The notes under the pieces are model-generated. The model was not told where the DNA came from. It was given only the letters and a program-made list of their open reading frames with translations, and searched no databases. A DNA stretch of 64,000 bases from Marinobacter sp. SS21. GTDB taxonomy: Bacteria; Pseudomonadota; Gammaproteobacteria; Pseudomonadales; Oleiphilaceae. Location: contig NZ_JAQNDA010000001.1 of the NCBI RefSeq assembly GCF_028369065.1, positions 1-64,000 on the forward strand, read 5' to 3'. The first letter of the stretch is position 1. Every line of letters starts with the position of its first letter. Shown here in pieces: positions 1 through 64,000 of this stretch. Both the position numbers and the translations under genes were made by a program.

Positions 1-265
1 CACCCACTCGACCATGATCATCAGCCAACTACCCACCGATCAATGGTACGCCGCCATCGGCGATAACACCCTGGCGGATGCCATCCTGGATCGGCTCATG
101 CACAACGCCCATCGCTGGGCTCTGAAAGGAGAATCGATGAGAAAACGACTTCAGGAAATTGACTGAACGTGAACACCCGGAGTACAAACTCCGGTGGGTG
201 ATGCGTTAAGAAACGAGGTGTTCACGTTCAACCAGAATGGGCGTTCACGTTCGCCGGAATACGCA
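1..265 (+). mobile_element. Right end of an IS21-family insertion sequence (partial)
   Basis: The stretch holds the C-terminal end of an IstB-like ATPase followed by a short terminal region. In that region the motif GTTCACGTTC occurs twice directly (near 219 and 243) and once inverted (near 168). Repeated terminal motifs are typical of IS21-family ends. The left part of the element lies outside the window. The exact right boundary, near 265, is inferred from the repeats and was not seen as a target duplication. Confidence 0.6.
2..166 (+). CDS. istB: IstB-like ATP-binding transposition protein, C-terminal fragment
   Basis: The frame is open from the window edge to TGA at 164-166 and encodes 54 residues. 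It contains [14 protein letters not shown], then [15 protein letters not shown], then LKGESMRK, which match the conserved C-terminal tail of IS21-family IstB helper ATPases. IstB works with the IstA transposase during transposition. The Walker motifs would lie upstream, outside the window, so activity cannot be judged. The gene belongs to the IS21-type end that closes at about 265. Confidence 0.75.
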
Positions 266-273
266 ATACTCAT

Positions 274-333
274 ACCCGCAGCCAAGGCTACAAACCGACC
301 GACGAGCAACTGAATGAGATCACTGGTATTTGA
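274..333 (+). pseudogene. Possible truncated antitoxin remnant
   Basis: A 19-residue open tail (TRSQGYKPTDEQLNEITGI, stop at 331-333) lies between the IS21-type end and the YoeB toxin gene and overlaps the toxin start by 20 nt. Antitoxin genes commonly precede and overlap their toxin, so this may be the 3' end of an antitoxin cut by the IS. The tail is too short to assign to a family. Confidence 0.3.
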
Positions 334-586
334 GGGTAATACGTGGGAAGCGTATGAGGCTATGCGCGAAATAGACAAGCGACTGCACAAAGCCTTATGC
401 AAACTACTCAAAGAAATGCCCCGATCCGACGATCCCTCATCTGGCTGGGGGAAACCTGAGTCGCTGAAACACAACCTATCTGGTCTCTGGTCAAAGCGTA
501 CTTCGCAGAAAGATCGGTTGATATATCGGTTTGATGATAACTCCATTTATATCTTCGCCATTGGTGGGCACTACGACCAGCCCTAA
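314..586 (+). CDS. yoeB: YoeB/Txe-family toxin, apparently without an intact antitoxin
   Basis: The 90-residue product resembles YoeB, a ribosome-dependent mRNA interferase. It has the core GKPESLKHNLSGLWSKRTSQKDRLIYR, split here by family blocks (KPE-LKHNLSG, W-R, RL-Y), and a C-terminal GGHY corresponding to the catalytic His-Tyr end. The length is normal for the family. It is on the plus strand, opposite to the other cassette genes, and its stop (584-586) lies in a CCCTAAC core-like sequence. No full antitoxin precedes it, only a short tail next to the IS21-type end. An orphan active toxin would be unusual, so silencing or a cognate antitoxin elsewhere is possible. Confidence 0.75.
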   Translation: MRSLVFEGNTWEAYEAMREIDKRLHKALCKLLKEMPRSDDPSSGWGKPESLKHNLSGLWSKRTSQKDRLIYRFDDNSIYIFAIGGHYDQP

Positions 587-777
587 CAAAGCGTGTGAGA
601 AAGTTCTTTCTGCTAGTAATCCTGGAGAAGCTAAGGCTGTTGGCCGTGGGGTATTGGTTTGGCTAAAGACAATCAAGCATCTGAAAACCAAAATACATGG
701 AAGGGCCTCAATCTTTTTGGATTCGCACTCATGGAAGTTTTAGATCGGATTACAAATCAAACAGTCACTTGTTAGGC
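581..777 (-). other. Possible long attC site
   Basis: CCCTAAC at 581-587 and GTTAGGC at 771-777 form matching outer core boxes, with a short complementary inner pair (GTGA/TCAC). The stops of both flanking convergent genes fall in these boxes. It is longer (197 bp) than the other sites and the interior is not clearly palindromic, so this is tentative. Confidence 0.4.
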
Positions 778-1142
778 TATGCATTTTGACCAAACCGCCA
801 CAGTACGCCGCTTGGATCATGGACTACAAAATCTAGCATACCCCATGGCTGTTTAGTTATTTCAGAAACTGTAACACCATATTTATCAGCCACACCTGAG
901 TTTAAGATTTGTTTATGCCATGACTCAATATCTTCGACGAGAAGATGCATCATAAGATTTTCGGCTAATGACTGATCGTAAAAATCTTGAAGTAAGAAGC
1001 TACAGTTCCCAATATGGAAATACGCAACACCATCTGAATCTGAAGCTTTTATGAAACCTAAATCGGAATAAAACTGTTTTGAGATATTAAAGTCCTTCGA
1101 AGGAATAAAGGCCTTCAGTTCTACGGTATTCAAATTGCACAC
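777..1142 (-). CDS. VOC-family (glyoxalase/bleomycin-resistance fold) protein
   Basis: The 121-residue product has the paired beta-alpha-beta-beta-beta layout of the vicinal oxygen chelate superfamily. An early block reads KAFIPSKDFNISKQFYSDLGF, split as in the family, and the C-terminal block is LDFVVHDPSGVLWRFGQ. Members include lyases, dioxygenases and antibiotic-binding proteins, and nothing here fixes the substrate. The stop overlaps the core box at 771-777, as expected of a cassette gene. Codon use is more AT-rich than the chromosome around nrdA, consistent with capture from elsewhere. Confidence 0.7.
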   Translation of the reverse strand: MCNLNTVELKAFIPSKDFNISKQFYSDLGFIKASDSDGVAYFHIGNCSFLLQDFYDQSLAENLMMHLLVEDIESWHKQILNSGVADKYGVTVSEITKQPWGMLDFVVHDPSGVLWRFGQNA

Positions 1143-1158
1143 ACTCTATCTCCTTGGA

Positions 1159-1209
1159 GCCTAACGCGAAGCGGTGGAAAAATTGTCCGGCAACAGCGGC
1201 TGGTTATGC
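1159..1209 (-). other. attC site of the YefM/YoeB cassette
   Basis: GCCTAAC at 1159-1165 and GTTATGC at 1203-1209 are the outer core boxes around a short inverted region. At about 51 bp it is the shortest site in the array. It lies directly 3' of the minus-strand toxin gene. Confidence 0.7.
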
Positions 1210-1210
1210 A

Positions 1211-1474
1211 TTATTCGTAGTGGCTCCAAAGCCTGAGGACTTTCACCACTTGCTCGTCCACTAACACTTGGTAGACCAGACGATGCTGAATATTGATGCG
1301 GCGTGAATAGGCCCCCGCAAGATCACCAATGAGCTTTTCAAACGGAGGCGGCTTGCGGTACGGATCTTCCGCTAGCAGCGCTAACAGTTCCTGGGCTTTT
1401 GGTTTAAGGCCGCAGGAGTCCAACTTCTTTGCATCTTTCTGGGCTTGCTGGGTGTAAACCAACTTCCATGTCAC
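1211..1474 (-). CDS. yoeB: Txe/YoeB-family toxin of a cassette toxin-antitoxin pair
   Basis: The 87-residue protein carries the YoeB signature: an N-terminal WKLVYTQQAQKDAKKL helix, a central GDLAGAYSRRINIQHRLVYQ block with the conserved Arg residues, and the C-terminal LRLWSHYE tail with the catalytic His-Tyr. YoeB toxins bind the ribosomal A site and cut mRNA. The start overlaps the antitoxin stop by 4 nt, so the two are translationally coupled. The pair forms one cassette between attC sites at 1159-1209 and 1786-1888. In large arrays such pairs are thought to stabilise the array. Confidence 0.88.
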   Translation of the reverse strand: MTWKLVYTQQAQKDAKKLDSCGLKPKAQELLALLAEDPYRKPPPFEKLIGDLAGAYSRRINIQHRLVYQVLVDEQVVKVLRLWSHYE

Positions 1475-1713
1475 CAGTCCAGCTCCTCATCGCATTCATT
1501 CACGGGGGTATCCATCCCCTCACGAATAGACTCCCGCATACCTGGTACGGAGAGCAGGTAAAGTGTCTCCTGAATTGCAGACCAGTCTTCCTCGGAAACC
1601 AGAACAGCTTTGTTCCGCTTACCCATGATGACGATCGGTTGGTGGGACTCGGCAGTCTCGTCGATCAACCGATAAAGGTTGCTGCGCGCCTCAGTCGCTG
1701 TGATTCCGGTCAT
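1471..1713 (-). CDS. yefM: YefM/Phd-family antitoxin
   Basis: The 80-residue protein begins with TGITATEARSNLYRLIDE, the Phd/YefM DNA-binding fold, followed by PIVIMGKRNKAVLVSEEDW and an acidic C-terminus (NECDEELDW) expected to wrap the toxin. It precedes and overlaps yoeB. YefM-type proteins repress their own operon, with the toxin as co-repressor. A sigma-70-like promoter lies 33 nt upstream, so the cassette need not rely on an integron promoter. Confidence 0.88.
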   Translation of the reverse strand: MTGITATEARSNLYRLIDETAESHQPIVIMGKRNKAVLVSEEDWSAIQETLYLLSVPGMRESIREGMDTPVNECDEELDW

Positions 1714-1745
1714 GACGCACCTCTTGCGTGTTTAACTTTAAACAA

Positions 1746-1773
1746 AGTGTACGCTTATAGGTACGTACGTCAA
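1746..1773 (-). promoter_or_regulatory. Predicted promoter of yefM-yoeB
   Basis: On the minus strand TTGACG (at 1768-1773) and TACACT (at 1746-1751) are separated by 16 nt, a good sigma-70-type arrangement, and lie just upstream of yefM. The palindromic GTACGTAC next to the -35 box could serve as an antitoxin operator. Predicted from sequence only. Confidence 0.5.
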
Positions 1774-1785
1774 GACGAACGTTCT

Positions 1786-1888
1786 GTATAACGCCTGCAT
1801 AAACGGCGGCTTTTACGCAGCGAAGCGAAGAAAAAGCCGTCCGGTGGAGGCCCTTAGGGCCGGAACGAATTTGAAGCACTGGTTAAGC
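1786..1888 (-). other. attC site of the 1883-2527 cassette
   Basis: GTATAAC at 1786-1792 and GTTAAGC at 1882-1888 enclose an imperfect palindrome containing AACGGCGGCTTTT and AAAAAGCCGTCC. The long attC type recurs at 5825, 7563, 9641, 10441 and 10749. The gene's TAA stop lies in the second core. Confidence 0.8.
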
Positions 1889-2527
1889 ATTGACGTGCTC
1901 TGGGGCTATTTCCGCCAAAGACAGCAAGGTCTCATGCGCTATTTGTCTTATGCAGGCCAGTTCGGGTTTCCCTTTGAACTTTTCTTCAACATCGCCTTTA
2001 GAAAAAAACCAGCCTAACGAGTTGTTCCTTGATAAATCCATGTATGCTTCTTCCAGACTAGGGTCGACATGAGCGCCTCCATCTGTATTTGCTACGTGCT
2101 GGACAAGCTCACGTCTACAAAATTTTCGTCCCGCCTGGTCCTTTAAGACCGGCTGGTTCCACCAATCGACAAATTTGATTTTTTTGGGCTGAATTGGAGA
2201 TCCACCAGCCTGACAAGCGGCTAAATATCTGGCCTCTTCACTACTGGCACGGGTAACAATCAAAGGCATTTCAGAAAGAAGGTTCTTGGGATTAAGCAAG
2301 CCAGCAGAGTCAAAGAACCTTTTATTTCGCAGGCCGAGTTGCTCGAGGAGAGATCGAGATTGTCCGTGGTGATGGAAAAGAACTCTCAGAATTAAAGCGA
2401 TATGTTTTCCTATTGCTTCCAGCCCGGAATCGTACGACTGACAAGAATTTTTGAGCAAGGCGATCTGATCGGTTAATTCTTGCTCAAGGTCGGCCCTGTT
2501 TCTAGCCACCCGGTTTTGTTTCACCAT
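1883..2527 (-). CDS. Cassette-encoded hypothetical protein (214 aa)
   Basis: I do not recognise this protein. The start at 2527 (MVKQNRVARNRADLEQEL) is preferred over an upstream in-frame ATG at 2641 because the longer form would read through the neighbouring attC. It is soluble, with a helical N-terminal half, a central GGSPIQPKKIKFVDWWNQPV segment and a C-terminal helical part. The central block and the following RRELVQHVANTDGGAHVDP suggest an enzyme-like or sensor domain, but no function can be named. Its TAA stop lies in the attC core at 1882-1888, the usual cassette arrangement. Confidence 0.7.
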   Translation of the reverse strand: MVKQNRVARNRADLEQELTDQIALLKNSCQSYDSGLEAIGKHIALILRVLFHHHGQSRSLLEQLGLRNKRFFDSAGLLNPKNLLSEMPLIVTRASSEEARYLAACQAGGSPIQPKKIKFVDWWNQPVLKDQAGRKFCRRELVQHVANTDGGAHVDPSLEEAYMDLSRNNSLGWFFSKGDVEEKFKGKPELACIRQIAHETLLSLAEIAPEHVNA

Positions 2528-2547
2528 ACCAACTCCGATGCAATTGT

Positions 2548-2667
2548 GCTTAACGCAGAACTTTGCGGCGATTTTGGAGCCGCGAAGCGGTGGAAGTCCA
2601 GGAGTTATCGATGCGTGTCCACTGAACTGGGGGAAGTCCAAGGTCAGATTGCAGCCGCTTGTTATGC
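2548..2667 (-). other. attC site of the 2662-3399 cassette
   Basis: GCTTAAC at 2548-2554 and GTTATGC at 2661-2667 bound a 120-bp site with inner complementary arms (CTTTGCGGCG near 2561, GCAGCCGCTTG near 2651). The next gene's stop overlaps its distal core. Confidence 0.7.
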
Positions 2668-3399
2668 ATTATCTAATGCTCTTTTAGACTGCGATAGATC
2701 TCTACTGATAAACCATAGTTTAACGGGCCAACAAAGTTGCCATGTCATTAATATTGCCCCCTTTATTGTTAACTTTCTAAACTCATTGTTAACTTTTGAT
2801 GAGACCCACCCCTTTGATATAAGTAGTTTTAACTCATCCGTTAGGTGGTCCTCGATTGTTGGAAACTCATGGCCTCTATCAAAGGTAACCTTCTTGGCTT
2901 CTGTTTTATGAGCCGAAATTAATTTCATTGCAATATCTAGAAGTTGGCCAAAGTCATTAACATCAGGAAACCTGAAGCATAGTTTTTGAAAGCTTTTAGG
3001 GTAAACATTAATGATGGGATTATTGTTAATATTAACAACAGTGCCGTCACTATACATTTGAGTAAATTCAATCTGAGTTGATTCTTGAGCTGCACTATGC
3101 GCCGTGGATAATGTGCAGGCAATCTCCAGCTCATAATTATTGTAGATACTGAAGTACATATTTGAATGGCTTTGATTTATTTCAGAAGATCCAATGTATT
3201 CAAAACCTTGGTTGATTATAGTTTCATGTAAACTTTTGAAAGTTTCCGTTCTTTCAGAGAGAAAGTCATCTTGGTCCAGAAGTTTAAATCGAAAGGCTTC
3301 AGGCATTTTCTGCGACATATAAACCAATATTGGCCCAATAATAAATTGAGCTAATATGAAAGCCACAATAACCTTAAAAATTAGAATTAATAAATCCAT
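2662..3399 (-). CDS. Membrane-anchored hypothetical protein (245 aa)
   Basis: Residues 4-28 form one strong hydrophobic segment (LLILIFKVIVAFILAQFIIG), followed by a largely polar domain. This predicts a protein anchored by its N-terminus. No domain was recognised. The gene is notably AT-rich compared with flanking chromosomal genes, and many lysine codons are AAA, which suggests horizontal capture. The TAA stop (2662-2664) lies in the attC core. The next attC on its 5' side is the one broken by the IS1182-type element. Confidence 0.7.
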   Translation of the reverse strand: MDLLILIFKVIVAFILAQFIIGPILVYMSQKMPEAFRFKLLDQDDFLSERTETFKSLHETIINQGFEYIGSSEINQSHSNMYFSIYNNYELEIACTLSTAHSAAQESTQIEFTQMYSDGTVVNINNNPIINVYPKSFQKLCFRFPDVNDFGQLLDIAMKLISAHKTEAKKVTFDRGHEFPTIEDHLTDELKLLISKGWVSSKVNNEFRKLTIKGAILMTWQLCWPVKLWFISRDLSQSKRALDNA

Positions 3400-3417
3400 T
3401 TATCTATTCTCCATATT

Positions 3418-3424
3418 GCATAAC
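3418..3424 (-). other. Left fragment of an attC split by an insertion sequence
   Basis: GCATAAC here is an outer attC core box. The rest of the site resumes at 5264 (AACGCTGAGC) after the IS1182-type element. Joining the two pieces recreates the short attC type seen intact at 6210-6287, 8153-8230 and 11542-11619. Confidence 0.7.
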
Positions 3425-5263
3425 GAGGCTGTAGAAAAACGCTTTCCGAAGCCGTTTCCCACCGCCTGATTTCCAATTCTGTTTCCCAGCCATCAACTGG
3501 CTGATTTTCCGATTCCGCCACCCAAGGTGTCGAATACGGCCCTGTTTCTATTCTGGCAGCGGTATACCCACTCTGACTCGGGCACAGGCGGGGCTGCCAT
3601 GCCCTTCGTTTATGCCACTAACTGCCCGTAATTCGTTAATTTCTCTATGTTATGCACCAGGCAGTAGAGTTGCCACTGGCTCTGGACCTTTTTTCGGCCC
3701 CGCAGGCTGAAGCGGTTCAGGCCCTTGTTGGTGCCGATGTTGCCGAACACAGGTTCCACCACCGACATCCGGTGGCTGTAGATCTCCTTGCCCTTGGGGC
3801 TGTCCACCCGGCGCTTCATCCAGTCGGTATAGTCGGGGGCTCGCTTGTTCTCGATGGTGAAGGAGACTTGTCTGCCGGAACCGTTACGGTGGTCTGCTGA
3901 CGCGGGATGTTGCATACACCGGTGTTTCTTCGGACAGTGCCGGCATTGCAGTAAGCGACCCTCGAAGTGCACCCGGAGTTTGCCAGTATCCGCTTCCCGC
4001 TGGCCCCGGTAACTGAGTGATTGGCCGGATGGGCAGACACAGGTGAGCTTGACCGGATCGAACTGGAACTCGCTGGCCGGAATGACCGCTTTCCAGTCCG
4101 TGGCCGGACTGTCCTGGTGGCGCTTGCCGTACTTGGTTTTCTGCTGCGCGAACTTCGGATCGCGGCTGCGGAATTTGTTGTCCGGGATGTAGCCGTTGAT
4201 TTTCCGGTTGTGCAGGTACTTCATGTTGGCTTCGTTGGCGAAGCCGGTGTCGGCGGTGATGATGGTGTCTTGTTGGTAGATGCTGTCAGCGATGCCCAGT
4301 TTCTTGAAGCGGGTTTCGACGCTCTCCAGCACCGGTTGCAGGGTGTGGTGTTCCTGACCTTCGCCGAAGGCCTGGGCGTCGATGATGACCTGGTGTTTCT
4401 TGTCCACGGTGGCCACGCCGTTGTAGCCCTGGATCGTGCCCTTGCTGGTGGTCATCTTGGCGCTGTCGTTATCGGTGATGTTGCTCTTCACTTCCTTGCT
4501 CCGCTTCCCCCGGCCCATCCTTGGGCGGTTCGTCTTTAGGAAGCGGTCCACTTTCTGGAGGGCTTCATCCAGCGAGAGGATGGTCTGGGCCCGGCGGATG
4601 TCCCGATCCAGTTCGGCCTCGGTTTCCGCCTCGTCCCGTTCGTAGTGGGCCTTGAGGTGGTGACGGATCAAGCGCCGCAGTTTGATCCGTTTTTCCTCCA
4701 GCTCCTTAAAGCTGCCCGACCATTCCTTGCTGGCGTTGGAGGACATCTTGCAGCCGTCGATGGCGAACAGTTCGTTGCCCAGCAGGCCCTGCTCGTGGCA
4801 CACCAGCAGCACCTGTTCAAACAGCGCTTCGATGGCCTCGGCATGGCCGCTGACGAACTTGGCCAGGGTGGTGAAATGCGACACGGTATCGCAGGACAGT
4901 GCCTTGAACTGGATGTTGGTCTCGCAGCACCACTGCATCTCGCGGCTGGAGGTGATACCCCGGGAATAGGCGAACAGGATGATCTTCAGCAGGATGGCCG
5001 GATCGTAGGCCAACCGGCCGGTGTCTTCGTTGCGGTACTTGGGATGAAACACCGACAGGTCCAGCTTGTGCTCGATCAGGTAATGCACCGCATGCTCAAA
5101 GGTGCCGGGCTGGAGCTGGTCCTGGTAGTTGATCACCACCATGGCGTTCTGGTCAGGGTTGTAGGGTTTGAAACGGGGTTTGCGCTTGGCCACGTGACGA
5201 CTCCTTGTCCGTTTGCCTGATGCTATCAAAATCGGGAGGGTTTCGGGGTTTTTCTACAGCCTC
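3425..5263 (-). mobile_element. IS1182-family insertion sequence (1839 bp) inside an attC
   Basis: Perfect 16-bp terminal inverted repeats are visible: GAGGCTGTAGAAAAAC at 3425-3440 and its complement at 5248-5263. They enclose a single full-length transposase. AAC occurs on both sides of the element and may be a 3-bp target duplication, though it could also be chance. The element sits exactly within the conserved AAC of an attC core box. Confidence 0.85.
3610..5193 (-). CDS. IS1182-family DDE transposase
   Basis: The 527-residue product matches IS1182-type transposases: an N-terminal domain with FEHAVHYLIEHKLDLS and GRLAYDPAILLKIILFAYSRG, then FAIDGCKMSSNASKEW (first catalytic Asp), ITADTGFANEANM (second Asp), a cysteine-rich zinc-like segment (CVCPSG, CRHCPKKHRCMQHP) and a C-terminal SVVEPVFGNIG with the catalytic Glu. 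The start is GTG at 5193, chosen because AAGGAG lies 7 nt upstream. An in-frame TTG at 5229 is less likely. The reading frame is intact, so the element may be mobile. Confidence 0.9.
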   Translation of the reverse strand: MAKRKPRFKPYNPDQNAMVVINYQDQLQPGTFEHAVHYLIEHKLDLSVFHPKYRNEDTGRLAYDPAILLKIILFAYSRGITSSREMQWCCETNIQFKALSCDTVSHFTTLAKFVSGHAEAIEALFEQVLLVCHEQGLLGNELFAIDGCKMSSNASKEWSGSFKELEEKRIKLRRLIRHHLKAHYERDEAETEAELDRDIRRAQTILSLDEALQKVDRFLKTNRPRMGRGKRSKEVKSNITDNDSAKMTTSKGTIQGYNGVATVDKKHQVIIDAQAFGEGQEHHTLQPVLESVETRFKKLGIADSIYQQDTIITADTGFANEANMKYLHNRKINGYIPDNKFRSRDPKFAQQKTKYGKRHQDSPATDWKAVIPASEFQFDPVKLTCVCPSGQSLSYRGQREADTGKLRVHFEGRLLQCRHCPKKHRCMQHPASADHRNGSGRQVSFTIENKRAPDYTDWMKRRVDSPKGKEIYSHRMSVVEPVFGNIGTNKGLNRFSLRGRKKVQSQWQLYCLVHNIEKLTNYGQLVA

Positions 5264-5337
5264 AACGCTGAGCACAGCGGCGCCACGACAGTGGCGTCCG
5301 GCGGCCATCGGCCGCGTACTGATGCGCCTTGTTAATG
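5264..5337 (-). other. Right part of the IS-split attC (cassette A1)
   Basis: It runs from AACGCTGAGC to GTTAATG (5331-5337), with the internal inverted pairs GCGCCACGAC/GTGGCGTCC and CGGCGGCC/GGCCGCG. The 5' core box lies on the other side of the IS at 3418-3424. Confidence 0.75.
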
Positions 5338-5493
5338 GCCGGTTACCCGGCGGTTTATCCCTGGCACCCAAAGCCGAATGCCCTCTGCAATGCAGCTTGC
5401 ACCCAGCCTAGCCCATGGCGAAAGGAACCAGAACACGAAACCTAATGATTTTGCAGTGTTTTGCGGGGAGACGACTTGAACGGTGGTACACAC
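5332..5493 (-). CDS. Short conserved cassette ORF, family A copy 1
   Basis: This is a 53-codon frame from GTG at 5491-5493, with AGGGAG about 10 nt upstream, to TAA in the attC core. Its features are SPQNTAKS near residue 10, then VFWFLSPWARLGASC, and the end WVPGINRRVTGH. The frame has no stop or indel relative to family C, which differs by many substitutions. No family was recognised and no ATG start is present, so expression is uncertain. The rest of the ~215-bp cassette body holds nothing else recognisable. Confidence 0.35.
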   Translation of the reverse strand: MCTTVQVVSPQNTAKSLGFVFWFLSPWARLGASCIAEGIRLWVPGINRRVTGH

Positions 5494-5542
5494 TTGGAAG
5501 CAACTCCCTGCTTTACTGAATGAATCCTTCCGAGGTCTTGGC

Positions 5543-5620
5543 CATTAACGCTGAGCACAGCGGCGCCACGTCAGTGGCGTCCGGCAGCCATCGGCTGCGT
5601 ACTGATGCGCCTTGTTAATG
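5543..5620 (-). other. attC site of cassette B1
   Basis: Outer cores are CATTAAC (5543-5549) and GTTAATG (5614-5620). The inner palindrome differs from the A-type site in carrying GTCAGTGGCGTCC and CAGCCATCGGCTG. Confidence 0.8.
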
Positions 5621-5625
5621 GCCGG

Positions 5626-5793
5626 TTACCCGGTCGTGAATTCCGGCACCCAAACCCGAATGCCCGCTCCGATGTAGCTTGCACGAAACTAAGCCCATGG
5701 CGGGAGGAGCCAAAACACGAGCGGTAAGGGCTTCACCGTCTTTTGCGGGGAGAACGGCTGAACTGTGGAACACTTGCGAAAGCCACTCCCTGC
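5626..5793 (-). pseudogene. Short cassette ORF, family B copy 1, with internal stop
   Basis: In the same frame as families A and C the translation reads SPQKTVKP, then VFWLLPPWA, an in-frame TAG at 5689-5691, then the RVWVP block and an early stop outside the attC core. It is therefore a diverged, interrupted version of the same short frame, or evidence that the sequence is not translated. Confidence 0.3.
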
Positions 5794-5824
5794 TCTACCG
5801 ACATACTTCCCTTGGGGCTTGGGC

Positions 5825-5927
5825 CGTTAACGCCTGCATAAACGGCGGCTTTTACGTAGCGAAGCGAAGAAAAAGCCGTCCGGTGGAGGGCCATCGGCCC
5901 GGAACGTATTTGATGCACTTGTTAACT
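5825..5927 (-). other. attC site of the first 92-aa membrane-protein cassette
   Basis: Cores are CGTTAAC (5825-5831) and GTTAACT (5921-5927). The long palindromic type has GGCGGCTTTTACG and AAAAAGCCGTCC. It is essentially identical to the site at 10749-10851. Confidence 0.8.
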
Positions 5928-6200
5928 GGTTTTATGAAACGTACATAAAAACCAACAGATTAACCAATAAACCAGTGAGTACAGGGCTAATCCAAGTACA
6001 AATCCCTCCCATTGGGAGATGTATGCACCAATGTCCCTGCTATAGATAAAAAATGGCTCACCTACCCAGGAAACAGGGGCAAAATAGAGTATCTCAACGC
6101 CTAGAGGGATGAGCCCCCAAGGAACAACGTAGGCCAATGCCCTGCACATTAGCGGAAAAAGCAGTAACACGATCCAAAATTTGAATACTCGCGACTTCAT
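5922..6200 (-). CDS. Small membrane protein, cassette copy 1
   Basis: The 92-residue protein starts at MKSRVFKFW. The upstream in-frame codons read through attC DNA and were not used. Hydrophobic segments at about residues 5-22 and 62-85 predict two transmembrane helices with a PWGLIPLGVEILYFAPVSW loop between them. No family was recognised. The gene recurs at 10846-11124 with one residue changed (Val to Ala) and the same attC, so the whole cassette is duplicated. The TAA stop lies in the attC core. Confidence 0.65.
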   Translation of the reverse strand: MKSRVFKFWIVLLLFPLMCRALAYVVPWGLIPLGVEILYFAPVSWVGEPFFIYSRDIGAYISQWEGFVLGLALYSLVYWLICWFLCTFHKTS

Positions 6201-6209
6201 ACCGCTACC

Positions 6210-6287
6210 AGTTAACGCTGAGCACAGCGGCGCCACGACAGTGGCGTCCGGCGGCCATCGGCCGCGTACTGATGCGCCTTGTTAATG
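6210..6287 (-). other. attC site of cassette A2
   Basis: Cores are AGTTAAC (6210-6216) and GTTAATG (6281-6287). The interior is the same as the IS-split A1 site. Confidence 0.8.
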
Positions 6288-6443
6288 GCCGGTTACCCGG
6301 CGGTTTATCCCTGGCACCCAAAGCCGAATGCCCTCTGCAATGCAGCTTGCACCCAGCCTAGCCCATGGCGAAAGGAACCAGAACACGAAACCTAATGATT
6401 TTGCAGTGTTTTGCGGGGAGACGACTTGAACGGTGGTACACAC
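6282..6443 (-). CDS. Short conserved cassette ORF, family A copy 2
   Basis: This is a near-identical copy of the 53-codon frame at 5332-5493, with the same GTG start and the stop in the attC core. Function is unknown. Translation is inferred only from frame conservation against family C. Confidence 0.35.
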   Translation of the reverse strand: MCTTVQVVSPQNTAKSLGFVFWFLSPWARLGASCIAEGIRLWVPGINRRVTGH

Positions 6444-6492
6444 TTGGAAGCAACTCCCTGCTTTACTGAATGAATCCTTCCGAGGCCTTGGC

Positions 6493-6570
6493 CATTAACG
6501 CTGAGCACAGCGGCGCCACGACAGTGGCGTCCGGCGGCCATCGGCCGCGTACTGATGCGGCTTGTTATAA
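6493..6570 (-). other. attC site of the 6572-6814 cassette
   Basis: Cores are CATTAAC (6493-6499) and GTTATAA (6564-6570), with the A-type inner palindrome. Confidence 0.8.
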
Positions 6571-6571
6571 A

Positions 6572-6814
6572 TCATTTGATCCGGGTAAACCTGATCGGAG
6601 GGCTGTTCTTTAATGCAGCTTGATTCGGCACTTTCTCAACTTTCCAAGAGTGAGCCATTGCCCAAGATAATAACCGCTCTTCATCTATGACTTTGTACTC
6701 AAATGAATCAGGATGCGGGATGTCACTGGGAAATATTTTCGCGATGTCAGCGTAAGAAACGGTCACGTCATCTCCGCCATGCTTCTCAAGTTCAGCTTTT
6801 AACGACTCTTCCAT
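6572..6814 (-). CDS. Cassette-encoded hypothetical protein (80 aa)
   Basis: This small, acidic, soluble protein was not recognised. It has an N-terminal helix (MEESLKAELEKHGGDD) and a central KIFPSDIPHPDSFEYKV segment. The ATG at 6814 is preceded by GGAGAG about 8 nt upstream, a reasonable ribosome site. It lies between two clear attC sites in the standard minus orientation, with the stop next to the attC core. Its length is typical of single-gene cassettes. Confidence 0.65.
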   Translation of the reverse strand: MEESLKAELEKHGGDDVTVSYADIAKIFPSDIPHPDSFEYKVIDEERLLSWAMAHSWKVEKVPNQAALKNSPPIRFTRIK

Positions 6815-6831
6815 GTGTAACTCTCCCTGAT

Positions 6832-6903
6832 TTATAACGCCAGTGGTAATGGGCGCCGACGGAGCGCAGCGTAGTTGGCGTCCCGTTGACCACCTGGTTA
6901 GGA
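6832..6903 (-). other. attC site of the 6898-7179 cassette
   Basis: Cores are TTATAAC (6832-6838) and GTTAGGA (6897-6903), with GGGCGCCGAC and GTTGGCGTCCC inside as paired arms. Confidence 0.8.
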
Positions 6904-7179
6904 ATCACGATGCTCGCCCCGTTGACCGGTTTTAGCGATCTCCCCACGACATAGCCGGTAGAGAAACAATGCGACAGCTGTAGCTAGGCAAGCCCAAACA
7001 AGTGGATCCCATCGAAGGTTGGGGTACCTGACTACTGTTTCCGGACTGTCTGACAGTGGCTCGAACGAGTACACCGCAAAGACATTCATCGAAAATTCAT
7101 ATACCTGATAGGTCGCAACGACAACTGCCAGGGCCATTCCAATTCCCAGTAAGACGGCCATGACTGATTCCGTTCTCAT
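6898..7179 (-). CDS. Small membrane protein (93 aa)
   Basis: It starts at MRTESVMAVLLG; upstream codons read attC sequence and were excluded. Two hydrophobic stretches, at about residues 7-28 and 60-80, predict two transmembrane helices, with a loop containing SFEPLSDSPETVVRYPNLRWDP. No family was recognised. It is a cassette gene with its stop in the attC core. An internal ATG (MAVLLG) is an alternative start. Confidence 0.6.
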   Translation of the reverse strand: MRTESVMAVLLGIGMALAVVVATYQVYEFSMNVFAVYSFEPLSDSPETVVRYPNLRWDPLVWACLATAVALFLYRLCRGEIAKTGQRGEHRDS

Positions 7180-7185
7180 GTAATT

Positions 7186-7266
7186 TCCTAACGCCCGGCG
7201 CAGGGGCGGTGTGCGCAGCACGCCGTCCCAGTGGCCGCAGGCCACGACTGCCGCCGCTTGTTATGC
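7186..7266 (-). other. attC site of the 7261-7562 cassette
   Basis: Cores are TTCCTAAC (ending 7192) and GTTATGC (7260-7266), with inner arms GCCCGGCGCAGG and CTGCCGCCG. Confidence 0.75.
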
Positions 7267-7562
7267 GGGAATGCTGCAGCAACGCCACTTTGATTGTTTG
7301 CTATGCCAATACTACCGCAAGGGGATTGGCACAACCCATTTTCCGCCTCAGCGGCGTGACGCGGCTGAGGTTTGGCACCGAACGATGTGGCAGGGACTTT
7401 CAGAGCTGCCCAGCCGTGGACTGCAACCGTGTACACCGCCGATGCCGATATGAACCAAGTGAAACCTGACATTATTTGATTGTTGTTTTCACTGCAATTC
7501 TGATATTGCTTTGCCAGTGTGCCGCTACTTTTTAGGCAGCGATGGCTCATTAAGCCTTTGCC
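7267..7562 (-). other. Cassette body without a convincing gene
   Basis: The only long minus-strand frame (from MSGFTWFISASAVYTVAV, near 7472) runs straight through the attC and beyond, which cassette genes here do not do. The frame that would stop in the attC core has internal stops. It may be a decayed gene or a non-coding cassette. Confidence 0.4.
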
Positions 7563-7665
7563 GCATAACGCCTGCGTAAACGGCGGCTTTTGCGCAGCGA
7601 AGCGGAGAAAAAGCCGTCCGGTGGAGGCCCATCGGGCCGGAACGAATTTGACGCACTTGTTAGTG
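7563..7665 (-). other. attC site of cassette C1
   Basis: Cores are GCATAAC (7563-7569) and GTTAGTG (7659-7665). The long type has GGCGGCTTTTGCGC and AAAAAGCCGTCC. Confidence 0.8.
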
Positions 7666-7821
7666 GCCGGTCACCCGGCGCTTCATCCCTGGCACCCAAA
7701 CTTGAATGCCCTTTGCGATGCAGCTTGCAACCAACTTAGCCCATGGCGCGAGGAACCAGAACACGGAGCTCTCAGATTTTGCAGTGTTTTGCGGGGAGAA
7801 GAATTGGACCGAAGTGATAAT
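7660..7821 (-). CDS. Short conserved cassette ORF, family C copy 1
   Basis: The frame is collinear with family A: SPQNTAKS, VFWFLAPWAKLVASC, WVPGMKRRVTGH, then TAA in the attC core. No ATG, GTG or TTG precedes the GTG inside VFWF, so the start is unclear. An ATT codon lies at 7819-7821, and the boundary given is where similarity to family A would begin translation. Function is unknown. Confidence 0.3.
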   Translation of the reverse strand: MITSVQFFSPQNTAKSESSVFWFLAPWAKLVASCIAKGIQVWVPGMKRRVTGH

Positions 7822-7870
7822 TCGCGAGCAACTCCCTGCTCTACTGCTTAAATCCTTCCGAAGCCTTGGC

Positions 7871-7948
7871 CATTAACGCTGAGCACAGCGGCGCCACGTC
7901 AGTGGCGTCCGGCAGCCATCGGCTGCGTACTGATGCGCCTTGTTAATG
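7871..7948 (-). other. attC site of cassette B2
   Basis: Cores are CATTAAC (7871-7877) and GTTAATG (7942-7948). It is identical in type to the B1 site. Confidence 0.8.
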
Positions 7949-7953
7949 GCCGG

Positions 7954-8121
7954 TTACCCGGTCGTGAATTCCGGCACCCAAACCCGAATGCCCGCTCCGA
8001 TGTAGCTTGCACGAAGCTAAGCCCATGGCGGGAGGAGCCAAAACACGAGCGGTAAGGGCTTCACCGTCTTTTGCGGGGAGAACGGCTGAACTGTGGAACA
8101 CTTGCGAAAGCCACTCCCTGC
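7954..8121 (-). pseudogene. Short cassette ORF, family B copy 2, with internal stop
   Basis: This copy of B1 has the same internal TAG. Only a few bases differ, for example CTT for TTT after the TAG. The stop shared by all B copies means it predates their spread. Confidence 0.3.
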
Positions 8122-8152
8122 TCTACCGACGTACTTCCCTTGGGGCTTGGGC

Positions 8153-8230
8153 CGTTAACGCTGAGCACAGCGGCGCCACGACAGTGGCGTCCGGCGGCCA
8201 TCGGCCGCGTACTGATGCGCCTTGTTAATG
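8153..8230 (-). other. attC site of cassette A3
   Basis: Cores are CGTTAAC (8153-8159) and GTTAATG (8224-8230), with the A-type interior. Confidence 0.8.
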
Positions 8231-8386
8231 GCCGGTTACCCGGCGGTTTATCCCTGGCACCCAAAGCCGAATGCCCTCTGCAATGCAGCTTGCACCCAGC
8301 CTAGCCCATGGCGAAAGGAACCAGAACACGAAACCTAATGATTTTGCAGTGTTTTGCGGGGAGACGACTTGAACGGTGGTACACAC
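8225..8386 (-). CDS. Short conserved cassette ORF, family A copy 3
   Basis: This is the third copy of the 53-codon frame (GTG start at 8384-8386, stop in the attC core), identical in layout to copies 1 and 2. Function is unknown. Confidence 0.35.
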   Translation of the reverse strand: MCTTVQVVSPQNTAKSLGFVFWFLSPWARLGASCIAEGIRLWVPGINRRVTGH

Positions 8387-8435
8387 TTGGAAGCAACTCC
8401 CTGCTTTACTGAATGAATCCTTCCGAGGTCTTGGC

Positions 8436-8513
8436 CATTAACGCAGAGCACAGCGGCGCGAGCTGGCGAGCGTCCGGCAACCGCAGGTTGCGAACTGGTG
8501 CGTTTGGTTATGC
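8436..8513 (-). other. attC site of the 8508-8897 cassette
   Basis: Cores are CATTAAC (8436-8442) and GTTATGC (8507-8513). Inner arms are GCGAGCTGGCGAGCGTCC and CAACCGCAGGTTG. Confidence 0.8.
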
Positions 8514-8897
8514 ATTTACCCGTTCTCCACTGACCGCTCCGGCTTGCACTAACGCAGATAAGATTCGTGAGTTCCGTTTCCTTGTAGTGATGAACCATCC
8601 CAGCTGTAAAGAAAGAAGAATTACCATTCCGAACGATAGAATCGACATATTTAGACGATGAAGCGATGCCAATTCATAACCGGCATATGTCTTGCGTAAT
8701 ACGGTCTCTTGATTCCACAGCTCAATGGCACCAAAAACGTCCAGCCCGAACAAGCTTGCATAGTGAAAGGCCAAATATAAGTTGTATACAGCACCGAAAC
8801 CGAAGAATAAAATCAGAAAAGCAACCGTACATTTTAAGAACATGTACATTCTTGGTGTTGGGCCGACTACGGCCTTGATGTCCTTATCACTTAGCAC
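8508..8897 (-). CDS. Small membrane protein (129 aa)
   Basis: The start is GTG at 8897, supported by AGGAGAG close upstream. Two hydrophobic helices are predicted at about residues 20-42 (CTVAFLILFFGFGAVYNLYL) and 86-105 (ILSFGMVILLSLQLGWFI), with a polar loop between them and a basic C-terminus. No family was recognised. The stop lies in the attC core. The gene is less GC-rich than chromosomal neighbours, fitting an acquired cassette. Confidence 0.65.
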   Translation of the reverse strand: MLSDKDIKAVVGPTPRMYMFLKCTVAFLILFFGFGAVYNLYLAFHYASLFGLDVFGAIELWNQETVLRKTYAGYELASLHRLNMSILSFGMVILLSLQLGWFITTRKRNSRILSALVQAGAVSGERVNA

Positions 8898-8919
8898 AGC
8901 CTCTCCTCATGTGCACTCT

Positions 8920-9003
8920 GCATAACGCTTGCAGCATGCGCGCCCATGGAATGGAGCCTAAGGCGCAATGTAGTGGGCGTCGCCGTGCCTGCACTGGTTA
9001 TAC
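8920..9003 (-). other. attC site of the 9008-9289 cassette
   Basis: Cores are GCATAAC (8920-8926) and GTTATAC (8997-9003). It shares the GCGCGCCCATG and GGGCGTCGCC arms with the site at 12462-12545. Confidence 0.8.
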
Positions 9004-9007
9004 GGTC

Positions 9008-9289
9008 TCACAGCAACCCTTTTGTCCCGGGCCAAGCTCGACCTGCGGGCAACCTTCTTTCAAACAGTTTTTTATTCACCGCCCCGTATAGTCGCGAATA
9101 GCGGATGGCTAGCCTGATCCGATTTTGACGAGCTACATACATCGATGGCGGCCTATCCCATCCCCAACTCATGCGCCCTGAGACTTTCGCGTTTTGGTAC
9201 TCCAGCACTATAGCCCGCGTCAGTGCGCTCTTTAGCTCCTTCCGGCTCATGATACCAATAGGCTTTCTAGGCTTCCGAGAGTGATTCAT
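9008..9289 (-). CDS. Basic cassette-encoded hypothetical protein (93 aa)
   Basis: The protein is strongly basic (NHSRKPRKP at the start; KKLFERRLPAGR near the end) and has no membrane segment. The high Arg/Lys content could suit nucleic-acid binding, but no motif supports that and I do not recognise a family. The ATG at 9289 follows the cassette boundary, and the TGA stop is 5 nt from the attC core at 8997-9003. Confidence 0.6.
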   Translation of the reverse strand: MNHSRKPRKPIGIMSRKELKSALTRAIVLEYQNAKVSGRMSWGWDRPPSMYVARQNRIRLAIRYSRLYGAVNKKLFERRLPAGRAWPGTKGLL

Positions 9290-9295
9290 GTTTAC

Positions 9296-9378
9296 GTATA
9301 ACGCTGCCAGCAGAGGCCGCCGGGGCTTTTAGGGGCGAAGCCCCGTCCCGGCGGTCCTGCTGACTGGCCTTGTTATGG
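9296..9378 (-). other. attC site of the 9373-9640 cassette
   Basis: Cores are GTATAAC (9296-9302) and GTTATGG (9372-9378). The palindrome is strong, with GGCCGCCGGGGCTTTT and GAAGCCCCGTCCCGGCGG. Confidence 0.8.
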
Positions 9379-9397
9379 CGGCGCCAGCAGAGACTTG

Positions 9398-9580
9398 CTA
9401 CGAAGCCACCAGCCGCACCACCATGAGTTCAATTCTGCGCGGATATACCCGAGGCACGGACCAACCGCACGCCATTGTGGCACCGAGCGAAAGCACGATG
9501 CCTGAATTTACCGCAAAACTACTTGGTGGAGCCACGCTGATGAAAAGGCTAATAAATGTGCAGATGATGAAGGTTGGCAC
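9398..9580 (-). CDS. Possible small hydrophobic cassette protein (60 aa)
   Basis: This minus-strand frame from GTG at 9580 to TAG at 9398 starts with a hydrophobic run (PTFIICTFISLFISV) that could be a membrane helix or signal. AAGGGAAT lies immediately upstream, at rather short spacing. Unlike neighbours, the stop is 20 nt short of the attC core. It is the only plausible gene in this cassette body (9379-9640). Confidence 0.35.
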   Translation of the reverse strand: MPTFIICTFISLFISVAPPSSFAVNSGIVLSLGATMACGWSVPRVYPRRIELMVVRLVAS

Positions 9581-9640
9581 ATTCCCTTGCCGCTACTGAC
9601 TCCGATATTTCCGCGCCCTACCCACTAAACATGAGCGCGC

Positions 9641-9743
9641 CCATAACGCCTGCGTAAACGGCGGCTTTTGCGCAGCGAAGCGGAGAAAAAGCCGTCCGGT
9701 GGAGGCCCATCGGGCCGGAACGAATTTGACGCACTTGTTAGTG
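9641..9743 (-). other. attC site of cassette C2
   Basis: Cores are CCATAAC (9641-9647) and GTTAGTG (9737-9743), identical in type to C1. Confidence 0.8.
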
Positions 9744-9899
9744 GCCGGTCACCCGGCGCTTCATCCCTGGCACCCAAACTTGAATGCCCTTTGCGATGCA
9801 GCTTGCAACCAACTTAGCCCATGGCGCGAGGAACCAGAACACGGAGCTCTCAGATTTTGCAGTGTTTTGCGGGGAAAAGAATTGGACCGAAGTGATAAT
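9738..9899 (-). CDS. Short conserved cassette ORF, family C copy 2
   Basis: This is a near-identical copy of C1. A one-base difference in the G-rich stretch near 9877 (GGGGAAAAG against GGGGAGAAG) is the only change noticed. The start is uncertain, as for C1. Confidence 0.3.
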   Translation of the reverse strand: MITSVQFFSPQNTAKSESSVFWFLAPWAKLVASCIAKGIQVWVPGMKRRVTGH

Positions 9900-9948
9900 T
9901 CGCGAGCAACTCCCTGCTCTACTGCTTAAATCCTTCCGAAGCCTTGGC

Positions 9949-10053
9949 CATTAACGCCAAAATTCAGCGGCGGCCTTTGCGTAGCGAAGCGGAGAAAAGG
10001 CCGTCCGGTGGAGGCCCTTCAGGGCCGGAACGAACTGGAATGACTGGTTATGT
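9949..10053 (-). other. attC site of the 10048-10428 cassette
   Basis: Cores are CATTAAC (9949-9955) and GTTATGT (10047-10053). The long type has GGCGGCCTTTGCG and AAAAGGCCGTCC. Confidence 0.8.
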
Positions 10054-10428
10054 AGCACCCCGGTTTCGTGGATTGTGATGAGAAATTACGGCACCACACC
10101 ATTTCTTTGTGGTTTTGCGATCCTCAAGACCAGAATCGTACTCAAGGTCGTAGGATGGAGATGTGAGCATCTCTTCCCGAATATCCTCGTATTCTTCTTC
10201 AGTAATTTCGAAAGGTTTCCAGTAACAACCACCTCCCATTCCTTGATCAGCGCCACCAGAAAGCAGCTCCTCCTTCAAAATATGGAAAGGGGGAAACTGT
10301 TTCGTGCATGAGACGAGCAACGCCAGACTTGGCGAATAACGCAGGAGAAAATCGTCAAAATTAACGATTTCCCACCTGCCGTCGGCACTACCCATAGCGG
10401 GTAAAATTTTTATCTTAATCTGTCTCAT
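10048..10428 (-). CDS. Cassette-encoded hypothetical protein (126 aa)
   Basis: This soluble protein with mixed charge was not recognised. The N-terminus (MRQIKIKILPAM) looks like a beta strand, and there is an acidic middle (FEITEEEYEDIREEM) and a GGGADQGMGGGC-like glycine-rich turn region. The ATG at 10428 lies close to the cassette boundary. The stop lies within the attC core. Confidence 0.65.
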   Translation of the reverse strand: MRQIKIKILPAMGSADGRWEIVNFDDFLLRYSPSLALLVSCTKQFPPFHILKEELLSGGADQGMGGGCYWKPFEITEEEYEDIREEMLTSPSYDLEYDSGLEDRKTTKKWCGAVISHHNPRNRGAT

Positions 10429-10440
10429 GACTTCAGCTAC

Positions 10441-10543
10441 ACATAACGCCTGCGTAAACGGCGGCTTTTGCGCAGCGAAGCGGAGAAAAAGCCGTCCGGT
10501 GGAGGCCCATCGGGCCGGAACGAATTTGACGCACTTGTTAGTG
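10441..10543 (-). other. attC site of cassette C3
   Basis: Cores are ACATAAC (10441-10447) and GTTAGTG (10537-10543), identical in type to C1 and C2. Confidence 0.8.
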
Positions 10544-10699
10544 GCCGGTCACCCGGCGCTTCATCCCTGGCACCCAAACTTGAATGCCCTTTGCGATGCA
10601 GCTTGCAACCAACTTAGCCCATGGCGCGAGGAACCAGAACACGGAGCTCTCAGATTTTGCAGTGTTTTGCGGGGAAAAGAATTGGACCGAAGTGATAAT
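10538..10699 (-). CDS. Short conserved cassette ORF, family C copy 3
   Basis: This is the third copy of the family C frame, matching C2 including its one-base variant. Function is unknown and the start unclear. Confidence 0.3.
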   Translation of the reverse strand: MITSVQFFSPQNTAKSESSVFWFLAPWAKLVASCIAKGIQVWVPGMKRRVTGH

Positions 10700-10748
10700 T
10701 CGCGAGCAACTCCCTGCTCTACTGCTTAAATCCTTCCGAAGCCTTGGC

Positions 10749-10851
10749 CATTAACGCCTGCATAAACGGCGGCTTTTACGTAGCGAAGCGAAGAAAAAGC
10801 CGTCCGGTGGAGGGCCATCGGCCCGGAACGTATTTGATGCACTTGTTAACT
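10749..10851 (-). other. attC site of the second 92-aa membrane-protein cassette
   Basis: Cores are CATTAAC (10749-10755) and GTTAACT (10845-10851). The interior matches 5825-5927. Confidence 0.8.
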
Positions 10852-11124
10852 GGTTTTATGAAACGTACATAAAAACCAACAGATTAACCAATAAACCAGT
10901 GAGTACAGGGCTAATCCAAGTACAAATCCCTCCCATTGGGAGATGTATGCACCAATGTCCCTGCTATAGATAAAAAATGGCTCACCTACCCAGGAAACAG
11001 GGGCAAAATAGAGTATCTCAACGCCTAGAGGGATGAGCCCCCAAGGAACAGCGTAGGCCAATGCCCTGCACATTAGCGGAAAAAGCAGTAACACGATCCA
11101 AAATTTGAATACTCGCGACTTCAT
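10846..11124 (-). CDS. Small membrane protein, cassette copy 2
   Basis: This duplicate of the gene at 5922-6200 has 92 residues and two predicted membrane helices. The only difference noticed is GCG for GTA-type coding in the ALAYAVPWG segment (Ala for Val). The attC on its 3' side is also duplicated, but the flanking cassettes differ, so the copy moved as a cassette and not by block duplication. Confidence 0.65.
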   Translation of the reverse strand: MKSRVFKFWIVLLLFPLMCRALAYAVPWGLIPLGVEILYFAPVSWVGEPFFIYSRDIGAYISQWEGFVLGLALYSLVYWLICWFLCTFHKTS

Positions 11125-11133
11125 ACCGCTACC

Positions 11134-11218
11134 AGTTAACGCTAGCAACAGGGGCGCAGGCGCGTTAGCGACTGCGTCCCAGCGACCGCAGGGAGCGAAC
11201 TGCTTGCCCTTGTTATGG
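11134..11218 (-). other. attC site of the 11213-11541 cassette
   Basis: Cores are AGTTAAC (11134-11140) and GTTATGG (11212-11218). Inner arms include GGGGCGCAGGCGCG and GACTGCGTCCC. Confidence 0.75.
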
Positions 11219-11541
11219 CCGCAATGGTTGATGATGAACAACGCCGCGCTGCCGCAGCCACAGCGGAGGCCACACTTGCCAAGTGCGATGGTTTAGCGCA
11301 CAGAGCCGTGAATTGCCGCCTGACCGACTGAGTGGCACTGAGAACAGCGCGATGCATGACAAAATTCCCTCTTTGTTTGAACAGCGCCACGAAGAACTAG
11401 GCGCTGAACTTGATGCCCGGTGTTACCCCCTGAGCGGCATACCACACAATGCGAATATGCCAAATTGAACCACGTTTTCGCCGGACTAGAAACTCGAATT
11501 ACACGCCGAACTTGCTACCCAAAAGTTCAAAAGCTTTTGCG
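11213..11541 (-). pseudogene. Decayed cassette gene
   Basis: On the minus strand one frame starts with ATG next to the cassette boundary (MAQKLLNFWVASSACNSSF), hits TAG, continues, hits TAA, and then reads on to TAA in the attC core, ending in WPPLWLRQRGVVHHQPLRP. Start and stop positions fit a cassette gene with two internal stops. The short serine/cysteine-rich style recalls DUF1010-type cassette proteins, but that link is only an impression. Confidence 0.35.
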
Positions 11542-11619
11542 CCATAACGCTGAGCACAGCGGCGCCACGACAGTGGCGTCCGGCGGACATCGGCCGCGTA
11601 CTGATGCGCCTTGTTAATG
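11542..11619 (-). other. attC site of cassette A4
   Basis: Cores are CCATAAC (11542-11548) and GTTAATG (11613-11619). It is A-type with one change (GGCGGACATC). Confidence 0.8.
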
Positions 11620-11775
11620 GCCGGTTACCCGGCGGTTTATCCCTGGCACCCAAAGCCGAATGCCCTTTGCAATGCAGCTTGCACCCAGCCTAGCCCATGG
11701 CGAAAGGAACCAGAACACGAAACCTAATGATTTTTCAGTGTCTTGCGGGGAGACGACTTGAACGGTGGTACACAC
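11614..11775 (-). CDS. Short conserved cassette ORF, family A copy 4
   Basis: This is the most diverged A copy. Three base changes near 11733-11742 alter two residues (SPQDTEKS for SPQNTAKS) without breaking the frame. GTG start at 11773-11775, stop in the attC core. Function is unknown. Confidence 0.35.
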   Translation of the reverse strand: MCTTVQVVSPQDTEKSLGFVFWFLSPWARLGASCIAKGIRLWVPGINRRVTGH

Positions 11776-11824
11776 TTGGAAGCAACTCCCTGCTTTACTG
11801 AATGAATCCTTCCGAGGCCTTGGC

Positions 11825-11925
11825 CATTAACGCGGAGCACAGCGGCGACCTTGGAGTGGCGCCGAAGGAGCCACGTAAAGGGCGTCCGGCGGCCACCGGC
11901 CGCGTACTGATGCGATTTGTTAGAT
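11825..11925 (-). other. attC site of cassette D
   Basis: Cores are CATTAAC (11825-11831) and GTTAGAT (11919-11925). It is an A-like site enlarged by a 23-bp insertion-like segment (GAGTGGCGCCGAAGG region). Confidence 0.75.
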
Positions 11926-12179
11926 GCCGGTTACCCGGCACTTTATTGTGGCACCCAACCCTGAATGCCTACTCCCGATACGTTGCACCAAGCTGACCCA
12001 TGGCGCCAGGAACCAGAACACCGAATGCGCGAAAACATCTTATGGTTGCGCCGGATTGCCCCACAACCTGAACCCCGAGTTACCAGCCAAAACCGATGAC
12101 TGATTGGAGGCTGTGTTTTGCCCGAAACCAACTGCAAAACCGAGCCCGAGCACCAAGCCCAAAAGCGACGGAGCCAGGC
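11920..12179 (-). pseudogene. Cassette body related to families A-C (family D)
   Basis: The 3' half (11920-12039) keeps VFWFLAPWVSLV and the terminal RVTG before a stop in the attC core, but a one-base shift scrambles the middle and a TAA lies upstream of DVFAHSVFWF. The remaining part (12040-12179) is unrelated to A-C and has no clear gene. Confidence 0.3.
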
Positions 12180-12257
12180 ATTTAACGCTGAGCACAGCGG
12201 CGCCACGTCAGTGGCGTCCGGCAGCCATCGGCTGCGTACTGATGCGCCTTGTTAATG
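12180..12257 (-). other. attC site of cassette B3
   Basis: Cores are ATTTAAC (12180-12186) and GTTAATG (12251-12257), of B type. Confidence 0.8.
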
Positions 12258-12262
12258 GCCGG

Positions 12263-12430
12263 TTACCCGGTCGTGAATTCCGGCACCCAAACCCGAATGC
12301 CCGCTCCGATGTAGCTTGCACGAAGCTAAGCCCATGGCGGGAGGAGCCAAAACACGAGCGCTAAGGGCTTCACCGTCTTTTGCGGGGAGAACGGCTGAAC
12401 TGTGGAACACTTGCGAAAGCCACTCCCTGC
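12263..12430 (-). pseudogene. Short cassette ORF, family B copy 3, with internal stop
   Basis: This is the third B copy. It shares the internal TAG of B1 and B2 and differs at a few bases, such as CGCTAAGG for CGGTAAGG near 12359. Confidence 0.3.
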
Positions 12431-12461
12431 TCTACCGACGTACTTCCCTTGGGGCTTGGGC

Positions 12462-12545
12462 CGTTAACGCCAGCAGCATGCGCGCCCATGAAATGGAGCC
12501 GAAGGCGCAATGTAATGGGCGTCGCCGTGCCTGCATTGGTTAGGC
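12462..12545 (-). other. attC site of the DUF4279 cassette
   Basis: Cores are CGTTAAC (12462-12468) and GTTAGGC (12539-12545, a perfect consensus core). The interior is related to the site at 8920-9003. Confidence 0.8.
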
Positions 12546-12548
12546 CAT

Positions 12549-13016
12549 TTAGCAGCAACTCGATTCATCGCCTTGAATCTCCGGTTCGTGATACAAATCC
12601 CACCACACCTCTACACCCGCATCGGCCAATCCGCGCATCTGATCTGGCGAGATAGTAGGACCACCTTGAGTGTAACCATACATAATCGCCACAGACATAT
12701 CACAACCACGATCTCGAAGACCTTCCAAAATCCCAGCGTCCCTGAGCGGCCCAGCAAGCAGAATTTCAAGGTGACGTCGGCAATCCCTGGATTCGCTAAG
12801 CTCTTTAGTCGAATAAAACCATCCGTGCCGCGGATAGTATCTATAGTTCACATCGGTGCGTTTCGTTCTCTGCTCACCTTTTTCGAAACTACGAGTTGGC
12901 TCACAACCTATTAGAGCGGAGATAGCATCAGGGTCCACTCTTTCGGACGTGATCCGCAGAGTGGCGTAAGTGCCTGTGCAAGTCGCGTAATGATCGTCAA
13001 TTTCGTGCGATTGCAT
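12549..13016 (-). CDS. DUF4279 domain protein
   Basis: The 155-residue protein has the features of DUF4279: an N-terminal YATLRITSERVDPDAISALIGCEPTRSFEKGE block, split here into strand and helix, a WFYSTKEL segment near residue 66, and a C-terminal half ending in AGVEVWWDLYHE. The role of the domain is unknown; it is common in accessory regions. It is the cassette nearest nrdB, hence in the position an integron promoter would read first, but no integrase or attI is recognisable beyond it. GTTAGGC on the minus strand at 13031-13037 marks its 5' boundary. Confidence 0.75.
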   Translation of the reverse strand: MQSHEIDDHYATCTGTYATLRITSERVDPDAISALIGCEPTRSFEKGEQRTKRTDVNYRYYPRHGWFYSTKELSESRDCRRHLEILLAGPLRDAGILEGLRDRGCDMSVAIMYGYTQGGPTISPDQMRGLADAGVEVWWDLYHEPEIQGDESSCC

Positions 13017-13037
13017 TGGATCTCCTATGGGCCTAAC

Positions 13038-13313
13038 AGCTAATTATACGAACGCGTTCGTATATCCAGCATTCGTATAACTCCATTTGTAACCCTCGAC
13101 CGGATTCTTATAAATCCCTTAAAAACAAAAAGATAGAAAAAACCGAGCAAGGCTCGTTCGGAGTTATACGCCCTCGCCCCCAAGACCATCCTGGGTCAAG
13201 AAGGGCGTATAACTCCGCTAGTGAATTCCACTACCCTCAAATCTATCAGAGAGTTACGGAGTTTGCCCGCCGGGGTTCGGGAGTTTTGCGAATGCGTTCG
13301 TATAACTCCGCAC
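13038..13313. repeat. Cluster of 11-bp repeats between the cassette array and nrdB
   Basis: The motif CGTATAACTCC occurs at 13074, 13206 and 13299, and inverted at 13160-13170. The inner pair forms a perfect 16-bp inverted repeat (13159-13174 with 13202-13217). A perfect 20-bp palindrome, with centre ACGCGT, spans 13045-13064. There is no gene. The region could hold an attI-like site, the nrdB terminator or a protein-binding array. Confidence 0.6.
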
Positions 13314-14375
13314 TCACCACTCCAGCGACGCCCCGGTCTGGTATTCGATCACCCGGGTCTCGAAGAAGTTCTTTTCCTTGCGCATGGTGGCCTGCTCGTC
13401 CAGCCAGGGCGAGACGTTCTTGGCGCCGGGGAACGGTTCTTCCAGGCCCACGGTGCGGGCGCGGCGGTTGGCGACGAAGCGGAACTGCTCGCTGTGGTAT
13501 TCGGCGGAATAGCCGAGGATCGGATCGCGCAGGATGTAGTCGGCGTAGGCCTTTTCGGCGGCTTCGGACTCGTCCCACATCTCCCGCACGGCGGTCGGGT
13601 CGAGGGTGATGTTTTCCTCTTCCAGAATCTGATTCACCACCTTGAGGCCGAAGGAGAAGTGCATGGCCTCATCGCGCAGGATGTACTGCAACTGCTCGCC
13701 GGTGCCACGCATCAGGCCACGGCGCTGCAAGGCGAAGATCGGGCTGAAGCCGTTGTAGAACCAGCAACCTTCGAACACCGCGGCGAAGAACAGGTAGGAC
13801 ATGATGAATTCCTGCAGGTCGTCCGGGTTACGCAGGTTCATGTCGGAGCGCATGGCGGCGTCGAGGCGGCGGTTGGCCACCTGGATCTTCTGGTTGATCT
13901 GGGGCACCACGCGGTAGCGGTTGTAGATCTCGCTCTGGTCGAGGTTGAGGGTCTCGATGCAGTGCTGGTAGGTCCAGGTGTGCAGCGCCTCCTCATAGAC
14001 CTGGCGGGCCTGGTAGATCTGCAGTTCCGGGGCGCTCATTTTCTCCATCACCGCCAGGCCGATGTTGCGCATGGCGAGGATGTCGGAGGTGGTGAGGTAG
14101 GCCAGCACGTTCTCGTAGACGTGTTTCTCCGGTGCCGTCAGCCGGTGGTGGTAGTCGTGGACGTCCTGGGCCATGTTGATGTCCAGGGGGGTCCAGTGGT
14201 TCTTGTTGGCGTTCATGAAGTACTCCCAGGCCCAGGGGTACTTGAACGGTGCCAGCTGGTTGATGTCGGTTTCGCCGTTGATGACGCGCTTGTCGTCAAC
14301 ATTGACCGGGCGCGGGCCATCGGGGTTGCCGGCTTGCGGTTGCTTGGGGGTGGAGTCGTCGTCCCAATCGAGCAT
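13314..14375 (-). CDS. nrdB: Ribonucleoside-diphosphate reductase, beta subunit (class Ia)
   Basis: The 353-residue protein is the R2 subunit that stores the tyrosyl radical on a di-iron site and pairs with NrdA to make deoxynucleotides. Iron-ligand motifs are visible: EALHTWTYQHCIE (Glu-His), the FEGCWFYNGF helix, and RDEAMHFSFG (Glu-His) near residue 240. The C-terminus ETRVIEYQTGASLEW is the NrdA-binding tail. The start at 14375 (MLDWDDDS) has GAGGA 7 nt upstream. A longer frame reaches 14546 but reads through repeat DNA. It lies 270 nt downstream of nrdA on the same strand. Confidence 0.96.
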   Translation of the reverse strand: MLDWDDDSTPKQPQAGNPDGPRPVNVDDKRVINGETDINQLAPFKYPWAWEYFMNANKNHWTPLDINMAQDVHDYHHRLTAPEKHVYENVLAYLTTSDILAMRNIGLAVMEKMSAPELQIYQARQVYEEALHTWTYQHCIETLNLDQSEIYNRYRVVPQINQKIQVANRRLDAAMRSDMNLRNPDDLQEFIMSYLFFAAVFEGCWFYNGFSPIFALQRRGLMRGTGEQLQYILRDEAMHFSFGLKVVNQILEEENITLDPTAVREMWDESEAAEKAYADYILRDPILGYSAEYHSEQFRFVANRRARTVGLEEPFPGAKNVSPWLDEQATMRKEKNFFETRVIEYQTGASLEW

Positions 14376-14397
14376 GGTTCTGTCCTCGGCTCGGTGT

Positions 14398-14631
14398 GGG
14401 GACAGATTTGAAATCTGTCCCCAGGTGAATTCGGCGGCGTTGAGTTGGGGACAGGTTTCAACCTGTCCCCTAAATCTGCGGTAAGGGGGACAGAATTGAA
14501 TTCCGTCCCCGTTTCTTTCGTGCGCTTTCGTGGATTTCGTGGCCAATAATCAGTGCGTGTTGATGCGGTTCGGCAAGCCTCACCGCATCCTACGTAGGCT
14601 ACGCAAGGGGGCAGAATTGAATTCTGTCCCC
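14398..14631. repeat. Four REP-like palindromes in the nrdA-nrdB gap
   Basis: Palindromic units with arms of the type GGGGACAGA and TCTGTCCCC lie at 14398-14422, 14447-14470, 14485-14510 and 14607-14631. A separate hairpin (GATGCGGT/ACCGCATC, 14562-14589) and a CCTACGTAGG palindrome lie between them. Units of this sequence type are dispersed in many proteobacterial genomes and linked to RAYT/IS200-like transposases; none is encoded here. Confidence 0.75.
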
Positions 14632-14645
14632 TATCGGGCCTTGCC

Positions 14646-17402
14646 TTACTGACAAGCCTCACAGTCCGGGTTGTCGATGGAGCATACCTGCGGCGCCGGT
14701 GCGGCCTGCACCGGGGCGGATTTCTCGGCGCCGGTGGCGCCCAGGGAGCGCAGGTAGTAGGTGGTTTTCAGGCCGCGTTCCCAGGCCAGCTGGTACAAGG
14801 CATCCAGCTTCTTGCCGGAGGGCTCGGCCATGTACAGGTTGAGGCTCTGGGCCTGGTCCAGCCATTTCTGGCGGCGGGCGGCGGCTTCCACCAGCCAGCG
14901 GGCGTCCATCTCGAAGGCGGTGGCGTAGCGGGCCTTGATTTCGGCCGGGATGCGTTCGATCTGCTGCACCGAGCCGTCGAAGTACTTGAGGTCGTTGACC
15001 ATGACGTTGTCCCACAGGCCTTCGGCCTTGAGGTCGGCCACCAAAGCCGGGTTGACCACGGTGAACTCGCCGGACAGGTTCGATTTGACGAACAGGTTCT
15101 GGTACGCCGGCTCAATGGACTGAGACACGCCGACGATGTTGGAGATGGTCGCCGTGGGCGCAATCGCCATGACGTTGGAGTTACGCATGCCGTGCCTGGC
15201 CACCAGCTCCCGCACCGGCGCCCAGTCCAGTCTGGCCTCGGTGTTGAGGGACAGGTCGCCGTCCTGGCGGGCTTCCGCCAGCAGCTTGATGGAGTCGATG
15301 GGCAGGATGCCCTGCTCCCACAGCGAGCCCTGGTAGGTTGGGTAGGCGCCGCGCTCGGCCGCCAGCAGGGCGGAGGCGCGGATGGCGAAGTAGCTGATCT
15401 GCTCCATCGCCAGATCGGCGAATTCCACCGCCTCGACGCTGGAATAGGCCAGTTTGAGCTGGTACAGGGCGTCCTGGAAGCCCATCAGGCCCATGCCCAC
15501 CGGGCGGTGACGCAGGTTGGACTCGCGGGCCTGGGGCACGGCGTAGAAGTTGATGTCGATGACGTTGTCCAGCATCCGCACCGCGGTGGTGATGGTGCGC
15601 TCAAGCCGCTGTACATCCAGCTCGCCGTCCTTGATGTGGGCGGCCAGGTTAACCGAGCCCAGGTTGCACACCGCGATTTCCTCGGCACTGGTGTTGAGGG
15701 TGATCTCGGTACACAGGTTGGAGGAATGCACCACGCCCTGGTGCTGCTGGGGCGAACGCAGGTTGCAGGGGTCCTTGAAGGTGATCCAGGGATGGCCGGT
15801 CTCGAACAGCACCGTCAGCATCTTGCGCCACAGCTGCTTGGCGGGAATCTTCTTGTGCAGCGGCAGCTCGCCGCGCGCGGCCTTGGCCTCGTACTCCTCA
15901 TAACGGCTGCGGAAGGCGTTGCCGTAGAGGTCGTGCAGGTCGGGGGTGTCGCTGGGGGAGAACAGGGTCCAGTCCTGGTCCCGGCGCATGCGTTCGATCA
16001 GCAGGTCCGGTACCCAGTTGGCGGTGTTCATGTCGTGGGTGCGGCGGCGCTCGTCGCCGGTGTTCTTGCGCAGCTCCAGGAATTCCTCGATGTCCAGGTG
16101 CCAGCTCTCCAGGTAGGCACAGACCGCGCCTTTGCGCTTGCCGCCCTGGTTCACCGCCACGGCGGTGTCGTTGACCACCTTGAGGAACGGCACCACGCCC
16201 TGGCTCTGGCCGTTGGTGCCCTTGATGTGGGAGCCCAGGGCTCGCACCGGGGTCCAGTCGTTGCCCAGGCCACCGGCCCATTTCGACAGCAGGGCGTTGT
16301 CCTTGATGGCGCCGTAGATGTCTTCCAGATCATCCCCCACGGTGGTGAGGTAGCAGGACGACAGCTGGCTGTGGCGGGTGCCGCTGTTGAACAGGGTCGG
16401 AGTGGAGGCCATGTAGTCGAAGGACGACAGCAGGTTGTAGAACTCGATGGCGCGGCCGTTGGGGTCGTCTTCCCGCAGCGCCAGGCCCATGGCCACCCGC
16501 ATGAAGAACACCTGGGGCAGCTCCAGGCGATCACCGTTCCAGTGCAGGAAGTAGCGGTCGTACAGGGTCTGCAGGCCGAGGAAGCCGAACTGGTGGTCCC
16601 GTTCCGGCTGCAGGGCGGCGCCCAGGCGTTCCAGGTCAAAGCCCGCCAGCGCCTCGTCCAGCAGCTCGTAACGGATACCGGCATGGATGAAGGTTGTCAG
16701 GGCCTGGGGATAGACGCTGGCCAGGGCCTCCTGCAAGGGCAATTCGAGGGCGCCGGCGGTCTCGATGCGCAGCTGCTCCAACAGCAGGCGGGCGGTGACC
16801 TGGCTGTAGTCCGGGGCCTGCTCGATGCGGCCACGGGCGGTCATCACCAGCGCCGCCAGCACATCGGATTCGGGGATGCCGTCGTACAGCCCCCGCAGGG
16901 CTTCTTCCACCACCGAGCCGGCGTCGACGCCGTCCAGTCCGTCGCAGGCCTGCTCTACCTGGTATTTCATCAGGCCCAGATCCAGTGGCGCCACCTTGCC
17001 GTTGGCCTGCTTCACCGTCAGGCTGGGGTGAGCCTCCACCGGGGCTTCCCGGCTGGCCCGCTCCTGGGCATGAGCGTCCCGGTAGAGTACATAAGCCCGC
17101 GCCACCTTCTGCTCTTCCGCCCGCATCAGCGCCAGCTCGACGTGATCCTGAATGTCTTCAATATGAACCTTGCCACCGGCTTTCAGGCGACGGCTGATGG
17201 CCTGCACCACCTGGTCGCTGACCCGCGCCACACTGTCGTGGATGCGGGCGGACCCGGCGGCCTCGGCCCCTTCGACGGCAAGGAAGGCCTTGGTGACGGC
17301 AACGTTGATCTTGGCGGCGTCGAAGCTGACCAGGGTACCGTTGCGTTTAATGACCTGCAGGGAATCGGTGTTGAGCTGGGGATCGGCCGTGGCGGTGGAC
17401 AT
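14646..17402 (-). CDS. nrdA: Ribonucleoside-diphosphate reductase, alpha subunit (class Ia)
   Basis: The 918-residue protein is the catalytic R1 subunit reducing ribonucleoside diphosphates. An N-terminal ATP-cone (VIKRNGTLVSFDAAKI, about residues 15-105) and a second cone-like region (about 120-215) give allosteric control. The barrel carries LSSCYL (redox Cys), NLCTEI (radical Cys), a PTATISNIVG loop, and a C-terminal CEACQ with shuttle cysteines. The start at 17402 has AGGAGG 6 nt upstream. A cobalamin riboswitch lies 180 nt upstream in the same orientation, so expression should fall when B12 is plentiful. Two cones match the longer Pseudomonas-type NrdA. Confidence 0.96.
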   Translation of the reverse strand: MSTATADPQLNTDSLQVIKRNGTLVSFDAAKINVAVTKAFLAVEGAEAAGSARIHDSVARVSDQVVQAISRRLKAGGKVHIEDIQDHVELALMRAEEQKVARAYVLYRDAHAQERASREAPVEAHPSLTVKQANGKVAPLDLGLMKYQVEQACDGLDGVDAGSVVEEALRGLYDGIPESDVLAALVMTARGRIEQAPDYSQVTARLLLEQLRIETAGALELPLQEALASVYPQALTTFIHAGIRYELLDEALAGFDLERLGAALQPERDHQFGFLGLQTLYDRYFLHWNGDRLELPQVFFMRVAMGLALREDDPNGRAIEFYNLLSSFDYMASTPTLFNSGTRHSQLSSCYLTTVGDDLEDIYGAIKDNALLSKWAGGLGNDWTPVRALGSHIKGTNGQSQGVVPFLKVVNDTAVAVNQGGKRKGAVCAYLESWHLDIEEFLELRKNTGDERRRTHDMNTANWVPDLLIERMRRDQDWTLFSPSDTPDLHDLYGNAFRSRYEEYEAKAARGELPLHKKIPAKQLWRKMLTVLFETGHPWITFKDPCNLRSPQQHQGVVHSSNLCTEITLNTSAEEIAVCNLGSVNLAAHIKDGELDVQRLERTITTAVRMLDNVIDINFYAVPQARESNLRHRPVGMGLMGFQDALYQLKLAYSSVEAVEFADLAMEQISYFAIRASALLAAERGAYPTYQGSLWEQGILPIDSIKLLAEARQDGDLSLNTEARLDWAPVRELVARHGMRNSNVMAIAPTATISNIVGVSQSIEPAYQNLFVKSNLSGEFTVVNPALVADLKAEGLWDNVMVNDLKYFDGSVQQIERIPAEIKARYATAFEMDARWLVEAAARRQKWLDQAQSLNLYMAEPSGKKLDALYQLAWERGLKTTYYLRSLGATGAEKSAPVQAAPAPQVCSIDNPDCEACQ

Positions 17403-17488
17403 GGGGTGCCTCCTGAGTACGCGTTATAGTTCGTGGCCTTCGCGTAGGCAGGAGTGCGAGATAGGAACAGCCGCCTTGGGAACGTACA

Positions 17489-17517
17489 GCGGTGACAGAG
17501 TTCAAATCTGTCACCGC
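17489..17517. repeat. REP-like hairpin in the nrdA leader
   Basis: Arms GCGGTGACAG (17489-17498) and CTGTCACCGC (17508-17517) form a 10-bp stem. It resembles the palindromes in the nrdA-nrdB gap. Lying between the riboswitch and the nrdA start, it could be part of the expression platform. Confidence 0.5.
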
Positions 17518-17580
17518 ATAGACTCAACCCCGTGCTGAATCCTGTCCTGCTCACCTGTAACGCGAAGGTGCAGTAATAAA

Positions 17581-17765
17581 GCCTTGGCAGGTCTTCGGAC
17601 TCAGGGGCAAGGTTCATCAATTGAACCGCCTTGCGGGGCGACTTCCCAACCGGGTTCGGTCAGTGTCTGGTGCCTGGCACCGTGCCTCGCTTGTTCCCCA
17701 ATACCGCTGCGCGTCAGTTCCGGAGTCTCACCGGATTCCCGCTACCAGAGGCCTCAAGGTTGGCC
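17581..17765 (-). ncRNA. Cobalamin (B12) riboswitch in the nrdA leader
   Basis: Reading the minus strand, conserved blocks occur in order: GGGAATCCGGTGAGACTCCGG (split across the first helix), GACGCGCAGCGGT, the B12 box region ACACTGACC and CGGTTGGGAAGTCGCC, and GAGTCCGAAGACCTGCC at the 3' end. These are hallmark AdoCbl-riboswitch elements. The RNA points towards nrdA and away from the divergent DUF3047 gene. In bacteria with a B12-dependent class II reductase, such riboswitches shut off the class I enzyme when B12 is present. Confidence 0.92.
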
Positions 17766-17914
17766 GCATTGGCGAATCCTTGTTCGCTTTGGCCAACCCT
17801 TGATCACTACATCTGGTATCGAACCAAGGATTCGAGCACTATATACACGAACACCAGCGACAACAAGGCACTTTTTGCCATTGCACCGATCTCTACCGCG
17901 ATCAAGGAGGTTGC

Positions 17915-18658
17915 ATGAAACTTCGTCTACATTACTGCGCTGCCATCGCCCTCACCACCGGTCTGACGGGCGCCATCCCGGCCATCGCCCAGGACCTGGC
18001 CCAGCCCAGGCCGTTTTCCGCCATGGCCAGCCTGGACGACGGTTGGGAGCCGCTGGAGTTCCCCAATATTGACCGTCACAGTGACTATCGGCTCGCCCAG
18101 GAGGATGGCCAGCAGGTCGTGGTGGCCCGAGCCGACGCCAGTGCCTCGGGCCTGATCGCCCGGCTGACGGTGGACCCAGGCCAGCGGCTGACGCTGAGCT
18201 GGCGCTGGAAAATCTCCAACACCTATCGCCGCGGCGATGCCCGCCGCAAGGACGGCGACGACTACCCGGCGCGGATTTACGTGGCGTTCCAGTTCGAGGA
18301 AGACAAGGCGGGGCTGTTCGAGCGACTCAAGCGAGGCGCCGTCAAGACGCTGTTCGGTGAAGAGCTGCCGGGCAATGCCCTGAACTACATCTGGGCCAAC
18401 CAGATACCGCCGGGCACCTTCATTGCCAATCCCTACACCGAGCAGACCGTGATGGTGGCGGTCAACAGTGGCGACGCCGAAGCCGGCCAGTGGGTGACGG
18501 TGGAACGGGATCTGGTGGCGGACTACCACCAGGCGTTTGGCGAGGCACCGCCCGCCATCGTGGGCATCGGCATCATGTCCGACGCCGACAATACCGGGGA
18601 AGCCGCCACCGCCTGGTATGGCGATGTCCAGCTACGGCGTGACGACCACCGAGAATAA
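17915..18658 (+). CDS. Secreted DUF3047 family protein
   Basis: The 247-residue protein has a clear signal peptide (MKLRLHYCAAIALTTGLTGA, cleavage near residue 26 after AIAQ). The mature part matches DUF3047: WEPLEFPNIDRHSDY, LTLSWRWKISN near residue 105, a YVAFQFEE strand and a C-terminal GIGIMSDADNTGEAATAWYGDV with acidic turns. The fold resembles carbohydrate-binding jelly rolls, but the function is unknown. The start has AAGGAGG 6 nt upstream. It is divergent from nrdA. Confidence 0.85.
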   Translation: MKLRLHYCAAIALTTGLTGAIPAIAQDLAQPRPFSAMASLDDGWEPLEFPNIDRHSDYRLAQEDGQQVVVARADASASGLIARLTVDPGQRLTLSWRWKISNTYRRGDARRKDGDDYPARIYVAFQFEEDKAGLFERLKRGAVKTLFGEELPGNALNYIWANQIPPGTFIANPYTEQTVMVAVNSGDAEAGQWVTVERDLVADYHQAFGEAPPAIVGIGIMSDADNTGEAATAWYGDVQLRRDDHRE

Positions 18659-18691
18659 CCGCTGGCCGGTCACGGCTGGCCGCACTTGCCC

Positions 18692-19540
18692 CTAACGGGC
18701 CGGAAAACCGGGCAACAGGAAGTCGGCGTCTCTGGCGATGGCCGGGGGCACCTCACCACGGGCTTCCAGGCGGCGGTAGGCAGCGTCGAAGTCACGCTGG
18801 AGACGACGACTGTGCGGATTCTTCCGCGAGAACAGCCAGGCGCTGTAGCGGGTGCGTACTTCCTGCTCCTGGATGCCGCTGATACCCTGTTCCTTCATCA
18901 CTTCCCGCACCGGGAACTGGTAATCGAGCAGGTAATGACCGCGGTCCCGCTGCAGCATGTACAGCGCCGCCAGATGGTTGGGGGCATAGGTCAGGCGAAT
19001 CGAGTCCTGTTGTTCCAAGTAATCCCGCAGGCCGCCGTAGGTGTAGCCGGTGATCAGGATCAGGATACGGTCGTGGAAGGATTCGAACCGGGTCACCGGG
19101 GCGCTGCCGTCGAGCGACCACACCGACAACCGGACCGGCACCGGGCTGATCTCGGATTCCAGCACCTGGTCCTGCAATTCGGGAATCTGGCTCAGGCCGG
19201 GCCACAGGTCGATGACGCCGTTTTTGAGGTAGAAATAGATGCGACTGATGGGGAGATAGGCAAACTCCAGATCGTAGCCGGCCTCCGCCGCGACCTGGCG
19301 GGTCAGCTCGATGAACCGGCCGGAGGCACGGTTGTGCTCATCCATGAACTCCAGCGGCGGAAACTCGACATAACCCACCGTCAGTATCTGGGGCCGGGAC
19401 TCTGACGGCCCCGACGAAGCGATGGCCACGGTCTGTACCAGCGTCCCCACGACCACCACGACGGCGATGAGCCATCGCCGGACTGGGCAGAAACGATGCG
19501 GACCTTTACCCCGGTTTCGGATGCTCACCCCGTTCTCCAC
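18692..19540 (-). CDS. Periplasmic solute-binding protein, family 3 type
   Basis: The 282-residue protein starts with a basic stretch and a hydrophobic segment (WLIAVVVVVGTLVQTVAIASS), so it is exported. The mature domain opens with ILTVGYVEFPPLEFMDE and has two lobes like bacterial extracellular solute-binding proteins (amino-acid type). No permease or ATPase gene is adjacent, so it may serve a distant transporter or a sensor. GTG at 19540 is used; GTG at 19528, with GGAG just upstream, is an equally good start. Confidence 0.75.
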   Translation of the reverse strand: MENGVSIRNRGKGPHRFCPVRRWLIAVVVVVGTLVQTVAIASSGPSESRPQILTVGYVEFPPLEFMDEHNRASGRFIELTRQVAAEAGYDLEFAYLPISRIYFYLKNGVIDLWPGLSQIPELQDQVLESEISPVPVRLSVWSLDGSAPVTRFESFHDRILILITGYTYGGLRDYLEQQDSIRLTYAPNHLAALYMLQRDRGHYLLDYQFPVREVMKEQGISGIQEQEVRTRYSAWLFSRKNPHSRRLQRDFDAAYRRLEARGEVPPAIARDADFLLPGFPAR

Positions 19541-19625
19541 CCGTTATTTTTGTCATTGGAAAACCGCAGCCTAACAAACTGGCGAAAAAATACACCCTCC
19601 GGCGCCAACGTCCGCCAGCCCGGGC

Positions 19626-20477
19626 TCAACGCAGAATCAGCAGGGGACTTTTGCTGGTCTTCAGCAGGTTGGTGGTGGTGCTGCCCACCAGGAACTGACG
19701 AATGCGGGAATGGCCGTAGGCACCCATCACCACCAGATCAATACCGTGCTCCTGCTGGTAGCCATGCAATGCCGCTTCAACGTCACCGGCACGGATTGCC
19801 AGCTCGACCTTGCCGCCCAGCGGCGCCAATTGCTGCTGCGCTTGCTGCAGTTGCTCCCGGCGATCGGCAGTGTCGGCGCCGATCATCACGAGGTGCAGTT
19901 CGAAATCGCGGAACATCGGGCTGGAGGCCAGCATCTCCAGGCCCTTGACGGTGGTGGCGCTGCCGTCGAACGCCAGCATTGCGCTGCGGGGTGGCTGGTA
20001 CGCGTCCGGCACCAGCAGAATCGGGCGATGGACACTGCGGATCACGGTTTCCAGCTGGCTGCCGATGTGGATGTCACGGTCGCTGCTGCTTTCACCGTGC
20101 AACCCCATCACCAGCAACCGGGTGCTGTCCTCGATGGCGAGCAGGGAGTCGGTCAGGTCGCCGTGGCGCTGACGCTGGTGCAGGTCGCTGACCCCGGCTT
20201 CCCGCGCCCGCTCGGTGGCCGCTGCCAGCATGTGACGGCCCTGCTCCAGAGCCAGCTTGCTGCGGCGCTGATCCAGCTCCGCCAGCTCCTCCATCAGGTG
20301 CTCCCGGCTGCCCAGGCCGATGCTGCCGGCCAGGTCGGACTCGGCCGGATAGCGTTCCTGGTCCAACACATGGAACAGGGTCAGCGGTGCCGTCAGCCGC
20401 AGGCTGGCCCAGGCGGCATAATCGCACACCGCCGCCGCGGCCCGAGAGCCGTCAATACACCCAACCACTTGTTTCAT
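19626..20477 (-). CDS. Tandem universal stress protein
   Basis: The 283-residue protein carries two UspA domains (about residues 1-150 and 155-283). Each begins with a strand and DGS motif (VGCIDGSRAAA; MLAFDGSATTV), and the second ends in VVMGAYGHSRIRQFLVGSTT, the ATP-binding G-2x-G-9x-G-S/T signature. The first domain's equivalent (VMGLHGESSSDRDIHIGSQ) is longer in the spacer. Usp proteins act in stress survival in the cytoplasm. It lies just downstream of a SulP permease on the same strand, a recurrent pairing that suggests an operon. Confidence 0.9.
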   Translation of the reverse strand: MKQVVGCIDGSRAAAAVCDYAAWASLRLTAPLTLFHVLDQERYPAESDLAGSIGLGSREHLMEELAELDQRRSKLALEQGRHMLAAATERAREAGVSDLHQRQRHGDLTDSLLAIEDSTRLLVMGLHGESSSDRDIHIGSQLETVIRSVHRPILLVPDAYQPPRSAMLAFDGSATTVKGLEMLASSPMFRDFELHLVMIGADTADRREQLQQAQQQLAPLGGKVELAIRAGDVEAALHGYQQEHGIDLVVMGAYGHSRIRQFLVGSTTTNLLKTSKSPLLILR

Positions 20478-20532
20478 AATCCCTCGCTCGCCACGGTTGT
20501 GTTTGTTTTTGCTGCTCGTCGTGGGGATTGGA

Positions 20533-22020
20533 TCAGTGTCCCATCAGCTGGTCAACCGCTTCCGGTTTGTCGTGCACCGCGAAGCGGTCGACGATGGTGG
20601 CGCTGGCTTCATTGAGGCCAATCACCTCCACCTCGGCCCCTTCCCGGCGGAACTTGATCACCGCCTTGTCCAGGGCGCCGACCGCCGTGATGTCCCAGAA
20701 ATGAGCCCGGCTCACGTCGATCACCACCCGCTCCACACCTTCCTTGAAGTCAAAGCTGGCGATGAACTTTTCCGCCGAGCTGAAAAACACCTGTCCCACC
20801 ACAGTATAGGTGCGGGTCTGGCTGCTTTCCTCGAACTCGGAACGGATCAGCATAAAGTGGCCCACCTTGTTGGCAAAGAACAGTGCCGCCAGCAACACCC
20901 CGGCAAACACGCCGAAGGCGAGGTTGTGGGTGGCCACCACCACAATCACCGTGACGATCATCACCAGGTTGGTGGACAGCGGGTGGTTGCGCAGGTTGCG
21001 GAACGAATCCCAGCTGAAGGTCCCGATGGACACCATGATCATCACCGCCACCAGCGCGGCCATGGGAATCTGTACCAGCACCTCGTCCAGCACCAGCACC
21101 ATGATCAGCAGCACGACGCCGGCGGTCAGCGTGGACAGCCGAACCCGGCCGCCGGACTTCACGTTGATGATGGACTGGCCAATCATCGCGCAGCCGGCCA
21201 TACCCCCCAGCAGGCCGGCGCCGATGTTGGCGATGCCCTGGCCGCGGCACTCGCGGTTGCGGTCACTGCTGGTATCGGTGAGGTCGTCAACGATGGTGGC
21301 GGTCATCAGCGATTCCAGCAGCCCCACCACCGCCATCGAGACCGAGTACGGCAGGATGATCCACAGCGTCTCCAGGTTCAGCGGTACGTCCGGCCAGAGG
21401 AAGAGCGGCAGCTCGGTGGGCAGCTCGCCCAGATCGCCCACGGTGCGGATGTCCATATTGAACAGCACCGCCACCACGGTGAGCACGATGATGCACACCA
21501 GCGGCGAGGGCAACACCTTGCCCACGGTGGGAATCAGCGGGAACAGATAGATGATCGCCAGGCCTGCGGCGGTCATGGCGTAGACCGGCCAGGTTACGCC
21601 GGTCAACTCCGGCAGCTGGGCCATGAAAATCAGGATGGCCAGGGCGTTGACGAAGCCGGTCACTACGGATCGGGACACGAACCGCATCAGCTCGCCCAGG
21701 CGCAGGTAGCCCGCCAGGATCTGCAGCACCCCGGTCAGCACGGTGGCGGCGAGCAGATACTGTAGACCATGGTCCTTGACCAGATCCACCATCAACAAGG
21801 CCATGGCGGCGGTGGCGGCGGAGATCATTCCCGGGCGGCCACCGGTGAACGCGATCACCACCGCGATACAGAAAGAGGCGTAGAGCCCGACCTTGGGGTC
21901 AACGCCGGCGATGGTGGAGAAGGCAATGGCTTCGGGAATCAGCGCCAGAGCCACCACGATGCCTGAGAGCAGGTCGCCACGCACATTGGACAACCACTCG
22001 GTCTTGACGGTTTTCAGCAT
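20533..22020 (-). CDS. SulP-family anion permease with STAS domain
   Basis: The 495-residue protein has about 11-12 hydrophobic helices in the first 390 residues, including [25 protein letters not shown] (helix 1 region) and [16 protein letters not shown], then a cytoplasmic STAS domain (about 395-495, [21 protein letters not shown]). SulP proteins carry sulfate, bicarbonate or other anions. The internal SRAHFWD/AVGALD arrangement resembles SulP proteins of the bicarbonate-transport type, but the substrate is not set by sequence. The start MLKTVKTEW at 22020 is preferred over an in-frame codon at 22059. Confidence 0.88.
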
Positions 22021-22493
22021 GACAGAATCCGGGAATTGTGGGGGTACAACGAACAACACCGGCCGCTGGTCATTCGGTAACCAACCACCGGCATCGCGAG
22101 GGCCGGGATTCTAACGTATCTGGCCCACACTAAACAGGCCCACCGTCCCCAGCCTCTGCGGTTTCCTGACTTGCCGCAACCGAGTGATAAGTTGTCACTT
22201 TCGATTTGCAAAATCGCATTTACGAGCCATTCTTGATTAAAGGACTTCTGATTAACTCCGAATCGGCTCCGCGTGATCTGCCGGGCCCGGGGTTCGTCCA
22301 CGTTCTGCGCTGCGCCTTCTTTCAAGGTCCAGGCATTAGTGCAAAGTCACGCCTGGATTGCCTGGATTATGAGTGGCTCTGTGTGCCAGAGGTGACCCGG
22401 AGTTAATCAGTGGCTTCTATGTGAGTAGCGGGACGTTCTCAACCTTAGTCAGCAGCTCCCCAGGTCCCCAGGTCCCCCCAAATACAGCATGGA

Positions 22494-25400
22494 GTGCGTT
22501 ATTTGACCTCTCGTTTCGGACTTAACCGTGATGCCTGGCAACAATTGCTGATGCTGAGCATTCCACTGGCGTGCCTGGCGGTCGTCCTGGCCTGCGTCAC
22601 CTATTACCAGGCTCGCCAGCACGCGGCCCAGATCGCCGAATCCGCCGCCAGGGGCGAACTGGTGGAGCTGCGCAGCCTGCTCACCGATGCGCTGTCGGTC
22701 CCCGCCCGGGATCTGGCCGGTCTCGCCCAGGCGCCGCTGACCCAGTCCGCCATCGCCTCCGAGGCGCCGGCGCAAAAGGCCGCCCACTTTACCCAGGCTT
22801 TGTATCCGCTGATCTACCAGAATCCCGACTATTTTCAGGTGCGCTGGGTGCAGAGCTCCGGTCGGGAAGGCGTCCGCATCGACATTGATCAGGGCAGTGG
22901 CGAGATTAACGAAGTGCCCTCCGAGGCCCTGCAGGACAAGGGCCACCGGCTTTACCATCGACGCGTGATGGCAATGCAACCCTACCAGGTGTACGTGTCG
23001 GCACCCGGACTGAACCAGGAACGCGGCCAGATCGAGCGGCCCCTGCGCCCCACCATCCGGGTGGCGGTCCGGCTGCCGCCCCACGGCCGGACGGACAACG
23101 GCTACCTGATCATCAACGTGGCGCTGACGCCCATACTGCAGCGTCTGACCACGGTCGCCGGTCATCAGCTGCTGGAAGTGCGGCTGGTGAGCGGAAACGG
23201 TGACTGGATTATGCACCCGAACCCCGAGCTGGCCTGGGCATCGGAGCTCGACCATGGCCAGACCGTCGCCAAGACCGATCCGGAGTTATGGCGGGCGCTG
23301 CAAACCGCCTCGGCCAGGCCCCTGACCCTGGCGTCCGGACGCTGGTTTACCAGCCCGGTCACCCCCAAGCTTCCGGAGCGGAGTCGGGCCACCCTCGCGC
23401 AGGCCCCGACCCTGCTCCTACTGTTGCACGAAACCCCGGCCACCCTTGCCGCCCAACGTGGCCGAGCGCTGGTCGAGGCGGCCGTGGTGTTGCTGATTCT
23501 GCTGGCGGTGTTTACCGTGCTGGTGGGGCTGTTTTTCCGCCGCCTGCGGCAAACCACCAAGCTGCAGCGTAACCTTCGCAATCAGGCCGAAACCCTGTCC
23601 GAGAACAACCAGTTCATCACCACGCTGACGAACGCCCTGCCCGGCCTGGTCGCCTATTGGGACACCTCCGAAACCTGCCAGTACGGTAACGATACCTTCC
23701 GCAAATGGCTCAACCTGGACCCGGACACCATGACTGGGCTGCCGCTGAAATCCGTACTCGGCGCGGAAAACTACCGCCAGTGCCAAAGCCACATAGAGGC
23801 CGTGCTGAAGGGGGAAAGGCAGTCGTTCGAACAGATCATCAGCACCAGCCAGGGTAGCCGTACGGTGCTGGTGAACTATCTGCCGATCTTCAATCCGTTC
23901 GGGCTCACCAAGGGCTTCATTTCCCTGACCACGGACATTTCCGAGACGGTGCAGACCCGGGAAGCCCTCAGCGTGCTCAACCAGGCGCTGCAGGAGCGCT
24001 CGGAAGCGGCCGAAAATGCCGCCAAGATCAAAAGCGCCTTCCTCGCCAACATGAGCCACGAAATCCGCACCCCGATGAACGCGGTGCTCGGTCTGCTCAC
24101 CATCCTGTCCGAATCGGGGCTGAACAAGCGCCAACAGGATTACGTGGAAAAGATCAACGGTGCCAGCAATGCCCTGTTGCAGGTGCTCAACGACATTCTC
24201 GACCTGTCCCGGCTCGAGGCGGGCAAGCTGACCAAGGTGGAAGAGCCGTTCCTGATTGAGGATACCGTACGCCGCTCGATCCAGCTGTTCGAGCTGGCTT
24301 TCGCCAAGAAGAAGCTGGAACTGGCGGTGTGGATCGATCCGGAGCTGCCCAAAACGGTACTGGGCGACGACCACCGACTCGGCCAGGTGCTCAACAACCT
24401 GCTCGGCAATGCCCTGAAGTTCACCGAAGCCGGCTCGGTAACCATCTCGGTGACCCTGGAGCGGCGCAGTAACAAGGTGGCGCAGGTTCACTTCTCGATC
24501 AAGGACACCGGCATCGGCATTCCGCAGAGCAAGCAATCCTTTCTGTTTGAAGCCTTCGACCAGGCCGACACCTCCACCACCCGCAAGTACGGCGGCTCCG
24601 GCCTCGGGCTGGCCATCTGCAAGAGTCTGGTGAACCTGATGGGGGGCAGCGTTGCGGTAGCCAGCCACGAGGGCGAAGGCAGCGACTTCCATTTCTCGCT
24701 GCCATTTGAGATCACCGACGCCGAACCTGCCTGGAGCAAGAAAAACCTCGGCCTGCGCCGGGTCCTGCTGGTGGAAGATAACACCACCTCGGCGGAGTTG
24801 ATGAAATCCTACCTCTCGGCCTGGAAAGTTCACTGCGATCTGGCCACCACCGCCGAGGACGGCCTGGTTCGTTACCTCAGCTCGTTGGACGCGGGCAATG
24901 TCTATGACGCCATACTGGTGGACTGGGTACTCCCCGGCAAGGACGGCGTCTGGTTGTACCAACGCATCCGCAACCACCGTAACGGCAGCCTGGAGCAACC
25001 GGACCCCATCCTGATCATGGTCACCGCCTATGAGCAGGAGGACCTGATCAGTCAGTTAACCGCCAGCGGCAGCGATCAGCGGTTGCCGGCGGTGCTCACC
25101 AAACCGGTGACCCCGTCAACGCTGTTCAATGCCCTAAACCAGCGCGGCCATCTGGCCTCCAACCACCACGCCAGTGGCACCGGCATCGTCATCCCCGACC
25201 TGGCCACCCTCAAATCGCTGATTGCCGGCAGCCGATTGCTGTTGGTGGAGGACAACGAGCTCAATCAGGAGGTTGCGCTGTCCTTGCTGGCCAAATTGGG
25301 GCTGTCGGCGGATACCGCCAGTAACGGCCGCGAAGCACTGGAATTGATCGAACAGGAAACCTACGACCTGGTGCTGATGGACCTGCACATGCCGGACATG

Positions 25401-26243
25401 GATGGTTACGACGCCACCCGCGCGCTTCGTGTCCGCTATGGCACCGACGAGCTGCCGGTGATCGCCATGTCCGCAGCGGTGATGGAAGAAGACGTCCGGC
25501 AGGCCCGTGAGGCCGGCATGAACGACCACATCGCCAAACCGATCGATTTCCAGGTGTTGGCAAGTACACTGTGCAAATGGCTCCACCCCCAGGAAAATGC
25601 CCAGGTTACCCCGATTCTGCGGGGGGCCGAGCCGGAACCTAACGCGCTGAGGCTGCCGGGCGCACTGCAGTTCAGCGAGCTGGAGCTGCTGACCCGATTC
25701 CAGGGCGATCAGGAATTGGTGCTGCGCCTGCTGCGCAGCTTTGTCGGCCAGTACCGGGATGGGGTGCCCGCTGGTCAGGACAGCTCGGAGAGCGCTACGA
25801 ATCAGTCCTCCGGGGTCAGCGAGCTGGCCCGGTTTCTGCACACCCTCAAGGGGTCGGCCGCCACCCTCGGCCTGCACCGGCTGTCGCAGCTGGCGGAAGA
25901 GGCCGAGGCCCGATTTAAGGCCGGCGTACAGGACACCGCCGAAGTTGCGAAGGAACTGGACAGCGTGCTCAGCGATCTGAGGGCCTGGTTGGAGCAGCAG
26001 GAAGAGCCGGTTCAGGCATTACCGGATGGCACCGTTTCCGGCCAATTGCAGGCCCAGCTCAGCGAGCTGCAGGAATTGATCTCCCGGTCGCGATTACCCA
26101 GTGACGGGCAATTTGAGGCCCTGAAGCAACACACCCAGCACCCGGCACTGGGCGAACGCTTCCAGACCCTGCTGCATGAACTGGAGGAATTTCGCTACCA
26201 GTCCGCCCTGGTCACCCTGGCGGATATCGAGCGGCACCTGTGA
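22494..26243 (+). CDS. Hybrid sensor histidine kinase (PAS-HisKA-HATPase-REC-REC-Hpt)
   Basis: The 1249-residue membrane kinase has a transmembrane helix at about residues 18-39, a periplasmic sensor region to about 320, a second helix (about 325-350), and a PAS domain (about 375-485). HisKA follows with FLANMSHEIRTPMN (His about 522), then HATPase with DTGIGIP and GSGLGLAIC. Two receiver domains have phospho-Asp near 809 (ILVDWVLPG) and 963 (VLMDLHMPD). A C-terminal Hpt has FLHTLKGSAATLG (His about 1116). This is a complete phosphorelay chain. The GTG start is uncertain because no good ribosome site precedes it. The response regulator at 26335 is the likely partner. Confidence 0.92.
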   Translation: MRYLTSRFGLNRDAWQQLLMLSIPLACLAVVLACVTYYQARQHAAQIAESAARGELVELRSLLTDALSVPARDLAGLAQAPLTQSAIASEAPAQKAAHFTQALYPLIYQNPDYFQVRWVQSSGREGVRIDIDQGSGEINEVPSEALQDKGHRLYHRRVMAMQPYQVYVSAPGLNQERGQIERPLRPTIRVAVRLPPHGRTDNGYLIINVALTPILQRLTTVAGHQLLEVRLVSGNGDWIMHPNPELAWASELDHGQTVAKTDPELWRALQTASARPLTLASGRWFTSPVTPKLPERSRATLAQAPTLLLLLHETPATLAAQRGRALVEAAVVLLILLAVFTVLVGLFFRRLRQTTKLQRNLRNQAETLSENNQFITTLTNALPGLVAYWDTSETCQYGNDTFRKWLNLDPDTMTGLPLKSVLGAENYRQCQSHIEAVLKGERQSFEQIISTSQGSRTVLVNYLPIFNPFGLTKGFISLTTDISETVQTREALSVLNQALQERSEAAENAAKIKSAFLANMSHEIRTPMNAVLGLLTILSESGLNKRQQDYVEKINGASNALLQVLNDILDLSRLEAGKLTKVEEPFLIEDTVRRSIQLFELAFAKKKLELAVWIDPELPKTVLGDDHRLGQVLNNLLGNALKFTEAGSVTISVTLERRSNKVAQVHFSIKDTGIGIPQSKQSFLFEAFDQADTSTTRKYGGSGLGLAICKSLVNLMGGSVAVASHEGEGSDFHFSLPFEITDAEPAWSKKNLGLRRVLLVEDNTTSAELMKSYLSAWKVHCDLATTAEDGLVRYLSSLDAGNVYDAILVDWVLPGKDGVWLYQRIRNHRNGSLEQPDPILIMVTAYEQEDLISQLTASGSDQRLPAVLTKPVTPSTLFNALNQRGHLASNHHASGTGIVIPDLATLKSLIAGSRLLLVEDNELNQEVALSLLAKLGLSADTASNGREALELIEQETYDLVLMDLHMPDMDGYDATRALRVRYGTDELPVIAMSAAVMEEDVRQAREAGMNDHIAKPIDFQVLASTLCKWLHPQENAQVTPILRGAEPEPNALRLPGALQFSELELLTRFQGDQELVLRLLRSFVGQYRDGVPAGQDSSESATNQSSGVSELARFLHTLKGSAATLGLHRLSQLAEEAEARFKAGVQDTAEVAKELDSVLSDLRAWLEQQEEPVQALPDGTVSGQLQAQLSELQELISRSRLPSDGQFEALKQHTQHPALGERFQTLLHELEEFRYQSALVTLADIERHL

Positions 26244-26334
26244 ATCCAACAAGTTCCATGCTTGACGCTGGACACTTGTCATAACAGGCTATACTACCGA
26301 ATGGTACATTTGTTCAAACTTGAGGCGCTCAGCC

Positions 26335-28527
26335 ATGGACGGATCCACACCGCTAAAAAAACCGCTGCTGCTGCTGGTGGATGACGAACCCAACAACCTC
26401 CGCATTCTGGCCGAGGCGCTGCGCTACGACTATGAAATCGCCATCGCCACCAGTGGTGCTGCCGCGCTGCAGTTCGTCGAGAAGGACACCCTACCGGACC
26501 TGATCCTGCTGGATGTGATGATGCCCAGCATCGACGGCTATGAAGTTTGCCGCACACTCAAACAGCATCCGAACTGGCGCCAAATACCGGTGATCTTTGT
26601 CAGCGCCGCCACCGACAGCGAGTCGGAAGCCGAAGGCTTTCGCATCGGCGCCGTGGATTACATCCACAAGCCGTTCAACCGTTCGGTGGTGCTCGCCCGC
26701 ATCCGTTCCCACCTGTCGGTACACGGCATGATGGACCGGCTGATGCAGACCGCATCGCGGCTGGACGCCTCCTTCGAAAGCGAGAGCCGTGCCGAGTTTG
26801 CCTCCACCACTGAAGCCGCCGAAAAGCTGGATGCCGAGGCCTTCCTGCTGGACGCGGTCTTCAACCACGCCATGGAAGGCATCATGGTCAGCGATGTCCA
26901 CGGTGTGGTCCGCGCCGTCAATCCGGCGTTTACCCGAATCACCGGTTTCGATGCCGACGACGTGGTCGGCAAACCCCAGGACACGTTGTGCAACGAACTC
27001 AAACGCTCGGAGTTTACCGCCGACGTTTGGGAGCGAGTGCGGAAAATGGGGCAGTGGCGCGGCGAGTTGATCAACCGACGCAAGAGCGGGGAAACCTACC
27101 CGGAGCTGCGTACCATCCATTCGGTGACCGGCCCGGACGGCGGCGTGTCACACTACATTTCGGTGTTCAGCGACATCTCGACCACCAAGAAGAACCAGAG
27201 CACCATCGATTTTCTGACCTGGTACGACGCCCTCACCTCGCTGCCCAACCGATTGCTGTTTCTCGACCGGCTCAATGTAGCGGTCAAGCTTTGCAACAGC
27301 AGTGATCATGCATCCGCGGTGCTGGTACTGGACATTGACCGATTCAAGGAAATCAACGACTCCCTCGGCCTGGATATGGGCGACCAGGTCTTGATGGCCT
27401 TCAGTCAGCGGCTGGAAGCCCTGACCGGCCCCAGCGATACCGTCTCCCGCATCGACGGTGACGAGTTTGCCGTACTGCTGGCCCCTTCCCCGGCCCGCAA
27501 GAGCCACATGGCCAATATCGCCCTGGAGACGGCGACCCAACTGCAGGCCGCGCTGGAGCAACCGCTGGCGGTGGGCGAGCATGAATTCAAACTCAGCATC
27601 AGTGTCGGCCTGACCTTGCTACCGGGGCTCAGCCGGGAAACCGCCCAGGACGTGTTGCGCAATGCCGAAACCGCTCACCACAAAGCCAAGCTGGATAACT
27701 CCAACGCCATCATCTTCTTCAGTGAACGGATGGGCGTAGACGCCATGGAACAGTTTCATCTGGCGCAGGCGTTGCGACAGGCCATCGACAATGGAGAGCT
27801 GAGGCTGTACCTGCAATCCCAATGCAGCACGGAGAACGAACTGATTGGCGCCGAGGCGCTGCTGCGCTGGGAACACCCGGAGCATGGCCTGGTATCGCCA
27901 ACCACCTTCATTCCGCTGTCCGAATCCATCGGCCTGATCAACCAGCTCGATCGCTGGGTGCTGGATCAGGTGCTGGCCATGATCAAGGCTTGTCAGCACA
28001 AGCTGGGACAGGTCCGCTTCGCCGTCAATATCAGCGCCGAACATTTCGCCCGGACCGATTTCGTCTCCCACATCGTCACCTGCCTGAGAAAACACCGGAT
28101 CAGCGGCCACCACATCACCCTCGAGCTGACCGAGAGTGTGATGATTCAGGAGTTGCGGCAGGTGGTGAGCAAGATTCGCGCCCTGCACGGACTGGGCATC
28201 GAGGTGTCCATCGACGACTTCGGCACCGGCTATTCCAGCCTCAGTTACCTGCGCCACCTGCCGATCCAGGAATTGAAGATCGACCGCTCCTTCACCAAGG
28301 ACATCGACGGCGACCACAGTGGCCGGGCCATTGTCTCGATGATTCACAGCATGGCGGTGGAACTGGGCCTGCGCACGGTGGTGGAAGGCGTCGAGACCGA
28401 AGATCAGTGGCAGTACCTGAAACGCTACCCGGAGACGGTCATCCAGGGCTTCTACCTCAACAAGCCCGAGCCGGCGGAAATCTGGCTGGCGCGAAACTTC
28501 TCGCTGGAGGCGCAGCAGACCGCCTGA
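26335..28527 (+). CDS. Response regulator with REC-PAS-GGDEF-EAL (cyclic di-GMP turnover)
   Basis: The 730-residue protein has a receiver domain (LLLVDDEPNNLRIL; phospho-Asp about 60 in LILLDVMMP; Lys in YIHKPFN), a PAS domain (about 175-290), a GGDEF domain (about 300-460) and an EAL domain (about 475-725). The GGDEF signature is changed to DGDEF (RIDGDEFAVLL), which may weaken cyclase activity. The EAL domain keeps EALLRW, NISAEHF, ELTESV and DDFGTGYSSLSYL, so phosphodiesterase activity is expected. It lies 91 nt downstream of the hybrid kinase. The ATG at 26335 is used; a TTG at 26320 is in frame. Confidence 0.92.
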   Translation: MDGSTPLKKPLLLLVDDEPNNLRILAEALRYDYEIAIATSGAAALQFVEKDTLPDLILLDVMMPSIDGYEVCRTLKQHPNWRQIPVIFVSAATDSESEAEGFRIGAVDYIHKPFNRSVVLARIRSHLSVHGMMDRLMQTASRLDASFESESRAEFASTTEAAEKLDAEAFLLDAVFNHAMEGIMVSDVHGVVRAVNPAFTRITGFDADDVVGKPQDTLCNELKRSEFTADVWERVRKMGQWRGELINRRKSGETYPELRTIHSVTGPDGGVSHYISVFSDISTTKKNQSTIDFLTWYDALTSLPNRLLFLDRLNVAVKLCNSSDHASAVLVLDIDRFKEINDSLGLDMGDQVLMAFSQRLEALTGPSDTVSRIDGDEFAVLLAPSPARKSHMANIALETATQLQAALEQPLAVGEHEFKLSISVGLTLLPGLSRETAQDVLRNAETAHHKAKLDNSNAIIFFSERMGVDAMEQFHLAQALRQAIDNGELRLYLQSQCSTENELIGAEALLRWEHPEHGLVSPTTFIPLSESIGLINQLDRWVLDQVLAMIKACQHKLGQVRFAVNISAEHFARTDFVSHIVTCLRKHRISGHHITLELTESVMIQELRQVVSKIRALHGLGIEVSIDDFGTGYSSLSYLRHLPIQELKIDRSFTKDIDGDHSGRAIVSMIHSMAVELGLRTVVEGVETEDQWQYLKRYPETVIQGFYLNKPEPAEIWLARNFSLEAQQTA

Positions 28528-28621
28528 GCATCGCCCGCCCTCAACCGTCGGGGCGGCGGGTGCCTACCCCGATGGGTGAGTGAAGATGGCGTGCGAACGG
28601 CACCAACTCACGCCACGGTGC

Positions 28622-30454
28622 TCACTCCACCGTCACACTCTTCGCCAGGTTGCGCGGCTGGTCCACGTCGGTGCCCTTGAGTACCGCGACGTGGTAGGAC
28701 AACAGCTGCAGCGGCAGTGTGTAGACAATGGGGGCTGTCACCGGGTGCACCTCGGGGATTTGCATGACGTGAATGCCGTCCTGCTCCTTGAGTTCGGCGC
28801 CGCCGTCGGCAAACACGAACAGCTCACCGCCGCGGGCGCGGACTTCTTCCAGATTGGATTTCAGCTTCTCCAGCAGCTCGTTGTTCGGCGCTACGGTCAC
28901 CACCGGCATCTCGCTGTCCACCAGCGCCAGGGGCCCGTGCTTGAGCTCGCCGGCCGGGTAGGCTTCGGCGTGAATGTAGGAGATTTCCTTGAGCTTGAGG
29001 GCGCCTTCCAGCGCCACCGGGAACAGCGCGCCGCGGCCCAGGAACAGGCTGTGGTTCTTGTCCATGAACGCCTTGCTCAGCTCGGCGATCTTGCCATCCA
29101 GCGCCAGCGCATCTTCGACCTGACCCGGCAGCTTGTGCAGGGCGGTGACGATGTCGGATTCGTCGGACTCGGACAGACCGTTCTTGCGCGCCAACGCCAG
29201 GGTGAACAGCAGCAGCGCCACTAACTGGGTGGTGAAGGCTTTGGTGGAGGCAACGCCGATCTCGGGACCGGCATGGGTCATGATCACCAGATCCGATTCC
29301 CGCACCAGGGAACTGCCCGGTACGTTGCAGATCGCCAGGGCGGCGCGGAAGCCCGCCTGCTTGGCCTGACGCAGGGCGGCCAGGGTATCCGCGGTCTCAC
29401 CGGATTGGGAGATGCACAGGAACAGGGTGTCGGGCTGGATCACGTGCTTGCGGTAACGGTACTCGGAGGCCACCTCGACCGAGCAGGGGATACCGGCCAG
29501 TTCCTCGATCCAGTACCGTGCCACCATGCCGGCGTGGTAGCTGGTACCACAGGCAATGATCTGAACGTGTCGGACGTTTTCCAGCAGCTGGCCGGCGTCG
29601 GTACCCAGCGCCTGCTCCAGCACCCGGGTATCGGTGATTCGGCCTTCCATGGTGGCCTTGATCACCCTCGGCTGCTCATGAATTTCCTTGAGCATGAAGT
29701 GACGGTATTCGCCCTTGTCGGAGGCATCGACGCCGTGCTCGAAGCGAGTCACCGTGCGCTCGATCTGCGCGCCCTGGCGGTCCCAGATGGTGACGCCGTC
29801 GCGGCGGATGTCGGCCAGGTCACCTTCCTCAAGGAACATGAAACGGTCGGTCACCGGCAACAGCGCCAGCTGATCGGAGGCAATGAAGGTTTCGCCGATA
29901 CCCACGCCAATCACCAGCGGGCTGCCTTCCCGGCACACCACCAGGTGATCCGGTTCGTTGGCATGCACCACCGCCAGCGCGTAAGCGCCACGCAACTGGG
30001 TAATGGCCGCACGAACCGCCGCCAACAGGCTGCCGGCAATGCGGTATTCCTTCTCGATCAGGTGCGCCACCACCTCGGTATCGGTCTGCGAGGTAAACTG
30101 GTAACCCTCGGCCATCAGGCTTTCCCGCAGCTGCTGATAGTTCTCGATGATACCGTTGTGCACGATGGCCAGATGGTCACCGGACATGTGCGGGTGGGCG
30201 TTGAGTTGCGACGGCTCGCCGTGGGTGGCCCAGCGGGTGTGGGCGATCCCCAGTGGGCCACTGCAGGGGTGGGCATCCACATACTCCGCCAGGGCAGCGA
30301 CCTTGCCCACTTCGCGGGCCCGGTTGATACTGCCATCGGCCTGCCGCACCGCCATGCCGGCGGAGTCGTAACCGCGGTATTCCAACCGCCGCAGGCCCTC
30401 CAGCAGGATTCCCTGAACGTCCCTTTCCGATACTGCGCCGACGATTCCGCACAT
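28622..30454 (-). CDS. glmS: Glutamine-fructose-6-phosphate aminotransferase
   Basis: The 610-residue enzyme makes glucosamine-6-phosphate, the first step to UDP-GlcNAc for peptidoglycan and LPS. It opens with MCGIVGAV, where Cys2 is the glutamine-amidohydrolase nucleophile. SIS sugar-isomerase domains follow ([30 protein letters not shown]), and the C-terminus LAKSVTVE is typical. It lies 63 nt downstream of glmU on the same strand, at the end of the atp-glm cluster. No glmS ribozyme or GlmZ-type site was recognised. Confidence 0.97.
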
Positions 30455-30517
30455 AAGCCTAATTCCTGTCTGTCTGATCTATCTATCGTTCTAACCTGAG
30501 GCCGGCAGTGGCGCGGT

Positions 30518-31885
30518 TCAGGACTTTTTCTCGGGTCGCGGCCAGTTCTGCACATTGCGCTGGCGGCCCCGAGCCACCGCCAGTTCGCCGGTATCAATCG
30601 GCCGGGTTATGGTGGAACCGGCGCCAATGGTGGCCTTGTCCGCTACTGTAACAGGTGCCACCAGCGAGGTGTTGGAGCCTACGAAAACTTCATCCCCGAT
30701 CACCGTCTGGTGTTTGTTGACGCCGTCGTAATTACAGGTGATGGTGCCGGCTCCGACATTGACGTTACGCCCCAGGATGGCGTCACCAACATAGCTCAGA
30801 TGGTTGATCTTGCTGCCCTCACCCACCTCGGCTTTCTTGGTCTCAACGAAATTGCCAACCTTGGTGTGGTCGGCCAGCCGGGTTCCGGGTCGCAACCGGG
30901 CAAAGGGGCCGATCTGGGCACCGGCGCCGATGTCGGCGCCGTCGATCACCGAGTGTGCCGCCACCACCGTGCCCTCGGCGATGTTGGCATTGCGGATGAC
31001 GCAGCCAGGGCCGATGGAGACCCGGTCACCCAGGCTCACCTTGCCTTCAAACACCACGTTCACGTCGATCAGGATATCGTTGCCGATGCTCAGCTCGCCG
31101 CGCACGTCCACCCGTGCCGGGTCGGCCAGGGTCGCGCCCTCGGTCATCAGCCGCTCCGCTTCGCGGCGCTGGTACCAGCGTTCCAGCTCGGCCAACTGAA
31201 GGCGGTTGTTAACGCCTTGTACTTCAAACTCGGTGTCGGGCTGGGTCACGCTGACCGTCACCCCGTCCATCACCGCCATGGCGATGATATCGGTGAGGTA
31301 GTACTCGCCCTGGGCGTTGTTGTTGGACAACCGTGGCAACCAGTCCTTAAGGAGCCTGGCCGGCAACGCCAGGATACCGGTGTTGACTTCAGTGATGCGA
31401 TGCTGGTGTTCACTGGCGTCCTTCTGCTCAACGATGGCCAAGACTTTGTCGGCTTCGTCACGGATGATGCGGCCATAGCCGTGGGGGTCATCGAGGGTTA
31501 CGGTGAGCAGTGATAGTGAACACTCACCGACCTTCAATACCAGCTGCTGCAAGGTTTCAGTGCTGGTCAGCGGCACATCGCCATAAAGGATCAGCACGTT
31601 GGCGTCGTCCGGGATGTTCGGCAACGCCTGCGCTACCGCATGGCCGGTACCCAGCTGCTGTTCCTGCAGCGCCCACTGGACGTCGTCCGCCTCGGTGATC
31701 GCCCGGACCTGGTCGGCACCGTGACCAATGACCCCATGGATGCCGGCCGCACCGAGGGCGCGGGCGGTGTCGATCACATGGTGCAACATCGGCTTGCCGG
31801 CCACCCGATGCAACACCTTCGGCAGTGCGGATTTCATGCGGGAGCCCTGGCCGGCGGCCAGGATGATGACGTGAAGTGGGCTCAT
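30518..31885 (-). CDS. glmU: Bifunctional GlcNAc-1-phosphate uridyltransferase / glucosamine-1-phosphate acetyltransferase
   Basis: The 455-residue protein has an N-terminal pyrophosphorylase domain ([35 protein letters not shown]) and a C-terminal left-handed beta helix of hexapeptide repeats (about residues 255-430) with [12 protein letters not shown] and CNYDGVNKH active-site segments. It completes UDP-GlcNAc synthesis from GlmM product. The ATG at 31885 ([12 protein letters not shown]) is chosen over an in-frame GTG at 31921. It is followed by glmS. Confidence 0.97.
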
Positions 31886-32006
31886 GGTCGAACGGGTCTC
31901 CTTGTGGCCGCCAACGGGCACGGGTGCTTCAATAGAAATCTAGCGCAAAACAAGCGGCGTAACAGAACGCCAGGCGGGGCGGGGTTTCACCGCTGCGCGT
32001 CCGCAA

Positions 32007-32076
32007 AATAAAAAAGCCGCAGCCTCAACGCAGGGGCCAGCACTGATGCTGTCCCCGCCGTCCAGGATGCGGCTTC
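32007..32076 (-). terminator. Intrinsic terminator after atpC
   Basis: On the minus strand AAGCCGCA (from 32075) and TGCGGCTTTTTTATTTT (to 32005) form a stem with a 46-nt loop that contains a smaller hairpin. The T tract follows directly. It separates the atp operon from glmU. Confidence 0.65.
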
Positions 32077-32105
32077 GGTGATCGGCGATCCCTGACCGAA
32101 GACGA

Positions 32106-32528
32106 TTACTTCATCTTGCGGCGCAGCTGCTGAACGGTACGAAGCTGGGCAACAGCTTCGGCCAGCTCTGCAGCGGCACGGGAGTACTCGAATTCACCGG
32201 TCTTGCTGGCAAGTGCCTTCTCGGCTTCGCGCTGGGCTTCCACAGCCGCGGCTTCGTCCACATCCTTTGCACGAACCGCGGTATCAGCCAACAGCGTGAC
32301 GAGGCTCGGCTGAACCTCGAGGTAACCACCGGAGACGTAAAGAATCTCTTCCTCACCGCCTTGCTTGATCACCCGGACCGGGCCGGGCTTGAGCGCGGTC
32401 AGCAGAGGGGTGTGGCCTGGGGCAATACCCAGGTCACCCTCTGTACCGGCGGCGATCAGCATTTCGATCAGTCCGGAATAGATCTTCTCTTCGGCACTCA
32501 CCACGTCACAATGCACGGTCATACCCAT
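32106..32528 (-). CDS. atpC: ATP synthase F1 subunit epsilon
   Basis: The 140-residue protein has the N-terminal beta sandwich ([42 protein letters not shown]) and a C-terminal two-helix hairpin (about 85-138). Epsilon couples the central stalk to the c-ring and can inhibit hydrolysis. It is the last gene of the atp operon, 37 nt after atpD. Confidence 0.96.
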
Positions 32529-32565
32529 GTCAGTTGCCTCTCTGGTCGATCAGGAAATGGATGCC

Positions 32566-34876
<2,311 letters not shown>

Positions 34877-34949
34877 AACTCACTGCCTTCTCAAGTTAGA
34901 CACTCGCTGCGACAAAACCGGCCCGCGATCACTCGCAGGCCGCGCCTTG

Positions 34950-36494
34950 TTACCAGCTCTGAGTGGTCTTGAATTTTTCAAGTGCAGCTTTCAGGCCGGC
35001 GGCGATGTCATCGTTGAAATCGCCTTTCTCGTTGATCTTGGCCAGAAGCTCGGATTGCTCCGCACGCATCCAGTCCAGGAGCTGGGCTTCAAAGTCCACC
35101 ACCTTCTCAACATCAACGTCGTCCAGGAAGCCTTCGTTGGCTGCAAACAGCACCGTACCCATTTCCGCCACGGACTGCGGGCTGTACTGGTTCTGCTTCA
35201 TCAGTTCGGTAACCCGCTGACCGTGCTCGAGCTGCTTACGAGTCGCTTCGTCCAGATCGGAAGCGAACTGGGCGAAAGCGGCCAGCTCACGGTACTGGGC
35301 CAGAGCCAGACGGATGTTACCGCCGAGCTTCTTCATGATCTTGGTCTGGGCGGCACCACCAACCCGGGATACGGAGATACCGGCGTTCATCGCCGGACGG
35401 ATGCCGGAGTTGAACAGGTTGGTTTCCAGGAAGATCTGACCGTCGGTAATGGAGATCACGTTGGTCGGTACGAACGCAGACACGTCACCAGCCTGGGTTT
35501 CGATGATCGGCAGTGCGGTCAGGGAACCGGTCTTGCCTTTCACTTCACCGTTGGTGAACTGCTCGACGTAGTCGGCGTTAACGCGGGATGCGCGCTCCAG
35601 CAGACGTGAGTGCAGGTAGAAAACGTCACCCGGGTAGGCTTCACGGCCCGGCGGACGACGCAGCAGCAGGGAGATCTGACGGTAGGCAACGGCCTGCTTG
35701 GACAGGTCGTCGTATACGATCAGGGCATCTTCACCGCGGTCACGGAAGTATTCACCCATGGAGGTGCCGGCGTAAGGCGCCAGGAACTGCATGGCGGCCG
35801 GATCGGCAGCGCCAGCGGCAACCACGATGGTGTGATCCATGGCGCCGTGCTCTTCCAGCTTGCGCACAACGGCGGCAATGGAAGACTGCTTCTGGCCAAC
35901 GGCAACGTAGATACACTTGATGCCGGTGTTCTTCTGGTTGATGATCGCATCGATGGCGACCGCGGTCTTACCGATCTGACGGTCACCGATGATCAGCTCA
36001 CGCTGGCCACGACCGATGGGGACCATGGTGTCGATGGCTTTCAGACCGGTCTGAACCGGCTCATCAACGGACTGACGAGCGATAACGCCCGGAGCAACCT
36101 TCTCGATCGGGTCGGTCAGGGAGGTGCCCAGATCGCCCTTGCCATCGATGGGGTTACCCAGACCGTCCACGACGCGGCCCAGCAGTTCCGGACCCACCGG
36201 TACTTCCAGGATACGACCGGTGCAACGCACTTTCTGGCCTTCGGCCAGGTCGTCGTAGTCGCCCAGCACAACCGCACCGACGGAATCACGCTCCAGGTTC
36301 AGAGCCATGCCGTAAGTGCCGTTGGCGAATTCAACCATCTCACCGTACATAACGTCGGCGAGACCGTGGATCAGCACGATGCCGTCGGAAACGGACAGGA
36401 TCGTACCTTCGTTCTTTGCTTCGGAAGAGATATCGAGTTTCTCGATTCTCTTCTTGATGATGTCACTGATCTCGGATGGATTCAGTTGCTGCAT
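34950..36494 (-). CDS. atpA: ATP synthase F1 subunit alpha
   Basis: The 514-residue non-catalytic nucleotide-binding subunit has the P-loop [15 protein letters not shown], the [16 protein letters not shown] block and [20 protein letters not shown]. Its N-terminus [19 protein letters not shown] is the delta-binding region. AGGATAAAGGC precedes the start. The order in the operon is standard. Confidence 0.98.
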
Positions 36495-36522
36495 GCCTTT
36501 ATCCTCAAACCTTGTGCTGAAG

Positions 36523-37059
36523 TCAGGAGCTCAGAGTCTCGGCCAGCTTTTTCAGCTTTCCGCGAACAGATGCGTCGATGACCAGATCGCCGGTGCGAAC
36601 CACCACACCACCGATCAGAGACTTGTCCAATGACGCTGCGAGTGACACTTGACGCTGGAGCTTGGTCGACAGTGCCTGGGCGAGCTTCTGCTGCTGTTCG
36701 TCCGACAGCTCGAAAGCTGTGGTAACGTCGATATCAACAGTGCGCTCCAGATCAGCGCGGTACGTGTTGAAGAGCGCCGCAATCTCGGGAAGCAATGCCA
36801 GACGGCGATTCTCGGCAAGAATCGCGAAGAAGTTGCGAATGCCCTCGGACACCTCCAGCTCGGTGGTGGCGAGGATCAGCTCTGCCTTCTTCTGCTCGTC
36901 CGTTCCCGGATTGGCGAGAAGCTGTCGTACTACGTCGTTCGCTGTAATCTGCCCGGCCAGGGTCAGCACTTCAGCCCACTGGGCCAGCTGCTGCTGGTCC
37001 TGTGCGGCCTGAAAAGCAGCCTTGGCGTAAGGGCGGGCCAGCGTTCTCAGTTCTGCCAT
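36523..37059 (-). CDS. atpH: ATP synthase F1 subunit delta
   Basis: The 178-residue peripheral-stalk protein has the helical N-terminal domain ([18 protein letters not shown]) and a C-terminal domain ending in [24 protein letters not shown], a family hallmark. It links alpha subunits to the b dimer. It lies between atpF and atpA. Confidence 0.96.
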
Positions 37060-37074
37060 GATGAACCTCGTCGT

Positions 37075-37545
37075 TTACAGTTCTGCTGCCAGCTTTTCCA
37101 GCATCTCGCTGTTCTTGGAGGCATCGACAGAGGTTTCCAGGATCTTCTCGGCACCGGCAACGGCCAGAGCGGCAACTTCTGCACGCAAGGCGTTGCGCGC
37201 CTGATTGCGCTCCTGTTCAATTTCGGCCTTGGCTTGCTCGATCAGCTTGTCACCTTCTTTGCGGGCGTCCTCTTTGGAGGCTTCCACAATCTGGTTGGCA
37301 CGCTTGTTGGCCTGCTCGATCAGAGTAGCGGCCTGCTGCTTCGCTTCACGCAGTTCCTGGGCAGACTTCTCTTGCGCCAGTTCCAGGTCACGCGCGGCAC
37401 GGTCTGAGGCAGCCAGTCCGTCAGCGATCTTCTTTTGACGCTCCTGCAGGGCGGCCATGATCGGCGGCCACACATACTTCATGCAGAAGACAACAAAGAT
37501 AAAGAACGCGATGGCTTGACCGATAATCGTCAAATTAATGTTCAC
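37075..37545 (-). CDS. atpF: ATP synthase F0 subunit b
   Basis: The 156-residue protein has one membrane helix at about residues 5-24 ([22 protein letters not shown]) and a long charged coiled coil rich in Ala, Glu, Lys and Gln, forming the stator stalk. The length matches the family. It lies between atpE and atpH. Confidence 0.96.
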
Positions 37546-37616
37546 GTCTTCACCTCTCGCCTGTTGGTTAGAGAATCAACAAACCGGGGAACACCGTCCC
37601 CGGCATGAAGACTCGA

Positions 37617-37889
<273 letters not shown>

Positions 37890-37953
37890 TTAGTTTTCGG
37901 TTAATGGTTAGGGTTTAAAGCGTTCGTTTACGACAACTCAGTTTCTACTGCAA

Positions 37954-38835
<882 letters not shown>

Positions 38836-38845
38836 TCAGGTCCAG

Positions 38846-39244
38846 TTAATTTCGCTGCGCTCGGCCGTTCGCCAGGAACGGGGCCACCAGATTGGTGACC
38901 AGCATGATCGCAAATGTAAGAAAAAGTGCCGCTACATCAAGCGGTTGAATCCATTTAAACACCATCGTAAAGAGGATGGCGCACAGGATGAGCTTGCCGG
39001 CCTCACCCTGATAAAAAGAGCTCATGATCTGTTTGGCAGCCCGCGCGCCGGAGTAGCGGAATGCCTTAAACGCGAAATAACCGTGGGGAAGCAGAAACAC
39101 AAGGCCTCCCACAAAGGCGGAATAACAGGCAGTCGGGCTCTTGAGTAAAAACGCCAGACTGACGAAAACCAGCACTACGCCCTGGATCAGAAACCAGCGA
39201 GCGATGGGCGGACGGCCGATGCCGCTCGAATGTGCCTTCGTCAT
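38846..39244 (-). CDS. atpI: ATP synthase assembly protein I
   Basis: The 132-residue membrane protein has four hydrophobic helices (WFLIQGVVLVFVSLAFLL; YSAFVGGLVFLLPHGYFAFKAF; the LILCAILFTMVFKW region; VAALFLTFAIMLVTNL). AtpI helps assemble the c-ring and may aid ion supply. The start MTKAHSSGIGRP at 39244 is preferred over an in-frame codon at 39361 that would enter the upstream regulatory region. It is the first gene of the atp operon. Confidence 0.9.
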   Translation of the reverse strand: MTKAHSSGIGRPPIARWFLIQGVVLVFVSLAFLLKSPTACYSAFVGGLVFLLPHGYFAFKAFRYSGARAAKQIMSSFYQGEAGKLILCAILFTMVFKWIQPLDVAALFLTFAIMLVTNLVAPFLANGRAQRN

Positions 39245-39440
39245 GTAAGCCCCGAAAAGTAGCCGCCTTGCGTCGGTGTTGGATACCCATGAAAAAATAC
39301 ACCGCGTACGAGCGCGGCAGATTATATGTTTTCGATCTGCGCGAATCAACAACACCGGCACGGTGGAAACGTCGCTAAGGGCGCGAAAATGCTAGGCTGA
39401 CAGGCCACCCGACACAAATGGGGATGTGATTCTTTTTTCA

Positions 39441-39456
39441 CCACTACATGTAGTGG
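39441..39456. promoter_or_regulatory. 16-bp perfect palindrome upstream of atpI
   Basis: CCACTACATGTAGTGG is a perfect palindrome about 200 nt upstream of atpI, in the gap after parB. It could be an operator for the atp operon or part of the parB terminator region. Confidence 0.4.
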
Positions 39457-39496
39457 TCGGACAGAAAACCGAGACCAAAGACCCCGATCTAAAGTT

Positions 39497-39527
39497 GCAG
39501 CGAGCCGCCGCTACGGGGGCTCGCTGC
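39497..39527 (-). terminator. Terminator-like hairpin after parB
   Basis: Arms GCAGCGAGCC and GGCTCGCTGC (10 bp, perfect) are separated by 11 nt and followed on the minus strand by AACTTTAG. It lies 17 nt beyond the parB stop. The U tract is weak. Confidence 0.5.
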
Positions 39528-39543
39528 CGGGAAACGTCGCCGG

Positions 39544-40431
39544 TTACTGAATATGGCCCAAAATGCCATCCAGCTCGTCCAGCGAACTGTATTCGATCAC
39601 CAGCTTGCCCTTGCCGCGCTCGCCATGGGCGATGGAGACCCGGGCCCCCAGACGCTCGGACAGGTCATCCTGTAGGGCGCGGATATTGGGGTCCAGAGCG
39701 CGAGTTGCTGACGACTTGGGCTGGCTGGCCTCCTGTTGCATCCGGCGGACCAAGGCCTCGGTCTGGCGCACCGACAGCGATTTCGCCACCACCAGGCGCG
39801 CCGCCTGCAGCTGCTGCTCCGGCGGCAAGGTCAGCATGGCGCGACCATGGCCCATCTCCAGATCGCCATGCTCAAGCATAAGACGTACGTCTTCGGTCAA
39901 ACCAATGAGCCGCAACAGGTTGGTGATGGTGGTGCGGGACTTGCCCACCGCCTCGGCCACCTGGGCCTGGGTCAGGCCGAACTCTTCCTGCAGACGCTGC
40001 AGGGCAAAGGCTTCTTCGATCGGGTTGAGGTTTTCCCGCTGGATGTTCTCGATCAGCGCCATAGCGATGGCGGCTTCGTCGGGCACCTCGCGGACGATGG
40101 CGGGAATGCGGTCCAGCTCGGCCATCTGGGTCGCGCGCCAGCGGCGCTCGCCGGCAATCAGCTCGTACCGGCCTTCGTCGATGCGGCGCACCACCACCGG
40201 CTGCATCACGCCCTGCTGACGAATGGAGTCGGCCAGCTCCTGCAGCGCTGTCGGGTCCATGTCACGACGCGGCTGGTAGCGGCCACGCTGGATCAGATCG
40301 ACCGGCAGCTGCCGCAGCTCGCCGTCACGGTCGGCGGCCTCCTGTTCCAGGTTGACCTTGGAGCCGGCCAGCAGCGCGCCCAATCCGCGCTCACCCAATC
40401 CTCGTTTTTTCGCCGCCATGGTGTCTGTCAT
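39544..40431 (-). CDS. parB: Chromosome-partitioning protein ParB
   Basis: The 295-residue CTP-dependent DNA clamp has the ParB/Spo0J N-terminal domain (QLPVDLIQRGRYQPRRDMD; LIAGERRWRATQMA), a helix-turn-helix (LTQAQVAEAVGKSRTTITNLLRL) that reads parS, and a C-terminal dimerisation tail (KGKLVIEYSSLDELDGIL). The start at 40431 or at 40419 (MAAKKRGLGERG) is possible. It follows parA with a 28-nt gap. No parS site was found in the window. Confidence 0.96.
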   Translation of the reverse strand: MTDTMAAKKRGLGERGLGALLAGSKVNLEQEAADRDGELRQLPVDLIQRGRYQPRRDMDPTALQELADSIRQQGVMQPVVVRRIDEGRYELIAGERRWRATQMAELDRIPAIVREVPDEAAIAMALIENIQRENLNPIEEAFALQRLQEEFGLTQAQVAEAVGKSRTTITNLLRLIGLTEDVRLMLEHGDLEMGHGRAMLTLPPEQQLQAARLVVAKSLSVRQTEALVRRMQQEASQPKSSATRALDPNIRALQDDLSERLGARVSIAHGERGKGKLVIEYSSLDELDGILGHIQ

Positions 40432-40459
40432 TCTTCCCGATCAGAGTCAGCCCGCTATC

Positions 40460-41254
40460 TTACACGGCAACCGCCGTCGATGTCTTTGTTGTGCCATGCC
40501 GCCGCACCATTTCCCCGGCCAGGGCCAGATAGGCAATGGCGCCCTTGGAGGCGCGGTCGTACTTCAGCGCCGGCAGACCGTAGCTGGGCGCCTCGGCCAG
40601 ACGCACGTTGCGCGGGATCACCGCCCGGTAGACCTTGTCGCCAAAGTACTCATTGAGCTGGCCGGACACGTCCAGGGTCAGACTGTTGCGGGGGTCGTAC
40701 ATGGTGCGCAGGATGCCTTCCACCTGCAGATTCGGATTCACCGTTTCCTGGATCTGCTCGACGGTATTCATCAGTGCCGCCAGACCTTCCAGCGCGTAAT
40801 ACTCGCACTGCATGGGGATCAGCACCGAATCGGACGCCGACAAGGCGTTAACGGTGAGCAGGCTGAGGGACGGCGGGCAGTCGATCAGGACGTAATCGTA
40901 GTGCTCGCGCACGGTGTTCAGTGCCAGCCGCAGCCGGTGCTCACGGCCGATTTCATTCATCAGCTCCACTTCCGCGGCGGTCAGGTCGCCGTTGGCGCCG
41001 AGCAAATCGTAGCCGGCAGAGTCCACCGCGGCAATGACCTCGGCGGCGGTGGCGCGCTTGGTCAGCAGATCGTAGCCCGACAGCGACAAAGCGTTCTTGT
41101 CGACGCCGCTGCCCATGGTGGCGTTGCCCTGGGGATCCATGTCCACCAGCAGCACCCGGCGCTTGGTAGCGGCGAGGGAGGCTGCCAGGTTGACGCAGGT
41201 CGTGGTCTTACCCACCCCCCCCTTCTGGTTGGTGACCGCAATCACACGCGCCAT
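40460..41254 (-). CDS. parA: Chromosome-partitioning ATPase ParA
   Basis: The 264-residue ParA/Soj ATPase opens with MARVIAVTNQKGGVGKTTTCVNLA, where KGGVGKTT is the deviant Walker A motif, and has YVLIDCPPSLSLLTVNAL (Walker B). With ParB it segregates the origin region. It lies between rsmG and parB. Confidence 0.97.
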   Translation of the reverse strand: MARVIAVTNQKGGVGKTTTCVNLAASLAATKRRVLLVDMDPQGNATMGSGVDKNALSLSGYDLLTKRATAAEVIAAVDSAGYDLLGANGDLTAAEVELMNEIGREHRLRLALNTVREHYDYVLIDCPPSLSLLTVNALSASDSVLIPMQCEYYALEGLAALMNTVEQIQETVNPNLQVEGILRTMYDPRNSLTLDVSGQLNEYFGDKVYRAVIPRNVRLAEAPSYGLPALKYDRASKGAIAYLALAGEMVRRHGTTKTSTAVAV

Positions 41255-41312
41255 GGTTGCCTCCTGTCCTGAAATGCTGGGTTTACGGGTCGTGTTTGAA
41301 TCGTTGTCGGTA

Positions 41313-41987
41313 TCAACTGGCGGCGCCCGGCGACTGCCGCGCCAAGGTCAACAAATGCCGTTCGCCGCTGCAACCGGGCACCGCCAGGGACTGGTGTTGC
41401 ATCACCCGCCAGCCAGCCGGCAGCGCCGACACCTCATCTTCCGGAAACTGGCCTTTCATGGCAAGGAACTCACCATCGTCCGCCAGCAGCGGGCCACACC
41501 AGTTGATCAGGTTGGCGAGCGCGGTGAACGCCCGGCTGGTCACTTGAGCGTAACGCTGATCTGGCTGGCAGTCCTCGGCCCGGCCATGAATCACCACCAG
41601 GTTGTCCAACCCCAGTTCCAGCTTGCACTGGGTCAGGAACCGGGTCTTCTTGCTGTTGCTGTCGAGCAGGGTAAACCGACGCTGGGGAAATACAATGGCC
41701 AACGGGATACCCGGCAGGCCGCCACCAGAGCCAACGTCCAGGACCGCGTCCGCGGTTACGTAAGGTGCAATGCTGAGGCTGTCCAGCAGCTGCCGGGACA
41801 CCATCTCGTCCGGGTTGCGCACCGCGGTCAGGTTGTAGGCGCCGTTCCACTTGGCCAGCAGACCCAGGAACGCCAGCAGGCGCGCCTGGGTCTCGGCATC
41901 GAGTGCCAGCCCCAGCTCGGCGAGGCCACTGGCCAGTTGCTGGCGCCAGCGCGACATCATGGCTTCGGACTTGCTCACATTGGACAT
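41313..41987 (-). CDS. rsmG: 16S rRNA (guanine527-N7) methyltransferase
   Basis: The 224-residue SAM-dependent enzyme contains VLDVGSGGGLPGIPLAIVFP (SAM-binding loop) and TSRAFTALANLINW. It methylates G527 of 16S rRNA; loss gives streptomycin resistance in other bacteria. The ATG overlaps the mnmG stop (TGATG), so translation is coupled. Confidence 0.96.
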   Translation of the reverse strand: MSNVSKSEAMMSRWRQQLASGLAELGLALDAETQARLLAFLGLLAKWNGAYNLTAVRNPDEMVSRQLLDSLSIAPYVTADAVLDVGSGGGLPGIPLAIVFPQRRFTLLDSNSKKTRFLTQCKLELGLDNLVVIHGRAEDCQPDQRYAQVTSRAFTALANLINWCGPLLADDGEFLAMKGQFPEDEVSALPAGWRVMQHQSLAVPGCSGERHLLTLARQSPGAAS

Positions 41988-43873
41988 CAGGCGGACTGCT
42001 TCTTCAGCAGCTCACGTTTCTTGAGGTGTACCAGCAGCTGGGACACCGCCGCCGGCGTTACGCCCTGGATGCGGGACGCCTGGGCGATGGTTTCCGGTCG
42101 CACCGCCTTGAGCTTCTGCTTGATCTCGTTGGACAGGCCACCCACCCCATCGTAATCCAGGTCCACCGGCAGGCGGGTGTTTTCATTACGGCGCAGACGC
42201 TCGATCTCATCGGCCTGGCGGGAGATGTAACCCTCGTACTTGATCTCGATTTCCACCTGCTCGGCCACCGTCGGGTCTTCCGTGCGTTCGCCACCGATCT
42301 CGGCAATCTGTGGATAAGCCATTTCCGGGCGTCGCAACAGTTCCGCCAGCGACTGGTCGCGGGTCAGCGGTTGCTTGAGGTGGCCGTCGGCCACCGCGCC
42401 CTGGTCGGTGTTGGGATGAATCCGGGTGCTCTCCAGGCGCTGACGCTCGGCGGCGATGGCGTCGCGTTTGCGGTTGAAGCGGTCCCAGCGCTCGTCGTCC
42501 ACCAGCCCCAGGCTGCGGCCGCTGTCGGTGAGACGCAAATCGGCGTTGTCTTCCCGCAGGATCAGCCGGTATTCGGCGCGGCTGGTGAACATCCGGTACG
42601 GCTCCGAGGTGCCCATGGTGATCAGGTCGTCCACCAGCACCCCGAGATAGGCTTCGTCCCGGCGGGGGTACCACGGCTCCCGCTGCTGCGCCTGCAGCGC
42701 GGCGTTGATGCCCGCCAGCAGGCCCTGGGCGCCGGCTTCTTCGTAGCCGGTGGTGCCGTTGATCTGACCGGCAAAATACAGGCCCTGGATAAACTTGGTT
42801 TCCAGGGTGTGGCGCAGGTCCTGCGGGTTCAGGTAATCGTACTCGATGGCGTAGCCCGGCCGGGTGATGTGGGCGTTCTCGAAGCCCGGAATCGAACGCA
42901 CCGCCGCCAGCTGAATATCGAACGGCAGGCTGGTGGAGATGCCGTTGGGGTACAGCTCGTGGGTGGTCAGCCCTTCCGGCTCGACGAAGATCTGGTGCGA
43001 ATCCTTGTCGGCAAAGCGGTTAACCTTGTCCTCGATGGACGGACAGTAGCGCGGGCCGACCCCTTCGATGGCGCCGGCAAACATCGGCGAACGGTCAAAG
43101 CCGCTGCGGATGATGTCGTGGGTGCGCTCGGTGGTGCGGGTGACGTAACAGCACACCTGCTCGGGGTGTTCCTCGCGGGAGCCGAGGAACGACATCACCG
43201 GGGTCGGATCGTCGCCCCATTGCTGCTGCATCACCGAGAAATCGACACTGCGGGCGTCGATCCGCGGTGGCGTGCCGGTCTTCAGCCGGCCGACGTTGAA
43301 CGGCAGCTCGCGCAGGCGCTGGGCCAGGGCGTTGGCCGGGGCATCGCCGGCGCGGCCACCGGCGTGATTCTGCATGCCGATGTGGATAACGCCACCGAGG
43401 AAGGTGCCGGTGGTCAGCACCACGGTCTGGGCGTGGAAGCGGATGCCGGTTTGGGTCACCACCCCGGTGACCCGGTCGTTGTCCACAATCAGGTCGTCGG
43501 CGGCCTGCTGGAACAGGGTCAGATTGGGCTGGTTCTCCAGCATCTCGCGGATCGCCGCCTTGTACAGCACCCGGTCGGCCTGGGCCCGGGTCGCCCGCAC
43601 CGCCGGCCCCTTGCGGCTGTTGAGTACCCGGAACTGGATGCCACCACGGTCGGTGGCGCGCGCCATGGCCCCGCCCAGGGCGTCGATTTCCTTGACCAGG
43701 TGACTCTTGCCAATACCACCAATGGCCGGGTTGCACGACATCTGGCCCAGGGTCTCAATGTTGTGGGTCAGCAGCAGCGTCGCCGAACCCATCCGGGCCG
43801 CCGCCAGCGCAGCCTCGGTGCCGGCATGGCCACCACCAATGACAATGACATCGAAACGGGTCGGGAAATCCAC
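41987..43873 (-). CDS. mnmG: tRNA uridine-5-carboxymethylaminomethyl modification enzyme MnmG
   Basis: The 628-residue FAD enzyme has [21 protein letters not shown] near the N-terminus, the [11 protein letters not shown] region, and a C-terminal helical domain ending in [13 protein letters not shown]. With MnmE it modifies the wobble uridine of several tRNAs. GTG at 43873 with GAGGTGA upstream is the start. It begins the mnmG-rsmG-parA-parB run. Its upstream region holds DnaA boxes. Confidence 0.96.
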
Positions 43874-44254
43874 ACGTCACCTCGAACACAGGGAAAAAAT
43901 TGGGCGGGGAGTATAACGCTTCGCCCCGCAAATTGCAGTCTAAATGTGCAATTTTTAACCAACTCAAGTGTCACCGAGCCATCGATCCACGACAAGGCGG
44001 CCTAGGCTGTCTTTGCAGGCCACCCTGGTCATACTTTGCACAGGCTGTAGATAAATAAAACGGCGTTGTATTTCAGGTGCTTGCTTAACCTTATTCAGAA
44101 AAGTTTTCAATAAAGTTATCCACAGGTGGAATCACTTATTGAACAGCCCCAAAAAACAACTAAGTCACTGTTTTAAAAAATATATACGAAAACCATTCAG
44201 ACCTTATCCGAAATTTATCCCGAATCTTATCCACATCCATCCGCCCCCTGAGCC
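43874..44254. other. AT-rich region with DnaA boxes beside mnmG (candidate origin element)
   Basis: Two perfect DnaA boxes (TTATCCACA) lie at 44116-44124 and 44227-44235, with near-matches TTATCCGAA (44204) and TTATCCCGA (44215), all in the same orientation. AT-rich stretches (TTTTAAAAAATATATA near 44171) lie between them. In enterobacteria oriC sits beside gidA (mnmG). No gene was seen. Confidence 0.55.
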
Positions 44255-46132
44255 TCAACGATGATCGCCGCGCAATTCGCTCACCACCTTATACAGGTGC
44301 TCGGCACTGGCGGCCTCTGCCGATACCGGTTCTGCCGCCAGCAATTCGATGCGGGACCAGAACCGTCGCGGCCAGTGCCCCAGGGCAGGACCGCCGCAAT
44401 GGCTGAAAAAACTGCCCCACAGGCCACGGAGCGCCATCGGCACCACCGGTACCGGCCGTCGTTGCAGGATAACCTCGACGCCGGAACGGAAAGTGTCGAT
44501 ATCGCCGTCCAGGGTCAACTTGCCCTCCGGGAAGATACACACCACATGGCCGGCATCCAGTTCCTCGTCGATACGCTCGAAGGCGCGGTCGTAAATCTCC
44601 GGCACCCGGTTGCGGGAGCCGATCGGGATGGTCTTGGCGAGACGGAAGAAGGCGCCCAGCACCGGGGTCTTGAAGATGCGGTAATCCATCACGAAGCGTA
44701 CCGGCCGGCGCACCGCGCCGGCGATCACCAGCGCATCCATGTAGGTGACGTGGTTGCACACCAGCAACACCGGGCCGTCATCCGGAATTTGGCGCAGGCC
44801 CTGGTGGCGCACCCGGTACACGGTGTGGGACAGCAGCCAGATCACGAACCGCAGCGCGAACTCCGGCACCTGCTGGTAAACAAAGCCCGCCACCACCAGG
44901 TTCATCACCGACAACACCAGGAAGAATTCCGGAATCGACAGGCCGATGATGCCTAACATCAGGATGCCCATCAGCGCGCTGACCACCATGAACAGGGCGT
45001 TGAACACGTTGAGCGCGGCAATGATGCGGGCGCGCTTGTCGGTGGGGGTTTCGTGCTGGACAAAGGCGTACAGCGGCACGATGAACAACCCGCCAAACAC
45101 CCCGATGCCCAGCAGGTCGAGCGCGATGCGGCGGTAGTCGCCGTCGCTCAGGATCACCCACCAGTCGGTCGGCGTGGGTTCGGCAGGCATGTTCAGGTAG
45201 ATATCCAGGCCAAACAGGCTCAGCCCCAGCGAACCGATGGGCACGATCCCCAGTTCCACCCGGTGGCCCGACAACCGTTCGCAGAGGATCGAGCCGACGG
45301 CAATGCCGATGGTGAAGATGGCCAGCAGCAGGGTCACCACGGTTTCATCGCCGGCCAGCTCGGTCTTGGCGAAGTTGGGAAACTGGGTCAGATAGGCGGC
45401 GCCGAGAAACCAGAACCAGGAGATCGCCATGATGCTGAGCAGCACCGAATGGTTCTCCCGCGCCAGCGCCATCAGCCGCCAGGTCTCCTGCAACGGGTTC
45501 AGCCGGACCTTCAGGTCGGCGGCACCGGCGGGGGTGGCCGGCACCCGCCGGGCAATCAGGTAACCGGCGATGGCCATCGCCAGCACCGCCAAGGCGGCAA
45601 TGCGTTCTGGCCGCTCGGCGCCCATGAGCAGCCCGGCCGCCAGGGTCCCCAACAGAATTGCCACGAAGGTGCCCATCTCCACCAAGGCGTTGCCGCCCAC
45701 CAGTTCATCATCTCCCAGCACCTGCGGCAGGATGGCGTATTTCACCGGCCCGAAGAAGGTGGACTGGGTGCCCATCAGGAACAGCAACAGCAGCAACACC
45801 TCGTACCAGCCGAACCACAGGCCCACCGCCGCCATGGCCATGATGACGATTTCCAGCGCCTTGACCCGACGAATCACCAGCGACTTTTCATACTTGTCGG
45901 CGACCTGGCCAGCAATGGCGGAGAACAGGAAGAACGGCAGAATGAACAGGAACGCCGCGAAATTGACCACGATGTCCACCGACAGCCCCAGCAGCCCACC
46001 GGCGCTGTAAGTCACCAGCAACAGCAAAGCGTTCTTGTACAGATTGTCGTTAAACGCGCCAGAGAACTGGGTCAAGAAGAACGGCAGAAAACGCCGTTGC
46101 TTCAGAAGGCGAAACTGGCTGTGCTCGGCCAT
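44255..46132 (-). CDS. MFS transporter fused to a 1-acylglycerol-3-phosphate acyltransferase domain
   Basis: The 625-residue protein has about 12 membrane helices in residues 1-410 (FFLTQFSGAFNDNLYKNALLLLV; GPVKYAILPQVLGDDELVGGNALVE) like lysophospholipid transporter LplT. A PlsC acyltransferase domain (about 425-600) carries NHVTYMDA (HX4D catalytic motif) and FPEGKLTLDGD. It likely flips lysophospholipids inward and re-acylates them. Aas-type relatives have a third acyl-ACP synthetase domain, which is missing here. AAGGA lies 9 nt upstream of the start. Confidence 0.88.
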   Translation of the reverse strand: MAEHSQFRLLKQRRFLPFFLTQFSGAFNDNLYKNALLLLVTYSAGGLLGLSVDIVVNFAAFLFILPFFLFSAIAGQVADKYEKSLVIRRVKALEIVIMAMAAVGLWFGWYEVLLLLLFLMGTQSTFFGPVKYAILPQVLGDDELVGGNALVEMGTFVAILLGTLAAGLLMGAERPERIAALAVLAMAIAGYLIARRVPATPAGAADLKVRLNPLQETWRLMALARENHSVLLSIMAISWFWFLGAAYLTQFPNFAKTELAGDETVVTLLLAIFTIGIAVGSILCERLSGHRVELGIVPIGSLGLSLFGLDIYLNMPAEPTPTDWWVILSDGDYRRIALDLLGIGVFGGLFIVPLYAFVQHETPTDKRARIIAALNVFNALFMVVSALMGILMLGIIGLSIPEFFLVLSVMNLVVAGFVYQQVPEFALRFVIWLLSHTVYRVRHQGLRQIPDDGPVLLVCNHVTYMDALVIAGAVRRPVRFVMDYRIFKTPVLGAFFRLAKTIPIGSRNRVPEIYDRAFERIDEELDAGHVVCIFPEGKLTLDGDIDTFRSGVEVILQRRPVPVVPMALRGLWGSFFSHCGGPALGHWPRRFWSRIELLAAEPVSAEAASAEHLYKVVSELRGDHR

Positions 46133-46222
46133 CGGTAGTTCCTTTACGGTGGGGTCGCCGATACGATGCGATAAAGCGCCTGCCCGCGCAAGTCACCAGA
46201 TCCCTATGTCCATGAAAACCGG

Positions 46223-49200
46223 TCAGAACCGATCCATCTCCCGGGTCTGTCGAGCACCGGCGACGGCGCCGCCGCCTTGCTGGCTGGCAAGTTGTTCCAG
46301 TTCCAGCGCCACCGCATTGGTGGACTTGGCGAAACGGGCCAGCAGGCTGTACAACACCGGCACGATGAACAGGGTCAGGGTGGTGGCGAACAGCAGCCCA
46401 CCGAGGATCACCACCCCGATGGCGGCTCGGCTCTCGGCGCCGGCGCCGGTGGCCAGCACCAGCGGCACGGCACCGAAGATGGTGGACACCGTGGTCATCA
46501 GCACCGGGCGGAATCGCAGGATCGCCCCCTGCAGGATGGCGTCGTGCACCGAATGGCCGCGATCCCGCAGCTGGTTGGCAAACTCGACGATGAGGATGCC
46601 GTTTTTGGCCATCAACCCCAGCAGCATGATGATGCCGATCTGGCTGTAGATGTTGAGACTGAAGCCCGACCACCACAGGGCCACCAGCGCGCCGGTGACC
46701 GCCAACGGCACCGACAGCATGATGATCAAGGGGTGAATCCAGCTCTCGAACTGGGCCGCCAGCACCAGAAACACGATGACGAAGGCGAGGCCAAAGGTGA
46801 CATACACCGCCGCCGCGGATTCCTCGAACTCCCGACTCAGGCCCTTGAACGATACCCGCGCCTCCGGCGGCAAGTGGTCCAGCGCCAGGCCATTGAGGAA
46901 CGCCAGCGCGCTGCCCAGGTCGTAGCCGTCCGCCAGCGAACCGCTGATCACCACCGCCGGCAACCGGTCAATGCGGCGCAGGTCCGGATTGGCGCCGATT
47001 TCCTCGACCGTCACCAGCGCTTGCAGCGGCACCAGTTCACCGCCACTGCGAGCCCTGAGAAAGACCTGCCCCAAATCGTCCGGGGTGGCGCGGTCGGCGT
47101 CAGCGGCCTGGACAATGACGTCGTATTCCCGGCCCCGGTCCAGGTAGGTCGTGACTTGCCGCGACGCCAACAGGGTTTGCAGGGTCAGGCCGACGTCTTC
47201 GATGGTGATGTCCAGGTCCGCCGCCCGCTCCCGGTCGATGGTGACCTTCAGTTCGGGTCGGGTCAGTTCGAAGTCGGTCTCCAGGTTGAGCAGATTGGGG
47301 TTGTCCCGGGCCCGTTCGAGAATCTGTTCGCTCCAGGCCTGGACGGTGGCATAGTCCGGCCCACCGAGGACAAACTCGATGGGCTGGCTGAAGCCGCGCT
47401 GGCCCAGCCCGGGCGGATTGATGGCGGCGGCCCGCACCCCCGGAACCGTCGCCAGCATCGGCCATAGCTCGCGGGTGATGGCCTGCTGTTTAACGTCCCG
47501 CTGATGCCAGGGATTCAGGCCCAGAATCATGAAGGCGCTGTCCTGCTCCCCGCGAAAGCCGACGATGGCCAGCAGCCGGTTGGCGGTGCCGTCCTCCAGG
47601 TACGGCATCAACTGCTGCTCGACCTTCTGCACATGGTGGTCGGTGTACGCCACGGTGGCACCCCGCGGCGCCTTGGCGGGCAGGATGATCACGCCACGGT
47701 CCTCAATCGGAGCCAACTCCTGCGGCAGCTTCGGGAACACCACCGCCGCCAGCACCAGCCCGGCCAGCCCCAGCCCCAGCAGCAACCCGGGCTGGCGCAG
47801 CGAAAACCGCAGTAATCGCTCATAGCCGTGATTCAGCCCCGCCAGCAGGCGCTCGCTGGCCATCCAGAGCCGGTGCCCCTGCTCGGTTTCCGGGCTGTGG
47901 CGGAGCCATTTCGAACACAGCATCGGCGCCAGCGTGAGCGCCACCAGGCTGGACACCACCACCGCGGTGGCCAGGGTAAAGCCGAATTCGGCGAACAACC
48001 GACCGACGTTGCCGCCCATGAACGAGATCGGCACGAACACCGCCACCAGCACCAGGGTGGTGGCGATCACCGCGAACGCCACCTGCTTGGCGCCCCGGTA
48101 AGCGGCCAGCAGCGGTGGTTCGCCATCGTCGATGCGGCGCTGGATGTTCTCCAGCATCACGATGGCGTCATCCACCACCAGGCCGATGGCCAGGATCACC
48201 GCCAACAGGGTCAGCACATTCACCGAGAAACCCAGCGCTCCCAGGCCGATGAAGGCGCCGATCACCGCCACCGGGATGGTCACCGCCGGAATCAGCGTGG
48301 CGCGCCAGGAGCGCAGGAACACGAAGATCACCAGGATCACCAGCGACACCGCTATCGCCAGGGTCACCATCACCTCGCGGATGGAGGCGCGGATGAAGAT
48401 GGATTCGTCGTAGCTTTCGGCGATGGTGACTTCCGGTGGCAGGGTCGCGCGGATTTTCTCCAGCTCGGCCTGCACCCGGTCCGACACCGCCACGGTGTTG
48501 GCCTTGGACTGGCGAATGATGCCCAGGCCGATGGCGGTCTGGCCGTTGGCCCGCAGCCGACTGACGTCGGATTCCACGCCGAGCTGGACATTGGCCACCG
48601 CCCCCAGTCGCAACAGATCGTTGCCATCCCGGCGAATCACCAGATTGCGGAAGTCCGCCACCGACGACAGCCGACCCTCGGCGCGCACGGTGAAATCGCG
48701 AGTGGCCGATTCCACCGAACCGGCCGGAAATTCCACGTTGTTGGCCCGCAACGCCTGCTCCACCTCGGCCACGGTGATGTCCCGCGCCGCCAGCCGCTCG
48801 CGGTCAAGCCACACCCGGATGGCGTAGCGGCGTTCGCCGCCAATGCGCACGTCGGCCACGCCGTCGAGCACCGACAGTCGATCCGCCAACACCCGGTCGG
48901 CATAGTCGCTCAGCTCCGCGCTGCTCCAGACCTCGCTGCGCAGGGTTACCCACATCATCGGTCGGGCGTCGGAGTTGGCCTTGCTCACCACCGGGGCCTC
49001 GGCCTCGCCGGGCAGCTGGTTGGCGACCCGCGACACCGCGTCGCGAACGTCATTGGCGGCAATGTCCACATCCCGCGCGGTGTTGAATTCGATGGAGGTT
49101 CGCGATTCGCCCTGTTCGGTGCTGGATTCGATGGCGCGGATACCCTCTATGCCGCTGATGGCGCCCTCGATCACCTGGGTGATCTGGGTATCCACCACCT

Positions 49201-49369
49201 CGGCCGCAGCCCCGGTGTAATCGGTGGAGATCGACACCACCGGCGGATCGATGTCGGGATATTCCCGCACCGGCAACCCCAGCAGGGCGGCGATACCGAA
49301 CACGATGATCAGCAGACTGAGTACGGTGGCAAACACCGGGCGCTTGATGGAGATGTCGGACAGGATCAC
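46223..49369 (-). CDS. RND-family efflux pump permease (HAE1/AcrB type)
   Basis: The 1048-residue inner-membrane antiporter starts ILSDISIKRPVFATVLSLLI and has 12 predicted helices and two large periplasmic loops. AIGLVVDDAIVMLENI in helix 4 contains the paired Asp residues of the proton relay. It works with the membrane-fusion protein directly upstream and overlaps it by 4 nt. No outer-membrane channel gene is adjacent, so it may use a TolC encoded elsewhere. The substrate is unknown. Confidence 0.94.
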   Translation of the reverse strand: MILSDISIKRPVFATVLSLLIIVFGIAALLGLPVREYPDIDPPVVSISTDYTGAAAEVVDTQITQVIEGAISGIEGIRAIESSTEQGESRTSIEFNTARDVDIAANDVRDAVSRVANQLPGEAEAPVVSKANSDARPMMWVTLRSEVWSSAELSDYADRVLADRLSVLDGVADVRIGGERRYAIRVWLDRERLAARDITVAEVEQALRANNVEFPAGSVESATRDFTVRAEGRLSSVADFRNLVIRRDGNDLLRLGAVANVQLGVESDVSRLRANGQTAIGLGIIRQSKANTVAVSDRVQAELEKIRATLPPEVTIAESYDESIFIRASIREVMVTLAIAVSLVILVIFVFLRSWRATLIPAVTIPVAVIGAFIGLGALGFSVNVLTLLAVILAIGLVVDDAIVMLENIQRRIDDGEPPLLAAYRGAKQVAFAVIATTLVLVAVFVPISFMGGNVGRLFAEFGFTLATAVVVSSLVALTLAPMLCSKWLRHSPETEQGHRLWMASERLLAGLNHGYERLLRFSLRQPGLLLGLGLAGLVLAAVVFPKLPQELAPIEDRGVIILPAKAPRGATVAYTDHHVQKVEQQLMPYLEDGTANRLLAIVGFRGEQDSAFMILGLNPWHQRDVKQQAITRELWPMLATVPGVRAAAINPPGLGQRGFSQPIEFVLGGPDYATVQAWSEQILERARDNPNLLNLETDFELTRPELKVTIDRERAADLDITIEDVGLTLQTLLASRQVTTYLDRGREYDVIVQAADADRATPDDLGQVFLRARSGGELVPLQALVTVEEIGANPDLRRIDRLPAVVISGSLADGYDLGSALAFLNGLALDHLPPEARVSFKGLSREFEESAAAVYVTFGLAFVIVFLVLAAQFESWIHPLIIMLSVPLAVTGALVALWWSGFSLNIYSQIGIIMLLGLMAKNGILIVEFANQLRDRGHSVHDAILQGAILRFRPVLMTTVSTIFGAVPLVLATGAGAESRAAIGVVILGGLLFATTLTLFIVPVLYSLLARFAKSTNAVALELEQLASQQGGGAVAGARQTREMDRF

Positions 49370-50478
49370 CGCTGGCCGCCCTCTTCCGCCGGCGCCCGTC
49401 GCGCCAGGTGGTTGTCCGGGATCGCGGCGTCGTCCACCACCACCTCCACGGCATCGCCACTGCTGAGGCGGTCCTGGCCGGTGATGATCACCGCATCCTC
49501 CGGGCTCAGACCGGCAACGATTTCCACCCGCCCGGGTTGACGGCTGCCCACCTCCACCCGCACCCGCCGCGCCACGCCCGCCTCGGCAACGAAGACAAAA
49601 CTGTCGGCACCACGGATCAGCAGGGCCTGTTCGGGAATCACCAGCGCCTGGCGTTCCTCCAGGGTCAGGCGCACCGACATGAACTGACCGGGCCGCAACC
49701 GGCGGTCGGCATTGGCGACCTGTGCCCGCACCGGCAGGGTCCGGCTTAACTCATTGATACGGGCGCCCAGCTCCACCAGGGTGCCGCGAAACGCCTCGCC
49801 AGGAAACGCCGGGGTGTGGCCTGTCACTTGCTGGCCCAGATGCAGCTGCCCGATGAAGCGTTCCGGCACCGAAAAGTTCAACTCCATCCGGTCGGTGGCA
49901 TCCAGCGTGGTGATGGTGTCGCCCTCGCTCAAGTAGCTGCCGATGGCGATGTCGGTGAGCCCCACAGTCCCGGCAAAGGGCGCGTCGATGCGGTGGTTGT
50001 CGAGTCGGGTGTGGGCGGCAATCCGCTGGGCCCGGGCGACGTCCCGCGCGGTGCTCAGCTCGTCGAGCTGGGACTGGGCGATGCTGTTATTGGTCACCAG
50101 ACGCCGGGCCCGATCGTACTTTCGCTGGGCATCGGCGAGCTGCGCCTCCGCTACCCGCAGGTCCGCCCGCGCCTGGCGATCGTCCAGCCGCAGCAACAGT
50201 TGTCCCTGGGCTACGATGCCACCCGGGGGCAGGTCAAACGCCACCACCCGGCCACTGACCTCGGTGGTCAGCGCCACCGCGTCCCGGGATTTCAGCGTAC
50301 CAACGGCGGCCAGGGCATCTTGCACCGTCTGCTCGGTCGGCGTCACGGTGTTGACCACACTGGGCGCACGCTGGCGCTGTGGTCCCTCGGCCGCCTGCCC
50401 ACCCAGCCATTGATAACCGGTGCCGGCAGCCACCGCCAGCGCCAGGATCACCAGGGCGATTATCCCCTGTCTTACCAT
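49366..50478 (-). CDS. RND efflux membrane-fusion (periplasmic adaptor) protein
   Basis: The 370-residue adaptor has an N-terminal membrane anchor (GIIALVILALAVAAGTGYQWL), a lipoyl/barrel-sandwich domain (SGRVVAFDLPPGGIVAQGQLLLRLDD), an alpha hairpin with coiled-coil periodicity (about 105-160) and a beta-barrel domain (FSVPERFIGQLHLGQQV). It bridges the permease to an outer-membrane channel. Its stop overlaps the permease start, so they are co-translated. Confidence 0.93.
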   Translation of the reverse strand: MVRQGIIALVILALAVAAGTGYQWLGGQAAEGPQRQRAPSVVNTVTPTEQTVQDALAAVGTLKSRDAVALTTEVSGRVVAFDLPPGGIVAQGQLLLRLDDRQARADLRVAEAQLADAQRKYDRARRLVTNNSIAQSQLDELSTARDVARAQRIAAHTRLDNHRIDAPFAGTVGLTDIAIGSYLSEGDTITTLDATDRMELNFSVPERFIGQLHLGQQVTGHTPAFPGEAFRGTLVELGARINELSRTLPVRAQVANADRRLRPGQFMSVRLTLEERQALVIPEQALLIRGADSFVFVAEAGVARRVRVEVGSRQPGRVEIVAGLSPEDAVIITGQDRLSSGDAVEVVVDDAAIPDNHLARRAPAEEGGQR

Positions 50479-50942
50479 GTTTCAGCCTCATTCCCTGTCA
50501 CGTTGTCGCGCCACCACCCGATCGGCCTCCCCCTTCGGCCGTGGACGGCTCCGACGCACTTGGCCTGTTAGGACAATTAAAACCAGACGGTCGCCGCAGC
50601 CGGATACCAAGACCCAGACCCCCGCAGGGTCGGAAAGTTCACCGCCTCACCGGCTATGGTGCCAAGTTTGGTCGCCGGTATCCCCTGTTTTTGCATAACT
50701 TTTACACGGTGATCGGGACCCGCCAAGCACCTCCACAGCCGCGCCGAAGCCAAACCACCACGGCCCCGCACGGCTTGCGCCTTGACCCCGGAGCGGGCCA
50801 GCGTCATTTCAGCCAATTGGACTTTTTGACAACGCTGCCAGTGGTTCTTGTCAATGGAACACCCGTTTGATTGCCGTAAAACATTGGCCAATGGATGGCG
50901 TAGACGCCATTTTCCCTTTTTCAGCACCACGGAGTAACAACT
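50479..50942. promoter_or_regulatory. Intergenic region with an inverted TTGACAA/TTGTCAA pair
   Basis: This 464-nt divergent region has no gene I can support. TTGACAA (50826-50832) and TTGTCAA (50848-50854) form an inverted repeat about 90 nt upstream of the acyl-CoA dehydrogenase. It could be a -35 element plus operator. Confidence 0.35.
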
Positions 50943-52763
50943 ATGCCGGTCTACAAGGCGCCCCTGCGCGATATGAAGTTCCTGCTTAACGAAGTGTTCA
51001 ACTACCCCAAGCACTACGAGTCGCTGGCCAGTGGCGAAAATGCCACCCCGGACATTGTCGATGCCATCCTCACCGAGTGCGGCAAGTATTGTGAAGAAGT
51101 GTTGAGCCCGCTGAACCAGGTCGGTGACGAGGAAGGTTGCAAGCTGGAAGACGGCGTCGTAACCACCCCGACAGGTTTCAAGGAAGCCTACGACCAGTAC
51201 GTTATGGGCGGCTGGCAGGGACTGTCGGCGCCGGAGGAATTCGGTGGCCAGGGCCTGCCGGCCTCCCTGGGTCTGTTCAAGCAGGAAATGATGGGTACCG
51301 CCAACTGGTCGTTCTCCATGTACCCGGGCCTGTCCATGGGCGCCATGAACACCATCTTCCTACACGGTAGCGACGAACAGAAGCAAGCCTACCTGCCGGC
51401 GCTGACCGAGGGCCGCTGGGGTGGCACCATGTGCCTCACCGAACCGCAGTGCGGGACCGACCTGGGCCAGGTCAAGACCAAGGCCGAGCCGCAAGCCGAT
51501 GGCAGCTATAAAATTACCGGCACCAAGATTTTCATCTCCTCCGGTGAGCACGACCTGACCGAGAACATTGTCCACATCGTGCTGGCGCGCCTGCCGGACG
51601 CCCCCAAGGGCACCCGCGGCATTTCCCTGTTCATCGTGCCGAAGTTCCTGCCGGACGCCAACGGCGGAATCGGCGAGCGCAACGGCGTCAGCTGCGGCAG
51701 TCTCGAGAAAAAAATGGGGATCAAGGCCTCGGCGACCTGCGTGATGAACTTCGACGCCGCCACCGGCCATCTGATCGGCCCCGAGAACCAGGGCCTGGAG
51801 TGCATGTTCACCTTCATGAACACCGCCCGTATCGGAACCTCGATCCAGGGTGTGGGCCCGGCCGAACTGTCTTACCAGTGGGCACTGGACTATGCCAAGG
51901 ATCGTCGCTCCATGCGCGCCCTGTCCGGCAAGAAGGAGCCGGAGCAGATTGCCGATGCACTGATCCATCACGCCGACGTGCGCCGCATGCTGCTGACCCA
52001 GAAGGCCATCGCCGAGGGCGGTCGCTCGATGCTGTACTACGCTGCCCGCCTCGCCGATCACATGGTGGAAGGCCACACCGCCGGAGACCACAAGAAAGCC
52101 GACGCCTACGACGACAAGCTCGGCTTCCTGACCCCGATCCTCAAGGGCTTCCTCACCGAACTAGGCTACGAAGCCGCCAACGTGGGGGTTCAGGTGTTCG
52201 GTGGCCACGGCTACATCCGCGAGCACGGCATGGAACAGATCGTCCGTGACACCAAGATCGCCACCCTGTACGAAGGCACCACCGGCATCCAGGCACTCGA
52301 CCTGCTGGGCCGCAAGGTGCTGCTGATGACCCAGGGCGGCGCGGTACGCGAGTTCACCCTGAAGATTGCCAACTTCGCCCGCAAGCAGCTGGCGGACAAG
52401 CGCACCCGGCCGTTCGCGGTGGAACTGCTCAAGCTGACCGCCCAGTGGAACGTGCTGACCCTGCGCGTGATGCTGGCCGCCCGCAAGGATCGCGACGTGG
52501 TCAGCGCCGCTGCCCACGACTTCCTGATGTACAGCGGCTACGTCACCATGGCCTACATGTGGGCCCGGCAGGCGGCGGTAGCGGTGAAGAAACTGGACAA
52601 CGGCGGCGACGACTCGGCCGAGTTCTACAACGCCAAGCTGGCCACCGCGGAGTTCTACTACGAGCGGCTGTTGCCGCGGGCCCAGACCCACGCCACCAGC
52701 ATGCTCAGCCCCACCAAGAACCTGATGCAGCTGGACGCCGAGCACATGGCGTTCCACGGCTGA
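50943..52763 (+). CDS. Acyl-CoA dehydrogenase with extended C-terminal domain
   Basis: The 606-residue flavoprotein has the N-terminal, middle and C-terminal acyl-CoA dehydrogenase domains plus the extra C-terminal domain of the ~600-residue class. WGGTMCLTEPQCGTDLG is the flavin/substrate block. The catalytic Glu lies in TLYEGTTGIQALDLLGRK near residue 440. It catalyses the first oxidation of fatty-acid beta-oxidation; members of this class act on long-chain or methylmercaptopropionyl-CoA substrates, and the specificity here is unknown. CGGAG lies 8 nt upstream of the ATG. Confidence 0.93.
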   Translation: MPVYKAPLRDMKFLLNEVFNYPKHYESLASGENATPDIVDAILTECGKYCEEVLSPLNQVGDEEGCKLEDGVVTTPTGFKEAYDQYVMGGWQGLSAPEEFGGQGLPASLGLFKQEMMGTANWSFSMYPGLSMGAMNTIFLHGSDEQKQAYLPALTEGRWGGTMCLTEPQCGTDLGQVKTKAEPQADGSYKITGTKIFISSGEHDLTENIVHIVLARLPDAPKGTRGISLFIVPKFLPDANGGIGERNGVSCGSLEKKMGIKASATCVMNFDAATGHLIGPENQGLECMFTFMNTARIGTSIQGVGPAELSYQWALDYAKDRRSMRALSGKKEPEQIADALIHHADVRRMLLTQKAIAEGGRSMLYYAARLADHMVEGHTAGDHKKADAYDDKLGFLTPILKGFLTELGYEAANVGVQVFGGHGYIREHGMEQIVRDTKIATLYEGTTGIQALDLLGRKVLLMTQGGAVREFTLKIANFARKQLADKRTRPFAVELLKLTAQWNVLTLRVMLAARKDRDVVSAAAHDFLMYSGYVTMAYMWARQAAVAVKKLDNGGDDSAEFYNAKLATAEFYYERLLPRAQTHATSMLSPTKNLMQLDAEHMAFHG

Positions 52764-52775
52764 TCACCGCAATCA

Positions 52776-52803
52776 GGCGATCCCGGCGCTGTCCGGGATC
52801 GCC
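52776..52803 (+). terminator. Hairpin after the acyl-CoA dehydrogenase gene
   Basis: GGCGATCCCG and CGGGATCGCC form a perfect 10-bp stem with an 8-nt loop, 13 nt after the stop. There is only a short TT after it, so termination may need Rho. Confidence 0.5.
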
Positions 52804-52863
52804 TTCCCCGCGTCCCCGTCATCCGCTTCACCGGATTTCTGTCGTTTCTCCCGTCGTCGCCAG

Positions 52864-53544
52864 TTACTGGCTCTGAAAACGTTGGATAAAGGCTTCCGAC
52901 TCGGCGATGGCCTGCTCCATGTTGCGGATCAGCCTGTCCACATCGCCGCGGATGCGACCCAGCTCACTTTCCAGGGCGCCGATGGCCTGGGCGTTCAGGT
53001 TGTGCTTGAGGTACAGCACCTGGTCCTCGAATGCCTGCAGTACCGGCTCCATCCGGTCTTCGGCCTGGTGCATACGGTCGATCAGCCGCCGGTACTGGCT
53101 GCGGGTCTCGGCGAGCTGGCGCGCGCTGGTACGGCGTAACGAGGCGCTCTGGTACAGCGCCAGTTCGTCCTGCCACTCCTCGAACAGCGCCTCGGACACG
53201 TCCTCGACGGCCTCGATGCGGTCGCGGACCTCCTCCGCCGCCGCCTGGCTGTCCTCGTAGGCGTCACGAATGTCCGCGTATTTCGCCTTGAGTTCGCTGT
53301 CGGGGGTCGCCACCACACTCTGGAACCGCGCCAGCGACGACCGGAAGGTGTCCCGAGCCTCGTCCTGGGCATCACGGGCGTCTTCCACCCGATCCACCAG
53401 GATGTCCCGTTTCTCGATGCCCAGCTTCTCCATGGTGCTGTAGTACAGGCTGCTGCAGCCCCCCAGCAACAGGACGATGAGGCCGAGCGCCAGCCGCCGG
53501 CGACCCTGCCAAGCCAGAGCCAGTGAGTGTGGGTGATAAGGCAT
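52864..53544 (-). CDS. DUF2959 family lipoprotein
   Basis: The 226-residue protein has a basic start, a hydrophobic core and a lipobox (LLLGGCSS), so it is a predicted lipoprotein. The mature part is almost entirely charged heptad-rich helix (for example DRVEDARDAQDEARDTFRSS), typical of DUF2959 and predicted to form coiled coils. Function is unknown. The ATG at 53544 has GGGAGAG upstream; an in-frame codon at 53574 would delay the signal. Confidence 0.82.
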   Translation of the reverse strand: MPYHPHSLALAWQGRRRLALGLIVLLLGGCSSLYYSTMEKLGIEKRDILVDRVEDARDAQDEARDTFRSSLARFQSVVATPDSELKAKYADIRDAYEDSQAAAEEVRDRIEAVEDVSEALFEEWQDELALYQSASLRRTSARQLAETRSQYRRLIDRMHQAEDRMEPVLQAFEDQVLYLKHNLNAQAIGALESELGRIRGDVDRLIRNMEQAIAESEAFIQRFQSQ

Positions 53545-53589
53545 GGCGTGGTGCTCTCCCTGGGTTTCCGACACCGCTGCTGGCGGTGT

Positions 53590-54954
53590 CTATTTGCCGA
53601 TACAGAAGCTGGAGAAGATCTTGCCCAGCAGGTCGTCCGGGGTCATGGTTCCGGTGATCTCGCCAAGGGCGTCCTGGGCGGCGCGCAGGTCTTCGGCCAG
53701 CAGTTCGCCGGCACCGTAGCCGGCCAGCTGATTATGGCCCTGCAACAACGATTGCCGGGCCCGATCCAGCGCATCCAGGTGGCGGCGGCGGGCGAGGAAA
53801 CCGCCTTCGGTGGTGGTGGCAAAACCCATGCATTGTTTCAGGTGATCCCTCAGCGACTCCAGTCCGGCGGCAGACTTGGCCGCCAGCCTAATCACCGGCG
53901 CCTTGGGGTTATCCACAAGCCCGACCGCTTCGCCGGACAGGTCCACCTTATTGCGGATCACCGTGACCGGCGCCGAGGCCGGCAGATGATCGATGAAATC
54001 CGGCCAGAGGGCATGGGGTTCGGTTTCTGCGGTGGTGGTGGCATCCACCATCAGCAGAATACGGTCGGCCTGGCGAATCTCCTCCCAGGCCCGGGCAATA
54101 CCGATCTGTTCCACTTCGTCGGGGCTGTCCCGCAGGCCGGCGGTGTCGATGATGTGCAGCGGCATGCCGTCGATGTGGATATGTTCCCGCAACACATCCC
54201 GGGTGGTGCCCTCGATGGCGGTGACGATGGCCGCCTCGCGCCCGGCCAGGGCATTGAGCAGGCTGGATTTACCGGCGTTGGGCCGGCCGGCGATCACCAC
54301 CTTCATGCCGTCCCGCAAAATGGTGCCCTGCTGGGCTTCGGCCAGGATGGCGTCCAGTGCCGTCATCGCCTGGTTCAGGTCCTCGGCGACCTTGCCATCG
54401 GCGAGAAAATCGATTTCTTCCTCGGGAAAATCGATGGCGGCTTCCACATAGATCCGCAGGTTGGTGAGTGCGCTGACCAGGCCATCGATGCGGCGCGAGA
54501 ATTCCCCCTGCAGCGAGCGCACCGCGCAACGGGCGGCCTGTTCGGAACTGCTTTCGATCAGGTCTGCAATGGCCTCGGCCTGGGTCAGGTCCAGCTTGTC
54601 GTTGAGAAACGCCCGCTCGGAGAACTCCCCCGGCCGCGCCAGGCGGGCGCCCAGGCTGCACACCTCCCGCAGCAGCAGGTCAAGAATCACGGTGCCGCCA
54701 TGGCCTTGCAGTTCGAACACATCCTCACCGGTGAACGAGTGCGGGTTGGGGAAAAACAGCCCGATGCCCTCATCGATCATCCCGCCGTCGGCCTGCCGGA
54801 ACGGCCCGTAATGGGCGTAGCGCGGTGTCGGATCAAAGCCCAGTACCCGCTGGGCAATCTCCCGGGCGACCGGACCGGATACCCGTACGATGCCGACTCC
54901 AGCTTGGCCTGGGGCGGTGGCAATGGCGGCAATGGTCTCGGAGCGATGGTTCAT
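53590..54954 (-). CDS. mnmE: tRNA modification GTPase MnmE
   Basis: The 454-residue protein has an N-terminal folate-binding domain, a helical domain and an inserted G domain: [14 protein letters not shown] (G1), GTTRDVL (G2), [13 protein letters not shown] (G3) and NKVD (G4). The C-terminal CIGK holds the conserved Cys. With MnmG it forms the cmnm5U modification at tRNA position 34. It is the usual neighbour of yidC and rnpA, but mnmG is about 10 kb away here. Confidence 0.97.
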
Positions 54955-54989
54955 GGGAATTCCTCAGTATCCGCAGGCCGGACAGAACG

Positions 54990-55019
54990 CACAGAGGCCC
55001 CTGATCAGGAGCCTCTGTG
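54990..55019 (-). terminator. Hairpin between yidC and mnmE
   Basis: CACAGAGGC and GCCTCTGTG form a perfect 9-bp stem around a 12-nt loop. No T tract follows. It may attenuate or end transcription after yidC. Confidence 0.4.
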
Positions 55020-55047
55020 GATAACTCGCCAGGGACAAGCCCCGGGG

Positions 55048-56721
55048 TCAGGACTTCTTGGTGGCGGCGGCCGCTTCAATATTGCGGGTAATGTACCACT
55101 GCTGGGAGATCGACAGAATGTTGTTGACCAGCCAGTACAGTACCAGGCCTGCCGGGAACCACAGGAAGAAGACGGTAAAGATCAGCGGCATCATCTTCAT
55201 GATCTTGGCCTGCATGGGGTCCGGTGGCGACGGATTCAGACTCATCTGAATGAACATGCTGGCGCCCATCAGGATCGGCAGGATGAAATAGGGGTCCATC
55301 ACTGACAAGTCGTGAATCCACAACATGAACGGCGCATGGCGCAACTGCACGCTTTCAAACAGTACCCAGTACAGGGCGATGAACACCGGCATCTGCACCA
55401 GGATCGGCAAACAACCGCCGAGGGGATTGATTTTTTCCCGCTTGTACAGCGCCATCATTTCCTGGGACATGCGCTGACGGTCATCGCCGTAGAGGTCTTT
55501 CAGCCGGGTCAGCTGGGGGGCGACGGCACGCATCCGCGCCATCGAGCGGTAGCTGGTGGCCGACAGATGGAAGAACACCCCTTTCACCAGCACGGTGAGC
55601 AGGATGATGGCTACGCCCCAGTTGCCCACCAGGCCGTGGAACCATTCCAGGATCAGGAACAGCGGCAGGGCGATGAAGAACAGGAAGCCAAAATCGACGG
55701 TGCGATCCATATTCGGCGCAACTTCTTCCAGCCGATCAATGATCTTGGGACCGACGTAGGCGGTGGCGCCGACCTCGCCGCGCTCACCCGGGGCGATCAC
55801 GGTGGCCGGGCTGACGAAGCCCATCACCGACAGCGGCCCACGCATGGTGGATTGGAATTGATTGGGCTGATCGGCGCTGGGCACCCAGGCGGTGAGGAAA
55901 TAGTGCTGGAGAAACGCCAACCAGCCATTGGTCACCGCCTGATTGATCGGAGTTTCACGCAGGTCGTCGAAGTCGAACTTTTCGTAGGGATCTTCCGGCG
56001 TGCTCACCACCAGGCCAAGGAAGGCTTGAATACCCAGGCTGTTCTGGGCGGTGGGGTCTGGTGCCCGGTCGCGCACGATCTTGCCGGAAAAGTTGCCTTC
56101 CCAGACGCTGTCGGACTGGTTGTCGATCAGGTAACGGACATCGATGCGGTAGCTGTCCCGGGCCAGGCGGTATTGTTTGGTGACCTGAACGCCGTTATCC
56201 GCGGTGAAGGACAGGTTGACCAGCAGCTCATTCTCGCCTTCCGCCAGCTGAAACTCGTCCGCGCTGGTTTGATAGACCGGAGTTGGGCCATTACGGCGGC
56301 TGTCATAACCGTGTTTACCGATCAGTCCGCTCTCAAGCACGTAGGTCTGGTAGTCGGACTTGTTCAGCAGCTTCAGTGGCTGGCCGCTGTTCAGGGTATC
56401 GTCGTAGTGAAGCAGCGCGGCTTCCACCAGATTGCCGCCGACCCGATCAATCTTGAGAGACATGACATCGGTGGTAACGGTAATCAGTTGCTCACCGACG
56501 GTATTGACTGACCCGGTGCTGGCGATATCGGTTGTGTTGCTTTCCGGGGTGGCAAATTCCTCGCCCGTTGCGGTGTTGGCGAGCTGCGGCTGACCGGCTT
56601 CGATTTGCTGCTCGGCCACCGGTTGAGTTTGCGGCTGATGATAATCTTCGTTCCAGGCCAGCACCATCAGGTAGCTGACCACGGCCAGCCCGGCAAAGAG
56701 TACAAAGCGTTTGATATCCAT
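55048..56721 (-). CDS. yidC: Membrane protein insertase YidC
   Basis: The 557-residue insertase has an N-terminal helix (FVLFAGLAVVSYLMVLAW), a large periplasmic beta domain (about 65-330), and a C-terminal membrane core with FHLSATSYRSMARMRAVAPQ and the cytoplasmic hairpin, then PILVQMPVFIALYWVLFESVQLR. It inserts proteins, including F0 subunits, into the inner membrane. It follows yidD with a 4-nt gap. Confidence 0.97.
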   Translation of the reverse strand: MDIKRFVLFAGLAVVSYLMVLAWNEDYHQPQTQPVAEQQIEAGQPQLANTATGEEFATPESNTTDIASTGSVNTVGEQLITVTTDVMSLKIDRVGGNLVEAALLHYDDTLNSGQPLKLLNKSDYQTYVLESGLIGKHGYDSRRNGPTPVYQTSADEFQLAEGENELLVNLSFTADNGVQVTKQYRLARDSYRIDVRYLIDNQSDSVWEGNFSGKIVRDRAPDPTAQNSLGIQAFLGLVVSTPEDPYEKFDFDDLRETPINQAVTNGWLAFLQHYFLTAWVPSADQPNQFQSTMRGPLSVMGFVSPATVIAPGERGEVGATAYVGPKIIDRLEEVAPNMDRTVDFGFLFFIALPLFLILEWFHGLVGNWGVAIILLTVLVKGVFFHLSATSYRSMARMRAVAPQLTRLKDLYGDDRQRMSQEMMALYKREKINPLGGCLPILVQMPVFIALYWVLFESVQLRHAPFMLWIHDLSVMDPYFILPILMGASMFIQMSLNPSPPDPMQAKIMKMMPLIFTVFFLWFPAGLVLYWLVNNILSISQQWYITRNIEAAAATKKS

Positions 56722-56725
56722 AAAC

Positions 56726-57028
56726 CTACTGTGTCGTCTGGTTGGCGTTTACGGGATGGGTAGGTACCCGGTGAGCGTGCTGGTTCCGGCTGGGCGCACA
56801 GCCGCACGTTGGCGTTGGCGTCGGAACAGGATCGTAGCCACCATCAGCCCAAGGGTGGCAGCGTAGCAGCCGTTTTACCGCCAGCACCAGGCCGGACAGG
56901 GCGCCATGTTGTTCTATGGCCTCTACGGCGTATTGGGAACAGGTTGGATAGTGACGGCAGTGACTCGCCATCATGGGACTGATTGCGTACTGATAAAAGC
57001 GAATGGGCAGAAGCAGCAGTTTCCGCAT
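56726..57028 (-). CDS. yidD: Membrane protein insertion efficiency factor YidD
   Basis: The 100-residue protein has the family core [29 protein letters not shown] and [17 protein letters not shown], with conserved Cys residues. It is a small amphipathic membrane-associated protein that aids YidC. It overlaps the rnpA stop by 1 nt. The C-terminal 20 residues are a variable extension. Confidence 0.94.
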
Positions 57029-57471
57029 TAACCCGTTCCTTTCTCGTCACCAGTCGGTTGATGGGTAACTGGCGAGGACGTCTGACTGTTTGGCGGCTTA
57101 GCCGAAGCTGCTGCGTCGGTGGAGGTCTTGCGTTTCAGACGTCGCCACAGCTCGTTGAGGATGGCATGAAGCTTGGCATTCTCAACCTCGGCCAGACCCT
57201 GCCGCCCCAGGACCACGATATCCATGGACGGCAGTTGCAGCTGTTGCCGGAACGTCTCACGCACCCGTCGCTTGACCCGATTACGTTGTACGGCCAGTTT
57301 CAGGTGCTTTTTGGCGAAGATCAAACCGACTCTGGCGTGGCCCAGCTGGTTGGGGGTAGCCAATATCAAGAAGTGCCGGTGTGAAACTCGGACCTGGACG
57401 TTATCGAAGACCTTGCTGTAATCCCCAGGGCGCAGTAAGCGTGCAGTCTTGGGAAAGTGCAAGGCCTTCAT
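57028..57471 (-). CDS. rnpA: Ribonuclease P protein component
   Basis: The 147-residue protein has the RNA-binding signature [14 protein letters not shown], plus [17 protein letters not shown] at the start. It assists the RNase P RNA in tRNA 5' processing. The last 35 residues are a Ser/Thr/Pro-rich extension beyond the usual ~120-residue family length. It lies 9 nt downstream of rpmH. Confidence 0.95.
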
Positions 57472-57480
57472 GGTAACGGC

Positions 57481-57615
57481 TTATGCGGACAGACGCGCGC
57501 GACCCTTGGCACGGCGACGGGCCAGAATCTTACGACCGTTGGCAGTGGCCATACGGGCACGGAAACCGTGGACGCGCTTACGCTTCAGTACGCTCGGTTG
57601 AAACGTTCTTTTCAT
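57481..57615 (-). CDS. rpmH: 50S ribosomal protein L34
   Basis: The 44-residue basic protein is [14 protein letters not shown] followed by [19 protein letters not shown], split as in the family, ending KGRARLSA. Length and sequence are typical of L34. It is the first gene of the rpmH-rnpA-yidD-yidC-mnmE operon, divergent from dnaA. Confidence 0.97.
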
Positions 57616-58278
57616 GGTGATGCTCTCACGTTACAAAAATTGGAAAGTCAGTTGCTGGCTGCAAAATGAACAGTCAAAACAGGAGCGGCATTCTATGCAA
57701 ACTGGCGAGCTAATTCAATGGGGATTTGTAAGCGGAGTTGCAATGCCGGTTTGGCGGTGATCTCGGCAACGCCAGCATCCTGGTCAGTAACTAATTCATT
57801 AGGTTTCTTTGAAATTCTTTTTAAAGATATTTATTACTGTTATTAGCCTAGGCCTATTCTGTGGGTAAGCCTTTTTTTTCTTAGAAATACATGAAGCTAT
57901 CAACTTGATAAGGCGGTTGACCAGTACCGTTGAGCCCTGTGGGTATCGACCTCAGGAATTGGGGATAACTGGCGACCTCGGTTGATCTGTGGGTTATCCA
58001 CTGACTGTTGCACCACCTGACCACAGGGTTTTGGTCAGGGTTTACACACAATCATGTGGATAACTATTTTTTTGATTTTTTCTGTACACAACCCTGTAGG
58101 TAAGTTCCTAAGAACATGAAAAATAAGTTTATAAATTTCCACAGCCTGTTAATGGATGTTGTTTTGGGCTTTTATTGGAAGGTGCTGGCGAGTAGAATCC
58201 GGGATTACTTTTCATCGGTTCCTCACATCCGGCGCATCGGATGATCAAGGAAGCAAGCTGGCATCGGAGGCGGGCGTC
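57616..58278. other. rpmH-dnaA intergenic region, candidate oriC
   Basis: DnaA-box-like sites include TTATCCACT at 57994-58002, TTATCCACA on the minus strand at 58055-58063, TGGGGATAA at 57960-57968 and GTGGGTAAG near 57861. AT-rich stretches lie at 57800-57900 and 58060-58140 (ATTTTTTTGATTTTTT). This is the position of oriC in Pseudomonas-type chromosomes. The dnaA promoter should also lie here. Confidence 0.7.
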
Positions 58279-59736
58279 GTGCCGCAGACAATTTGGCATC
58301 AATGTCTAGAAGTACTCCGGGATGAGTTTCCCGCACAGCAGTTCAATACCTGGCTGAGGCCGCTGCAGTCTGACCATAGGGAAGGCCTGTTAATGCTGTT
58401 TGCGCCCAACCGGTTTGTGATGGATTGGGTGAACGAGAAGTACCTGCGTCGTATAGAGGAGGTACTGAAGGACCTGCAAGGTGGCCAGGCCCCACGCATC
58501 CAGATGAAAGTCGGGTCGGCGCCCAAGTCCGACGAGCCGCCGGTGGCCCGAGCCCAGGCGCCGGTGGCCAGAACCAGGGGTAAAGCCCTGGCGGACGACG
58601 TCGGCACCGTGACCGAAGAGGAAAAGGGCGTCGCCGCTACCCTGGTGGAACCCCAGGTTCGACCGAGGAGCGAGCCTGAGCGTCGTTCGGTGCAGGTTGA
58701 AGGTGATATCAAGCACCAGAGCTTCCTCAACGAAGGCTTCACCTTTGAGACCTTTGTCGAGGGCAAGTCCAACCAGCTGGCCCGGGCGGCGTCGATGCAG
58801 GTGGCGGAAAACCCCGGCGGCGCGTACAACCCGCTGTTCCTTTATGGCGGCGTTGGCTTGGGCAAGACTCACCTGATGCACGCCATTGGCAATGAGATCG
58901 TTCGGCGTAATGCCGGCGCCAAGGTGGCCTACCTTCGCTCGGAGCGCTTCGTTGCCGATATGGTCAAGGCGTTGCAGCTCAACGCCATCAACGAATTCAA
59001 GCGCTATTATCGCTCGGTAGATGCCTTGCTGATCGATGACATCCAGTTCTTTGCCCGCAAGGAACGCTCCCAGGAAGAGTTCTTTCACACCTTCAATGCG
59101 CTGCTCGAGGGCGGCCAGCAGGTGATTGTGACCTGCGACCGTTTCCCGAAGGAAATTGTCGACATGGAGGAGCGCCTCAAGTCTCGTTTCGGGTGGGGCT
59201 TGACGGTGATGGTGGAACCGCCGGAGCTGGAAACCCGGGTGGCGATTCTGATGAAAAAGGCCGAGCAGGCCAATGTCCGGCTGAGCAGCGAGGCGGCGTT
59301 TTTTATCGCGCAGAAGATCCGTTCCAATGTTCGAGAGCTGGAAGGCGCGCTTCGCCTGGTGATAGCGAATGCTCACTTCACCGGGTCGGAGATCACCCCG
59401 CCGTTTATCCGCGAGAGTTTGAAGGATCTGCTGGCGCTGCATGAGAAGCAGGTCAGTATTGACAATATCCAGCGCACCGTGGCGGAGTACTACAAGATCA
59501 AGGTGGCGGATCTGCTGTCGAAACGACGTACCCGCACGGTGACCCGGCCGCGGCAGGTGGCCATGTCGCTGGCGAAGGAACTCACCAACCACAGTTTGCC
59601 GGAAATCGGTGAGGCCTTTGGCGGGCGAGATCACACCACCGTGCTGCATGCCTGCAAGAAGATTGTCGAACTGCAGGAATCGGATCCCAACATTCGTGAA
59701 GATTACCAGAATTTCATGCGGCTCCTGACCACCTAG
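58279..59736 (+). CDS. dnaA: Chromosomal replication initiator DnaA
   Basis: The 485-residue protein starts at GTG 58279 ([24 protein letters not shown]), with GGAGG 9 nt upstream; the frame extends further 5' but without a ribosome site or family similarity. It has a variable linker (about 85-145), the AAA+ domain with [15 protein letters not shown] (Walker A) and LLIDDIQFF (Walker B), and the C-terminal HTH with [17 protein letters not shown] that binds DnaA boxes. Confidence 0.97.
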
Positions 59737-59804
59737 GTTGGGATGCCCCGAATCACCCTTTAACAACCGTTTGTCATAAACCGATAACAAGCCGAGTGCG
59801 AGCC

Positions 59805-60908
59805 ATGAGACTGACCATTAGCCGCGAGTCCCTACTAACGCCACTGCAATCCATCGCCGGTGTCGTTGAGAGGAAACAGACCATGCCGGTACTCTCCAAC
59901 GTCCTGTTGGAGGCCGAGGGCAGTACCCTAACCCTGACCGGTACCAATATGGAAGTGGAACTGGTCGGTCGCGTCACCCCGGTTCATGTTGACCAGCCGG
60001 GGAAAATCACCGTGCCTGCCCGCAAGCTCGCCGACATCTGCCGTGCTCTCGGCGACGAGGCTCCGATCGAGCTGGCGCTGGAAGGCGATCGCCTGCATCT
60101 GCGTTGCGGCGCCAGTCATTTCACCCTGTCGACCCTGCCGGCCGAGCATTTCCCCAATGTCGAAGATGAGGCCGAAAGCTTCCGGCTAGAGGTGCCGCAG
60201 AAAGAGTTGGGGCGGATGCTCGACGCCACCGCCTTTGCCATGGCGCAGCAGGACGTGCGGTATTACCTCAATGGCCTGCTGCTGGAGGTGGACAGTGCGC
60301 ATGTGCGCACGGTGGCCACCGACGGCCACCGCCTGGCGATGGCACACCTGGAGCTGGCCACCGCCTGTCCGGACCAGCGTCAGGTGATCGTGCCTCGTAA
60401 AGGGGTATTGGAACTGGCGCGGTTGTTGGACGATGTCGAGACGCCGGTCACCCTGGTTATCGGCGATAACCATCTGCGGGCAACGGTTGGCGCCTATACC
60501 TTTACCTCGAAGCTGATCGAGGGCAAGTTCCCCGACTACAATCGGGTCATTCCCCGTGGCGGCGACAAGGTTGTGTTGGCCGACCGGGCCACGCTGAAGA
60601 ACACGCTGCAGCGGGCGGGTATCCTGTCTCACGAGAACATCCGTGGGGTCCGGCTCAACCTCGCCCCCAACCAGCTGCAGGTCTTCGCCAACAACCCGGA
60701 TCAGGAACAGGCTGAAGACGCGCTGGCGGTGGAGTATCAGGGCGAATCACTGCAGATTGGCTTTAATGTAGGCTATCTGGTGGATGTGCTGAACGCGTTG
60801 GACGATGAGCAGGTCAAGATCACCCTGGCCAATCCCAACAGCAGTGCGTTGCTGGAGGCACAGAACGATAACCGCTGCCTGTACGTGGTCATGCCCATGC
60901 GGCTGTAA
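59805..60908 (+). CDS. dnaN: DNA polymerase III beta sliding clamp
   Basis: The 367-residue protein has three repeated clamp folds, begins MRLTISRESLLTPLQSIAGV and ends LYVVMPMRL, the family C-terminus that closes the ring. It matches the usual 366-367 residues. The ATG at 59805 is used; a GTG at 59796 is in frame. It follows dnaA by 68 nt. recF does not follow. Confidence 0.97.
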   Translation: MRLTISRESLLTPLQSIAGVVERKQTMPVLSNVLLEAEGSTLTLTGTNMEVELVGRVTPVHVDQPGKITVPARKLADICRALGDEAPIELALEGDRLHLRCGASHFTLSTLPAEHFPNVEDEAESFRLEVPQKELGRMLDATAFAMAQQDVRYYLNGLLLEVDSAHVRTVATDGHRLAMAHLELATACPDQRQVIVPRKGVLELARLLDDVETPVTLVIGDNHLRATVGAYTFTSKLIEGKFPDYNRVIPRGGDKVVLADRATLKNTLQRAGILSHENIRGVRLNLAPNQLQVFANNPDQEQAEDALAVEYQGESLQIGFNVGYLVDVLNALDDEQVKITLANPNSSALLEAQNDNRCLYVVMPMRL

Positions 60909-61013
60909 TGGGGACCCGGTCACGGCAGCCGCGACGAACCGGCCTGGCTTAGTGTGCCGGTTTGGCGCCTGGTCGAGACTCGCAGAGGACATATGTTAAA
61001 AAGGAAGGCAGTC

Positions 61014-62285
61014 ATGGCAGCAGTGACAAACAGCATCAAGGGGGCGTTTCGCATTGGTCAGACCCTGACGGTTCTGGGCAAGACCGGACTCAATTGGGTA
61101 CGGGGCGAGCGTCCGCCGACTCCAAGACTCTTGCGCCAGACGTTTGAGTCGTTGGGTGCCACCTACATCAAGCTGGGCCAGTTTATTGCCAGCTCACCGA
61201 CGTTTTTTCCCAAGGCCTATGTCGAGGAGTTTCAGTACTGCCTCGACAAGACCCCCAACCTGCCCTTCGCTGTGATTCGTAAGATCATCGCCGAGGAATT
61301 GGACCGGCCCATCGATCAGGTGTTCGCCCATATCGACCCGGTCGCCCTGGCCTCGGCCTCCATCGCCCAGGTTCACGCCGCCAAGCTGGTCACCGGCGAA
61401 GACGTGGTGATCAAGGTGCAAAAGCCCGGGGTGGAAAACACCCTGCTGACCGACCTCAATTTCCTCTACCTGTCGGCCCGTATCCTCGAGACTCTGGCGC
61501 CGAAGCTGTCCTGGACTTCGCTGTCGGGCATCGTCGAGGAGATTCAACGCACCATGATGGAAGAGTGTGATTTCATCAAGGAGGCCAACAACCTCCGGGT
61601 GTTCCGCGAATTCCTCCACAACACCCATAACGAAGACGCCACCGTGCCGCGGGTCTATGAGCACTGCAGTACCCGCCACATCCTCACCATGGAACGGTTC
61701 TACGGTGTGCCGCTCACCGATCTCGAGAGCATCCGTGGCTATGCTCGGGATCCGGAACGGACGTTGATCACTGCGATGAACACCTGGTTCGCCAGTCTGA
61801 CCCAGTGCGAGTTTTTCCACGCCGATGTCCATGCCGGTAATCTGATGGTGCTGAAGGACGGCCGCATCGGCTTCATCGATTTTGGCATCGTTGGCCGCAT
61901 CAAGCCCGATACCTGGCAGGCGGTGTCCGATTTCATTTCGGCAGTCATGGTCGGTAATTTCGAAGGCGTTGCGGATGCCATGATCCGCATCGGCATAACC
62001 CGTGAAACCGTGGTGGTCGCCGATTTGGCCGAGGATTTGCGACGGTTATACCAGCAGATGGATCGGATGGTGCCGGATCAGGTGCCCTACCAGGCCGACC
62101 AGGCCGAGGACGACGTCAACAACATTCTGATGGACATGGTGAAGATTGGCGAAGGCCACGGACTGCATTTCCCCAGGGAATTTGCGTTGTTGCTGAAGCA
62201 GTTCCTCTACTTCGATCGCTACGTGCATATCCTGGCGCCCGAGATGGATGTGTTCATGGATGAGCGGCTAAACATGTTGCACTGA
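61014..62285 (+). CDS. AarF/ABC1/UbiB-family atypical kinase
   Basis: The 423-residue protein shows family motifs: the TYIKLGQFIASSPTFFP (KxGQ) helix, ASASIAQVHAA (Ala-rich loop), VVIKVQKPGVE (catalytic Lys), EECDFIKEANN (ExD), HADVHAGNLM (catalytic loop) and IDFGIVGRI (metal-binding DFG). UbiB-type proteins act in ubiquinone synthesis or lipid handling. It is not in a ubi operon here. The start could also be ATG 60993; AAGGA 9 nt upstream favours 61014. Confidence 0.85.
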   Translation: MAAVTNSIKGAFRIGQTLTVLGKTGLNWVRGERPPTPRLLRQTFESLGATYIKLGQFIASSPTFFPKAYVEEFQYCLDKTPNLPFAVIRKIIAEELDRPIDQVFAHIDPVALASASIAQVHAAKLVTGEDVVIKVQKPGVENTLLTDLNFLYLSARILETLAPKLSWTSLSGIVEEIQRTMMEECDFIKEANNLRVFREFLHNTHNEDATVPRVYEHCSTRHILTMERFYGVPLTDLESIRGYARDPERTLITAMNTWFASLTQCEFFHADVHAGNLMVLKDGRIGFIDFGIVGRIKPDTWQAVSDFISAVMVGNFEGVADAMIRIGITRETVVVADLAEDLRRLYQQMDRMVPDQVPYQADQAEDDVNNILMDMVKIGEGHGLHFPREFALLLKQFLYFDRYVHILAPEMDVFMDERLNMLH

Positions 62286-62330
62286 TCGCAAACTTGTTAT
62301 CTGGCGGTGGAATCGCCGCTGCCGATCGAA

Positions 62331-62360
62331 AACCCGATGCGTATGCATCGGGTTTTTTTT
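62331..62360 (+). terminator. Intrinsic terminator after the AarF-type gene
   Basis: AACCCGATGC and GCATCGGGTT form a 10-bp stem with a 3-nt-type loop, followed by eight T. It is 45 nt after the stop codon. The group II intron begins right behind its T tract. Confidence 0.88.
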
Positions 62361-64000
62361 GTTTGACCGGCGAAGCCGGCAAACCCGGTCGTCTGAAAGA
62401 AGGCGACGTCACCCCGACCGATGGGAAGACAATCCGAATGGCAAGGGCGTCACTGGCCAACGGTGGGGTCTGAAGGAAGCCATAGGAAGCAAACAGGACA
62501 TAGCGAAAGCGAACCTGATTCGGCGGCGTATAGGCGGTAAGCGTGCAAAATAGCGCGAAGCCCAATTCTCGGTCAGCAATACGACGTGTTTGAGGATGGA
62601 GCTGTTTGCGGGGAGCCAGTGCAGTAACCGGGGAAGCCTGACCCCAGCCCCTGAGTTCAGGGAGCTTCTGCTCAAGGTGAGAGCCAAGACAGAAGTTGGG
62701 GCGAGGTGGCAGATGACGCCGTAGTAGTGAAGAAGTGCCAGCCAGAGAAGCCTGGTAACAGCGTGGAGGAGAACACTGGCACGACCCGGACTGGAGGTGT
62801 TCGGGCGCCCGGCGCGGCGCAAGCCAAACCGGGCGGCGAAGGGCGGAAGTCAGTAACCAACGGAACCGACCCTGAATGCAGCGTACAGCGTGATGCACAA
62901 GCCACTTGACGGAGTGGGGGTTACGGGACGGCGCCTGCCGGGAACGGCAGTGCGTCCAGCGAACCTGCATCGGGAGTAAGGCGGACTCGTGTGGCAGATT
63001 GCCAAAGTGCTAGTACCCTATGCGAACCGTCAGAAGCAACCAGCACTGTGCGCCGGAAGACAGAAGAGGAACCGACACCGAGACGCAGGCATGAGGAAAT
63101 ACTACAGCCTGTACGGACGCCTGCTGAGCCAGCGGGTACTGTACGACGCTCACAGACACGTCAAACGCAACCAGGGTGCGGCTGGATTCGATGAGCAGAG
63201 CCTGAGTGCGTTCGATGCCAATCTGGAGCAGGAGCTGTCTTGTCTGTTAAGCGAACTGAAGGAAAAGCGCTACCGCGCACAGCCGGTCAGGCGCGTTACC
63301 CTCCCCAAACCGAACGGGGCGAACGTCTGCTGGGCATTCCAACCGTTCGCGACCGCATCGTACAGCAAGCGTTTCGCAACCAGCTGGTACCGATCTTCAA
63401 CGGAGACTTCGATACGTCCAGCTAAGGCTACCGGCTGGGGCCGCAGCGCCCATCAGGCCATCGCCAAGGCACAGCTGTTCGTCCGGCGATACCGGCATCA
63501 CTGGGCCGTGGATATGGATCTGTCCAAGTGTTTCGACACCCTGGATCACGATCTCATCCTGCGCCAGTTCCGCCGCAAGATCACCGACGGCAGCCTCCTG
63601 GCCCTGCTCAGGCAGTTCCTGCAAAGCGGGGTCATGATAGGCCACCAGCATCAGGCCACCGAACGCGGCAGCCCCCAAGGCGGGGTGATCAGTCCACTGA
63701 TCGCCAACATTTAGCTGGACGCGTTCGACCAGTACATGAAAAGCCGAGGGCACCGAATCGTCCGCTACGCGGACGATACTCTGATCCTGTGCGGGTCTAA
63801 GCCGGCGGCGGAAAATGCACTGGCAGTGGCCACCGGTTATCTGGAAGGCGAGCTCAAACTGATCGTCAACCGCAGCAAAACGCACCTGACACACAGCCGG
63901 GACGGCATTGCCTTCCTGGGCGTGGTGATTGGACCGCGCTACACGCGGATCCAGGCGAAGAAGCTGCAACGATTGAAAGCCAGGCTCAAGGTCCAGACCC
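62361..64000 (+). mobile_element. Group II intron, probably bacterial class C, 5' portion
   Basis: A structured ~730-nt leader without plausible genes (62361-63090) precedes a group II intron reverse transcriptase. Insertion directly behind an intrinsic terminator is the known habit of class C (group IIC) introns, which fits this placement. The 5' boundary near 62361 is inferred. The maturase end and domains V-VI lie beyond the window. Confidence 0.7.
63091..64000 (+). pseudogene. ltrA: Group II intron reverse transcriptase/maturase, disrupted, 3' end outside window
   Basis: From ATG 63091 the frame reads a normal RT start, then loses frame near 63316-63319, where a G run appears one base short (NGGERLLGIP expected). 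The shifted frame carries VRDRIVQQAFRNQLVPIF and meets TAA at about 63423. A compensating shift near 63435 restores GRSAHQAIAKAQ, DMDLSKCFDTLDHDLIL and GSPQGGVISPLIANI, then TAG at 63712-63714 replaces the expected Tyr. Beyond it RYADDTLILC (catalytic YADD) continues in frame to the edge. With two stops and two frameshifts, the protein should not be made unless these are sequencing errors. Confidence 0.85.

Follow-up and report, generated by a model that had tools for sequence, protein, structure and literature searches.

The integron integrase moves cassettes that end in an attC site, an established mechanism, and studies of these cassettes mostly seek the proteins that they encode. Gene-less cassettes are described as well, and those from an oral metagenome reportedly have promoter activity. 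In Vibrio, most of 29 gene-less cassettes have sense-strand promoter activity (PMC11014356). Non-coding RNA can also travel in this way, as sRNA-Xcc1 of Xanthomonas (Chen et al. 2011) lies on a widespread integron cassette (PMC12444791, PMC8876359); it is described as regulated by HrpG/HrpX, positioned beside symE and oriented against the array (PMC12444791).

Here, we analyse eleven repeated cassette bodies in a 64,000-nucleotide stretch of the Marinobacter sp. SS21 genome (the window) and find that they are members of a larger ORF-less cassette family, which comprises at least four length classes of roughly 205–350 nt, is conserved in blocks, occurs in many copies and genomes and always ends at attC. 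Like the gene-less cassettes of Vibrionaceae superintegrons, which can regulate their neighbours, these bodies have an attC but no gene and are spread in arrays; unlike them (PMC11014356), they form a single homologous family of several length classes, with matches in at least 65 of 163 Marinobacteraceae genomes (E ≤ 0.001; some matches partial). They have no excess of sigma-70-like promoters, in which they differ from promoter-active gene-less cassettes. As with sRNA-Xcc1, the cargo of a widespread cassette is non-coding, the RNA being predicted in our case, whereas the Marinobacter bodies are oriented with the array and carry no gene. Finally, attC sites (59-base elements) share their core with the 5' end of each body, which terminates at an attC R'' box, but the body itself is distinct DNA lying between such sites, and similar class 1 bodies accompany different attC types.

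Table 1. Positions in the window of the cassette bodies and associated features.
Feature	Positions	Strand	Basis or remark
Class 1 body, copy A1 (family A)	5336–5544	−	100% identity to A (209 nt)
Class 1 body, copy B1	5619–5825	−	nhmmer 179.6 bits; TAG and 1-nt deletion in frame
attC ending copy A2	6213–6284	−	
53-codon frame of copy A2 (GTG ... TAA); judged not a gene	6282–6443	−	
Class 1 body, copy A2 (reference copy)	6286–6494	−	sequence comparison
Predicted long hairpin of class 1, copy A2 (GATT/AATC, GCAGT/ACTGC, GC-GGGAG/CTCCCCGC)	6397–6477	−	36 sequences, 16 pairs
Class 1 body, copy C1	7664–7872	−	
Class 1 body, copy B2	7947–8153	−	
Class 1 body, copy A3	8229–8437	−	
Class 1 body, copy C2	9742–9950	−	
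Class 1 body, copy C3	10542–10750	−	
Class 1 body, copy A4	11618–11826	−	
Class 2 body D, ~272 nt; only 3' ~100 nt common with class 1	11919–12186	−	
Class 1 body, copy B3	12256–12462	−	
Putative attI-like sequence at array start	13034–13054	−	match to intI-adjacent sequences

The original prediction had been right about the bodies themselves, whereas its details on the reading frame, its start and end, family B and body D needed correction. All eleven copies (four of A, three each of B and C, one of D) are present on the minus (cassette) strand, each followed by its own attC, and they have the structure of integron gene cassettes, bounded by recombination cores and with attC at the cassette-strand 3' end; the attC of copy A1 lies at lower coordinates, near 5263, where an insertion sequence (IS) abuts it. 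The four A copies are 99–100% identical to one another; identity to A is 82% for C and 76–77% over 183 nt for B. Body D, formerly taken for a frameshifted A, is instead a full-length representative of a second class, and contig C4 of this genome carries another copy of it that aligns with a single base difference. This contig also encodes intI (C4:100917–101858; 425.8 bits against a cut-off of 265), and no intI adjoins the array within the window. The attI-like sequence at the array start, which neighbours nrdB instead of intI, differs at one of 21 bases from the C4 sequence between intI and the first cassette (L086:3223–3243), and exact matches to it adjoin intI at two further loci (L084 and L088). 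Excision and re-insertion by the integron integrase explain both the identical copies scattered in the array and the spread of the bodies among genomes.

A purely local duplication, which a lack of homologues elsewhere would have implied, is excluded by the wide occurrence of the family in Marinobacter. Bodies were found in 57 of the 113 genomes with intI and in eight of the 50 without it (odds ratio 5.3, p = 3e-5), and in 11 array stretches with 67 bodies in total, all bodies of a stretch lie on one strand. Outside Marinobacter, class 2 occurs in Halomonas, Zobellella and one Porticoccaceae MAG (five contigs); across the order, with at most two candidates scored per genome, it matched in 8 of 390 genomes, two of which rest on 28–29-nt matches with E ~1e-4 that may be chance. 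A 22-nt class 4 motif, allowing up to two mismatches, matched once among 369 genomes of the taxonomic class. Searches of plasmids with classes 1–3, of phages with class 2 and of viral contigs with one pattern gave no match.

Within the family, classes 1–4 have 57, 54, 101 and 46 invariant columns, compared to 24.2, 8.6, 36.9 and 14.6 expected at uniform rates, and internal blocks far from attC are kept between classes. It is very unlikely that the bodies are decaying remains of old cassettes, spread by hitch-hiking and now free of selection: partial chromosomal copies without a recognised attC (L039, L040, L045, L072 and L085) and the absence of covariation described below fit such decay, but invariant columns far above the uniform-rate expectation in all four classes and the conserved folding of class 4 do not.

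The conserved sequence could alternatively encode a tiny protein of about 53 amino acids with loose initiation, as the original prediction had suggested from a collinear frame in families A and C. This frame is present and free of stops although 24 of its 53 codons are changed; its openness lies within chance, however, as 30% of trials in which A was randomly substituted with an equal number of changes were also free of stops. The original prediction saw no ATG start, but A does have a start-like GTG (6443, minus strand) where many homologues from other genomes have an ATG behind GGGAG, and at this site C reads ATT and B reads AAG. Family B does contain the internal TAG, yet this is not its only lesion, as a 1-nt deletion near the 3' end also shifts the frame. 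The terminal TAA in the attC core, which had been likened to the end of an ordinary cassette gene, is supplied by the R'' box of attC itself (..TTAAC / ..CTAAC) and is therefore no evidence for a gene.

Across 36 distinct class 1 homologues, the frame is open with an ATG or GTG start codon in 16, open without a start in five and interrupted by a stop or frameshift in 15, which is what would be expected without selection; 22 of the 36 have no in-frame stop, compared to 20.4 expected under random substitution. Frame-breaking indels and a lack of codon-position bias had been named beforehand as grounds for giving up the protein, and the homologues display broken frames, starts that are not kept and no three-nucleotide periodicity. 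Tree-based analysis found no substitution phase preference in any of the four classes (10, 13, 16 and 18 windows; lowest p 0.11), and in none of the four class sets did the longest open frames reach the 95th percentile of shuffles. A Pfam search with the class 1 frame of locus L023 gave no match, the other classes have no matching frame, and the blocks common to the classes are separated by 1-nt indels, which shift the frame. Some signals do favour a protein, namely the open copies, an omega of 0.61 in frame (0.42 over the first 16 codons) and a class 1 column entropy that is slightly raised, and highest of the three, at codon position 3 (permutation p ~0.02), but omega is equally low in the meaningless opposite-strand frame (0.58 overall, 0.44 in the first part). 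We consider a protein highly improbable, and a small cassette protein under selection was rejected on the basis of the broken frames, the opposite-strand omega and the missing tree-based periodicity. The cassettes contain no protein gene, and the bodies are non-coding, ORF-less integron cassettes.

Such a body may instead work at the DNA level and switch neighbouring cassettes on or off by means of a promoter, a terminator or another signal, as shown for the gene-less cassettes of Vibrio superintegrons. Other cassettes do lie downstream of the bodies in the same orientation, and the promoter activity of most gene-less Vibrio cassettes speaks for this reading, as does a section heading of the same source according to which such promoters cannot be identified in silico (PMC11014356). 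The array also contains 24 terminator-like consensus sites, compared to a shuffle mean of 10.0 (sd 3.2), of which 12 are one repeated attC stem on the opposite strand and two fall in B copies on the cassette strand. Sigma-70-like consensus sites, on the other hand, are fewer than in array shuffles (one compared to a mean of 4.1), and the conserved blocks extend over the whole ~200–350 nt, which is more than a promoter needs. A cis element is conceivable, if rather unlikely.

The original prediction had also offered a structured non-coding or regulatory cassette, of which the non-coding part is supported and the structured part only partially so. Compared to 30 column-shuffled alignments, consensus folding energies of classes 1–4 reach z scores of -1.9, -2.4, -3.2 and -6.2 on the cassette strand and -1.6, -0.9, -3.0 and -5.2 on the opposite strand. 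The potential to fold is conserved on either strand, to a moderate degree in class 1 and strongly in class 4; since the opposite-strand signal is nearly equal in classes 1, 3 and 4, DNA hairpins would also explain it. Single sequences (six per class) gave z scores of 0.4, -0.5, -1.1 and -1.7 on the cassette strand and 0.1, -0.3, -0.7 and -1.9 on the opposite strand, and the common 3' core alone was no more foldable than shuffles on the cassette strand (z -0.7; -1.9 on the opposite strand), with a class 2 set that was contaminated with class 3.

Covariation tests were negative: no pair reached E < 0.05 in four sets (R-scape-like test), and none was significant in three enlarged sets, in which the lowest E of 0.1 belonged to a non-complementary pair and the class 2 set included class 3. 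The class 1 alifold structure, which contains the inner helix of the predicted hairpin, showed no significant covariation either, being 97.6% paired compared to 97.5% in shuffles. In 16 cross-clade tests, which are weak for class 2 as its enlarged set included class 3 sequences, pairing exceeded the mean slid control every time and fell below the largest slid control once, and compensatory changes exceeded the largest slid control in three, all on the opposite strand, so that the pairing mainly reflects sequence conservation. Strand-specific evidence comes from class 1, where 24 stem changes make G-U on the cassette strand compared to seven on the other, a value reached by none of 100 column-shuffled alignments; classes 2–4 do not rise above composition controls (36 of 98, 52 of 100 and 36 of 98 shuffles reach the value). 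Over the 16 pairs of the class 1 hairpin, 15 departures are kept as G-U and one as U-A, whereas 32 lose the pairing, chiefly in the outer helices; in the inner helix, six of eight departures remain paired as G-U on the cassette strand (36 sequences).

Folding on both strands, together with the multiple identical copies in one array, would also be compatible with a selfish gene-less cassette that is useless to the cell and is kept because its ends and hairpins aid excision and insertion by IntI. Indeed, the ends GTTAATGGCC / GGCCATTAAC add about 3–4 bp to the complementary stretch of the attC core in most class 1 copies. However, blocks distant from attC are conserved between classes, and class 1 bodies, being found with several attC types, do not depend on a single one, so we regard this explanation as improbable.

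We tentatively favour a cassette-borne non-coding element, most likely with an RNA product that would have a regulatory role. Under this model, IntI would excise, move and re-insert a non-coding segment of ~205–350 nt that ends at attC, and an RNA would be read off the cassette strand, either by read-through from upstream cassettes or from a promoter of its own. This RNA would partly fold into hairpins and might be a trans-acting sRNA or else a cis-acting regulator of the transcript of its neighbouring cassettes. A broader and more speculative possibility is that the bodies represent an unrecognised superfamily of non-coding RNAs at home in integrons, whose length classes would be built from common blocks, each body with its own attC, and which would have multiplied to make up half of an array and passed between Marinobacter, Halomonas and their relatives. 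If so, integrons would offer a permanent means of sharing regulatory RNAs and not protein genes alone. A gene-free, conserved and mobile family in dozens of species would mean that integrons can serve to select and share cargo that is non-coding, and it provides a defined sequence set for testing this; should the RNA reading fail, the same family would allow promoter or selfish explanations for gene-less cassettes to be tested cleanly.

The family was found in none of the databases searched, and no description of it was recognised in the open-licence literature searched. A known RNA family was rejected, as Rfam gave no match to any body in the window at the gathering score, in loci L023, L051, L037 and L012 up to E 1, or in six class 4 loci up to E 10. 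Matches to Rfam were confined to sequence outside the bodies and comprised a cobalamin riboswitch, group II introns and two sub-threshold matches.

The repeated bodies, gene-less segments that end at attC, belong to an integron cassette family that is non-coding and constrained in sequence, is present in many copies and genomes, and has a fixed end at attC. In the window, all eleven predicted bodies (four A, three C, three B and one D) were located between 5336 and 12462, every one on the minus strand, which is the cassette strand. The four A copies share 99-100% identity and are not adjacent, as expected of integrase-mediated movement. Bodies make up 11 of the 22 cassettes between the attC at ~5263 and the attI-like site (that attC plus 21 matches at 5546-12465).

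The original prediction had offered a tiny protein as one reading of a short frame, here 53 codons, in these bodies. We gathered homologues by a DNA search of the bacterial family (at least 41 of 163 genomes, with up to four candidates scored in each) and aligned 37 distinct class-1 bodies, one partial copy being dropped from the frame counts. The frame was said to have no ATG; this holds for window copy A, which has GTG at that site, but in many homologues an ATG behind GGGAG opens the frame. It was also said to stay open between A and C despite changed codons, and indeed no stop occurs over 53 codons with 24 changed (8 of them silently), but such an absence has a chance probability of 0.30. 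Likewise, an in-frame stop is absent from 22 of 36 copies, against 20.4 expected for the consensus under random substitutions. In-frame omega is 0.61, against 0.58 for an opposite-strand frame (0.42 and 0.44, respectively, over the first 16 codons). Column entropy does peak at codon position 3 (p ~0.02), a signal contrary to a non-coding reading; it is gone in tree-based substitution counts, where no window of any of the four classes has p <0.11, and all of these p-values are rough because the copies are not independent. The check that the prediction itself had proposed, an alignment of many homologues, thus rejects the protein: a stop or frameshift breaks 15 of the 36 frames (16 stay open and have a start, and 5 are open but lack one), and tree-based periodicity is absent. 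The 53-codon frame is judged not to encode a protein.

The family extends beyond the bodies first noticed, as the final ~100 nt of a body recur joined to different 5' parts. We distinguish class 1 (~209 nt; A, B and C), class 2 (~272 nt; D), class 3 (~320 nt) and class 4 (~350 nt). The class-4 profile aligns along its length with some class-3 members (~42 bits) and over part of its length with D (16.5 bits, E 8.5e-4). Blocks picked out by eye from the class alignments include GGCCTTGG..CCAAGGCC in classes 3 and 4, GGGGC..TCCG in classes 2-4, GTTC.GGTTC..T..CCGCAT or GTTCTGGTTCCT..CGCCAT, and GGGAG.GGGCATTC..GTGCC; they are offset by 1-nt indels between classes, which is incompatible with a single reading frame. 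At one other locus (L033:786-896), a class-2-like core lies, as judged by eye, between an apparent protein-frame end and attC, which suggests that the 3' core is a separable module; of the 25 listed partial matches, many truncated by a stretch edge, none was seen to be a second case of a core behind a coding frame. Similar class-1 bodies are followed by differing attC types, mostly of 72 nt and others of ~54-97 nt; a body and its attC can therefore be re-assorted.

Invariant columns number 57, 54, 101 and 46 in classes 1-4, compared with 24.2, 8.6, 36.9 and 14.6 expected at a uniform rate. Consensus folding energies fall below those of 30 column-shuffled alignments, with z of -1.9, -2.4, -3.2 and -6.2 on the cassette strand and -1.6, -0.9, -3.0 and -5.2 on the opposite strand. 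Single sequences (six per class) fold slightly better than dinucleotide shuffles, except in class 1, where they fold no better. In class 1, Watson-Crick stem transitions that leave G-U number 24 on the cassette strand and 7 on the opposite one, a cassette-strand G-U fraction of 0.77 that none of 100 column-shuffled alignments (mean 0.57) reached; the asymmetry in classes 2-4 equals that of column-shuffled controls. Within the long class-1 hairpin, six of eight inner-helix departures still pair as G-U, and over all 16 pairs 32 departures are broken and 16 kept. Covariation was not significant in any test run, and in a cross-clade test compensatory changes rose above the largest control in 3 of 16 cases, each on the opposite strand. 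RNA structure is therefore a possibility, unproven, for which class 4 and the class-1 inner helix give the best support.

Among the 163 genomes, the class 1, 3 and 4 queries, which cross-match one another's shared parts, gave matches at E <= 0.001 in 41, 31 and 47, respectively. Their union of 65 genomes, a lower bound, which argues against a local duplication only, includes three counted on matches <60 nt (G077, G101 and G161) and two for which the match given is a fragment that has no recognised attC (G040 and G080). An integron integrase match (E <= 1e-60) is present in 57 of these 65 genomes and in 56 of the 98 others. A pattern scan of GTDB returned 45 stretches, 32 of them from Marinobacter; five non-Marinobacter contigs carry class-2 bodies by profile (Zobellella endophytica, Halomonas llamarensis, Halomonas sp. 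25-S5, a Porticoccaceae MAG and a MAG labelled Aminicenantes, which may be misbinned), and in the remaining eight the short pattern alone matched.

IntI would move the bodies, which would be transcribed on the cassette strand into a product acting as RNA. One study describes frequent promoter activity in gene-less Vibrio cassettes, and a section heading there states that in silico identification of these promoters is not possible (PMC11014356). Our consensus scan of the array gave fewer sigma-70-like sites than shuffles (1 versus 4.1) and 24 terminator-like sites versus 10.0, 12 of the 24 being one repeated attC stem. Both the ORF-less cassette and the cassette-borne sRNA are kinds already known: sRNA-Xcc1, carried by a widespread Xanthomonas cassette (PMC12444791), is a precedent for RNA cargo. 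The present family has no match in Rfam and no description found in open-licence literature and is undescribed as far as these searches show.

Features of the window and of other loci (L, stretches fetched from other loci or genomes; L086 is from contig C4 of the window's genome)
Feature	Location	Strand	Remark
Glyoxalase-fold protein gene	window 777-1142	-	in array region
YoeB/ParE-type toxin and Phd/YefM-type antitoxin genes	window 1211-1713	-	in array region
IS with attC-abutting end	window 3610-5262; L086 from ~4436; end of L115		
Long class-1 hairpin	window 6397-6477		in reference A copy (A2)
DUF4279 protein gene	window 12549-13016	-	in array region
attI-like CGTTCGTATAATTARCTGTTA	window 13034-13054	-	right-hand start of array
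Near-copy of attI-like sequence	L086:3223-3243		between intI and first cassette
Integrase	C4:100917-101858		
Cobalamin riboswitch (RF00174)	window 17570-17764	-	upstream of 918-aa gene at 14646-17402, presumably nrdA
Group II intron domains (RF01999, RF02001)	L037:2466-2582		near cassette array
Group II intron domains (RF01999, RF02001)	window 62450-62620		far end
Class-1 body parts in chromosomes, no recognised attC	L040:1496-1575; L045:1489-1562		3' of a presumed cysteine-synthase-like gene (from frame end); 5' of gene starting MKKILLAAS (by eye)
Same	L085:1526-1601		5' of gene starting MKKILLAAS (by eye)
Same	L072:1529-1602; L039:1479-1649		

The window spans C1:1-64000 in a genome of 28 contigs, and the array occupies most of its first 13 kb. 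No intI was found adjoining it within the window, and the sole integrase above the family cut-off in the genome is on C4, the contig that also carries the near-copy of the attI-like sequence (1 of 21 bases different). The exact sequence occurs in 17 of 267 fetched loci, several of them overlapping, and adjoins intI in two (L084 and L088). Additional start sites that lack an integrase may exist in some genomes. The array is broken at 3610-5229 by a DDE transposase gene (539 aa; DDE_Tnp_1_6 / DUF772). In both of the genome's arrays, as in M. zhanjiangensis, the 3' end of an attC carries the same IS end, GAGGCTGTAGAAA.., and the element possibly targets attC.
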